Assembly: GCF_028389875.1 (NCBI RefSeq)
Contig: NC_084663.1
Location: 95,159,190 to 95,223,189 of the forward strand
Direction: 5' to 3'
DNA from: Rhea pennata
Lineage: Eukaryota; Chordata; Aves; Rheiformes; Rheidae
DNA length: 64,000 nt
Both the position numbers and the translations under genes were made by a program. This document shows, one piece after another, positions 1 to 64,000 of this stretch (the stretch's first letter is position 1; each line of letters starts with the position of its first letter). The notes below the pieces were generated by a model that had not been told where the DNA came from, made no database searches, and was given only the letters and a program-made list of their open reading frames with translations.

Positions 1-171
1 TGTGAGATCTCCTAAAGATGATCTCGGTCTTCAGCAATGGTCAGCTGGGATCCTGGCAAGAGAGCAGTCTAGAGGAAGCAGACTAGAAAATACATGGCTC
101 TAACATAAAGAGGCTCCAATAGCAAGCAGAGAAATTGCTATTAATTGTTATTAATAACCCTCTCACTACAG

Positions 172-265
172 CTTCATTTGTTTGACATAAATGTTTCTGG
201 GAAGATCCAGTTCAAAGAGTCTGAGACTCTGAGTCCAGGGAGTGCTTCCTCTGTGTTTGATACTC
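172..265 (+). pseudogene. NIT2: NIT2 exon: FDI...LSPG block
   Basis: The acceptor is the cactacag ending at 171 and the donor is a weak GTGGGT. It encodes 31 codons plus one base, reading [15 protein letters not shown] then ESETLSPG and ending in FDT. This aligns with the human segment between the catalytic Lys and Cys, with about 21 of 31 residues the same by eye, and it includes a Pro-to-Ser change in the DVPG turn. No stop lies in this exon. Confidence 0.82.
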
Positions 266-1202
266 GTGGGTATAAGACAAGCCTTCTCTAAGGAACACTG
301 CCAATTTGATGCTACAGACAGTCTTGGAACGGTTGTTTTAGGGATTTTTAGGTTGTTGGATTGATAGTAGGCATTTGACCTCTATGACCAATAGAGTTTT
401 AAGTTTGTTCCAAGTGTGCAAATTACTTCTAAAACTCTTTACAAGGGTGATGAGATTGAAAAAGGACAGAAGAGTAGAAAAGGATGAAGTACGCATCATG
501 GTGCTTCCATTACCAAACAAGGCTTTGTTGATTTCTAATTGAGTACTTACTGTGTTTTTCTTTCTTTTGATAGAAATGACATCTAGGTGAAGAGTGTTTA
601 TATTGTTTTCCAGGCTGTGTTTTACATAGAGCAAACAGCTACACTAGCATGTTGCTTCACATGAAGCTGATACAGTCACGGAGACAATTAACTATTAAAC
701 ACCATTTCAACACTCTTGCATCAACTATGTCTGATAAAGATGTAACACACCTATCACTCTGTCTTCAGTGCCCCATAACTGTCATGCCCCATAACTGAAC
801 TCTCCTAAGAGTCTCAGCTCCGTGGCCACTTCCTGCTCCTCCGAACGTGCACACTGTAAGAAAGCACATAATTGTAGTCTCTTTAGTTCATGCAGAGCAG
901 TGAGTGGTCTCTTTTTCTTTGCTCGTCACTGGAAAGCTTGTGGCTACATGAGAGAGAAATGCAACATTACACGAAGACCTCGTATGACGTAATTTTGTGG
1001 ACATGCCCTTATGATGAATGAATTCTCGCCCTCAAATAGCCAGTGCTTGCTGCAGATAAGGAGACACATGTAAATATACCTCCTCTTGTTGCTGTGACGC
1101 ATGTTAATTAACGGCTGGCAGGATGGCTGCAGGGAAGCTTGTGATTAATTCTGTGTACTTCTGGCAGCAATATGACTGTTGTCTCTTGTGTTTTGAGAAC
1201 AG

Positions 1203-1277
1203 CATACTGTACAGTGGGCCTGGGCATCTGCTATGATATCAGATTTGCTGAGCTGGCTTAAGTCTGTGGACAGAAAG
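1203..1277 (+). pseudogene. NIT2: NIT2 catalytic-cysteine exon with in-frame TAA
   Basis: The acceptor is gagaacag and the donor is GTGAGA. The frame set by the previous exon (C|CA = Pro) reads PYCTVGLGICYDIRFAELA and then meets TAA at 1259-1261. The codons after it (GTC TGT GGA CAG AAA G) still align with the human continuation IYAQRG, so the TAA replaces a CAA Gln codon by one transition and is not a terminal codon. Skipping this exon would keep frame (75 bp) but would remove the nucleophile. Confidence 0.85.
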
Positions 1278-1737
1278 GTGAGACTGGGTCACCTAACAAA
1301 GTGGAGCAGGGCTAGCCTGAAGGCCTGGACTATGCAAGGCTGTTTCAGGGTGGTACATACTGAGTAATCTGTGCATGATCAGGCACTCTAATGACACAAA
1401 TAATACAAAATGCAGCTTGTGTCTGAGTCCTCATTATTCAAACAAGTATCTCCTCTCCTTGAGTAAGGAGTGTGTCCTGCTGTGCCTCTGCTGATGGAAC
1501 AGTAGAGATGGATGAAGTTTGCATGGCCCCACACTTGCCATCATATCGTAGGGCTCTGCTGACATAAATAATCATCAGTACCATGCAAGGAGAGGCTAAA
1601 TTTTCTTCCTTTGTGGACACAGGTCAGGCAATAAACACTGAAAGAAAGCTTGCCTTGACCCCCAGCGTGAAGGGTGGCTGTAGGGTAAACCATTTTCCAC
1701 TTGATGATGGTTGGGTTCTAATTTTCTTTTAACAAAG

Positions 1738-1816
1738 GTTACCAGCTGTTGATATATCCAGGGGCTTTTAATCTAACAACAGGACCAGCTCATTGGGAGC
1801 TACTGCAAAGGGGATG
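1738..1816 (+). pseudogene. NIT2: NIT2 exon: [18 protein letters not shown]
   Basis: The acceptor is aacaaag and the donor is GTAAGG. The exon reads [19 protein letters not shown] then ELLQRG, and ends with TG in phase 2. The human protein has Cys where the first Tyr stands. The final TG joins the A at 2523 to give TGA where the family has Arg, as expected from CpG decay of a CGA codon. Confidence 0.85.
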
Positions 1817-2522
1817 GTAAGGACTGAGTTACCTGCTTATACCCTTGTTCCATAGGGGGTTTTAGCATATAGAACGGAATTCTTGTATTTTAACCCATGT
1901 TATGCAGAGTAGGGAGTGCTGCAAAGTCACCCTGCTGTCACCCCGCTGTTCCTCAGCCTTGCTCTGCTTGACACCAAATCTTGCTGTCAAGGAGGAAAGC
2001 AGGAGATGCTTATCCTTCACTCCTGTCAGCTCCTCTGCCCACCGCTGTACCCTTACAAGGACCTTTTCCCTGTACTGCTCTGAGCACCATTCACACACCC
2101 ACTTCTAGAGAGAAGAGGCAGGAGCCAGCCGTAACCAGTTAAGAACTGCTCTAACTGAAGATAGAAACAGACCCCAAGACTCCTGGATGTAGGATTCTTT
2201 TCTTAAGCCGTAAATTAAGTCAAAGGTCTTCATTTGGTCAGCTTCAGTCACCTTCGCTACATACTGAACAAATGGGTAATTCATGCTAACCCTAACTCTG
2301 GGGGCAGGTAGTAGAGACTTCTCTTTCCAAGCTTTCTGATTTTTCTCTGACCTTTGTCATTAATGGTTTTGGCTACTCTGCAGAAGGAGGCATTGCTTAC
2401 TCCTTCAGCATGACTTCTTTCTCTTCTGCTTAGTTAAGTGGTGGTATAGGGAAAAAAAAAAAAAAAAGAGAGAAGAAAAGTCCACTGATGTTTCCTTCTC
2501 CCCTATGTTTCTGTAAACACAG

Positions 2523-2621
2523 AGCTGTTGATAATCAAGTCTATGTAGCTACTGCATCTCCTGCTAGAGATGAAAAAGCATCCGACGTTGCTTGGGGACA
2601 CAGCACTGTAGTAAATCCGTG
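2523..2621 (+). pseudogene. NIT2: NIT2 exon: [16 protein letters not shown]
   Basis: The acceptor is aaacacag and the donor is GTGAGT. After the first base, which completes the TGA, the frame is open and reads [20 protein letters not shown], then [13 protein letters not shown]. The family has Tyr before VAWGHST and this copy has Asp. The exon is otherwise the best-preserved block of the gene. Confidence 0.85.
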
Positions 2622-3849
2622 GTGAGTTCAGAAAAAAATAATCTTTTCTTGGTTAAAAAGTGTTTTACTTGACAGTCACAGTTCAGTCTCACATTTCCAC
2701 CCACTCCTAAAAGTGTCTTAAGTCTTTTTAAAAAGCTAAAAAACTTTTGGGAACTCTTTTCTTTTTCTTTTTTTTATTTTATTTTATTTTTTTTATGAAG
2801 TCCCCCATTTAACAGTATTTGATATAGGCCCTTGCTCTCTAAGAGTTTTTTCACGTAGCAAAAGCAGCGGACAGATGAATTTCATGTTCTTAAGCGACAA
2901 AATCAGACAAGGGAGCAGTAAGCTGACATTTTCAAAATCATCCTTTTTTCTTATTTTTAGGAGTTTTAGGGGGCTTTTTTTTGTTTTACTGGCTAATTAA
3001 AAAAAATAGTTTAACAATGTGTATTCTTGTTGGAAGCACAGAAACTACTTTAGTAGCATTAAGTATTGGTTAAGCTGCTGACCTTCTCGAATTGTCCCTG
3101 AAATTTGTTCCATTATATACTATGAACTGTGATAATCGTCTGTGCAGAGCAAACTCATGTTAAACTTTGCACGAAACCGTTTAACTTCCTCAAAGAACAA
3201 CCCTGCTTTGGCACAAGAAGGAACAAGAATATCTTCAACTAGACAAGACACATTCTGACTAAAGCAGCAGTAACTTTCTGCTCTGCGCTTGAGTGGCCCT
3301 GGGTAAAAGTAACAGAGTCTTCAGTCAACTCTTTTTCTTCCAAATAAAAAATTCCACTCATTCTTCTAGACAGTTGCAAAGTAAGTAAAACCTTTTTAGC
3401 TATGTCAAGAGCTTTTAACTTCACGTGGTGATAGCAAGGATGTTCTTCCTGGTGGAGCCTTGATGGCATTTGGTAGCTCACGCAGAGTATAAAGTGTACT
3501 CCTGTTAAAAGCCAGTAGGATCTGAAATGGGAAAGGTTTAGTCCTTACTTGCTGGAGATGTTTCTTTCCCCTTAAGTTATATTCCATGGTCACGTGCACT
3601 GGTTCTCATATTTGGTTCATGCTTCTTGAGCGTCAGAAGCATACTTAAGCATGCATATGTCACATGAAAACTTGGAAGCTATTTCTATCATTCAAGAGAG
3701 AGGAATTAGGATGCTGGTTTTAGGTCAGCCCTGCCTCTATAGCCCCAGCTCTCAAAGGGTAGGCTCGCTCTTACACAAGCAACAGCAACTGGATTGCGGC
3801 CTTGGTACCTCTGTGTTAATGCTCTGAACAAACGTCCTCAGTTGTGCAG

Positions 3850-3905
3850 GGGTGAAGTCATAGCCAAAGCTGGCACCGAAGAAGCAGGTCTGTACGCAGA
3901 TATGG
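3850..3905 (+). pseudogene. NIT2: NIT2 exon: GEVIAKAGTEE
   Basis: The acceptor is gttgtgcag and the donor is GTAAGC. The exon completes Trp, reads GEVIAKAGTEEAGLYADM and leaves one base for the next exon. It aligns with the human stretch ending IVYSDI, and no stop occurs. Confidence 0.8.
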
Positions 3906-4275
3906 GTAAGCTAGTAGGTTTTTTCCTACTCTATTCCTCTCCTGAGTAAGGGTCATGAGCCTAAGAGCTGGGGGTCTTGGGCTTGTCTGTCCCCACACAG
4001 GTACATATGATGCAGCCTTCCCTTCCCTGTCTCTGCTAGCATAAAACAAGAAGAGCAGCAGCGAGGCCAGACTATTCCAGTCTCCTCCCTTGTAAGGCAG
4101 CTGCTGCCTTAGGCAAGAGCAAAGTTCAGGCTTTGTTCTGCCTGGCTCCCTAGTCATGGTGACCAACAGGAACATTCTTTGTGAAAGCTGCTCATTTCCT
4201 GCCTTGCTCAGAGCAAGCTGTGCACTTTCCAGGCCTTTCTGACTGTGTTCTAATAGCTCTCTCTTCTCCCTGTAG

Positions 4276-4364
4276 ATCTGAAGAAGCTTGCAGAAATCTG
4301 TCAACAAATCCCTGTTTTGAGCCAGAAGCGTAATGATCTCTATGGCATAGAGATGAAAAAATGA
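4276..4364 (+). pseudogene. NIT2: NIT2 last coding exon and natural stop
   Basis: The acceptor is ccctgtag. The exon reads [20 protein letters not shown] then DLYGIEMKK and stops at TGA 4362-4364, the family's usual end give or take one residue. Human has Arg in AEIRQQ; here it is Cys (TGT 4299-4301), a change again explained by CpG decay. A 3' UTR with two poly(A) signals follows. Confidence 0.85.
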
Positions 4365-4467
4365 AGCCACGTGAATGCGGAAGGCTCAGGTGGCATCATG
4401 GCTGCTGCCTTCATCTTTAGGATTCCTTTGCTTGGTAGCTCCGGAGGCTACTGCTAAATGGATAGTT

Positions 4468-4481
4468 AATAAAAAAATAAA
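4468..4481 (+). terminator. NIT2 poly(A) signals
   Basis: Two AATAAA hexamers (4468-4473 and 4476-4481) lie about 105 bases downstream of the NIT2 stop codon, the expected place for a short 3' UTR. A long T-run begins about 75 bases further on. The cleavage site was not located. Confidence 0.5.
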
Positions 4482-4554
4482 TAACTATCTTGGTGTAATT
4501 CTAAAAATCCATTCAAATGTAGCTTCTGAGCTGACTTTTATATCTCCTCTCATT

Positions 4555-4556
<2 letters not shown>

Positions 4557-4593
<37 letters not shown>
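4557..4593 (+). repeat. Poly(T) tract, about 37 bases
   Basis: An uninterrupted run of T lies just downstream of the NIT2 poly(A) signals. It is a mononucleotide repeat. No retroposon body is recognisable on either side. Confidence 0.9.
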
Positions 4594-4594
<1 letters not shown>

Positions 4595-5837
4595 TAGTAT
4601 TTAACAGCTAGGACAAAGAGAGAAGTCAGGTGTTTTCTAACTATCTGGGGTTTGTTTTGCAGGAAATGGGGACGGAAACCTTGTTACCTGTGGAAATCCT
4701 GCAAAGTGGCTGTAGTAGCTGGGATTTCTCAGTGAATTGTCAAATGATCTATCAGCATGACTTTTCTGCTTGTCTCCTGCCTCAGTTGTACGTGCCCAAG
4801 CCATCAGTTTAGACTTGCACGCATGCCCAATTCCTGACTGGGCAAGCTTAAAATTTAACACGCTAAGCCAAAGAGGCCAGCTTCTGCTCTGCATTGCCGA
4901 AAGACGGTGCAAGAGGAAGCCAGAGAGAGCTACTACTCTAGAAGAATCTGTAACAGGCTTTGGTTCTTGTGCATTCTCTAGACAACAGATGTATTAAATT
5001 CTCCTTGTTGCAGTTCTTGTAGTACTGATGTGCACTACCCTTTTGTTAAAGCAAAGGTGTAGTAACACGCAAGTTAAAACCAAAAAATACTGCTTCCTTA
5101 ATGTCATGGCAGAATGGACTTGAAGGCTGTCAGAGGGCAGGCTTAAACTTAGAAGGCTGTGAGAGGAGCCAAAGGGTTAGAAAATTAATTGCACTAGGTC
5201 TTTTCATCCTCAGACATGCAGAAGACAGGTGCTAGAGTTGCTGAATGTCAGAATACGTTATCCCTGTCAAAGGCTACCTCCCATCAGCTGCGCATGAAAT
5301 CCTCCTTACTCCATTGCTTTTGCTGAACAGATCAGCTAATTGATTATTAAGGATGGCTTTAAGATGCTCAGAACCAGGCCAGCAGTCTTAAAGCTGTTTG
5401 CATAGAAGGAAGCCTCCTTGGTACTACTACTTCCACTCCTTAAAAAAAAATCATTCACAGTCCTGCATCCGACATGTCTCTCTGTTCACACAGCTAAAAC
5501 TAGAGCCATAATCTATGTGAGCAATGAGTATGGCCATAGTACAAAGGAACAAGCATGGTCCTCTGAGTAGGGTGCCGTGAGCCAAGGACAGACGGAAGCC
5601 ACGAAACAACCTGGTTTGCAAAGGACCACCCAGCGCTGCTCGGCAGATCTGTTTAGAGCACTGGACAATGCTGTGACACTGCTGAGCTCACGGCACAGGA
5701 AAACACTGATAAAAGCAACTGGTTTTCTGCTTCCATTCTGCGGGAGAAAGCAGGAAATGGAGAGGCAGAAGAGCAAGGAACCTTTTGTCTTGAGAAGCCT
5801 TTAGGTGATGGCTGGCCTGTAAATTGCAATTCATGGT
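4594..5837. other. Intergenic stretch without a recognisable gene
   Basis: This stretch lies between the NIT2 3' end and the GC-rich segment. Short open frames on both strands have no family resemblance and no supporting splice pattern. The base composition is ordinary. Nothing further is seen. Confidence 0.5.
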
Positions 5838-5860
5838 ATTAGGAGGTGCCTTTGCGCATC

Positions 5861-6127
5861 ATGTGTCGCTTCCGAGGCAGGACGCTGCATGTGCACCCTG
5901 ACAACACCTCGCGGTACCTCGCAGTGCTTTCCATCAAAACCGAGCCACTGGAGGAGCTCGAGAGGAGCTGCCTGGCGCGCACCGGGCAGACCTTGGCGCA
6001 GCTGCGAGAAGCCTGCCTGCAGAGGAAGGAGCGGAGGCCAAGGCAGAGCGAGAGTGAGGAAGAGGAGGGCAAGGGGAAGCGTTTCTCCCTCACAGCATCA
6101 GGACGCCTCAACGTTCGACGCAGGGAG
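5861..6127 (+). CDS. Unknown GC-rich gene, exon A
   Basis: The exon has 89 codons from the first ATG, with purine at -3, and ends phase 0 at a GAG|GTGAGT donor. The sequence is highly charged with no hydrophobic segment. An upstream acceptor-like tattag ends at 5841, so this may be an internal exon. Confidence 0.4.
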
Positions 6128-6983
6128 GTGAGTGCAAGGGGTGGGCGGTGGCAGGGGGGAAGACTCCGCGCGTCGGGGCCAGCTGCTGTGCCCTGCTGCA
6201 AGGGCCTGAGGGTGCCGGTGCCGGCAGGGCTGCGGGGGGCATTTTGTGTTGGGCAAAGCAAGTGCCTTCACAGAGCTCCGTCTCTTGCTTCAGCTCTGCG
6301 CCAGAAACTCCTTCTACAACCTGTGGAGACCAGAGCTGACACGAGTGGAGCTCCTGAAGGACGCGAGCTCCAAGTGGCAGGTGCTGGAGCGGCTCTATGC
6401 ACATGCCCCTGAGAGGGAGTGTGAGAGGGGAGGCAGCAGGAGAGCTGGTGGAGCGCCGCAGCATGAGGCACCAGACTGGAGCGATGAGGAAGAGGCTCTG
6501 CAAGGGGAGGAGCTGCAGCAAAGCACATCCTTGTGCATGACCTGGGTGAGGCCGAGCCTCAGGAGCCTCTTGGGGGACGGGCCAAGGTGCCAGGAGGAGG
6601 TGCTGCGCTCGCCCAGCGTCGAGCCCCAGCACGCGGCCAGGGAAGCAGATGGTGAGCTGCAGAGCACGCCTCCGGCCCCAGCAGCGCCCAGAGGAGCCGA
6701 GGCTGCGGCACCTCCTCTGGCGGGAGGCGTTCAGCGTGCGGAGGATGGTGTGCCTCTCGCCCCATCAGCCAGCACAGGAGCAAGGGCAGAGGCCTGCCCC
6801 ACACATGGAGACCGTCAGCCTTGCCCTGCGCCTGCCCGGCCCCTCGCCCAGGACTCTCCTTCCCCCACGGGCATCGCCACCCTCCCGCACACTGCACCTC
6901 CCAGGCGGTGGTCCTCGCGCCTCAGGGCAGCACTCGGTGCTCTGCGCAGAGCTTTCTGCTGCTGCTGCATCGCAGCGCAGTGA
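5861..6983 (+). CDS. Putative two-exon gene of unknown family, GC-rich, cysteine-rich C-terminus
   Basis: I do not recognise this protein. The first ATG of the frame is at 5861, and the open frame continues upstream as far as 5846 at least, so an earlier exon is possible. Exon A (to 6127) is arginine- and glutamate-rich, contains RFRGRTLHVHPDN and an SESEEEEGKGK stretch, and ends at a GTGAGT donor. Exon B (6294-6983) starts after cttgcttcag in the same phase, reads LCARNSFYNLWRPELTRVEL, turns Pro/Ala-rich, and ends in a basic amphipathic stretch followed by AFCCCCIAAQ. The joined product would be 318 residues. A tail of four cysteines after a basic helix could be a lipid-modified membrane anchor; this is inference. 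The segment is far more GC-rich than its surroundings, and much of it is copied in inverted orientation nearby. It may be a transposed gene fragment and not a live gene. Confidence 0.4.
6121..6361 (+). repeat. Inverted repeat, left arm (241 bp)
   Basis: Pairs base for base, without gaps, with the reverse complement of 7139-7379 (paired coordinates sum to 13,500). By eye there are five mismatches, at 6216, 6231, 6286, 6299 and 6354, all C/T transitions. The arm spans the last seven bases of exon A, the whole intron and the first 68 bases of exon B. Confidence 0.93.
6294..6983 (+). CDS. Unknown GC-rich gene, exon B
   Basis: The acceptor has a pyrimidine-rich lead ending in cag at 6293, and the frame is open for 229 codons to a TGA. 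A possible internal donor (GTGAGG) lies near 6546 and could split the exon. The last 25 residues are basic and amphipathic and end with four consecutive Cys before IAAQ. Confidence 0.4.
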   Translation, partial: LCARNSFYNLWRPELTRVELLKDASSKWQVLERLYAHAPERECERGGSRRAGGAPQHEAPDWSDEEEALQGEELQQSTSLCMTWVRPSLRSLLGDGPRCQEEVLRSPSVEPQHAAREADGELQSTPPAPAAPRGAEAAAPPLAGGVQRAEDGVPLAPSASTGARAEACPTHGDRQPCPAPARPLAQDSPSPTGIATLPHTAPPRRWSSRLRAALGALRRAFCCCCIAAQ

Positions 6984-7125
6984 GAGGGACAGCGGAGGAT
7001 GCAGGTGCCAGAGGTGCCGCGAGACAGGGGCTGGTGCAGAGCATGGAGGCAGAGGGACACAGGCTCTCTGCTGGCTGCTGCAGAAAGGCTGCCGCATCGT
7101 GGCCCCCCGTCCCTTTTTCTGCTCC

Positions 7126-7161
7126 ACACGAGTGGAGCTCCTTCAAGAGCTCCACTCGTGT
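7126..7161. repeat. Short perfect hairpin at the inner edge of the right arm
   Basis: acacgagtggagctc (7126-7140) and its reverse complement (7147-7161) flank a six-base loop (cttcaa). The hairpin sits at the inner breakpoint of the 241-bp inverted duplication. Confidence 0.9.
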
Positions 7162-7379
7162 CAGCTCTGGTCTCCACAGGTTGTAGAAGGAGTTTCTGGC
7201 ACAGAGCTGAAGCGAGAGACGGAGCTCTGTGAAGGCACTTGCTTTGCCCAACACAAAATGCCCCCCGCGGCCCTGCCGGCACCAGCACCCTCAGGCCCTT
7301 GCAGCAGGGCACAGCAGCTGGCCCCGACGCGCGGAGTCTTCCCCCCTGCCACCGCCCACCCCTTGCACTCACCTCCCTG
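7139..7379 (-). repeat. Inverted repeat, right arm (241 bp)
   Basis: This is the minus-strand copy of 6121-6361. It keeps the GTGAGT donor, the intron and the start of exon B (LCARNSFYNLWRPELTRVEL), after which the copied frame runs into unrelated sequence. It is therefore a truncated antisense copy and not a second gene. Confidence 0.93.
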
Positions 7380-9440
7380 GGTCCTTGGGAAGCGGCAAGC
7401 AATGAGGCTGCAGGAGATGCCATAATGCAAGAGCAAGGAGGTGGGCAGAGGCAGGAGAGTTTCCTTTAGCCAGCCTCCACCAGGTTTCCCCAAAACACCT
7501 CACCTTTTTCTTCCTGTCTCTTCACCATGATCCTGCCACAGCTGACCTAGTGCCCTGAGGTAGCTCTTGGATGTTCTTCCGCCTTCTCTCGAGCGAGCTC
7601 CATGTGGCCACTAGCAGCTCCCGCCACCCTGATTGAAATCAAGGAGTAAATTAAGCCAAACACAAAGGATTCCTTCCCCTTCAAGGACAGGCCACATTAC
7701 TGCACTCTCCGTGGCAGGTCTCTGCCAGCAAGCTTTTTTGATCGGTGCTCTCACTGTGTTTCAGGACACAGGCTACAGAGCATAAGGTGAAATGAAGAGG
7801 TATTAGTGGAGTGATAAATCTAAAAAAGGAACAATTCCCCACTGGAGCCAGGTCTCCTGCGTTAGACTGATGCCTGACATGTACTCAACAGTCAGCATCC
7901 GTGTCTGCCATCACTGGGCTCCACTGCCGAAATCACAGCGGCGATTGTGGAGCCCTCTTTCCAAACCACTGCATTGGGTTCCTTTTCCCACGTTGCCCCC
8001 ACCCCCATCGCAACACGCAGCAACTCAACGCTGTCTTGGGAGCATTCGAGAAGTGCAGCATTCACCAGAGCTGACCACTCCTGAATGTGGATGAGGGAAA
8101 GTACAGGCTGCACACACCAAAGGAGTGTCCACCCACGTGCACTGACCACGCTCCCCTGGGATTCCCCAGGGCAGAGAAAAGAAGAGAGCTTGGAACAGGT
8201 GCCTTTGGTGAATGAAGGTTAGATGTGACAGAAATGTAGTCCAATTTAATGTCTGTCTGGACAGGAGTACTGTATTCCCCTAAGCCCTTTGCTTTAGCAG
8301 GTTTTAAGCATCTACAGGAATCTGCACTCTCCAAAGTGATATGAATAGACTGGGATTTTTTTCTTTCCCCTAACTGAGAAACTACATAATCAATCCCTGG
8401 CTAGATTTGTTGTTGCAGCAGTTGAAGCAATAACTGCTCCATTTTTATTTTGGCAGAAGACAGGCACTTTATGCAACCGTATTATACATATGCACCAATA
8501 TTCTATCAGTATTCTATAAACATAGAAAACCACTTTGAAATAGCTGCACAAGTTCACCCTGTAAAAGTTATGTTCCTTTCAAAGGCAAGGCAGAAAATAC
8601 ATTGAGGTGTTTTCTACCTGGATTCAGCAGGCTGAGGAGCCTGGTCAAAGTCACAGCTCAACTGGCTGAACAGCCTTTAACCCTTGCAGAATAAATTACA
8701 GTAGAACTCCTTGGTTAGTGGTATGTCCCTCTTCATCTGTCATGTGCAATTGTATCTCAGTAATTCGAATCACAACTTTTTGACAATTTTTTCTCCATGT
8801 TGAATAAAAACAGGGACAAGAGAGTTTTGACATGATCAGGATTAAGATGCATGGCAAGTATGTGCGGAAGCAAGCTCCCAGTCTCTAGAACACACTATAT
8901 TTAGGTGTGCCTTCAGTACTGTCTTCCTACATGATTATACCAGATTCTTTTAAGATACCAGCTATCATGTCTCATCACAGCTCTCAATCTCTTACTGAAA
9001 AAAGAGAAGTTAAAGCCAAGTGTTTATGTGAAAGCAAAACCTCAACTATATCATCCATTAAAAAAAAAAAAAAAAAGAAAAGAAAAAAGGAAAAAGGCAA
9101 TCCATTCTATCATACTAAAGGGGAGTCTGAGCCAAATCCAACTACATACACATTAACAGGATGCCAGCTACTCAGATTCCCAGCTTTCTTAGGTGGATCT
9201 CCTTTCCCCTGTAATCTTCAACTCTTAACATCATAACTGCAATTGCAGAGCCTTGTTCATTCCATGTCTCTTCCTCATTTCTTCTTAAAGGTTCATTCAG
9301 GTGAGAGAAGATGAAAGGGAGCCATTATCAGCTCTTCCTAGATTCAGGGCAACCTCAAGCATGCAGAGATCAGTACTACAGGTTTGTGCAGCTTCACTTA
9401 GCATTGCTCAATGCTTTCACCAAAACTACTACTTACATAT
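7380..9440. other. Intergenic stretch between the GC-rich segment and TOMM70
   Basis: No coding region is supported. Plus-strand AATAAA hexamers at 8690-8695 and 8803-8808 are too far from the GC-rich frame to assign. A purine-rich A tract lies at about 9060-9090. Composition returns to AT-rich after about 7,500. Confidence 0.45.
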
Positions 9441-11441
9441 GTCAGAGAGAGATACTTGAAGGTAATATTTATTTGTTGAGTTTACAGGTGATATGTCATT
9501 TACAAAAAAAATTACAGACAAATGCATCCTTTCAGTGCAGTTTCAAACTAGTCCAAGAACAGGCAAAAATCCGTGATGATCTGGAATGCTAGTAATAGAC
9601 AGCACATGCTTTTCTCCCTTCATTTAGAGGGTGGGGGGGGCAATAGGAAAGGAAGGACGATGGGGAGAAAATGCCAATGTAAATACAGCCATGCAAATAA
9701 AAACTCCTTAGGAGAAGAGGGCACAGTTAGTCTGGCATATTTTTGTTCTCAGGTAATTGATGCAGAGATTGGAAGTTCAAGAAGAGGTCTGACACTTATT
9801 AAGTGCAGTGCCCTTAGAGGCTGCCTATACCTTCCAATGCCTTCAGTTCTACCCCAACACTACGATTTCAGATAATCTACTGAGCTAGATAAAATAGAAA
9901 GCTTAAAACTTCATGTGTACTGTCCAGCATTTGAATTCTCCTTTGTAGCTGCTGGAAGGAAGGAAGGTCTAGTTGAAACTGTAAGTTGCTGTCACAACCA
10001 GAGAACAAGACAGTTTGAGACCATAGCTTGGTTCAATTTTAAGAGATGAAATACATTAGAAAATTCAGCACAAGCAGATCTATTATTTTGGGGATAGGAA
10101 GAAACCCAAATCAATGTATGGTAAACTAGGTAGAGTCAATTAAGTATTTGCAGAAGATTTATCCAGTCACATCAATCTAGGGAGAGGCAATATGGACTGA
10201 TTGACTTCAATACTAAAAAGACCAATCCCAAGCAGCACAGAACCCTAGCTAGAGGAAGACAGCTTATACTACTATTTGATAATTTGCCAATTAAAGACTA
10301 TGTTATTTGCAGAACAGTTGCTTCACTTCTGCAGTACTTGTAATCTTAGGCAATACAGGGCCTAAAGAACAAAGAAACCAATAAAAATTCCAAATTCCTT
10401 ATTTGAAATTTCAGACTAACTTTTGTTCTTTATCCCATTTAAACCTGCAAATGGCTCTTACTAGGATTAAACCAGAACATAACAGCCTTCAGAGACTGAG
10501 GAAGAGAATTCAAATGGTCTATTAGCTGTTACCCTTAAGCACCAGTGTTGGAAACATACAAAGATCATACTCAAGCATGACCTTACCTTGGCAGCTCTAC
10601 TCCCAGCAGTGCTGTCTGTTCTTGAAAGTCTCCCTGAACCTTCCAGAACAATTTCCCGTGACATTCAAGTTGGGAGTGGTACAAGCGAATGCAACTTCTC
10701 ATCCAGTAACCTCTACACTGAAGCAGTGCCACCTGACCTCTTTCCCTCCACCAGCCTTGGTACCAGCGCTCTTTCCAGTACGCTAGTGCCTTCTGGGGTG
10801 AAAATAAGGCCTGTTGAAGTAATTCCCTAATAGCTGCCACAGGACTGTTTCTAAAGTAGTTATGCAAAGGGTGGGAGGGAAGATTGTGCATGCTTGGATA
10901 TATTTACAGAGATTCTCTCCACGTCTATAGGCTTTTAAAAAAAATCTCTATTATTAAACAGTTCTGTAAATTAATGTTTTCCTTTTTGCAAAATTAAAAT
11001 CAACTCTCAAGGATTAACTGCATATAAAAAAGAAATCTATTTTACAGCACTGACTAGTATTACCTTTAAAATCAACAGGAAAAAAAACATGCTGTAAAAT
11101 TACTTGATAAAGCAAAAATCGCCCACAACATAATCACCCAAAGTGAACCAATGTAAAGTTTTTATTTGCATGGCCAAAATGTCTTCCATTTGTTCCCTTG
11201 CAACTTTATTTCCCTTAACACACTTTAAGGTTTTTGCTGCAGAAGGAACAAGCTGCAACACTGCATACTTCCTTGAATAACCACTCCCACAACACCTAAA
11301 CATTAAACAGATGTAACAAATGACAACACCACGAACGGGAAAAAACTAAGTTCCACCATTCAACATGGTTTGCAACAGCGTCTTCAGGGCTGGCTGAAGT
11401 GGGCAACTTCACTTTAGAAGGTCTTTTCCTCCTCTTTTTCT
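9440..11441 (-). other. TOMM70: Probable TOMM70 3' UTR
   Basis: No other gene is visible. Minus-strand AATAAA signals (read as TTTATT on the plus strand) occur at 11205-11210, 11161-11166 and 9468-9473. The last would give a 3' UTR near 2 kb, about what human TOMM70 has; the first two would give short alternative ends. The choice cannot be made without transcripts. Confidence 0.4.
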
Positions 11442-11595
11442 TTACAGTGTTGGTGGTTTCAACCCGTACTTCTTTGCAACTTCTGTCTGGGCATAGGCAG
11501 CATCACAGAGTGAGTAGAGGTGGGCCATCTCCATTTCAGATTTGGCAAGGTTGATAGCTTTGTTAAACATTTCAATGGCTTTATCCAGATTGCCT
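11442..11595 (-). CDS. TOMM70: TOMM70 exon 12 (residues 538-588) and stop
   Basis: The acceptor is tatttcag. The exon reads GNLDKAIEMFNKAINLAKSE, then MEMAHLYSLCDAAYAQTEVA, then KKYGLKPPTL, and stops with TAA at 11444-11442. The ending is the conserved C-terminus of vertebrate TOM70. Confidence 0.97.
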
Positions 11596-14500
11596 CTGAA
11601 ATAAACCAAGACGCAGTCCAGTTAAGAACAGCTAAGCAACTTTTGCATCTCTACACCATCTTTTCCCCACCACAGGGCTCGCAGTATCCACTAATAAAAG
11701 TTTAAAAGGACTTTAGGAGGAACCACCATAAGAACTTGGGATGATGACGCACAAACAGAGGGGCAACCTGAGTACCAATCCAAGCAACAAGGATAGTATT
11801 AAACAGCATTCCCCTTCAGAGCCCCACAGGTGGTAGGTAGTGTGGAACAGAATGTTCACCATGGGTCAGCAAGCAGATTACACAGACAGCGCCAGGACAT
11901 CACAGGGAAGTCTTCAATTTTTCAACTAATTGAGACAATTTGTGCACTTAGGAGAAAAACTTCTACAGTAAAGACAAAAGCTCAAATTATTTTGACATAA
12001 AATGTTTGCAAAGTCTTTTCCCTGCAGAAGTTTAGTTGTCTGCTACTTTGATGGTTAAACATGTAAAGAAGCCTCTTGTTATAATCTCAGCTACAACAAA
12101 CTTTTGCATGATTTTAACATAACACACTGTTATAGAAAAGTGCATTAGTTTCTCCTTTTTACCATAGGAACTTGCAAAATGCAGAGCTGTTGGGTGGTAG
12201 TCAGGGTTAAGAGCCTAGATTAGCATTCTTAGCACAAATGGTTTGGGCACAGCAAGATACGTCTTAAAGGACTACATTAGACACACAGGAAGTCTAGTAA
12301 TGATTAATAAAAAGTTATTTTATATGTATGAGGGATGTATTTTTGCATACACAGACTGCATCTTGTCCAATAACTACAAAACTGGTAAACAGAGGAACCT
12401 GCCAGACCATAAAGTAGAAATACGTCATCGAGAAAGACAGACCTTCCCTAAGAGTTACAGAAAAAAAAAAAATCAGGACTTTTGTTAAGATCTGACCTCC
12501 CACTGTACTGGAGAGAAGATCTCAAGAAAGGCTTAAGGCTCATGGAGAAATCTAAAAGACTGCTATAATTTCAAAAGTAATTTAGACTCTACATCTTAAC
12601 ATTACCTTTGCACTTCAATCGTTCCCATGGTTTCATATGCAAAGTCACATTTGTTATCAATTTCAATGGCCTTGCTTATGAGTTCTAAGCCTTTGTCTAA
12701 ATCTTGCTTCCACTGAAGCTGAAGCAAACTAAAAGACAAGGAGAAAAATTAGAACAAACTTCATGTATCCTTATAACCCAGCCCATGCAAGCTTAAAATA
12801 TTCTGTACAAAGCTTAATTGAAGTCTTAATGTAGGGTAGACAGTAGTTTCACAACTTTTAAAGGAAGGTATATGTGAAATTCACTTTCAATAAACTATGT
12901 TACCAGTCTAATGCCTCCAAAGAAAGGTAAATTCCTCTCAAGAAGACTGGTTACAAGACGCTTTTGTGAAAGAGAAAACTTCAGCACAAAGCTCAAATCT
13001 AGACAGAGCTAAATTAAGAGTCAGATATATTTGAGGCAGATACTCAATTAGGAATGAGAACTAATGAAACTTCAGTGAAACTTCATTCTTATTTACAGTT
13101 TAGTCAAAAGTTGTAGAAATACATTTAACAGCATTAAGCTGTTTTCACAAAGTTATTCTTCCTGGCTGAAATTTTAAAAATTAACATTCAGTTATGCTTG
13201 ATTCACCCTGGTATGCTGCCAATGGCCCTTGACTGAAAGAACTGTTATATTAACACATACCCTTTATGAACATATGTAGTGGCATTGTCTGGCTCAAGGT
13301 CTATACATTTATCATACATTTCATCAGCCTTGCCAAACTGCTGTTGATCAGTTAGTGCCTGCATCAGAACAAAAACCCATACATCAATATACAACCAAAA
13401 TATACACTTCGTGTCAGGCTAATTCTAGTTAAAACCATATTGATATTATGAGATCAGATTTCTCTCTCCTATCACAGAGCACAGCAGGACAAGTACACAA
13501 GTTACTAGAATTTATTTTCAAAATTGATGCTTTTTTTTTTAGAAAAAAAAAGTGGCTAGCCTTCAAGTGCAAAGATTATTATCACAGTGTTATTTGTAAT
13601 GGGGGATCCACAAGCAACATATGTTGAATGTACCACAAAAAAAAAAATCATTCTACAAATCTGTATGTGCAAGTTTCAATTTCTTCCTTTTTCAAGCTTA
13701 CTTCTTCACCTCTCTTATCTTTTGAAATTATACAAATCCTCAAAGGAAATGCATCCATACTGGCTACCCACTTAAAATCAGAGCCCCTAGTATTTAGTAC
13801 TAGAACCAGCAGCACATTTTATTAGAGAAGAAACGACATTCTCTGTTACAAGTGTGCCTTACACACCGGTATAAAATCTGTTTATCCAGTGTATGTCATT
13901 TGTAGCAGAACAAGACTGTTATCCTATTTCCACCCATTCAACTCGCAGATAACCTGGACAATTCCTACAGTTCAAGTAAGATATCACACACATGCACAAA
14001 TTCAAGGGAAAGGGTACTCCATGCCACTCTCTCCTAACAATCACCCCTGCTCCTCATCCCTTATAAACCACTCCACTTCCCACTAGTTCTTTCTCTGCTT
14101 CCCCTACCCCAGAACACCCATACCCATTATTTAAGGCAGCTTATCAAAGGATGTGTATTATTCTAGTACTTATTTTCAAAGATTTTCAAATAAGATTCAA
14201 AGGAATGATTGTTATCCAAGTTAAAAGGCCCATGAGAACACAGCACTTCAAGAGAGAGAAAAATGTACCTGAGCATAAAGTGCATAGCCTTCAGCACACT
14301 TTGGAAATTTTTTTATGACATCTTCAAAGCCTTTCATGGCTACCTGCACAGGCAAAGGATTATTTCCTGTGTATGCTTGGCGATACTATTAAAGAGGGAG
14401 AAAAAAAAAAGTTTCATCAGATCCACACACATCCTTAAGAAATATGTGCATGACAACTGCTTTACAAGTTCTAGAAGGTAATATTCCTGTACACTCTATC

Positions 14501-17500
14501 AAATTTGTTTTTAAAGGAACCTACCATACTTCAGTTTATGGTAGGGAAACGATAAGGCCAGGTAGTTGCCAACAGTATTCCCCCTTTTCAATGCCCAGAA
14601 TGCCTCTTTTTTCACAGCATGCACAGCTGTCCGCAAAAGATTCCTGCACACAGGGCACTGTACTAGGTTGAAATAGTTTGTTTCCTCTTTCTTGATGATG
14701 TCTCTGTGTTTTTCACACCATTCAAACTGATTGAAGTAAAGCTTTTTAATATAATTCAAAGCAAAGTTGTGCATTCTTCTACCATGAAACATAAAAGACC
14801 ACTCACTGTCTGAATAATGAACATTGAAAAACAGAAGTGGTAAACCCTTACTCAAACTGAAGAACATGTTGCATTAGTTCTTCACCTTATTATATATAAA
14901 AAAAAGTTAATTGCACTACTTTTCAATTAATTTCAAAGAAAAATTGAGAAACAAAACATGCTTTCAAGAACCTCTTTAAAGAAAGAGCACCCAGACAAAC
15001 ACATCACTTACCAGAGCAAAACATTTCTGTGCTTGAGCCAAGGCAGAATCAGGTCGCAATCGGATACATTCATCAAAGTCTTCCACAGCCTCTTCAACTT
15101 GGTCAAGCAGGATTTTCAACTAACCAGAACGAAAAAGAATCCTATTTCTGTATTTAATCTGTGGTTCACACATGTAAGTGATACTTCAATTAGCAGTTAA
15201 ATCAGTTAAAGTAGTCTCCAGTTCACATTTAGAACTATCTAGAGACTTTCAAAACCTGTAACTAAAACTCATTGACATACCAGAGCCACCAGTGAAACTT
15301 TGGCTTCAGATACAAAAAGAAAATGTCCACAGGAAGGGATTGCGAATGTTTGCATTTTAGGTCGTTGCATCTCCATTACTGCTTTAGAAGAGATTCTAAA
15401 CACTATGGCCAGTTTCCATAACTTTGCTGTGTTTTCAAATTACTTTGCCTCACTATAGTTAGTGTGAACTACATGGAATTTAAAACATTTTTGCTTTCAA
15501 ACTTGCATTTCATCATTTTTTCCTGATATTGCAGTCCTCAACAGGAGTAAAACTTACTTTGTCATTCTCTTACTTTATTGACGAGTTATTTTAAAAATGC
15601 CAATTTTCAAACTGCAGAAGAGTTTCAGCCCCTTCAAACATCAAACAACACCATTTTTATCTCTGAGCGCTAAGGAGATCTAACAAAGTCCAGGAGAGAG
15701 GCACTTGATCTTTGGAAGTCTTCCTTACCACAACAATTTAGCATATCTGTATAAGGCAACGTTTCCTTTTTCTTCTAGCATCTATTATTACAATTCCAAG
15801 TTAGAAATTCATGTTTTTCTAATGCAAACTGTATAAAGTGTGTTTGATATATATTGATCTTTACTTTCTTTTAGTATATATTGAAATATTAAAATATTAG
15901 GACAAAAATCACTGTTTTTTTTTTTTTTTTTACTTGTCCTCGATGATGGTAAACATCTGCATTCTGAGGATCAATATCAGCAGCCATATTAAAGTCTTGC
16001 GTGGACAACACAGGTTGCTGCTGCTGCATATACATACTTCCTCGTTTGATCAGAGCATTGGCTCGGAGCTATAAAAAAAAAATGTTCAAATAAACATTAA
16101 GTATTCTAACATTTGCCCAGATTTAAGACTTGGTTATGATTACAGTATTTTTTTTTTTATTATTTAATTAGTTTCTCCCACTAACAGATTTCATTCATTC
16201 TAAGCAGGAAAATAATTCACATCGAGTCTAAACCAATCAATACAAATGAATCCCTCGTTTAATTAGAAGTAAGTCACTGTATTTTCAGTGAATTTGCATC
16301 CCTAGGGAACCTTTTCAGAAGATACATTCCCTATGCTTACAAATACATCAGCATTTTTAGAAGCAGTTCAATATGCAAGTACAATTAATGTTCTTCTTAT
16401 TTATGAATTAGATTTTCCAGCTCTTATAAACCTCTAATTAATTCCACTTCCCCAGTTCTTTAGTTTCTGCAGCTTAGCACAGCTGTCTCAGAAATACTGA
16501 CAATACGATCCTCCAGGAATAAAACAACGTAACAGCGAAAGAAAATAGAACGCTTCCATTAATGGCCTGAAAAGCTGGAAAATGAAGTTCTGAACTTCAC
16601 TGCAAGTCTATCCTCTAATTTTTATGTTTTCCCAACACAAACTACAATCCAGCTGTGACAGATTCTTACCTTCACATTTGCATTTTCCATACTGATAACC
16701 TGATCTAGGTCTGGTTTGGCAGCATTCGCATTGCCAATAAGTAAATAGAAGGTAGCTCGCAGGAGTAAAGCTTCAGCCATATATTTTCCTTTTGCTTCAA
16801 TTTCTTTTGTGCTCTCACTGATAATTTTGTCATAGTTCTCTTCTTCCATATATTGTTTTGCTCTCAAATAGCCAGAGCTGAAAGTGATGCAAGAACAGCT
16901 GTATATACATAAGCATTCACTGAACACTCCAATTTCAGGTCAGACCCCCTTTTTAAAATCATAACAAATACTAACCTTTTTCTAGATAAAGTTGCCACAC
17001 TAGCATTATAAGTAGAGTTACAAATATTCCAGGATGGAGTCGTCACAGATTCAAAACATTTTAGACCAAAATGCCCAAATTACATTTGAAAGAAAACAAA
17101 GATTGTTTCCACCTCAACTTGAGCTTCATTTATCTCTTGAATTTTTTTCCTGTTAAGGACAGCTATAATTTCTGATTTAAAACAGAAAGGCTGGCAGGGT
17201 ATTCCAGGTCAAAAATGAAACATAAAAGTCAGCAATATGCATTTTACATAGGAAAGAAGATTTCACAGCAAAAATTAAAATAAGTACTGCCTTGTTCTCA
17301 ACTAAGTGTCCTGGATTCAATCAATCTACCTGCAGATCAGGTCCTTTCATCTTGCTTAAATAAAAACAAACAAACAAACAAAAAAAACAACAACAACAAA
17401 AAAACCCTCAAGCTTTTCTAAACTTTCTCAGAACAAACTTCTCATGTAGGTGCAATTTGATTCTAAAAAGATCCTTTCAGCCTCAGTTACTGTAGTTCAG

Positions 17501-18693
17501 AGTTTTCATTAATACAGGCCTTTTTCTGAGCTTGTATTTTCCCTTCCAATACAAAGGCTAATTTGCTCTCTTCCTTGAAAACTCTCTTTTAATATAAAAC
17601 ATCCCTTTTTCCAGAAACACCTTTCAGCTTTCTTCCTATCCTCTCATCTCCTAAGCTTTGCTATGGTGCTGTAAATAAATATTCAGTGCATTTTCCTGAT
17701 CTCATTGTCTTCCTCTACTTAACGCATCAAAGCCATTTACAGTTTGGAACTAGCCAGTCAGCTTTCACAAGTTTAATTTTTTAACATTGATCTTATTTCA
17801 TTGGTTAACTTTATCACCATGGGAATTCCTATGCCAAGCATTATAAAATAACAAGAAGTTACACTGAGCAAAACATCAGAACCACTGAAAACTTAATTCC
17901 AGTACCTAAAAATTCCCAACTGTACACTCACTTTTCTTTTACTTCAGAAGCTTCTCCCTCCTTATCCTTATCTTCATCTGACTTCTCACCCTTGAGCAAA
18001 GGTTGGGAGATTATATCATCTGTGAAGGAGCTGAAGTAGGATTTAATGAACTGCGGTGAGGGCATCAGAGGCTCACGATTCTGAAACACAGAGAAATGTA
18101 CTTTTAAGTTATTAGATAGTAAGACCAGATGGTAAATGAGGAAGGGGATAAAGACAAGGATGATAAACAAATTCACTCAGGAAAGAAAAAAAAATTATGA
18201 CTTGCTACTGATAATCTCACTCTCTGATAATTCAGTATTTTTGATTTGATAGTTTGTCATTCAGAAATTATTTAAGCTTCAGATTAGAAGTTTAGTACCC
18301 ACCATCAGAGGGAATGAGAAGGTATTGAAGAGAGAAGGAAGGAGACAGGATCATTCTGCATGTGTGGACAGAAATGAGGACTCCTATGATTAATAATTGG
18401 GTAAATGTACTAAAGTGATATGTGTACATACATGTTGCCTGAAAAAGCAAGCTGGTACCTTTAAGCATGGACTTGCATATACTACCTATGAATTGGACCC
18501 TGACTTGCATTCAAGTAGATTCTGAATAGCAATTTGACCTTTTCTCCAATTTGTCCATGAGAAGCTGCTGTCTGACATTACAATGAAGACTAATGAGGCA
18601 ATATCCTAATTCTACCTGTTGCTTGGCCCAGATACCACATATTTTACTTTAAATCTGAGAAGAAACACCCCTTACGTGCAAAAGCCTTTGTAT

Positions 18694-18734
<41 letters not shown>

Positions 18735-21700
18735 TGTTCAAAAAGAACACTGTGCACAAGATTTACAATTCAATCTTTCCTGTAAAAAAAAAAGTCTGAA
18801 CTCACTCTTCTGAATTCATCTATTAAGTTCCACCATAATAATGCCTATTCAAAGAACACTCTATGATGCTGCCACCATCACACTAGAAGCACAATTCACA
18901 GTTTTGTTACCTTGACTCTCCACAATTATGTGGAATTTATAGGAAGGAAATTCAGAATCTCAAAACCAATGTGGGTAAGTACTTCAGGCATTTTCACAAA
19001 TATCATGTGAGATTATTTTGATGCCTCTCCTAACTTTTTTGTAGATCTATACAGTCACTTAGAACTACAGCTGCTACCTACTCCTATACTTCTATAGCTC
19101 TCATTGCTGCAATTTACAGACTTTAATGCAAAGAAATCTATGAGTTTCCAAGTTGAAAAGTACAAGCATGAACAGCTATTTAGAGGGATGGAACAGAAGC
19201 AGTCTGTGACTGAATGTCAAACTAATCCATCAACATGAAGGCTTATTTCTCAAGATAGAATCAGGAAGTCTGATTGCAAACAAAAAGGTCAGACTTTACA
19301 ATGCATCTTTTTTCTTGTGTACTTGAAAAAAAAAAAAAAAGAAAATCACACACAAACATCCTTATTTCTTCACTTTTTAAAACCCAGGAATTCTTCCATT
19401 AACTTACATAGAATTTCTCTTTATATATTAAAAATAACCTTGGGAAAAAAGTCCTCAACTTTCCTTCGCATTTTAAGTCACTCACTACATACGCAACCAA
19501 AGTTGTTATGACATTTTTGATGACCTCTTATAACCCTTTCTGTCAACATATATCATAACTAAGTCAGTCAAATTACATTCTGTAATTAATTCAGCTAACA
19601 TTCAGCTGCTGTAAACTACATCCCTATTGCTGTTCTAACACTGATACTTATCCTGTTTCCACTATGTTACAATTCCCCAAAAGTCCTAAGACATCATGCA
19701 AACTAAGACAGCATGCATCCTGAATGTAGCAATAAATTTGATTAATTTATTACACAACACAAAGCCTAAGGGTACACAATCATTTTACTCAGATCTGTAA
19801 AAAGATTTTAGAAATAGGCCTCTCTTCCTAACGAGGTTTCAGAAAGTCTAGCATATGACCTAACAAAAAACATCGTAAGTAAAATAGTAGCTTTGCACTA
19901 AACTGTTGTTGATTCTTACGATCACCAGCTGAAGACAGTGACTTGCCTATAACAATTGAAAAAAATGACAACTATGTTTCAACAATCACCTAAGCAGAAT
20001 CAGAATTTGCCCTCAGTATCCTACCTTGTATTTCTCTTTGGCCTTTTCTTTTCCAAGGAGTTTAAGGACTTTATCAGCTAATAACATACTTTGCTGGTTT
20101 TGAAAGGCTTCTAAAATGCAGACTGCAGTGACATCTAGGGAACAACACAGAAAAGTGAAGTTAAAAATAACCTGTGCTAGTTACTAAAGTACAAAATGCA
20201 TCACTAATACAACTCGTCGCTGTCAAACTAATACACACCCCCGTTCATGGATGAAAGCCTCCATTTCCAGTTGCTGTATTTGCCACATTTTACAAAACAC
20301 AAAATTTACACTCAAAGTAATCTCCTTTCGATAAGAGGATTTTAAATCTACAAACAACCTTAAACAACTAAGGAAGTTTCATACCTCTAACAGGGGCTTT
20401 CAACATTTTGTAATTTTGAAGACAGTAATTACATTCAAATTATGTTTACATTAAAAAAATGCTAACACAGCTTCTCTTCTGGGACTGGTCTTAATTTTCT
20501 ACTTTTAAAATTCAAATTCAGTCTGATCACATCTTGCTCCTTTCTCAATTTGAAAAATCTTTTCCTACTATATTACAAAATGTTCTGCACACCTCTGTGC
20601 CTTTGGGAAGGAGTAAGTTAAAAGGAAATTCCCTGCTGACTCATTTAAAGTGCCAGCCCACATCATATCAGTTTCATTCGCAAATAGAGACTCTGCACAT
20701 GTGAACCCACTGTTGCCGGAATAATGTTTTGCAGTACTAAATGAGCCCTTTTGGCACATTACCGTTACTTCTCTTAAGTCCTTAAATTTTCCCGAGTAGT
20801 GTAACCCATTAACTTTCTCTATTTAATTTCTATATAAAACCCTGTCCCATTCACAAAAATATATTAAAGAGGAAAAGTCTTAGAAAAAAGCTTACCAGAA
20901 GCCTAAAATATCATTCCCACAAAGTCATTCTGTAAGGTTATTAACTATCAGGGTTTGGATTTGAAATTCAAACAGTGTATTGTAATGAAAAGCAAGTGTT
21001 CCACCTCAAACTTTCACTGTAGTTTCTGTAACCCTATACTGCTACAGAGGCTTTTATGTGATTATTTCCATCAAAACTCCCCATAACTCTGGCACAGTCA
21101 GGAAGTACAGAGGAACTCCTGGGAAAAAACACTACAGCCAGAAGCAGCATGCAAGATAGAGCCTACTCGTACTCTATTATACTATACTATGTGCCTGGTA
21201 CACATGCTTTGCCCAACACAGGCAGCTACAAGCCACTGCCCAGACGCAGGTGAGAGAGCAGTATCTTCACAGATCATACTGCCAGGGAGTACCAGATTTT
21301 TGCTTTGTTTTGCTTTCCTCTATTACATGAATGTACCCACTTCCTGATATTCTACTGGCCACACACGGTTGGTAATATCAGGTAATATTAGAAAACTTAT
21401 GTAGTTCAGAGAAAGTAGACAATTTTCAAGCATATCAACAAACTGCAAGCTAAAAATGAAGTGCAGGTTGAAAACAATTGCTACAAGCATTAATACTACT
21501 AGAATGATCAAAAAATTACATTTACAAACTATCATGCTTTTGCAGAAACCCCTGATCTTTCCTGTGGCTTTTTGTCATGTCAGCTTATCACAATTACAGA
21601 AGGTCTAGATTTGTTACAGGACTCCAAAAGTGCAGCTGTTCTGCAACAAGTGCTTGGTGTACTCCACAAGTATTCTACAGATTCTTCTGAAGTCATGGAG

Positions 21701-24700
21701 CAAAATTGCAAGGGACTCGATTCAATGCCCCAAGCAATTCCTTCTAGTACCTATCCTCCTACATGGCAGAAAGGCAACTTACCATTGGAGAGAGGCGAAA
21801 AAAACAGCAGCAAGACAGAGCACACAGATTTTCCTCATTGTAATCATCTAATTCAGCAAATCTAGTTCTTAACTGTTACACATAATAAAACTAATTTAGT
21901 TGCCTTAAGAGTTAGATTCACCAGCTACTAGAACACCATTTTGTTTTCTTTCCTGCTTGGATAATAAGCACTGATACAACTAAAAATTTAATTTGCCTTT
22001 TAATCCTGTTTCAGTAGAAATAATTTCACTTGATGAAAATTAAGTATTTTCAAATAGTGACACTTAGTTCAGTGGTACCTTTAGACAACACATCTGTTAT
22101 CTAATTCTCCTTAATTTTGATGGCTTCTCAGTCATATCTTCCTGACAGTTTGCAAGAATCTGATAAACTAGGTTCTGCCAAATATACAATGTTAATATAT
22201 AAAAAAGTATCTGTTCCAAATATCCTGTTAGGCATCAGAAAGAAATAATATTGAAGCTGTTTTTGCTTTAATACCTACCAAATGAATTCAAAAGACTGAC
22301 ATAATTTTGTTTCTAAAAGCACCTTCTCCACCTGCAGAAACACCTTGGTTCCTAGAGCAATACTATTTCTCTACAAAGGATTGTGAAGGAAGTTTGTTAT
22401 TGCATGGAACTAGAATGACTGTTGTCTGAGCCTGGTAGGTGAATTCTGCTTTAAAAATGTAGGGAGTTTCCTGAAAACAGGATATCTTAAATGGTTACAG
22501 TAAGATCAATTCCCAGCAACTGCTTCAGATCTAAACTGAAAAACGGAAAAAAGGTTTCTTCTTAGAATAAAATAGAACATACTTGTGGTAGTTATGAACA
22601 TTTTAAAATATATAATTGTGTATTACTAAAGCTACAGAAAGAAAACACAAAACAATCCTGTAAGTTTTAGTGTCTCCATAGTGCCCAAGCTGCTTATTCC
22701 ACTTCAAGTACACATACCAAGAGACACTCACCTTCTAAACATTCCTTCTTATTGTCCAGCTTCTCATGAGCCTTTGCACGTCTGAAGAGAGCTTTTACGT
22801 ATTTAGGGTTAAGCTCAACAGCCTTTGTACAATCTTGTGCCACTTCTGCCCATTTTTGCTGTGGGTAGAAAAACAGCATGATGAAGGACATCCTACTCAG
22901 AAAGATGTATCGTATTAGGTCTCTGCTACCAACACTAGGGTCATGCCCACCTAACAGAAGCTGCAGTTCCCAGAGTTATGGTTCTACTTGCTCACTTCTA
23001 TTTCTGCAAGTTGCTCAGTAAAAAACTGCCAGCCACCACTGGAAGCCACCCACAGCAGAAGAGCCACAAAATGGAAACAAATTCTTACCCCCCAAAAAAT
23101 ATATATATAGTTTGTACAAAGTTGATGCAGACACCTGCAGGAGGTAATGATGGGACTGAAAGACTGGCACACAATAGATGGAAGAAATAAGATGAAAACA
23201 TAATAAAAACCAACATACAAGATTAATCAAGTGCTAAAATACATGTTACTTTAATTTACTATTGTTATCTTAGTTTACTACACTACATCAATTCAAAGGG
23301 ATGATATATGAATATGTAGGAATAGAGTTGGTTTAGGCTATTAAAAAATAAAAATATTAAAAATATCAAAAATAATTAAATATAAAAATAGGCTTTTCTA
23401 ATAATTGGAAAAGAGGAACCACATACAGTTCTTAGACATTTATTATTCATAAATCAGTATTACAAGTAATATGTGTTTAGACAAGAACAGCATTTTAGCC
23501 CTCCTCAACTTTCAAGGTTAGGTTCCTCTAAGCATCCAGTCTCTCACTTGACACTTCAGACCATGAAAAGTCATTTTTCCCCATTCTTTCACACAGCTCT
23601 CCAATTCAACCTCAGAAGCCAGCCTGTTGATACCATAATAAAAAACAGTAATCCACTTCTAAAGCAAATATCAAGTATATATTGCTAACAACTAAACGTT
23701 ACTTCCACCTACGCAAAATTTTTAGTCTGGGCTTTTGTAGGTTGTATGTGGCTTTTTATTAGCTTTTGAAGTAGTGTATCACCAAAATATTTAACTTTCA
23801 TCTAACAGTTACAAAGCAACACACTAGAAAATAAAAGCAAAACTAACAGGTATACAAGAAGGCTGCTCTAGAGGATAAGAAATTAAAATCTTACCTTACA
23901 AGAAAAGGCCTAGAAAGACACTAAAAAATTACATAAGATAGACTGAGATGAGTTAACAGAAAATAATTTTAAATGTAGGTGGACAAGTAGGATGAGCTGG
24001 TGAAAAAAATACAGCTGCAAGCAATGGCATCCCGCTTTAAAGGTAGTACATATTACCACCTGGGAATCTTCAGTGGACAAAAATGTAAAAACACGTAATT
24101 TGCAATAAACTTAATCATATGTTTATCCTAAAAAGTTACAATTTCTTACCAGTTGTTCATAGGCAGCAGCTCTGTTCTGATAGAAGGTAGAAAGATCAAG
24201 ATTTTTCTCAGGAGGGCACAAGCTGATAGCCTCAGTATAACACTGAATAGCTTGCTCATATTTTCCTGCTTTAAAGTATTTGTTTCCTTTGTTCTTTGCT
24301 GCTTGAGCTCTATCAAGAGGGCTCTGAAAAACAAAAGTGATCAGTCAGTTCAAATAAGAAAAGCTTCACAGCAAGCAGAAGATGCACATAAGGGCTAATC
24401 TTCAAAGATATAAAATGGATTTGAGTACTAAACTCTAGCCTGGACTTCTGAAATCTCCCTCCTTACAATTTTTGGAAAAACACAACAGATTCTTTTTTGA
24501 AAGTATATAAGACAGCAGAGCAGCTTTTAAACTGATTCAGCACAATGGTATCAAACAGTGCAGTCAATTCTCTTTAGAAAGCTAGACAGGTTTTAATGTT
24601 ACAAGTGGTTTATCAGAAGAACCAGAGACTAGCATGTGAAAACAACAAAGCCTTCAAAACAGTTCAAATAGGAAGTTTCCACCTAAAGTGCATATAGCCT

Positions 24701-27700
24701 GTAAGACCAGAGCTGACTCAGCATAATACGAACAATAAGAGGAAAATACTCTGTGAAAAGACCTACTGAACAAGATGACTAAAACCTGCATGGGAAAGCA
24801 AACACATTTTGCCTTCCATACACTAGACAAATTATTAACTCTTTTACAACTTCATACAACCTCAGGCTGATAAAAAGTACTGGACTGCCACAGACAGCCA
24901 ACAGAGGATGGAAAGTTTTACTATCTGGCCTTGCTAACCAGACCTTAAGGCTTGGCCTTGCCTGCTGACCATCTGCATTTCTGGAGAAACCAGCATGCAT
25001 GCTCAACCTCTAAATTTACACAACAGTTATCAAATACTGTAGTTTATATGGAATTAGATATAAAAAGACCCTCTTCAAAGAGCTATGACTCACATTCAGT
25101 AAATACACAGCTGCAGAAGATACTAAACATTCCTCTTCTGGAAGGTCATGTCACTGAAGAAAATACAGAATTATCTGCCATGCCTTAGCTGTTCCTCTTT
25201 CACAGTCCAACCTCAGTGATCACATAGGCAGTTCCCAGCTAATGTGCCAGACAATGAAGTGAACAGAGGTATACGCATATATGCCTTTCTTCCAATCTCT
25301 CTGAGGAGTCGAAGAGCAAAAAACAGTTAGCTGCAGGATTCACTAGCTTTCATCTGTTGATTCACACACACCAAAAAGATCATCTAGGATTTGCTGGCAG
25401 TTGTAAATGCTGCCCTGTGAACATATTTCTGTCTCCTCTCTTCCCTCATCTACTGCTAGCACCACTAACTATACTCGTATTGCTGTAAGAAAAACCTTGA
25501 AGCATCTTTTCATTTCATCAGTCTTTTTCCATGCACATCTGCTCAGTTTCACACCAGTCTGATCATTTTTTGCAACAAAATGACTTTTTAAAACTTAAAA
25601 CCTAGAGGCAAGGCCAGTAGCTGCAGCTCCTCATTTATGGCTTTATGGCATTGAATTATGGCATGAATGAATCAGATGATGGGTGCCAGCTTTAGTTCCT
25701 GCATAAAAATAAGCATCCAAATAGAAGAGAAGTACCTTACCTGCACTGTCCTGAGGAGAGGCTTACCAATGAAGCCATATAAAGGAGAGAATTTCTTAAA
25801 TATCCTTACTACCAAAAAAAGTCTTCTCTGAGCTCACCAGTCATTCAGTCTATCAGAAACCAATCACTACCTTGTGACATTCATAGAGCAAAATGATCTG
25901 CATCATTTGTTAGATTTTTGTTTCTAACAATTTAAGTTCAAATTAATTAAAGGTCATTGTGCACAGTATATGAAGAGAGATGATGCCAACTCAGTGAACA
26001 CACAAACGAGAATTGCAGGGCAAATATTTTTACTGAGAGCCATGTAGCTGTATATCTGATAAGCTGTTACTTTAAAATTCAACCCAAGTCCGAAAGGAAA
26101 ATTATATTTACTTTAAGTATGTTCTAAATGTGGTTCCCAGTACAACTCTTACTGTTCTCTTAACTAATACATACAGTGGACAGAAATTAAATTACACAAA
26201 AATTAGCTTGGATTTTTCCTGTGGCATATCTACAGCAAATCACAATAGAAATTTCTTTGTGATTAGTTTACAAAATTCAGTGGTCCTCTAAGTTACTTCC
26301 TACTGAAAAGAAAGAACACAGCATGATATGCAAGCCACATCCTACATTCAGACCTTTACTCCCATTATCAAAACTCTAAGTCTGCTAAGATTTAAGACTA
26401 CATTATAGATAGAGGGAAAAAAAAAAATCTATGCTGAGCATATGTTTACATTTGTTTATTACTTTACAATCATGGTCAGTGTCTGTAGCCTAACTACTCC
26501 AATACCTGTTTCAGGCTGGCCAAACTGTCTGTTCCTATCCTATGCAGTTTGATAGCCATGCACTGTCGTCCCACAGTAAAAACACGACTCATCTGAGGAC
26601 TACGGGATAATATCCAAATGCAATAGCTGCTCCAGTGTAAGGGGTGGGATAAGAATCATCAGTGGTAGCAAGGAGTTTGTAATTCTAGGGCTGTCACTGG
26701 TGCTCTTCCTGCAACTTGGAAAGCATAAGCTTCAAAGATGATCCTAACTGCATGCAACAGCAACCAAAGATATTTAGAGAGCACAAGGCATAACACCACA
26801 GGAAAACCCACCAAAATTAGTAACTCTGTTATCACAGCAAGCTTTGAATAATAGTAACAAGGCCGCAGACCAGACAAAGAACTAAAAGGAAATTAATTAT
26901 CAAATAGATGCTCATTCAGCAATTACCCTCCATCCCATGCATTGGATGATGTAAGAAATTCACAGGTGGGAGGATTAGAGAACAGTATGTTGTCATTTAA
27001 TCAAGTCCACAGTAATGTCCACAAAAGAAGAAAATCAATTTTTCTTCTGCTAGTTTAAACTAGACTCCTAACTTCTGAGTCTTTTTCTCTGCAGCTTTAG
27101 GTACACTATTCTGGTGTTCCTCTGTCTGCATACAATGTAACATTTCTGAAAGGCAGTCCTTTTAAAAATGAAGGTTCCTAAGCTTCTGCATAACAAATAA
27201 ACCCGCTTTTGTAAGGGCAATATGGGGAATGAAAGAATGTTCAGCATTGCATACCCATGCAAAAGAGAACCCCACATAGACTGCATATAAATTGCGGATT
27301 AAAATAACTATAAAACATTTTATCTGTGGCTTCAGGTCCGAATGCTTAGAAAACACAGTGGTAAGTTTTAAATTCAACTCTCTTTTCTAAATAATGATGA
27401 GATTAATCTTCTTAGCAACCAGAAAACTCTTTTACTACAGGAAAAAAAAACATACCAGAAAATAACGGATCAATTAATGTGCCTGGTGTAGAAAAATCAC
27501 TGATGCAGTCATGGAATAAAAGTTGCTCAGACGTGCTCCAGAAAAAAAGGACATAGCTTTTATTTTACTTTTAAAACTTAAAAAGTTGTTAGTTATAAAT
27601 ATTGTTAAAAAAGCATAAGAAATTCTGTTTCTAAATCACATATTCAAGTTAAATAACTGTAGCACAACCTGCTGAAGCCAGAAGTATTAGAAAGCTAAAT

Positions 27701-30700
27701 TCATGCCTGTTTTCTTGGGGGGGGAGGGGGGAAGTGCGTGCATGTGGGTTTTTTTTTTTAAGGTATTAAAGAATTAATGTTACATTATTTTAGCATTCTT
27801 ATTTATGCTGTTATGAAAAGCCTGCAGTATATAATTCTTAATCTGTGATCAAATTTTGAAAGTGTTAAGTCTTAGATTTATCCCTGACCTATTTTCTGCA
27901 TTTTTTGAGCTTCTTCCCCTGTCAGCCCTGTTGCTAAAGGAAGATGTACACAAATAAACTGACTCATTATCCAAAAAAAGTTCACATACTTTACACAGAG
28001 CTAATCAAACAAAAGATCCTTTTCTTCCATTCCCTTGCAGCTGTAATAATTTTAGACATTATTTACCACCAGATTGAAAACACTTTCAGACAAAAATGGC
28101 CTTTAAAAATAAAAATGCAACAGTCTCCACATCTTCCAGTTTCATGGCTTCAGCTCACCTGATCCATTGCAATTGTGGTTACTACAGTAACAATCAACAT
28201 GGCATGCTAGATGTATTTTGGCTCTACAGCAAAGGACTTTATAAAGCAAGAATTCCTCTCACACAGTTTATCATCTCTTAGTCAAAGAATCAGAGTAACA
28301 AGCAAGGCAGTTCAATAAAAATGAAGTTCATAATCAATTGTCTACAAAGGCAGTGCATACAAATATAGCACTGACTCAGGCCACAGCTGCTTCTGAACAC
28401 ATCAGCAAAAAAGGAAGGAAATTTTCTTGCTTCCCTTGCTTTGGATTAATTCTGACGAGTATAGACGAACAAGTACTAAAGAGTTTTCATTCAGCTGTAT
28501 GATGGCATTGCATTTACAGACTAGTTTTCTCTTCCATATTAAAGTGCAAACTACAGCAAGTTTCTTATCCAAGGAGAAGTTTTAGTATGTTCCTTACAAG
28601 ATTTCTGTCTATTCCCAATCTAACAAGAAGAGAATTTTATTTCATTCTCACCGAAGATAACAGTGACAGGCTGCAACAACTAACCCATCCAAAGACAGAA
28701 GATGCACTTTCAGGACACTAAGATTCTAAGCTGCAACTTGCACTGTAGACACTAGGAATGCAGGAATTTCCATTGTATTTGCATCACAAAGCCAGGGATA
28801 GCACCCCCTACTCTGAAGCCAGTAGGGCTGAAAGAGCCTCCTATAAAAAGGTCTGCTTTCCACATTCACTTCCATAAGAGAGTCTGTGATCCCACTATAG
28901 CCATTTGAGATTAAACATTTGCACAAAAAACAAACAAACAAACAAACAAACAAACCCCACTTTTCCCTGTATTTTTATGCCCACATGTGGCATCGTTTTA
29001 AACTTTTTGTCAGAACCATATTCACGTTATCAAATTAAGAGCCTGATTCCTACAGATACAACTGTTTTTGTTATATTAAACCTGCTCAGAACCAGTAAGT
29101 ATTAAAAAATACCTATCATCATGATAATCTTTTGTGCTTTACAATTTCCACACATGCCAAGACTAAAGCAGTAGTGCAACTTTTTTAACGCTTCCTAGGG
29201 TATACAGTTTTTGAAAAACTTGGACTCAGTTGTGTACCCACCATGAATGTCTGACACAGTCATACCAAAACAAAATACGCTGTCTTCCATTACGGCTAAA
29301 AGCAGACAAGACAGTTCTCTGACATGCATGGCAGTTTACTCTGCTGTTTAGCACATGTTCATGACACTCAGTTCATGACACTCACCGTTTAGATGCCTCT
29401 ACAATATTCATGCTGCTAAATACTCAACAGGCTCCTTAGGGTAAGGATACATGTCTTTCTCATATCTTGAATGAGCTTTCCGAATTTGAATACAACTCGG
29501 AAGTTATCTGCAGTTACAGGAAAAAATAACATCTCAGTATTTAGATCGTTTTGCGCAACTGTTCACTATCAATTGTCAAAACCTAGAATTTAAGCCAAAG
29601 GACACTTGTGTTTTTGAGAAGCACTTTGTTATCTAAGTAACTAAACAAGCAAATTCTTGACTATCTGAAGATCAGACAGCACAAATAAAATTTTTAACTG
29701 TTACTTTAACCTCATTGGATCTACTGTCCTCATAAAACACTCAAAAACTGCATGTGAACAGCTGCCACTTAACAGCAATAGACTGCCAACTGCAAGAATA
29801 AAGCTCAGTAACCTCCAGCAATGCCAATATGTTTAAATCAGCAGCTTAGGACTCCCTTTCTATTTGAGGGACATTGTCATCACTGGCTGGCAGCAAATTC
29901 TTTGTTCTGCCAGCCATCTTCAAAGAACAGTGAATCACAACAGAAACATGAGCAGCAAGTTACACCATTTTCTTTTGACTAATAAGGATTTGCAAAACCC
30001 CTTGCCTGGCAGATGATATGCAATGGCACTACTGCTTCAGCCATCAATCTTAATTTGTCAGCTTGCAAAAGGTGCCTCGTACTGGACCTCTTTCTTCTTC
30101 TCCAAGTGACAGGACTAAGAGACCCTCTTGACCTGATCAGTCATCAATAAAAAAAAAAAGTAATGTTTTCTTCACTGCTACAGAATCCCTATACTTTATT
30201 TTGTACTAACATTGATCTCACCAGTGTTCTCTCAGACCTATACCGAATGATATTAACTGAGTGCAAATTGTTTTAAGATTCTCCTTAGCACTGAAACCAT
30301 TGAAAGAGGAAAACAGTTTTTCCACATGAACTTAAGATGCAAATTCACAGGGAAAACAAGGACATATTATGGTTATAAAAAAAAATAAGCTCAAATTTAC
30401 AGTAAAATTTATGTTTTCCAGTCACCTTCTTTTTAATGAATTTAAGTCACGCAGTCCTACTATGAATAAGTTGCACCTGAGCTGCCAAGGCTCTAACAAT
30501 TGTTCTATTGATATTACACACATTTAAGGGCTTTCTACACCTGTCCACTACAGCTGACATGAAGCATAGTACACCTGCAGTAGAGCAATAGATTTATTAG
30601 GCAAGAGGTGCATAACACAACAAGAATGACTTTTATAGATTTCAGTCAGATTAATTCATAATAAGAATTAACATCAGTGCATCTAGACAAAAAAGTGGTA

Positions 30701-33700
30701 ACTCCTTAAAAATAGTGATCTAATATTGCAGCCCTGAGATAAGCAACATTCAGCAAATTAATATAGATAATGGAAAAAAGCCATACTAGTTGGCTGTTGA
30801 TCCTGGTATGTGGCATCACACAAGTCAACAAGTGGCCACTTTCCCTCACCACTGCACTCAAGTGAGTATACCCAGCTCAGAGGAAAATGTCATGCAAAGA
30901 TAGTGGACTGCTGTAGACCAAGCTGCTTTGTCTGCATCACGCAAAGCTGCACTGTTGACTAAACAGTTCAAGAATCTCTGTTCAATGCTTCCTGATATGC
31001 TGAAAACCCAGCGTTAGCCTAGAAACCTGCTGAAATCAATCACAGGTGAGATTTGGACTACCAAACACTTGCTGAAAGGAATGATTTCAACTTAAGTGGG
31101 GGAAAAAAAAAGCAACCAAAACAGTTGCTTACTGACTAACACACATTTCCTCCTATCAGGCAAGGAGGGTATAAACATGCTAACAGGTTACCATGGAGTA
31201 AGTAAAAAACATGAATCAACTAGGTATCAATTTATTTTTGGTAACTACCAGATATAATAATCCCCCCACAATAAATGCAAAGCAGTTTACTACTTAAGCA
31301 TGTTTAAACTATGCCGGTATTCACCACAAAGTAAGAGGGCACATGAAAAGGAATTGCTGTTACTGAGTAGCTAAAATGCAACCCATCCAAACTCTGAAAA
31401 ATAATGACAAGTTCTATAATTAACAGATGCAGTGCAACTTCCTGACCTTTGAGGCCTCCCTAGCTACATTTTTACCATGAGTACTTAACTGGCACAAGAA
31501 TACCAGTTTACTGTACTGGTGAGGAGTTGTGCTTACAGGAAGGGCAGTCTGAGAAGTAGCTCAGCTTTTCCCAATATAGCACCTACGCTAAGGGCTTCTG
31601 CCAGTACAATGTCAGTGACAGATTGTACACTTGATCAGAGCAACTATGCCAGGAGATTCATCCAATGCAGATATAGCTTGGGAAAAACATGGTGTTTCAG
31701 CAATAAGTAAAACTAAAGTCTGAATTGCAGGCAGATAAGTAAAAGACGTCTGAATAAAGAACAAAGAAGGTTTTAGACTCTAGGAATTTTCTGTTTGTTC
31801 TTTGAAAATGTTATCTGGCTGTTTTATTATCAGGGAATAGAGCAAATGGATACAGAAGCTGGCTCAATGAAATATATACAAAGTCTCAGTTCTAATTTAA
31901 ATATACAATTAAAAGAGTAGTTACCACACACACACACACTGTTGGTAGCCCATTCATTGTTGACCTGTGTTTTCGAATAGACTTCCCACTTGCATTTAAA
32001 CTCAGCCGGTTTTCAAATACAAATTTAAAAAGTCGGTGATTCATTTTACAGCTAAACTCTCCAAACCACCCCCCCCCCCAAAAAAAACACATTAGAAAGG
32101 CAGACCAATACAAGGCAGGTAGTTAAGTATTAAGACACCTGGGAAGGTTGTATTTTGAATCAAAGGTCATAAGACACCAGTAATATCCGTAACTAATAGA
32201 ATGTATGTGAAAACATGAAGTCTACACAGCATAATCTTTTCGGATATGAGGAACTGGAACGCAATCCTCCCTACATACATAAAACAGCCAAGGAGTAGCT
32301 GCAGCCACTTTGATTTTCCTGCTGCAGCCATATTTTGTCTACTGTCATCTTATCAAGCAAATCTGGTCCTATTTGCTACACTTTTCTTAAACCCTATCTC
32401 CTACTTCTTTATAGCATGCAGTGATACTCTTCAAGGAACTCCAGATTATATCAGTCATCCATATACTTTTTGATAGGTGTATATAATCTATCAGTAATTC
32501 ATTTTGTGGAGCAGTCTGAAATACTCAGACATTCTGAATTCTTTAAATTAAGTGCAACATTGAAAGCTATTCCTGCTTCAAGCACAACTACAGAAAGGCT
32601 GCAAAATATCTTAAGATACATACTGTAATCCAAAACATGATCAGAAAATCCTGAGCTAACAAACTAACAGCAAAGTCTCTGCAATTACACAAAGGTCCAG
32701 ACGGTCCAGCTACTCCAACAGTAGCCTGCAACTCAGAGCTCGCAAGCAGCAAGCACACTGCCACAAAGGTGCCAAGCACTGCTTGTAGCCACAAGCCAAA
32801 GCTACCACAGTAAACAAAATTTGATTTTGTCCCTGGTGCTGTACTTGTTGTTGCTTTTGACACTGTTGCTTATGAGCTAACAACAAACAACTGCCACTTG
32901 ACTATCTGCCCCCAGGTCCAGCATGGGTTTTGCAGCTCACTGTACTACTAGCGATGCCTGAGGGTATCCATGATTCAGTAGCTGTGGAAATTCTGACCTC
33001 CTCATCCCTCCCATGTGTTCTTGCCACTGTTCGCCCACTCACTTGCATAACATTTATCTTCATCACTGAAACGATCAAGGTTAAAAACTGCCTTTTCCAA
33101 TCTCACCGTTACTCTTTTTTCCTCAAAATCATCTCAGAGAAGAAGTTTAAACTAAGCCTTTTCCCCTCACCATCCCCAGGTAAGAGCAATCCAGCTGGTA
33201 CACTGTCTATGACACGAGAGAGGGGAAAATGCAGGAGTATCTTTACAGGACTCTGTCACCAAAGCCAGCATATTTTAAAGTTAGCTCTACTATGCAAAAA
33301 CTAACTTCCAAAAAACACAAAGTTGCATGTATGACCTGCATATGGAGGGCAAGAGCAGTGGAAAACAGTTTCAGACAATAAAAATTAGAATACTGATTAT
33401 GTTCCTCATTCAATCAACTTGCTAAATCTAAAACTTTGAACACACTCATTAATTGTAACACCTCCTCAATACTACAATGTGCCTGCCAAAACACCTGTGG
33501 CAGCAGATGTGAAGAAAGTACATCTCGGAGATATTTCTTCCCATAATAGGCACAAAAGAGAATCATGGACCTGATTTTAACTCTGTTTTTCTGTATTTTC
33601 TTTCAATCTCTGTGTAGACATGTTTTATTCAAAATTTCTCTGGAAGTTTATTTGCAACAGGACAAATGCAAGTTCAAACAGCATACCTATTTAAGTAAAC

Positions 33701-34694
33701 TCTGCTCTGAGATCTCAGTCACTTTAGCTATATGGCCTTTGTATTTCCACGTAAAATGTTTCACTTGTTAAAAATTCTGACTACATTTTTTTCTACTCCG
33801 GCATATCCAGTATCTCAGACTAATACAGAACCAATCAAAATTTTTCTTTTTTAAATATTGATCTCAGAAGCAATTTTCTCATAGCTATTATGCTGCTCAG
33901 AAGAATAAACACATTCACTGAGCAACAGCCCCATTTACAGATTCGTGTCCTTCTAGATCTGCATAGCTCACCACAAGGCACTTACATTAATACAGTTTGC
34001 CTTCCAAGTGCCAGCATTGGGAAGAGAACAAATAAGCGTACTCTGAACAACTACCAGAAAGACTGAACAGCACTGAAGAAAAACCCCTTGAAAAATCAGC
34101 GCCTGAACAGCAGAATTCAGAAGCGACGAAGGCTGCCCTCATGCGAAGAGGCTGCCACCCCAGCGCACTCACTTCAGCGCCGCTCATGCCTTCAGAGGCG
34201 CCCCCAGGGCCAGCACGGGGGCTTCGGGAGCAGCCACGGGGAGGAAGCACTGAGCCAGCCCAGCGCTGCCTACCGCACACCAGGCGCCCCCGGCTCCGGC
34301 CGGCCCAAGGCAGCCCTGGGAGCGCAGGGGCGGATACGCCCGCTCCCAGCCCCCTTCCCCCGCCCTCCCAACGGCCGGGAGGAACGGCCGCGGGGCAGGG
34401 GCGGCGCCAACCGCCGCCGCGCGCGCTCACCGTCTCCTCGCGGCCGGGCCCGTCGGGCTGGCCGCTGCCGCAGGCGCCGGGACCCGGGCTCGCGCGGCCC
34501 TCGGGCGTCTTCCGCTCGCTAGCGCCCTTCCCGCCGCCGCGGGCCGCCCGCCGCCCCCACAGGTAGAGCGCGCCGGCGCCCAGCAGGATCGGCGCCCCCA
34601 GCACCAAGGCCAGCTGCCAGCGGGACAGCCCGGCACCGCCGGCACCGCCGCCGCCGCCGCCCGCCGCCGCCTCCACGGGCTTCGAGGCGGCCAT
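11442..34694 (-). CDS. TOMM70: TOMM70, mitochondrial import receptor subunit TOM70 (12 coding exons)
   Basis: TOM70 is an outer-mitochondrial-membrane receptor. It accepts hydrophobic precursors such as metabolite carriers from Hsp70/Hsp90 and passes them to the TOM40 pore. Twelve exons on the minus strand join in phase: 34694-34431, 24323-24150, 22858-22732, 20134-20025, 18080-17932, 16877-16670, 16068-15934, 15119-15012, 14385-14269, 13358-13261, 12728-12606 and 11595-11442. They give 588 residues (human 608), with no stop or frameshift. Residues 26-46 form the membrane anchor. Residues 47-88 are a basic, glycine-rich linker containing SERKTPEGRASP. TPR repeats follow, with the chaperone-clamp motif ALFRRAKAHEKL around 170-181 (Arg172 matches human Arg192). 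The C-terminus is KKYGLKPPTL. The start codon lies in the family motif MAASKPVEAA. The gene shares a CpG-island promoter with LNP1. Confidence 0.97.
12606..12728 (-). CDS. TOMM70: TOMM70 exon 11 (residues 497-537)
   Basis: The acceptor is gtcttttag and the donor AAG|GTAATG. It reads LLQLQWKQDLDKGLELISKA, then IEIDNKCDFAYETMGTIEVQ. The split Gly codon on the left and split Arg codon on the right both complete correctly with the neighbouring exons. Confidence 0.97.
13261..13358 (-). CDS. TOMM70: TOMM70 exon 10 (residues 465-496)
   Basis: The acceptor is ctgatgcag and the donor GG|GTATGT, phase 2. It reads ALTDQQQFGKADEMYDKCID, then LEPDNATTYVHK, one TPR unit. Confidence 0.97.
14269..14385 (-). 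CDS. TOMM70: TOMM70 exon 9 (residues 426-464)
   Basis: The acceptor is tttaatag and the donor CAG|GTACAT. It reads YRQAYTGNNPLPVQVAMKGF, then EDVIKKFPKCAEGYALYAQ. The loop NNPLPVQV differs from human NNSSQIQA but keeps length. Confidence 0.96.
15012..15119 (-). CDS. TOMM70: TOMM70 exon 8 (residues 390-425)
   Basis: The acceptor is ctggttag and the donor CTG|GTAAGT. It reads LKILLDQVEEAVEDFDECIR, then LRPDSALAQAQKCFAL, one TPR unit. Confidence 0.97.
15934..16068 (-). CDS. TOMM70: TOMM70 exon 7 (residues 345-389)
   Basis: The acceptor is ttttatag. The donor is an unusual CAA|GTAAAA that leads straight into a long A-run of the transcript. It contains LRANALIKRGSMYMQQQQPV and DIDPQNADVYHHRGQ, both TPR helices. 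The frame is intact. Confidence 0.95.
16670..16877 (-). CDS. TOMM70: TOMM70 exon 6 (residues 275-344)
   Basis: The acceptor is cactttcag and the donor AAG|GTAAGA. It contains SGYLRAKQYMEEENYDKIIS and ATFYLLIGNANAAKPDLDQV, two TPR units that begin the C-terminal substrate-binding core. Confidence 0.97.
17361..17405 (+). repeat. CAAA/CAA simple repeat
   Basis: An array of CAAA units passes into CAA units, flanked by A-runs, within TOMM70 intron 5. Confidence 0.9.
17932..18080 (-). CDS. TOMM70: TOMM70 exon 5 (residues 226-274, linker)
   Basis: The acceptor is gtgtttcag and the donor AA|GTGAGT, phase 2. It contains NREPLMPSPQFIKSYFSSFT, then DDIISQPLLKGEKSDEDKDK. This linker between clamp and core ends in the charged, probably disordered stretch typical of the family. 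Confidence 0.97.
18697..18732 (+). repeat. Poly(A) tract, about 36 bases
   Basis: An uninterrupted A-run in TOMM70 intron 4. In the sense of the gene it is a T-run. No retroposon body is recognisable beside it. Confidence 0.9.
20025..20134 (-). CDS. TOMM70: TOMM70 exon 4 (residues 189-225)
   Basis: The acceptor is gttccctag and the donor AAG|GTAGGA. It reads DVTAVCILEAFQNQQSMLLA, then DKVLKLLGKEKAKEKYK, the helix that closes the N-terminal clamp domain. Confidence 0.97.
22732..22858 (-). CDS. TOMM70: TOMM70 exon 3 (residues 147-188, clamp TPR)
   Basis: The acceptor is ctacccacag and the donor is GTGAGT, phase 0 to phase 1. It contains QDCTKAVELNPKYVKALFRR then AKAHEKLDNKKECLE. The first Arg of FRRAK is the residue that grips the EEVD tail of Hsp70/Hsp90 in the human protein. 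Confidence 0.97.
24150..24323 (-). CDS. TOMM70: TOMM70 exon 2 (residues 89-146, first TPR)
   Basis: The acceptor is tttttcag and the donor CTG|GTAAGA, phase 0 on both sides. It reads SPLDRAQAAKNKGNKYFKAG, then KYEQAIQCYTEAISLCP, and ends RAAAYEQL. This is TPR 1 of the chaperone clamp. Confidence 0.97.
28924..28955 (+). repeat. AAAC tetranucleotide microsatellite
   Basis: A run of AAAC units in TOMM70 intron 1. Confidence 0.9.
31925..31939 (+). repeat. Short CA dinucleotide repeat
   Basis: Seven to eight CA units in TOMM70 intron 1. Confidence 0.85.
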
Positions 34695-35100
34695 GACGCG
34701 CTCACACCGCCGGCCCGGGGGAGGGGAGAGAGGGGTCACCGGACACCCGGGGCATGCCGGGAGGGAAGGGGAAAAACGGTCAGGAAAGCACTTCCGCCTG
34801 CCCTCCGCCGGCCGCGCCCCCTGTCGGCCGGGCGGAGTGGCAGCAGGCAGCGGCGCCTCCGCCGCGGGGCCGCTGCCGCCGGCGGCGCCCCCGCGTCGCG
34901 GCGCCCGCCACGGGGCGGCCCCCAGCCGCGGCCGCGTGCCATCCAGGCGCCCCCTTCACCGAGGAAGGGAGCTGGGCGAAGGCGCCCCCAGGGCGAGCGA
35001 GGCTCGGGGCCCTCGCCCGGGGCCCCCGCGGAGCGCGGCCGCCTGCCTGCCACTGCTGAGCCCGCGGGGAGGCCTGGGCGCCCGGGAGCTGCAGTGTTTT
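34090..35100. promoter_or_regulatory. CpG-island bidirectional promoter of TOMM70 and LNP1
   Basis: About 1 kb of very GC-rich, CpG-dense sequence covers TOMM70 exon 1 and extends beyond it on the LNP1 side. TOMM70 starts leftwards at 34694 and LNP1 is transcribed rightwards, so the genes are head to head. An ETS-type site (gcacttccgcc, 34788-34798) and a palindromic ggcatgcc (34751-34758) stand between the two, in the arrangement common for housekeeping and mitochondrial genes. No TATA box is seen. Exact start sites are not determined. Confidence 0.75.
34431..34694 (-). CDS. TOMM70: TOMM70 exon 1 (residues 1-88, membrane anchor)
   Basis: Starts with MAASKPVEAA. A glycine run follows, then SRWQLALVLGAPILLGAGAL and YLWGRR, a signal-anchor with positive charges on the cytosolic side. 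The exon ends REET at an ACG|GTGAGC donor, phase 0. An in-frame codon upstream at 34739 is not needed; the 34694 ATG matches the family start. The glycine-rich part is shorter than in human, which accounts for most of the length difference. Confidence 0.95.
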
Positions 35101-35109
35101 GTCTGATAC

Positions 35110-38100
35110 ACACGTTTACCGGGTAACAGCTATTGCCTTTCTCTGGGAAGACTGGTGATGGAGTTGAGGCTGAATCTGTTTACAAAATAGTTTAAAATGG
35201 GTTGTCTAATGCTGTTTTATTCCCTCCAGTGTCAAAGGGATGTAGGCATTAATAGGCAATGGATGTCTCCTTCTGTAGGTTGTCAGTTTGTCTCCCCGTA
35301 GGTCGGGGCAAATGTCTTCTACAAGTGTTTCTTTTTCACCTTCTCTATGATAACTTCCCTACTCATAGAGATTTCTACCTTTCTGACTTTACTGATATAA
35401 CACACAGAATCATTCTGAACTTAAAGAAATTATTAGCTAGGACTAAAAATGATTAGCTTATCTTTAGGTCTGTATTAATTCTGTGTAGGAGGAGCTAATA
35501 CATAGGCCTGATAGCAAGTTTCTAGGACTCTGTACTACATTTTGTTAAAAAATTATCCTTGCTTTAGATGCTGTTACTCATTTACTTTGTAAGAATCTAT
35601 CTGTGCTCAGAAAAATCATTAAATATACAATACTGAAATTTTATATATATACATTATTGTATACATACAGTACATCTGTACATGTGTGTATATATAAAAA
35701 TATCTATATAAAAGTATACTTTTTTATATATATAATTGCTTGTAGATGTTTAAATAGCTATCTAGGTAGTTCCATCTGTGAACAGTGGGATGAGAAGGAA
35801 AATTTATTAACGCACCTATTTTACAATTTTTTGGTGTCTTAGAGCTTTTGCCCAAGAAGGCTGCACATTGGATTTGCCTGTGGTTTGCCAACCACACTCA
35901 CCTGGCAAGAGGATATTGCTGACCCTATGGATTCTTCTTTAAAGTGTTCAGGGAAGGAAGAAAAGCGCGTTTGGTTATCAGAACTACTTTCTTGGAAAAT
36001 GTGGTGGAGGAAGAGAAGTGCTTTCACGGAGGAAAGGGAAAGAAAGTGTCTTTTTCCCCAAAACTTTCACCTCAAATAACAGAGTGCGTCAACAGTGAGG
36101 AAGCAGCCTCTAATTGCTTGTCTGACTCTCCCAAATGAAAAAAAGGCTGTGGTCTCCGATGCTAAAGGTTCTGTAGGAGGGGAAAGCTCATTACCGCTGC
36201 CTCCACTTGTTTTTCTCAAGCACTCGGCTGAGGATAAAGACAAATCTTCTTTGATAATTTTGTTATGGTCAGGTAACACTAGTAATTTCATCCCCAGCCA
36301 AGAAATTTCCTCATAGATGGGAAAGAAATGGAATGTATGTGAAGACACTGATTGTTGCTCTGAAGAAAAAAAAGCACTGAAAGTAAAAAACTATAATTAG
36401 ATTACAAAGCAGATGCCTCAGAAGTCTAATGATGTCGTTAAAATTTGCCAAAACACACTTAGTTCTGATCAGTGTCCTGATGACACTTATAACCTTGATG
36501 TGGCCACCACCATAACTTCCTGATCTCTGCAGGCTTTGTTAGTTAAACAGCAGCTGATGATGATTTTGGTTGCTGTTATTTCCTATTCCTTTCTCACTGC
36601 ACTGGTGAGTCAACAACTCCTGCACTGTGGTCCTGCCTCTTCACATAATTCTGCCTTATTGGACTCTGAGTCAATGTACTTTGGTGCCTGATAGCAAACA
36701 GCTTGAGCCATGTGTCCCCTAATGTATGGATTATTACTGTTTATATAAGCATGTATTGCCAAAGGTGTGAGACAGCCTCCCTCCCACTTCTCCCTGCCAC
36801 CTGTTTCAGCACAGCAGCATTCCCCGCTTGACATGATGGGCTACAGTTCTGTATCACATATCAGAAAAGAAGAAACTTGAGCCATACAATACAAGGTACA
36901 TATCAGTAGGCTCATAGGTTCCTACTGAGGCAGCCTAATTCCACCCACATGGTGCTTCCTATGAGCTAGCTCAGGCCCTCAGACATACCTGACCTATAGA
37001 GACTGCTAGCATCAAGGACTTAGATTGAATCAGGGCTGTCTGAATATGGCCCAGACTGTTCTTCCCCATCCAGAAAATCAGCCTACACATCCTTTTTATT
37101 GCTTCAGGTATATTTTTATTGTACTGTTTTGCAGGTATTCCTCTCGTTCCTACCTATCTGTGCTCCTGCAAAGAAAGTATCCTGCTATAGCTTGCTTGTG
37201 TCTCCAAGCTCTGGTGTGCAACACCTCAGGATTTGCTACGTGTACACCCATGTACTCCAGGTTTTTGTGCACTTTTGTTCTCATGTTCCTCAGATGAGGT
37301 GAAACTTCTCCACATAGGCATCCTTGATCTATTGATCCCTCCAACTGCATTTTTCAGGATGAGGAGTCCTACACCACAATATGGTATTAGGAAAACTTAG
37401 ACCTCAAACCTATGCCAATGTGAATGAAACCAGCACTCTGTTACTACAACTATATTGCTAAATAAAACAGGGACAAGGAGCAAGTTTTAATGCTGGGCTA
37501 CTGATTGTTCGTAATAATTATTAATTAACGAGTTTCTGGTAGAGTTCTGGCTAGTGCCAACTAGCATCAGCAAGGCAATACCTAGCATCCAGAGAATGCC
37601 TAGCATGCACACCAAGGACGTTATATCTAGGTCTCTTCCTACTATGCAGTCTTCCAACACTATCCTAGCAGGTTCTGCATCCTTAGAGCACTCCTCGATG
37701 TCCTTCTGCCATGCCCCAAGTACATCTCTCCGATTTCGTACTATACAAATAGCACATTTATGGGCTGCAATAGAGTTCACACATTATATCATACCTTTGG
37801 AAATAAAAAAAAAGACACAAAAATTATAGCTATATATTACAGCCACATTGCAGCACATAAAACTTAGAGAAGACTCAGAGCACAAACACTATGTAGAGTG
37901 GATATGGCTAGTCCAACCACATGGTCCCTAGCCCTTTGGTTTCTGCGGTGGGTTTTTTGAATTACAGACAAGGCCTGCGTGGCCCACATCCAGGAATTAT
38001 ACTCATCTTTCTTCTGCATGCCTTCAAGCATGGCTAGGTCTAGCATGACCCTGCTACAGCAGATGAAATGAAATTGTGGAAAGCAGCTGATGGGAGCTCA

Positions 38101-38751
38101 TGCTGACTGTCAAAACCTCCAAAATGAACAAGAAGTTTTCTCAGGAGGCCTGTCTTCCCCCCAGACAGACCCTATTTCCTGAATACTGGAAGGAAGAGTA
38201 CAGACAACAGAGGTTAGGAGGAGGGCAGCATGGGAAGAGGGTTATATTCATTTTTATTTTTTCCCCCACAAAGTCAGTTCCTCTGTAAACAGCTGTGCCA
38301 ATTTCTGACCACTGTCAATGTGTCAGTTCTGCTTCTGAAAATCACAAGCCTACTTTGAGTTAGAGTACACACCTTCCAGGCATGTTACTGTGGGCAGCTC
38401 TCCATTGGCATTGACAGCTGGTGCACTTTACAGCAATGAATATGGAGTTGACAATGCACTTCCCTTCCCATCACCCACCCCGCGGCAGTGTCACATTGGA
38501 CATCTCTGTAATGGAAAGATTAAAAGAAACATCGTTGAAAATAGATGAGAAAGAATTGACTTTATGTTTAGACAGTGCCTAGGGCTCCAGTGGGATGGGT
38601 TTTGAGGGGTGGAGTTTAAAGGGAGTGGTTGAAACTCCATCTCCTCTCCCTCTTTGACAGACCAGTGTGAGGCTATTGGCTTAGTGGTGGCATTTGACCT
38701 TACTTTTCTGTGTCTGGCTGGGAGACTCCCCCAAGTTTGGAGTGTCTGTAC
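35110..38751. other. LNP1 upstream region / 5' intron
   Basis: No coding exon is recognised. The stretch probably holds one or more introns and noncoding 5' exons of LNP1, because the coding start is about 4 kb from the CpG island. An AT-rich TATA-repeat zone lies at about 35,640-35,740. Confidence 0.45.
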
Positions 38752-38901
38752 ATGGAATATGAAGAGGATGATGATATTTCTTTTGCAAAATGGATGAGCA
38801 GTTTCTGGGGCCACAACTTAATTGATGAGAATGAGAAAGAGGGTAGAGGCCATAAGAAACGTCAGACACGATTCTTTAGTGAAAGGAGAGCCTCCCTTCC
38901 G
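38752..38901 (+). CDS. LNP1: LNP1 coding exon 1
   Basis: It begins MEYEEDDDISFAKWMSSFW and ends RRASLP at a CCG|GTAAGA donor, 50 codons, phase 0. The acidic start followed by SFAKWMSSFWGHN is diagnostic. A short 5' UTR lies upstream; its acceptor was not fixed. Confidence 0.93.
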
Positions 38902-41900
38902 GTAAGAACTGTGTGCAACTTTCTTTGTGTATGCATGCATGCATTCTATGCATGGATGTAAGTGCCATCTCCAGGGGTCTGACCCTACACTCTATGAGGA
39001 CGAGTGTGGTACACTTTGCTGATTAAGTGTAGTTCCTGCTGGCAGCAGCAAGTGTCAGAGTAAGGCCTCAGACACTGTTAGAATAAAAGGAAACTAACAA
39101 ACTCCAAGATAAGGGAAGATGGGACCAGAAATTAAAGGAGGAAGCTCTCATAACAGCAGAAGTCCTAGCTACAGATTATGATGTTGTTGTCTCTGCTAAG
39201 TAAGAATTAACAGAGATCAAAACACTTTAGAAACTTGGCATATGTAAGCATTGTCTTCCATGAGTCTGTTTACATGTGTAAAACTACATGAGGTCTTATG
39301 TCTTCATAGGATTTGGACCTAATTCTGCAACTATACTGCCTCCAGTAGGCTCCACACTTTACTCCCTGGAATTTAGCTGTTTGCAGTTGTAACTTCTACT
39401 TTAAGCCAGAGGATATGGCCTGTTCTAGTTTTAAACATCTGACTCTGAAAATAAGGACAGAACACATAAATAAAGCTCCTTATATGGAAGTAAGATCTTC
39501 AGGGAGAAGCAAGTTTTCTCTTCTTCTTTTCCTAGATGAACAAAATAGTTGGGAAGAAAGGAGAGGTTTCCCATGCAGAAGTGTTTTTCAAGACAGCTGA
39601 CAACTGTCTAGCTGATTATCAGAATTAAGTTAAACTGAAAGCAGCTGTTCTAGATCTTTGCTTCAAGATTGTTGCTTTTATTTCAGCTCTAAATAAAGGC
39701 TGAGGTTCTCCAAACCTCTATTTAGTTTTCAACTGCATCTTACTAAAGATGTTATATTTCTTTACAAACTACTTTTCACTTATATGCTTAGGTCATCATG
39801 ACTGCAACAAAGCAATTATTATATATTGCTATTATATTGTGGAGAAATAGCTACTGTTTTCTGAACAGTTTTCTGTTTTGAGGTACTATATTTCACCTTG
39901 CCAGTCCTGCACCAGATCTGCCATGTTTTAAGCTGTGTGATTTTTCTGTTTCAACAAACACAGCTAAGAAAAACAAAAAAGACCAAAATCATCCCCTGTC
40001 TATTTGGATTTGAGGACAGGTTGGAAAGGTAACCTTCATCCATCAGTTTTAAACTGATTGGCCACATTTATTTTTTTCTTATATTTTACAATATAACTGC
40101 TCACAGATTGCAGGGTAGACCTTGAGCTAGAGCTTTGCTAATGGATTCTATAAGAATGCCTGAAAAGAGACATTTATTAATGTTTTTAATTTATTAGTGT
40201 TAATATATTTCAATTTTGTCCTTCTGAGAACAATGCATAGGGGATGTCTTTAGACCCCGGTAAAAACTGAAGCGTGAGAATGTATGTCAGATCATGTTCT
40301 GTTCAGCAAGTTGCTGACCATATCTTCATTTATGTGTGTATGTATGTGTGAATGTACATCTACTTTAATTTTAAACATGTTCTTATATCTAGTTTGTTCA
40401 AAAGCTGCTTAAATAATTTGCTAAGTATAGCTGCACCTCTGAACCAGCACCTTGTTCTTTAATTTTGTTAGTTTAGAGAAAGAGAAGACTGATTTTCTAG
40501 GGACAATGCTATTCAGTCAGTCAAAGTTAACCTGTAAATTTAATTGTGTCTGCTCTTTGCATTAGTGTTCCACATAAGTTTGTCTTGGTCCAGCTGTATT
40601 ATACAAGAGAGATACTTTAACTGCTTTATTTCTCAGTGTCAGAAATTTCCTGGGGGAATGAGAAGGGGAGATTTGTTTGCAGATTTTACCATGAATTTTG
40701 ATATGTAACATCTTTTATTTGGAAATCTCTAACTAGCTGCTGAGGAACAGCATTCAAACATGTTATCTTAAACCAACTCTATAAATTATACCAACAGGGG
40801 CACTAGTAATTCATTAGGAAACATCTTCTTCAGAAAGAGTATTTCCTTGTTCTGAACAACTTGCTTTTGCACCTGGATGTAATTGCATGTTTTACATAAT
40901 TATTACACATCATAACTACTGTGACATTCAAAATACTTATGAATGTTAGTTATTAAATATCACCTTCATTTTATCAGACCAGTGCTATGAATCAGGGGGA
41001 GGGTATTACCATAATTGAGATCAGACTGCATCTCTTTTGTAAGTTAATACATTGTCAGTGGATCACAGTATATTCCTTCTGCTCTGTCAGCATTGTAAAT
41101 GAAGATGTAGCTATCCTTATTAAAATCGAAACACCACAGTCTGACTGACACAGCTGTTGGCAAAAGCGTGCAGATACAATTGTACTGCCAAAACAGCACT
41201 GCCGGCACACTCTATCTCATTTCCCAGGGCTGGTATGCAGTATATCAGCAATAGGTTAGTTCAGCCAGCAAGAACCTTGTCTGAACAAAGACCATTTTGG
41301 CATTACATAGCAAAATTCAAGCATCAGACCAAAGGGTGTTTTGCATAACTCTGTAAACTGCTTTCAACTCCAGACTGATATGTTGGTCTTCACTGCAGTT
41401 TTTCCTGTGCTGTAGTGGAATTCAAGTCACTGTTATCACTCCAAAAATGATGGTAGTGGTATCCTGTCATTGTGAAGCCTCCCAAAATATGGAAAAACTT
41501 TTGTAGAAGAACTCCCTCTGTGGTGTGCTTTACAGAAATTAACAACAATTTTATTTTTTTTCCAGGATCTTAGCATACCTCACAAACATTTCTAAGATGA
41601 GCTTCACAAAATGCTTTTGAGTTGCTATTGTCATTTCCATTTTGCAGAGAGAAACACAAAATGCTCCCCCCAAAAAATTCAAAGTTGCATATGTTGCTGT
41701 GGGCCAGCCCTGAATGTGAAAAATGCCTTTGGAGTACCAAGTCATCTATTTTCAACTCCTTTAGTTAACTCACTGCCTACCACAAACTTTACATACAGTG
41801 AACTATGGCCTTTTTGAAGTGCCTAACTATGACTTTTCTTGTCACATTCTAGCTAACCTCAGTTAGAACCAGTCAGTTCAGTTCAGGACAGTTTCTTCTC

Positions 41901-44900
41901 ACCTAAACTCTCTGTTTTGGGAAAATACAGGAGGCAGAAGAGCAGTGCTCAAGTTCTACAGCCCTTTAGATGTACCCGCCTTCAAGTAGACATTGCTACT
42001 CAATAGAAATCTGGTAAGAAACAGCTAAGGATGAGAGCAGAAGCAGTGACTGCTTTGTAGTTGCTGACACTTAATCTAAAAAATAGTCAAAGTGAATACT
42101 GGCCAGGGTATCAGTTGAAGCCTAGGCCAAAACATTTTTAAGGAATAAACACTTGGCTAGAAGGTTTTGGGAAGGAAGGAAGGTCTAGGGCAGAATGAGA
42201 ATGCCAAATGTTCTAAAATATTCCTAAAGTACAGGGTTCATTATGCAAACTTCAGCAGACAGTGAGCACTCACAGTGACCCACTGAAGACTAATTTTCTC
42301 ACTGACAGCTGTGTGATCCCTGAGACCTAGCTGAAAGGATGGAAGCAATTATCATATTCTCCAACACAGAAAGAGGAAAATAGGTAATTTATATTAACAT
42401 TAATTTCTTGAGGTTTTTGTACTTTTTTGCATTGTTTGTTTTAGATAAGCAATTAGCAAACAATCTGCTACCTATTGTGTGACTAGATACACTAAGGATG
42501 CCTGGCATTTTTTATTTCTTGTTGTATAGGGAGGGATCTATCATTTGTCCTTTCCCAAGCCTTTTCCCCTATTGTATCTCTTTCCCACTCGTCCTTCAGT
42601 TTACGAACTATTCAAAGGCCTTCAGGCAGCAAAGGAAGGGAATTTGTGGAGAGTCAGCAGCCATAGGCACAAGGCAGCTGCTGGGGCAAGGAGAGGACCA
42701 GAAATGGGAGCTGTGCTCAGAGACCTTTGGCCAAGCAAGGCAGTGGCAGTGGACAGACAACAACGTGCAGGTACAGAGAAAATCTCCAGCTGCCAGCAGC
42801 TGCTGAGGCTCTGGATAAGGAAACAGATTAAAGCAGCCCTCAGACTATTCTTTTTTACAGTGGTACCAAGCAATCCATTCAGCACCAAGTATATGTATTA
42901 AATGCATGTATCAAAATTAAGAAGCAGGAAGAAAACCACATGGATTGTATCTAAAGTCAGCGTTGGATCTGCTGTATTACTGGGCTTCATTTTATTACTT
43001 TCAGTTCTCCATAGAGTCCATTTTAAACAAAAGATAAATAATAAGCCACAAAATGTTCATACTCGAGCAGTTGTGTTAAGGCTCCTTTTCTATCTAGGGT
43101 TACATGTATAATGCAGCAACATGCTGACATGCATGCACTACCTACAGTGATATGCATCATACAAAGATACTGTGAGCAGATGCACAGCCACAGTAATACA
43201 ATTACCTAGATTTATCTGTGTAACTTTACCCTTAGTCCACTGAGGCACATATGCATTTTGGAGGATGGCCCATTCCTTTCCTGATCTTTGTTGCTATGTC
43301 AGTATGTGAACTACAGTCTCTCTGTCAAGTGCTTAACTATAATTCTGTTTGTGAATGGAAATTAAAAAGCAATATTTTAGTAAAATAAAACATTTACAGA
43401 TACTGCAAAACAGAATTGATAGAATACCATCCTTAGTTTTACCTGCCCTGTTTTTTGTTCAAACCCTCTAAGAACAAATACTGGTGATTTTTAGTGTGAG
43501 ACAGTTTGGAGTCCCAGGAAGTAATATATGTTGATGCCATTAAAATGATATGAAAGACATTTACCATGTTCAGCTTGACATAGCGTATGTACTCCTGTCC
43601 CTCAACCATGATGTGATTGTTTTGCTGTTTTTTAAACCACAATACAATATGACCTTACAGAAATTAAGCCACATTGATTGGTTTGGAACAGTATGCTTCA
43701 AAGTAAAAAAAGTATAGCAGAAATCTTTACCGCTACTCTCAGTATCTGTCATGATACTGCTTACTGAAGCAAGCTTGTACCTGAAAATAAAATTGAACTA
43801 ATACAGTATGATCTGAACAGTCCTCAGTATTAGGTGCTTCTGTCAGGTATAAAACTTACTTAAAAGAACCAAGAGATGCAGATGTCTGTGAAAATGGGAA
43901 GTACAAACTAGTTAATAGCAAGATATATAGACCCAAGAAAAATATATTCTCAGTTGCTGCCAAGGGCTGCAGGCAGGAACTTATAAAGAGGGAGACAAAT
44001 GTACCTATATGGAATAGCAGTATTTTGCTGGAAGATGCACAATGCTACCAGGTGTAGATTTACTGGTGATCTAACACCTCTCATTAAACCTGCCTAACAT
44101 GATGTAGTCACCACCATGTGGGTGTACTATTCAGAGAAGTGCTGCACAAATCCTTGCTGTGCTGATACATTTATAATAGCATCTGGACTAGAGTAAAAGC
44201 AAATGTATATGGGAGAATATTTTAGATCTCTTATAGTCTTAGGGTTGTAGATTCATGTGACTCCGATACAAAAATGGTTTAGTTTATCGCTGTTGTTTGT
44301 AGTAAACAAACAAATAAACATTTACAGTAATAGCACTCCCAGTAGCCAGAATATTAGAACATTTTAAAAGCCCTGCTGCTGTGAGGAGATTCACAGGTGT
44401 GACACATCAAACCCACTCAGACTCCAAGAGCAAGAGCCATTTTGGAGAAAGAAGAGGTTTTGAATTGCCCAGACTGTGTTAGCATGAGTCAAGCATCTGA
44501 TGTAGGGCTTGAGTAAATGGCTGCAGCCTGGGAAAAGACTCCAAAAAGACCCCTGTGGAGGTCACTGTGGAGACCTGAGGAAAGTGAGCATTGCAGTGTC
44601 TCCTGCACAACTCTACAGCTGTTTTCTAGCGTACAGAAAAAGACGAGAAAAAGGACCAGCACATGGCCTAGGGTCTAGCCATGCCACCTCTAAAGCAAAA
44701 AGTTCAGGCATCATCAAGTGTCTTCTTCCTTGCTGGCTACAAAACAGTCTCACTGGATGGGAAGAGGAGTATGCTCACCCCATTTCTTGTCTAACGTACA
44801 ACACCACACTCTGAGGGTAAGGTTTTCTCCAGGCTCTTCTTAGAAAGCATTTCTGGATGTGCAGGGTAGCCCTTCAACTCTGATAAACAGTCATAAATCC

Positions 44901-47900
44901 CCTGAAATGAGAAGAGCTACTGAGGGTTACTCAGTAGCTGAAGACTTAGCACCAGGCTTATAAAAAGGGTGTGTCTATCTAAAGCATCTACATAACAGTT
45001 GAACACCTGCAGTGTCCCAATCTGACACCTAGGATATACCTGAAAATGAGATCCCTATCTGTCCTTCACAGATTTCACCATCTGCTGCTTAACCAATGTT
45101 CAGCCTCTTTCCAGAGAGGCAGCAAATGCTGGCAGGGTTTGGAGCACATCTGGCTCTGTGATGACCCTCTTACTCATCTCTTGCTACAGATCTGTCTACT
45201 TCTAAAACCATCATGACTCCACAGGACAGAGCAATTCTGTATCACCTTAATCTTCTTTACAAACATTTACATATGCTGATGCCTGAAACACAGCTGATGC
45301 AGATCAATAGCTTTTATTGACATACCAGGCCAGGGAAAATTGAACCACACAGAAACTAAACAACTCTGTTTACTCCTGTCCCAATTTAGCCCTGTGAATG
45401 TTTCTGTGGAAAGCCTGTTTCCTACCCGTTCTCTGAGGGATGTATCCCTCAGCATCCTGAAAGTGCTCCTTCATCAGTTCAGGATAAAAGTACCCAAGGC
45501 ATCATCATAAAATCTAGAGCCAAACAGTAGAGCATCTTGTCTGCATGTAAGCCGTACTGCAAATTAGACTTAACTGCATTAGAAATAGTCCCTGTTGCAC
45601 TTTAGTGAACTTGGACATCTGATCATAGAATCATAGAATCAGTAAGGTTGGAAGGGACCTCTGGAGATCATCTAGTCCAACCTCCCCACTCAGCAGGCAA
45701 AAGACCTCATCCTACAGTGGTCAAACTCAGCATCTGGCTCATCTGTCCACAAAAGGCTAGGTCCTTGCTTTTCAAGATTCCTGCTTAGAATCAGTCACAA
45801 TATGGGATGCTGGATTTTTTTTAGGTTCTTAAACATCCCAGTTCCTTTTAGTGTTAGTGGACATTAAGAGGAACCAGTACTCTTTATATTTGAAATACTT
45901 ATGTGGGTGGCAAATCTCAGATGCTCAAAAACTGGAATAAAAGCAAATTCTGCTGCTGCCTCTGGAAAACAAGCTCTCGACAGTGTGATTCTCCTACACA
46001 TGTGAGGAAAGGTACAGGAGTCTGGGCAAGGTCCTTCACTGTGCACCACTGTTCAGAGAGCACTCTGTAGCAGAGAGAATCTGCCCTGTGTGCTTTACTT
46101 CTGTACTCAATACTCAACAAAGACCTCTTTTGTTGCAGGCCAAGCTTTCCTCCCTCCATACAACAAGACTTCATGCCTCTACCAAAGTCTCTTCTTCAGG
46201 GCATCTCAAAGGCTGCAAGGGGTTTCAAGAAGACCAAGATGTCAAATGCCACTGCCACAAGAGGGCCAGCAGAACACCTTCAACTGACAGCTCATGCCCA
46301 GAGACAAGATCAAACTCTATCCAGGAATTTGCGGAGTCCTTTGAGAAGCAGCTGCATTTCAGAAGCAAACGTTCAGTTTCTTTGGTAGGTAGCAACCAAT
46401 AGCAGCCTTAAGATCAAACAAACAAACAAAACAAAACAAAACCACAGGCTGAGTTCATCCCTAGTGTAATTCCTGTTGCTTTGCTGAAGGCAGAGCAGAA
46501 ATAAACTTGAAATAGACTTTCTTAAATGATACGGCCTGTACAGTAGAGCAAACAAGCTTAAAATGGCTGTATCATTAGAATGAGCATTTTTGATGTAATG
46601 TTGCCCTCTATACTTATTCCTAAATGTGTATCTCCAAAATGAGACACTGCTCTGGCTATGGCAGTAAGATGTTTTCAAGATTTCTTCAGCTGTGCCAATA
46701 AAATGTGACACTATCAAAATAGTGTATCTTCACTTTTACCATGAGATCCAGCCTCCCTTTTCACTGTTGCTGACTGGTTTAACCATATATGGTGTCATCA
46801 GTAGGACTGCCAGACACTGTGTCTGAGAGGCTTCTCCTTTACTTCTTGGGACTCTGTCCATCAGCCTCTTGATTGTCATGTCACCACACACCTGCAGCAG
46901 CAGTAGCTGCTGCAAGTGGTTGAACACATTTTCACTGGAAGTGCATGCAGCATGCATTCGCTGTCCTCTTCTTTTCCCTGTTGTTCTGTCCTGAAGCAAG
47001 AGCATTTTCTGTATGGTTTGTGTTGATGAAGTAGCCAGTAACAACCTTTTGTCTTTCACAATTTAAAATATTTTTATTATGATGATATACTCTCCCTAGT
47101 GTTTCATAAAATGGAAGGGTAGTAAACCCTAACTCCTTTCCAAGTATCAGAAGAACACTGCCAAATTCAGTCACCTTGTTGGAAAAGCTGTGTTTGAATA
47201 ACACCTAACTTTAGTGTTGAATAACACACAATATTATTAGCCCCTAACAGCCACAGAGAGAAGTATCTTCTCTTTTCAGTTTATCAACTCTGACATTTTC
47301 ATACAGAGAAGCAATTTTCAGCTCTCCACAGATGCTCCATGCAGCAACAAGAGCGAAAACAACCTCTTTTCAATAGCAGCATCATTGCATGATCAGTCCT
47401 TGCTCAGTGACTCCACAATTACAGTCCTTGCAGGCCCAGTCCTCTAAGAATATGCGAATCACAGTAATGACAACTCTTACCAGGCAATTGTTACAATTTT
47501 ATGTGTGTCCTCTAATCTTCTTTCTACCCTTTAGGAAATACTCAGAACTTATTTCATTTGGACCTTCACATTGCCTCATTTGCCATCCCTCACCAGTAGT
47601 AGTCTGGTTTACTTATCATTTCTCAAAAGTGCCCTCAGCTAGAAAGTCTGTGAACATGTAAAAATTGCATGATAGGTATACTGAGTATAATGTACTATGT
47701 ATGATTTTGGTTCCAGGTAAAAACATGGATGCTGGCACCCTCCTGTGATCCTCAGTGAGGTGTACCAGGCTGTATTTTAATCTGTCTTTCAAGTAGAAAA
47801 ATTGCTCGTCATTCCCTCCGTTACCACTGAAGCTTGTGAGGTGTGAAGGACTTTAGGACCCTGAAGGACAGAACGATAGCCATTAGAGATCACAAAGGGA

Positions 47901-48692
47901 GTTTGGGAGTGGACTTAAACCTGGATCTCTAAATTAGGTGTTGAAAATTCACTACTTTTATGTTCAGAGTTCCACAGGTGTAGTTCAAACCACACTTTAC
48001 ATGACTACATAGGTTAAAAGAAGTCAGGGAGGAAGATAATTCATTTAATCTCTTTCCTTCTGTGTTGCTTCTCTTCAGTGGCTTTGGGGACACTTAAGCA
48101 CTTGCTTTCAGTGAGGTCTTTGCCTCTAGCACTGAAAAGCCTTCAGGCACATGAAGATGGATCATGTGAAAGGACATAAATACGATGTCTGGGCTGAAAT
48201 TTCAGACCCATTCCCTTCTTCCCTTCCAATCTCCCTTCCCCCTCAAACCTTCCAGGTGAATGACCTCACCTACTGTACATACAGTATAATCAAAGCATGT
48301 AGCCCCTTGCTGAGCTTTAGGGTGATTGGTTGGGGCCTTGAACTTGAGCCCATCATGTTAAAGCTGATCTAGTAGAGGTAGGTAACTGAGTATTTTAATA
48401 TATATGATTACAGAAATAAAATTATGAAATTCTGTTGTTCATGTGGGAGTCGCTTCTAATTCCCTGCTATTTTTCTCCTGTCTTTCAGCAACCTGAAGGC
48501 ATGAAGGAGAGAAGTGAAAGAGAAAGACTGCTTTCACCAAAGAGCAGTTCCCACAAGAAAATGAGAGGGAAATCAGAGCCAGGGAGAGTGCAGAAAGAAG
48601 ATGAAGGTCCAGGGCTTGCACTTGCAAATCACAATGAACAGTTTCCATCACAAGCCAGCACTGAAAAAGGCTATTTTTGTCCAGGCAGCTAG
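38752..48692 (+). CDS. LNP1: LNP1, leukemia NUP98 fusion partner 1 (three coding exons)
   Basis: LNP1 is a small vertebrate protein named from a NUP98 fusion in leukaemia; its normal role is not established. Three exons join in phase 0: 38752-38901, 46139-46384 and 48489-48692, giving 199 residues (human about 178). The N-terminus EEDDDISFAKWMSSFWGHNL is the family signature. The middle exon contains ESFEKQLHFRSKRSVSL, also conserved. The rest is charged and low in hydrophobic residues, with no membrane segment, and is probably disordered. The ATG at 38752 is the first in the frame and matches the family start. The C-terminal exon is the least conserved. The gene lies head to head with TOMM70, as in human. 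Confidence 0.92.
38902..46138 (+). other. LNP1: LNP1 intron between coding exons 1 and 2
   Basis: This is 7.2 kb of AT-rich intron. The only recognised element is the CR1 fragment near its 3' end. No other exon or RNA gene is supported. Confidence 0.6.
45622..45700 (-). mobile_element. CR1 LINE 3'-end fragment
   Basis: On the minus strand this reads as the 3' end of an avian CR1 retrotransposon, with the tggactagatgatctcc block followed by the terminal repeat attctatgattctatg. Only the last ~80 bases are clear; possible further, decayed CR1 sequence extends toward 45,770. It was truncated at the 5' end on insertion, as is usual for CR1, and lies in the LNP1 intron. Confidence 0.85.
46139..46384 (+). 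CDS. LNP1: LNP1 coding exon 2
   Basis: The acceptor is ttttgttgcag and the donor TTG|GTAGGT, 82 codons, phase 0 on both sides. It contains a His/Cys-rich stretch (DVKCHCHKR) and the conserved ESFEKQLHFRSKRSVSL. Confidence 0.9.
46415..46441 (+). repeat. AAAC/AAAAC simple repeat
   Basis: A short array of AAAC passing into AAAAC units, about 30 bases after the LNP1 exon 2 donor. Confidence 0.85.
48489..48692 (+). CDS. LNP1: LNP1 coding exon 3 and stop
   Basis: The acceptor is cctgtctttcag. It reads QPEGMKERSERERLLSPKSS, then a Lys/Glu-rich tail, and stops with TAG at 48690-48692. The phase agrees with exon 2. The MKERSERE part resembles the human ERNERE region; the remainder is divergent. Confidence 0.87.
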   Translation, partial: QPEGMKERSERERLLSPKSSSHKKMRGKSEPGRVQKEDEGPGLALANHNEQFPSQASTEKGYFCPGS

Positions 48693-48803
48693 AAATGCGT
48701 TGGGATAATGAATGTTAACACTCTCACTGAAGAGCAGAGTAAGCATTCTTATTTTGTTTTGACTCGAAGAGGCCTATTAGCTAGAAGAAATCCCGCACTG
48801 TAA

Positions 48804-48809
48804 AATAAA
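48804..48809 (+). terminator. LNP1: LNP1 poly(A) signal
   Basis: An AATAAA lies 112 bases after the LNP1 stop, the first such hexamer downstream. Confidence 0.6.
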
Positions 48810-49432
48810 ATTCAAAAACACCATTGACACCATGTTACTACCTTCCTGTCTTTATTTTTGCCACTCCAGATGTGATCCCTGTCACAGAGGTGGATGTCTA
48901 GAGCAAAGATCTAGGTATAGGATTAAATCACCTTAGAGGATTTTAGGTAAGCTTAGCATTTCAGCAGAAACAGTAGTGGATGAGTTCATTTAAGAGGAGA
49001 ACATGTATGTACTACAAAGCTGTGCAATTTTAACCTCACTGCATTGACTACCAAATGACTTAGCTTCTTTTGTTGCCTTCCCCCTCTACAATTACTACTT
49101 TATAACCCTGAGTCATAGCTCTACATCTGTAGTTTTGCCTCATCAAAATCTGAGCATTACCCAAAGCTATCCAGTAAAAACAAAACAGATTTGCTGTCTC
49201 ACACTTCTATATTTTAAGAGGTTTTTAAGAGGTTCTTGTTAGTTGCTACAGATTCAAGGGGAGGGGCTGCAACTCTACTTGTTCTCTTTCCTATAACTGG
49301 GGCCAAACCAAGGGAATTAGAATCAGCTCTGCCTGTGGTAAGCAGGGCTTAGGGAAACTGTTTCCTCTGGCTGAAGATCTCCTGAACTCAGGTATAAATC
49401 CCATCAACTGTAAATAAGATTCCTTCTATGCA

Positions 49433-49473
49433 GAGGAACTGCCTCCCCCCCCCCCCCCCCCCCACAGTTCCTC
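49433..49473. repeat. C19 tract inside a perfect 9-bp inverted repeat
   Basis: gaggaactg (49433-49441) and its reverse complement cagttcctc (49465-49473) bracket a run of 19 C (49445-49463). The C-strand could form an i-motif and the G-strand a quadruplex at the tip of a hairpin. Confidence 0.85.
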
Positions 49474-52400
49474 AACATCCAAGTCTTTCCTGCAGAAATA
49501 ATCTGCCTGCTTTGGGAACAATTTTCCCAGGCCTTGTCTCAAGAAAGCCTGTTTTGGGTAATACAGTTAGAGAAGAGTGAAGACTGGTGACATTATGAGC
49601 AAGAGTCAAAGTTTGCAGGGTATTCTGCATGTGACTTTCTGTAATTAACAAAGATTCTATTTTATTTTAGAGCCTTAACTTTGAATGTTCAACCTTTTAA
49701 ATACTTAAGCCATATTTAAAACTTTGTAGCACTTATCTCCATTTCAGGATTTTTCTGTTTTAGGCAGCGGTTTTAAGATTATATGAGAAAGTCATCAATC
49801 CCTTGTTTATGCTTGTAAACCATTTTTTGCCAATAACATGTATTATAAATTAATAAATATAACTGAAAAATGTTATTCTTATGCATGGTTTCTGTCTTTC
49901 CCAATCCAGAAGAAAATCCAGATTGGATTTTCCTAAGTTTTCCCTTTAGCCAAAACTTCCACGTATGTGACATGCCTTTTATAATTCTCCTTTGAAGACT
50001 GCATTACAATAGACTTGGACAGAAAGGGACAACAGCCAGCTAAGCTTGAATCCCTCGGATAAAACCACTCACTGGCTTACATCTTTTCATGTAGCAGTTT
50101 CCTCTCCCATTTCACAAGAGTTGAATACTTTAGCAGGCGCTCTGAGTATCAGCACCCCTTCCTGTTCTTCAGCCACCTTAACTGAACAGGCTCTGCTACA
50201 AAAAGCTTGTATTCATGAGGCTCTGAAGAGCAACAGATGCAAAACAAACACACTTGTTTTTCACTACACTTAATGAAAAGAAGACACCAGAAAGAGCTAA
50301 GACAGATTTCCCCCCCCCCACACACACACTTAAAGTTACGATCTCCAGCAAAGCACAGGTGAGCCTTGCTGCCTCCAAGACCACTGGGCAACTATGCTGC
50401 TCAGGTTATGTGCTCTCTACAAGCAGCACCCATAGCACTGAACCTTCTTCTCTCAAATGGGAGTATTTCTAAGTGTTTATATCCTTTTCGCATTGGCTTG
50501 CCACCCTGCGACTCTGGAAACAGAATTTTTCAAACTGTGGCCCAGACACTGTTCTCTTTAAATCACTAAAAAATGTTTACTCAGAAGTGTTTCCCCCATT
50601 TCATATCACACTCAATCAGACCATCAACTCTTTCCAGTTTAATCTCATGTAGTCTGGTAGAATTGGACTGCTTTGAAAGACTGAAACGTGCATGATATAA
50701 ATGAAAACATTCTACACAGAAATTAAAAATAATTCCGTAACTAATCAGGGATTAGGGAAGGAAAGTAATAATCAAAGAGGAATTTGACAGGGAGAGCAGG
50801 GCTGATACTTCTGATTTCACAAGTAGCCAGAAACACTCTAGGGGATCTTCATTTTCACAGTAGGTCACTACTTCAGTCATGATTGACATTAAAAATAGTC
50901 ACTGACTTTACTCCCATCCTCAATTCCAAAAACATTTGGGGTTGCTGTGAGAATTTGCTATACCTACGCCCATTCCTATGCAAACAGTATTTGCTCTTTC
51001 TGATCTAAGAGTGGGATTGCTACAAATTGCTTCAGAATCCAAACCTTAGCATGCAGGAGATCCATCATCAGGCAGCAATGCAACAGGAATTGAGAAATAC
51101 GTTTTCCAAAATGCTCATTAACAACTAATGTTGAAAAACTGAATGAGTTTTACAACAGCAGGTAACTAGCAGGCTGCTGAATCAGGTTGCCTGCTTCCTC
51201 TACGGGCCAGCTGACATTACTTACAGGCCCACGCACATTATAAACTTGCCCTGGCTCACAGGGACCTGTGAGCTGCAAAAATACTTCTGTCTGTGGATCC
51301 TTCCCACCACTTCACGCTAGCTAGTAAGTGTTCCTGTGGGAAATAAGGGCAAGAATATATACAAACATTTCAAGCAAGATCCACTTACCGCATTATTTTC
51401 TAAGACAGCTAAGAACAGAAATTCTAGTGTGATCACTTGCTTGATAAAGTCGGCAGATTCCAAGCGAAATATTTATGTGTCAGTGCTTCCAAGACATTAT
51501 TTTTTTGAGGACAGCTCAAAGCTTAGGTACCTGTTAATGTATCATATGTTTTTATATAAAATGACAAACTTGACAAAGGTAGAATGAAATGGTATCTGTA
51601 TGCTTGCAAAATATGCATTTCAGGAAAAACGGGAAATATTTTAAAGTATAAATAAAACCCAACCATTATATATAACAGGAAAAGAATATATAGTAGACAT
51701 AGCAAAAGAAACCTAATATGAAAAATTTAACAAAATTTTGTTAATTTATTTTTGGTCTTTAGCATGAAAGAAAATATATGGGAATATACATCCCTGGTTC
51801 TGAATGCATTTAGTGCACATATAAATATATAAAATCACACAGAGATGTTATCAAACATGATGTCCAAAATTCTTAATAAAGAAATGAATCATAATTACAA
51901 GATCTTGAATTTATTCAGCCACCTGACAAAACCCTTGAAAGCAAACAGCTCTTGAAATATATCCAGGATATTGTAGCCAAAATTTGGCAGTTAAAACAGA
52001 GTAGTGAATATTGAAATCAAGCAAACTTCCCACATAATGTACCACCTGCAATTGCTCTGCCAGAGTTTTAATAACTGTGATGTTAGAAGATGCTAGAATG
52101 AATACAGTTCTGATAGCACCAGAAAACTATGATTTTGATTTTTTGGTTTTGATTTTTAGTTACTCTATGTTTCAATGGGACTGACAGATGATATTTCTCC
52201 TATTAAGAAAATCTCCTTGAATCCAAATCCAAGTCCAATCTCCACCATACTTCAGAAGAAGACAACTTATCTCAACTGTGTCATGTCTCTGAGGCCAGAC
52301 ATAAAATAGCTGGAAAGAAGTGATACAGAGCGTATCAAAGATTCAGCCAAACACCTCATATTCTTTCGCACATGATACATTCTTGTCCTTCTTAACAGTA

Positions 52401-55147
52401 TGTTTGTCAAAATGCTTTAGTTGACACAATTTCTAAACTGATAGTCAGGCTGCATAGCCAGGGCACTGGTGACAAGACTCGAAACTTGTGACAGTCATGC
52501 ATGGAGTTTCATCAAAAAAGTCCATTGAGTTCTTGCACAGAATCCACAGGCTGGTGAAGTAATTTTGTTCCTGATACTGAAGTATCAAAAAGCAGATCTC
52601 TTCTTACTCCAGAGCTTGAAGGGAGGAATTCATGAATCCTTCTCCTATGCTTCCCTGCAACTGTATCACATTACGTATGGCGGATGCTAAGGCTTTGGTC
52701 CTTTGGAAAACATCCATTCATGGACCTTTAGGTAATGGATATTGGCTGGTATTATTCTCTTTCTATAAGCAAAAAATAACAGTTAAATGTCTCTTACAAT
52801 CATCTTAAATCTAGTGGATCAACTCTCTGAAGACTCTGTAGAGATTTTTGTCTGTCAAAGCAGATTGAGTGATTTTAGATTAGCCTTCCCACACCTAGCA
52901 CAAGTTTGAGACTGAGAGAAAGGAACATTTGAGTGGTTCCTTTGCATCAGCAAAATCCCAGCAGCTTTAATAGCCCCTCTGGGGTATGTGGAGAACAAAG
53001 TAACTCTGAGCTGCTTTCACTTCTGCAGGAGAGGCAATTGCCCTGAAGTTTGTCCTCAATTTGGGATTAAAAATAAAATGTGCTGAAAACACTTCTCTAT
53101 TGTGCCAAGCTTACCTACCCACATCTGGAGATTGTGCTAGATCATCTGATAGATTATCTAGTCCTGTAACTTTTTTTGCATTGAAAAAAAAAATTAGTCT
53201 CACAGTAGCATAATCCAGGTTTCAACTACAGGGTCAGCAAACATAATTCATAAAAATGTTTCATTTGCTCATTCATGTTACTTATTATGAGCCAACTACC
53301 TCACCATAAGCAATTCTGAGTTGAGGTTATTAATAAAAGTTTCTCTTCATTTAAAGGAGGAAGATATGGCTATGTGTTATTTGTTATGATGACCTGAGGA
53401 CTGGGAGCAGCACATAACTTCACTGCATGCACAGCTTTCACAAAGAGACATTGTGATGAATTCCCAGGGCCTTATTTTCCATCAGTGGCAATGTAGAGAG
53501 AAGAGGAAGGATATTTTTGTACAAACTGCTCCAGACTCTGATTCAAACAGTAGTGACTGAAAGAGACGTTTGTGTGTTGGAGCGGCTTCAGCAATCCTAC
53601 ATTTTCAGATGCTACCTAGTGGCAAGTGGAAGAATCCTCAGTATCATTTTTAATTGTTTTTAGCAAAGTTTTGCACTGACAGAATGATAAAAGGTGAAGA
53701 TTATGGGCCACACTGAAGCTACTGCAGCCAGTGTGTGTTGTTCTTTATATGACTGGGTTAGGAGTAATGAGCAACATCAGTGGTTCAAAAGAGCTGTGAG
53801 CAGCTGACTGAATACCTAAGGATCAGAGCTGGCATTGGAGAGAAGGATCAAAGAGATCTAATTCCTGGCTAATCAATGTAAAAGAGTTTGGTTAGCTTGG
53901 CTCATCCCTTCCATACAGTAAAATTCTGTAGTATAGTTGGTGCTTTCATTGATAGCCTCAGTGAAATGACAAAGGACTAAGTACTCCTGTTCTTGAAGCT
54001 GTTTCTCTAGACGACTTCTGAGACATACTGGTGGAGCAAAATGAGAGAAGCAGCCATAACTGCTACTTTAGCTGTACTTTCAAATACAGAACCCTAATTT
54101 CATATAAACTAAAGGCGAAAGAGCTAGAGATGGTATTCTTCGGGAAAAAAAAATTGCATCTAGTCTGGATTCTGCTGAAGCTATGTTGATGACAGCAGGA
54201 CTTCACCTAATAGTAGCATTCTAATTTCCTTAATATCATTAATTTAATAAATGCTTTAGATCAGGGCTCTTAATCTTTTATGGGAATATATCAGTCAAGC
54301 CTCTCAAAATTCCTGGAAAATAGCACTCCTATGTTAAAATTCTGTTTGCTCGCATTCTTTTCCATTTTATTTTCTCTTCCATTTTATTTTCTTTAATGGT
54401 GTATTTAAAAGTGGCTGCTACAGAAACCATCCTGTCCAATGTGTAGTGCTTGTGCCAAAGTCAGGTGCTTTTGTCAAAGAGAGCTGTAGAAGCTTATTAC
54501 TCGTGATGAAAAAAAAATAAGAAAAGTGGTCTTAGGACTACAGAGAGGAAATTTTCAAAGTTTGATTCCAGTTACAGAATAGAAAAGAAAACAAAATTTT
54601 ACTTAGTGGATTAATGCATTGTAGCCTTTTTTCTAAGAGTTTTATTAAGAATTAAGAGCTCAGCTCTGAAAATTCATGCCTATGCATGTTATGAAAACAT
54701 GTTAGTGTTTGGTGAGGAGGTCAAAAATATTTTTACAATTCTACAGACAGCTGTAAATTTTTTAAAAATTAACTTCACTTATGTCACTTAAATGACTAGA
54801 TAATACATATGATCATTTTCCAGCAGAGGGAGCCCATAGATACTGATTGAGAACGTATGTACTACAATCCACACCATTCACGAGTTTAAGTTTAAAATTA
54901 ATTACAGTCTCTCCAGTGGGAGACATGAGCAAAGGAATACAGCAAAGAGCACAGGACCATACAATCACATTTTGCCTTGTGTTCCTCACATACAATTTTT
55001 GCTGATGTGAATAAAAGCAATATACACCAAAACCAAGGGCAGAGCTTGACCTGGTATTAGGGACTGCAGTATTTACCCACTGGTCAGCAGAAGACCAACA
55101 CCTGGCTCCTGAGACCCCTCATCATTTAATCACTAGCTAGCAGCACT

Positions 55148-55183
55148 CCTAACCCAGTGCTGGCTCCTAACCCAGTGCTGGCT
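55148..55183 (+). repeat. 18-bp tandem duplication
   Basis: Two identical copies of cctaacccagtgctggct, followed by the first bases of a third. Confidence 0.9.
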
Positions 55184-58100
55184 CCTCTCTGCCAGCAGTT
55201 CCCAAGCCGTTTTCTTGAACTCCCCTCCTGTTCCACACTCAAACCACATTCCTCTCCTTTACTGGTCAGAGCACAGCTGCTTTCGCCCTGTGTACCCACA
55301 CCAACTTGCACACTGAACACCCCGGCCACAGGGAAGGGATTAACAGCAGGCCCTGGAGAGATAGCAGTCCCCAACATTTCTGCTTTCCTAGGAATCAGCT
55401 GACTTCTGGCAGGCTGCTTGGAGGGGGTGCTTCTGAAACCCTCCTCCAGTATTTGCCTACAGCTGGTAAGCTGCTCCTGATGTCTGTATTATCCTGAAGG
55501 GATCTGCCTCTAGCAGGGATCAGTATTGCTTTCCAAATTTGCAAAGTTAAATACACAAACTTTTGAGGACTCTCTCCCCTAATCCTCACTATAGGATATA
55601 TAAGATAATATACTTCCTTCCTCAGAGCACTGCCAGTTTGGACTTTTGTTTGATAGAATAATTGTATGTGTCACCAAGGTTTCTCACTGAGAAGTCAATA
55701 GTAGTTTTTCTTACAAGCAGCATGCTGTATTCTATAAATGTAAATGTAGAAAGATTAATCAAAACTATTTCTTTTAACAACACCCTTTTTTAAAAAAAAG
55801 GAACATTTTCCTTCTAGAGGGTCTAAATTACATTTAGCAAGTCTATGCAGATTTGCATGAATAGGTTCATGACTTCTTTACTTGTCAGAGTGTACACAGA
55901 CATTTCAAATTCAGATCTCACACTACCTTCACTAGTGAAAAAAACTTCATTGCTCCTGTTCTTCAGTGTCACCCAGGAAAAACAAACATATGAGCACTTT
56001 TCAGTTCTTTCAAAATATAGCGTAACTGAAAACAAGAAAGCTTTTCTTATTTTAAAAAAACCACCTCCATTCACAAAATGTAACCTCTACTCTACAACAG
56101 TCCTTACCAAAGCCAGCAGAGTGGCACAAATGTCTGCATTTCAGCCAGAATCCAGCTGACACAAATAGTTTTTTTCCGCTGTTACTGGACTGTGAACTGC
56201 AACGGTTGAAACACGGGCACACATTCACATCAGTTGTCTTTGCTGTGAGGGTACCTCTAGCAAAAGAACAGAAATAAGCAGCTGGCTGGCAGCAGGAGTC
56301 TTGTACCACCCAGCTTGTTTGGACAGTTTATTTGAGTTACAATCCTGAGTCTCTCACTATTATTTCAGAAAAAATCTGGGGACAAAAAGCCAAACTTAAC
56401 CTTATCCTTCAAACAAATGAATATGCCTAATTAAAGAGGAATTACTCATAGTTGCAAAATGAAGCATAGATGTACATGTTGGCAGGATTAGTTCCTACCT
56501 TCTGAAAGTTAAGAAAAACACTTCCTCAGAAATAAAAAGTAGGTAAAACAGTTGGATTTCTTAAAGTAGTAAAAAGAAGTAAGTTACACAGGTATCAAAA
56601 GGAAGCAAAACAGATTGTAGACACTTTTTTTCTTTTCAGTTGAACAAGGAAGATCTGCCTGGGAATCCTATTAGAAGGCCCAGTATCAGAAATCATCCCT
56701 TCTCTTTACACTGCTCACTGACTTGCTAAATTACCTGGTTATTTCATTTCTATGTGCGTGTTCACCAAGTTACAAAGTGAGTGACATTATATACATATCC
56801 TTCTACACATGCTGACAGTTAGATATTTGTCCTGCTGCATCTCCTGGGAGAAGCATAATGTATTACAGGTTCCTGTCCACCTTTCCCTCAGCCTCATCAC
56901 AAACTATTACTTTCAAGTGTTTTTCCTGTGTTTTTCCACATTGCCTCAACTTTTTTGCTCTAAAATAGTCTTCTCATTGTCACTTCCCTAATTCCCCACC
57001 ATATTCTGAGCCTAAAAAGCTGCTTAACTAACTGCCTGTGATCAGATTACCTAACATTTCCCTGTGAGTTCATACTCATATTCAAGTGTGCCTGTGTTTA
57101 TATTGCATCCGTGCCAATATATACTAACATAGAGACAGATGGAAATTTTGATACTGTGGGAAATGTGACAGAGAGAAGGGGCTGGGTAGGAATTCATGTT
57201 CTGAAAGTGGGCCTACATACTTTGTTGGCACTGACTTCACTTCTGGATTAAAACAAAGGTAAGAAAGAGCTAACTGAGTTAATAATGAATCACCATTGCA
57301 GCTGTGGCTTTGTAGCTCATTTGAAAGCACGGTCAGTGAGGCCAGAAAAAAAGGAGATGAGGCTGTTGTTTAAAATGGAACTGTGTGATTAGGAGATTCC
57401 TTGAGGGGAGCTTGACGTAACAAGGCCAGAAATGTCTGTAGGAGAGAATTTGTTTGTGAAAAATGTTTTGGGTTGACAGGCCAAAACCTGGAACAGGGAT
57501 GGATGTGCTAGAAAATGAGTTGCTTTTGGGGAGAAAAGACTCACTAATGGATAGGCCAGGAACTGAAGTTCCTGGGTATCTGGATTAAGTGGGATAGGAC
57601 ATTTGGCACTGCTTGCATAGAGCTTGTTGGGGAAAAGGAAAATGTTTGTTTCCAGGGAATATTATACCTTAACACAGAGACTTCCGTAACATTTAAATAG
57701 CTCCTTCATTATTAGAGCTTTTTCTCTTCCATTTGTGCTAATTTGCACCTACGGAGAGGGAGCTTTTCTGGCCCTGATGTCCTGTGAAATGGAGCATGGC
57801 ACCACAAAGCCATGTGCTGCTGCTCTGTAATGATAATACTAAGAAGGTTACCTGCAGTTCTGCTGGAAAGCCAGGGGAAAGAGACAGCTGGAAGGTAATA
57901 GCTGTACAGTGACACAGACCTTCCTACCTCCTAGACTATACTCTCCTCAGACTTACCTGCCATAGTTCTACTCCTATTCTAACCTTCCCCCCTTCCCATG
58001 CAAAAGCATTTTTCTCTCTTTCCCCCAAGCCTGGACTACAGCTGATGCTCTTCGTATCACTGTTCAGCTGTGCCAATTTTCTCATCTGGTTATTTCTGCC

Positions 58101-58200
58101 TAGTGTCTCTATCCAGAGAGCTGTTCACCCTGATATCCCCTCCTGGCTAGCCTTCTACCCTGACTCACCCAAGATACATGCAGAATGCAGCAAATGAGTC

Positions 58201-58213
58201 AGAGAGAGAGAGG
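58201..58213 (+). repeat. Short GA dinucleotide repeat
   Basis: Six AG units in the intergenic region after LNP1. Confidence 0.8.
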
Positions 58214-58329
58214 GAACAGAGGCCTACAAAACCATGAGCAAGATGAAATTGCATCATAAAGAAGTCAAAAGAATACCATTACATTTACTAAGTTAAATTT
58301 CAAAAGCTGGAAAAATACAGGAGCTGTTA

Positions 58330-58367
58330 CAGCTTTCAAAGCTTAGTTCAGCTTTCAAAGCTTAGTT
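58330..58367 (+). repeat. 19-bp tandem duplication
   Basis: Two identical adjacent copies of cagctttcaaagcttagtt. Confidence 0.9.
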
Positions 58368-61300
58368 CAACCACCTCTCCCCTTCCCCCACTGATGCGTA
58401 TTATGTGACATGATTTAATCATTTGACTGCATATCATTTTCCCCACAGGACACTAGTGTCTCATTCAGTATAAACGATGGACAGTGTCTGGGAATGAAGC
58501 TGGTCTCTGAATTCTCTTGATTGAATATGTGACTACAAGCCCTACTTATCACTATACAACCCAAACATTACACAGAATTCAGAACAATCAGCTTCCTCAC
58601 AAGATTTTCTGGAGTAGCTTAGTAGCTTTACTGCAACATCTGAATATTTTGCAAACATGACTGTCATCACAGTATGCATTAAAGATGAGGAAATACTGTT
58701 TCTGGGGAACAGAGAACTTCAAAATTAGTATCATTGTCTACACCTTTTTGAATACATAATTGGCCTTGACATTTTTGCAGAATACTTTATGTTTTTAATA
58801 ACTGCTCTAGCAGACTTTGTTTGCTGTTATGAGTGCTTAGCACTTCTACAAATCTAACCCTATACATCTCCTACCAGATACCCCAATATAAAAAACAACC
58901 AGACCTCAGTCAAAGGCAGACATGTAGGTAACTTGTCTAGAATGACAAAAGAATTTGACAGAGGCTGGGATAGATTCTTCTTCTTTCTAGTGGCAGTTTA
59001 TTTTCTTAACTGGTAGACTATTTTCCTGCAATCCTCTGCTGTACATTTTTTGTGTCCCAACTGCAACAATTGATAAACAATGGCTTCACTTTCTGTTTGA
59101 CCCTGTGTGAGTCCAACAGATGAGGCTTGCACTGTCTGATACTATTTAAAAGTTATGATACGGTAGACATTTTGTGGCTAATAGTTGCTGACAAACCTCC
59201 ACTGAAAATGAAAAGTTAGCACTCAGCATTTTCACTAGTGTATGTAATCTTTCATCTTCTAATTAACTTGCTTGCTTATGAGGCAAAGTATAGTAAAAAG
59301 AGCATTCCATTTGCCTTCATTAGTTTGCATCGTTTACTGTGAAATTGCCATGGTAACTTCATACACAGGTTTTCTGCTTGCTAGTTGTGTTCAGTTATTT
59401 GGCCAGCTCACATCCTACCAGAAATATTATTCTTAAAGCTGGCTTTCAGATGTCTGTGTTGGCATTTTTCAGCCTTAAAACTCATCTTTGCTCTCATTCA
59501 GTAGATACGCTACAAAAAGAGAAAAAGCAAAAATTCTTAACCTGCAATGTTGGCATAGGAATCATCATTTTTACACAAGTTTGTACTGTAGAAGACTTCA
59601 CCTGCAGAGCTCTCAGTGCCGAGGCAAATATTGATTTCAAATACTGATATTAACAAAAGAAAAATATTCATGATCTGCAAACTATTTTTGTAGTACTTTT
59701 ACATTTCACAGACTGCTCTGTTCTGAAATTTCAATATAAAGAAATGAAGAAATCTGTCAAGAAAATTCTTACCTCACCATTTGTGGCTTTACTGCATTAG
59801 ATTCAACATGCCAGATTGCTAGATTAGTTCAAAGGACTATAATCAACCTGAAACACAGCCAATTACCTATGAGTTATAGATTATTTCAGGTATTGTACCT
59901 GCAGTTCTTCTATTAATCTATACATTGATAAGATGACATTTCTGCTCTATTTTTTTGGATTGTTGCTTTTGCATGTTCTTCTATATGAAAGCCTTTCATA
60001 ATTGGCAATACATTTGTATACGCCAGGAGAAAACTTGACAAATTGCCTACAGACAATACAAACTTGAAAAAAAATCTGAAATGTTTTGTACAGAAGTCCT
60101 ATAGGTTACTTGTAAAAAAGGAAAAGCACTTCAGACAACAAAATAATATAAAACACAGCACTTCTAAAAATGCATGTGGTGTGCAATATAACTGCATATT
60201 TTACTAATGGCAGAATTAGGCCTAAAAGTGTTTTTAGATTTTACAGATTAAAACATATGTTTTCTCCTAAGCCCATACATGAGCAAATATCTGTAGCAGC
60301 CCTCCAAAAATCGGACAGTCATAAAATGGGTCTTTGTATTGAAATTCACTTTTTATTTATTTTGCTTGGTTCAAGTTATAACGAAAACAGAATGTCAATG
60401 TTTGCTTTTCCTCAGGTCATACCCAATGCATGTATTTGCTCTTCGTTACTTTGACTATTGCATAAACTTTGCAAGGCCAGAATTATTCATTTAACTTTCT
60501 GGACTGTCTGTCTGGAGATGGATTATTTTATCAGTGTCAGATACACTTCTATGCTGCATTGCCTCAGCTATAAATTAGATGTGGCATTATAGAGATTCCT
60601 ACAGACAGCAAATCCTGGAAGCGTCCAGAGTAATCGACTGACATTTCACTTTTGTTTTTACATAGAAATATTTCATAAATGTGTCCCATTGGACCAGCCC
60701 CAGGAGATGCATTATTAGCTTTATTCTGCAATTGTGTAGGGCCACGATCTTGCAAATATCTATATTGTAGCTATGCAGGAGGCAACGTTGCCTTCTCATG
60801 AGACAGGCTGGTACAAACGCACCCAGCCAAGGTTACAGCAGGAAAGGCAAAAGGCATGGGGTGAGCTCTAAGAGCCTTGTAGGAACCAACTCAGCAAGCA
60901 ACGTTACAGTGAAGGCTGCTTCCAACTTTTACTACATTTGCAGTTACCTTGACTGACTATACTGAAACTAGCTCACATGTCTACAAATGATACCATTATC
61001 CTTCCTGGTCAAACTGTGGATGTTAAAGCAATCCTAAAATATATATAACTCTAATTTTCTGTATAAGAAATCATGAGCACTGAGTGGAGGCATGTATCTG
61101 TGACTGTGGGCAAATCCTAAAGCACAGAGATGAGTGCTGGCCAGCCAATCCTGGGCACTTAAGAAAGCTATGGTTCATCTAAGTGTCAGCTATCTATGAT
61201 AACTCTGACTAAGTAAAGAACCAGGCATAGTATTAAATGATATTTATTTTAAGTATAATCCTTAATGATCTTTGTGAATACTATTTCCTTTGACTAAAGC

Positions 61301-63056
61301 GAGAAAAGAGGGATTCCCTATCATGAAGGAATTTTCCAGTCAAAAACAGGTGGACACAAGAACATAGTAAGGTAATGTGTTTGTCAGATGAGCAGACATA
61401 AATGATGCATCTAACTGTACTGGTCAGAGAATCTTACTTTCCTGTTTTAGAAAACATAGTTTTTATTTGCAGTTACTTTATAGCTTGTTCTTAAGGATTC
61501 ACCATATTGGAGATGTATGATTACAGGGTCATTTTACCAGACAGTAAAAGCAATGTTAACCATATCAAACTCATGCCATTCAAGTATCAAGTGGTCATTC
61601 AGGATCACTCACAGCACAGACCTAACATTCACTACAATATTAAGCATATAGAGGCAACTGTTCTTTTGCTTGTGTACATGCTGAACAGGAGGAAAAGTGT
61701 AGTTGATCCACTGTATTTTTAATTACAAACTAATAAAATGAATCTCTTAATAATTTTGATTGTCTTTTATAATTGGATTGTAGAAATGAATCCTGAACAG
61801 GCAGGAAAACACATGATTATCAGAATAAATTTTTTTCACCTATTTTACTTCATATTTTTTTTTTAAGAAGTTACCATTGTTTTTATTAGTTGTCTGAATA
61901 CATTGCCCTAGAATTCTCTTCTAAGCAAGACAAGTTTAAATAATTTCTTGTCTCATTTAACGAACTAGAGTTTGGGAAGCACACATAGCCCTTTCACAGG
62001 CAGACAGATACCCTATTCCTCTAGCTAGAGGAAGGATAGTTTGCCTGCCTATGCGGCAGGCATGCATCGTAAATTTGAAGCAGATATGGTCAATTAATTT
62101 CCTAACCTTGGAATCAGGTAAAAGGAATAAGATGAAAACTAAAGAAGGTCTTGACTGAACATAACAGTGCTTCTGACCTCTTGTTGGTCTTTGCTAAAAA
62201 ATTGTGAAGGATGCTTTATTCTGTAGTCCCTAACAGTATTACAGAATATTCTATGCACTTTTCTGTAGTTAATGCATATCAGAAAGATCCCCAAAGAAGT
62301 GCAAAATCCTTGCTGATTTGCAGTATGCTGATCAGGGTTTTCGACACTGGAGATACTAACCATTATTAAAATCACTTTTAAGTCATTTTAGGTATGGATG
62401 GAGGTGAGGCACTCCAGGAAGTGATTTCTGCTCCACTGCCAACACAAACACATCAAACCAGGGGTAAACAGATGAGGTAAGCACAATTATCAACGTGATT
62501 GACTCATTTAGCTTAGTCTAACTGAAAACTCTTCTGAAACAGAAGGATATCCATTAGGTATAAATAATGCCATTACATGAGATGCATTGTTGCCTAAAAA
62601 AATTTGCAAAAGGAGTCACTTCAGCCAGGAAAGAGTGGCTGCCACAGAAGCCGGATTCTGAAGTTCTATTTAGAGAAGGATGGTTCTTCTGGAAAATATT
62701 AATTCTCTTTTTCTCTGTAATCATTGAATCTCCAAACCTGCAAAGGCATCTGCTTGCCAGATACAAAGTGCATTTGCTATAGTACTATCCATCTGACAGT
62801 GAAAGTGTAATTGTAAAGAGACAGGCATGGACGGAGTTGTCGGAGGATAATCAAAGGTAAAATAGGCCAAACAGGCACCTTATATCAAAGTTTTAATCCT
62901 CTGTGGAGTTAATTTCACCCATAAGTTTCTTAAAGTGAAAAGGCTTTGGCTGCTGAGATGCAGAGATTTTAAATTAGGGGACTAGGAGAGTTCTCCAAAT
63001 TTAGTCCAAGTAATGGCTAACTAGTGGGGTGAGGAGGTAAGCTTGACATCAAAGGC

Positions 63057-63103
63057 TATCCCAAGAGCTACAGGAGGAGATATCCCAAGAGCTACAGGAG
63101 GAG
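63057..63103 (+). repeat. 24-bp tandem duplication
   Basis: Two copies, the second one base short, of a 24-bp unit starting tatcccaagagctac and ending in a purine-rich caggaggaga. Confidence 0.88.
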
Positions 63104-63759
63104 CTAGGCACCATAAGAGCTTGAAGCTAACAAGGGAGGAAAGGGTGAGGGAGACTTCTGATGAAGTTTAAAGAGAACTTCAGAACTTGTTGATCACAAT
63201 TTCCTGGCAAATACTTCGAAGGAGGATTTTTCTGTAGTTAAGATCTGAGGGTTAGGTTGGTGTTCTCTGGGAGGTCACAAAAAAAGGTAGAGCAGAGTAA
63301 GATGCTTTTGACTATACTGTGAATGATTCAGTGATGTTACTGACACCATTTATTATGGTATGACATTTGCAAATAGAACGGTGGCTTCATCCTTTCAATT
63401 TATTTTCAGACATTCTTCTTTTGGGTTCAGGGCTCTGCCATACATTCCTGTGAAATTACAGGAACTGCAGTGACGAGTGCTTATTTTTGGACAGAGTATC
63501 ACGATCTTCAGGAAAAAAAAAAAGCCTGTTATACAGCAGCAATCAAAGGAAGGTTTGTGTGCAGAAAGCTGCTCTAGTTTTTTCCAAATCTCAGTCTTTT
63601 ACTAGAATAGCTGGTCCAAGGAAAGCTACTACCACCGCCTGTGAATGCCACCGTGTTTGTTGCTGGACCGCCACGACAGCATCACAGGCAGCACAACTTT
63701 GCCTTTCCTGGAAAGCTCAGCAAAGCGGGGAGGGGACAGACAGCAAGCAGGCACTGACT

Positions 63760-64000
63760 CCAGCCAGCAGCTGATTCTCCCGCAGCCCCTTTTCCTTCAC
63801 TTTGCCCTGGCTCCCGCTGGCGTCAGCGGTGTGAGGCCAGCCGGGGCGGGAGGGGGGCGGGGGGGAGGAACTGCTAGCTGCAGCCAGGGGCCGCCAGGGG
63901 AACATCTGGGCAGCAGTGGTGTAACATCTGGGTGACAGCAGCGGCACATCCCACAGCAGCCACAGCCAGGAGGGACCCCAAAGCTCAACCAGGGCAGTGA
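63760..64000 (+). promoter_or_regulatory. GC-box-rich sequence, possible promoter of the next gene
   Basis: Composition changes abruptly at the right edge. Several GC boxes (for example ggggcggga and gggggcggggg, 63843-63866) stand in G-rich, CpG-containing sequence after 15 kb of AT-rich DNA. By synteny the next gene to the right should be TMEM45A on the plus strand, but no coding exon is present, so the assignment is inference. Confidence 0.35.

Follow-up and report, generated by a model that had tools for sequence, protein, structure and literature searches.

Two premature stop codons in a syntenic NIT2 (omega-amidase) gene point to a probable young unitary pseudogene

In one report (PMC12864753), the omega-amidase NIT2 is described as having the catalytic triad C153-K112-E43. 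According to the same report, human endothelial cells lacking NIT2 accumulate alpha-ketoglutaramate, and in these cells the glutaminase GLS1 contributes more alpha-ketoglutarate than NIT2. Mice without endothelial Nit2 showed impaired angiogenesis, the rise of alpha-ketoglutaramate in plasma being a trend (P 0.0506), and the methods section records that Nit2 ko/ko mice were generated (PMC12864753). The paper also names succinamate with hydroxylamine as an omega-amidase assay.

Inactivated vertebrate genes have been described in some birds, for example STK33 (PMC4509753), CNR2 in parrots (PMC9727682), and MOXD2 (PMC4830563); unlike these, the gene considered here encodes an enzyme of glutamine metabolism. 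A single-gene loss would be ordinary in kind, and the point of interest is the enzyme, NIT2. Among the matches listed in the open-licence literature, no title or abstract opening reported loss of NIT2 in birds.

The closest counterparts of the present gene are the mammalian NIT2 proteins (mouse, PDB 2w1v; human), with which it shares the same exon-by-exon alignment, the GLGICYD motif, and TOMM70 as the neighboring gene. It differs from them by stops at positions 163 and 195, by R255C, Y216D, C170Y, and M156I, and by other changes.

Identity and setting of the NIT2 locus

The window, i.e., the whole 64-kb stretch of DNA that was analysed, contains the 3' part of NIT2 at its left end. With the mouse and human NIT2 proteins as queries, six exons were identified (Table 1), which joined into 492 bases in a single frame, with no insertion or deletion relative to the human gene and with ag/gt sequences at all borders seen. 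Around the first stop, the joined protein reads GICYDIRFAELA*VCGQKGYQLL. Residues 1 to 112, including the codons for Glu43 and Lys112, lie beyond the window edge, whereas the Cys153 codon is present within it. The exon carrying the catalytic motif alone matched NIT2 at an E value of 2.6e-8 (tblastn, mouse fragment) or 8.8e-8 (second search); because of these values, and because the six exons join in frame, a chance match is not an issue. A mis-called exon or a wrong frame was ruled out, as all six exons share one frame with gt/ag borders.

Table 1. Features of the NIT2 locus and the neighboring TOMM70 gene, in window coordinates
Feature	Position	Strand	Evidence and remarks
NIT2 exon	172..265	+	Residue 113 to first base of split Pro144 codon; tblastn with the human protein, E 9e-9; borders ctacag / gtgggt
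NIT2 exon, catalytic Cys153 motif GLGICYD	1203..1277	+	Borders gaacag / gtgaga
Codon TGC of catalytic nucleophile Cys153, intact	1229..1231	+	Sequence
Premature stop 1 (TAA), position 163; human and mouse residue Gln	1259..1261	+	Sequence, alignment
NIT2 exon	1738..1816	+	tblastn E 1.8e-12; borders acaaag / gtaagg; final two bases TG open premature stop 2
Premature stop 2 at Arg195, split TG (1815-1816) / A (2523), intron between	1815..2523	+	Sequence
NIT2 exon, Y216D inside	2523..2621	+	tblastn E 4.8e-17; borders acacag / gtgagt
NIT2 exon GEVIAKAGTEEAGLYADM	3850..3905	+	tblastn E 0.007 alone; frame agrees with neighbors; borders gtgcag / gtaagc
Last NIT2 coding exon, natural stop TGA, R255C inside	4276..4364	+	tblastn E 1.2e-9; border ctgtag
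AATAAA, possible polyadenylation signal 3' of NIT2	4468..4473	+	Sequence; another at 4476
TOMM70, 12 exons, 589 codons including stop	11442..34694	-	Neighbor and control for base quality

The best PDB match of the locus was mouse NIT2 (2w1v, E 1.7e-67), followed by yeast YLR351C (5.9e-36) and NitFhit (1.5e-28), the structure of which we take to be that of a worm protein. A Pfam CN_hydrolase match was obtained at E 9.6e-25. NIT2 is arranged tail to tail with TOMM70, which is encoded on the opposite strand and followed by LNP1; we presume NIT2-TOMM70-LNP1 to be the gene order in human as well. By its closest similarity to vertebrate NIT2 and its synteny with TOMM70, the locus is the NIT2 (omega-amidase) orthologue by descent. 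A retrocopy or processed pseudogene was ruled out by the five gt/ag introns between the six exons and by the place beside TOMM70; because introns are present and LNP1 lies beyond TOMM70, this is the NIT2 locus itself.

Several further features of the window were recorded. Two plus-strand stretches, 38761-38901 and 46229-46384, matched human LNP1 at 49 and 50% identity, respectively, with no stop in the matched parts, and prolong the NIT2-TOMM70-LNP1 order. Downstream of the possible polyadenylation signals of NIT2, a run of 37 T (4557-4593) has a likely uncertain length in the assembly. A stretch resembling FSIP2 (fibrous sheath-interacting protein 2, PF15783) lies on the plus strand between NIT2 and TOMM70 (5846-6983) and was matched in two pieces (E 2.6e-18 and 4.8e-08). 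By eye, it appears to have an intron of its own (approximately 6128-6293, gtgagt to cttcag), and because of this apparent intron it may be a duplicated piece of a gene and not a retrocopy. One arm of a 245-base inverted repeat (6117-6361 / 7139-7383, 98% complementary, 777 bases between the arms) falls inside the FSIP2-like stretch; the repeat reflects either an inverted duplication of recent date or a fold-back in the assembly. The motif ATTCTATGATTCTATG, which we take to be a CR1-type 3' end motif linked to birds, occurs in one perfect copy (45624-45639), with 0.22 matches expected when up to 2 mismatches are allowed and with a match in 21 of 100 shuffles; at most, it hints that the DNA is avian. 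The window yielded no Rfam match at gathering scores and no match to TMEM45A with a human query.

Two nonsense codons in the NIT2 reading frame

In the catalytic exon the frame reads YCTVGLGICYDIRFAELA*VCGQKG, the TAA being aligned to Gln163 of mouse NIT2 (PDB 2w1v); Gln163 is also the human residue. Nine codons separate the codon for Cys153 from the TAA, and the codons past it keep aligning with the family, both in the remainder of the exon and in four further exons. A sequence-only reading of this DNA had reported an in-frame TAA shortly after the catalytic cysteine, in an exon retaining its splice borders and the GLGICYD motif and followed by codons still alignable with the family, and on each of these points it was borne out. 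Its further description of the lesion as one C-to-T change inside a real exon, replacing a Gln (CAA) of the family, held in part: the exon is a genuine NIT2 exon with a nonsense codon, but the gene contains two such codons, and Gln at this position characterizes mouse and human NIT2 rather than the wider family.

The wider family was represented by prokaryotic relatives fetched with the peptide patterns ICYDMRF and IVSLPECF, which retrieved at least 593 stretches and at least 570 relatives. The best 80 were kept and 79 of these were aligned; one (L038), whose match was longer than the others, was omitted. Since retrieval by motif biases the conservation of residues 152 to 158 among these relatives, M156I was not counted as evidence. 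At position 163, Arg was found in 71 of the 79 relatives (from the best 80 of at least 570) and Gln in none. Gln in human and mouse, the sole basis here, makes CAA the probable ancestral codon and a C-to-T mutation the probable change.

The second stop is formed by a codon divided by an intron. Its phase is fixed by the homology of both flanking exons, and because the frame of each is set by its own homology, the split codon is TGA. Arg195, the residue replaced, is Arg in human, in mouse, and in 78/79 prokaryotic relatives (from the best 80 of at least 570). An internal stop was present in none of the 79 aligned relatives from the same best 80. A working enzyme would require an uninterrupted frame across the nitrilase fold; the locus instead carries TAA at position 163 and TG/A at position 195.

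Disabling mutations in a syntenic, intron-bearing copy are one mark of a unitary pseudogene, and they are present here. We consider, with a probability of about 0.72, that this is the orthologous NIT2 (omega-amidase) locus of a vertebrate, probably a bird, which two nonsense mutations have turned fairly recently into a unitary pseudogene. Residue 162 would be the last one translated, and the protein would lack roughly 40% of its length, at the C-terminal end of the nitrilase fold. The transcript would be expected to undergo nonsense-mediated decay, because later exon junctions lie more than 90 bases downstream of each stop in the spliced order.

Alternatives to loss of the enzyme

The main rival to enzyme loss is a second, intact copy of NIT2. 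If a functional duplicate resided elsewhere in the genome, the syntenic ancestral copy would be the redundant, decaying one, and the slight decay observed would fit such redundancy. However, tblastn found no second NIT2 within the 64-kb window, the broken gene is the syntenic copy beside TOMM70, and there was no positive sign of a duplicate. We consider this explanation unlikely; the genome probably lacks a second copy.

The nearest alternative apart from a second copy is a segregating null allele, in which the stops would be confined to the haplotype of the sequenced individual and other members of the species would have an intact NIT2. The intact splice borders, the absence of insertions and deletions, and the well-kept C-terminal half suggest a very recent loss and hence speak for this possibility. 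Against it, two stops together with R255C and Y216D on one haplotype would be more than expected of a single recent null allele. A polymorphism of this kind appears rather improbable, and the disabled gene is presumably fixed in the species. Loss of NIT2 in the species, which the sequence-only reading had considered, is likely.

It is very unlikely that sequencing, polishing, or DNA damage caused C to be read as T at both stop codons. Assuming that CAA and CGA were ancestral, each stop would be a C-to-T change, the signature of deamination. The neighboring TOMM70, in contrast, has a reading frame that is open across all 12 exons and ends only at its natural stop. From human Leu111 onward, it is identical to human TOMM70 in 467 of 498 residues, and one of its exons was matched to PDB TOM70 chains. 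Because this gene is open over 589 codons of the same window, general base error is unlikely. Among codons that a single C-to-T change on one or the other strand would convert into a stop, 2/13 were stops in NIT2 and 0/47 in TOMM70 (Fisher p 0.044), which gives no sign of window-wide damage; the p value is a weak and marginal number, the NIT2 count includes both presumed ancestral codons, and the test was framed after the stops had been seen. Moreover, the window contains no N, and Y216D (a Tyr codon versus GAC) is an unusual change that is not C to T.

It is barely credible that skipped exons or read-through of the stops still allow the gene to make a useful product. Such a rescue could start from exon 1203-1277, with 75 nt, and exon 2523-2621, with 99 nt: both lengths are divisible by three, and dropping the two together leaves no stop before the natural one, but the product of this double skip would be without Cys153 and without 58 residues. 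All 16 combinations of skipping the four internal exons were examined in the sequence, and none united the Cys motif with the natural C terminus, by which rescue through exon skipping was ruled out. The exon with the motif is retained in 8 of the 16 forms, all eight of which end at the TAA. Only two forms are open to the natural end, the double skip and the one lacking all four internal exons, and both are without the Cys motif. The bases separating the Cys153 codon from the TAA include three GC dinucleotides but no GT to supply a new donor site, and read-through would have to bypass two different stops. A splice form circumventing the stop while keeping the catalytic cysteine, which the sequence-only reading had named as a refutation of its finding, is, as judged from sequence, closed by stop 2 and by this lack of a GT.

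Degree of decay and consequences for glutamine metabolism

Over 163 shared columns, the NIT2 of the window showed 34 differences from human, the two stops included, and 38 from mouse, compared with 13 between human and mouse; the visible protein is 79% identical to human NIT2. For 12 of the 34 differences, the state in the window occurred in 0/79 relatives (two of these are the stops, and one is M156I, which lies in the retrieval motif). For 4 of the 34, it was the human residue that occurred in 0/79 relatives, and two of these (163 and 170) are also among the 12. C170Y is therefore weaker evidence than it appears, as the Cys of human and mouse was found in 0/79 relatives. At F261L, T140V, S244A, and Q127K, more relatives share the residue of the window than share the human residue. 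Among relatives from the best 80 of at least 570, Arg255 was found in 77/79, as well as in human and mouse, and position 216 was Tyr in 46/79 and Asp in 0/79. R255C suggests relaxed constraint; given that the comparison is with human, mouse, and prokaryotes, this change and Y216D may or may not be new on this branch.

Departures from conserved columns depended on the threshold. In the 25 columns conserved at 95% or more, there were none in human or mouse and 3 in the window (the stop at R195, R255C, and M156I, the last being discounted). At 90% conservation (32 columns), human and mouse each departed at 1 and the window at 4. At 80% or more (44 columns), the numbers were 6, 5, and 8 for human, mouse, and window, respectively, so that the contrast is small. 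With transitions weighted 4, 3.6% of random changes create a stop, and two stops are expected after approximately 56 neutral changes in 489 bases. This exceeds what the few clearly damaging missense changes imply and suggests that the loss is younger or that chance contributed. The decay of NIT2 is visible yet slight, with no frameshift and no loss of a splice site.

The enzyme itself is old, because its relatives, at 33 to 53% identity, are spread over many bacteria and some archaea (best 80 of at least 570). In viral_contigs, where a relative might have represented stray host DNA, 15 stretches matched the patterns and none was a relative.

If the locus is a unitary pseudogene, as we favor, alpha-ketoglutaramate formed by glutamine transaminases would not be hydrolysed by NIT2, while alpha-ketoglutarate would still be supplied by glutaminase. 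A build-up of alpha-ketoglutaramate would be in line with the NIT2 knockouts in human cells and mouse endothelium described in PMC12864753, by analogy with which it is proposed here. These knockout data suggest how an animal could live without NIT2, at a possible cost. That a whole animal lineage is without NIT2, and hence without the omega-amidase step of the glutamine transaminase pathway, is a tentative proposition that we hold to be possible but somewhat doubtful. If true, these animals would be natural knockouts that tolerate or excrete alpha-ketoglutaramate or hydrolyse it with a different enzyme. Such an animal would reveal how far the glutamine transaminase-omega-amidase route can be dispensed with, and if it is replaced by another enzyme or by excretion.
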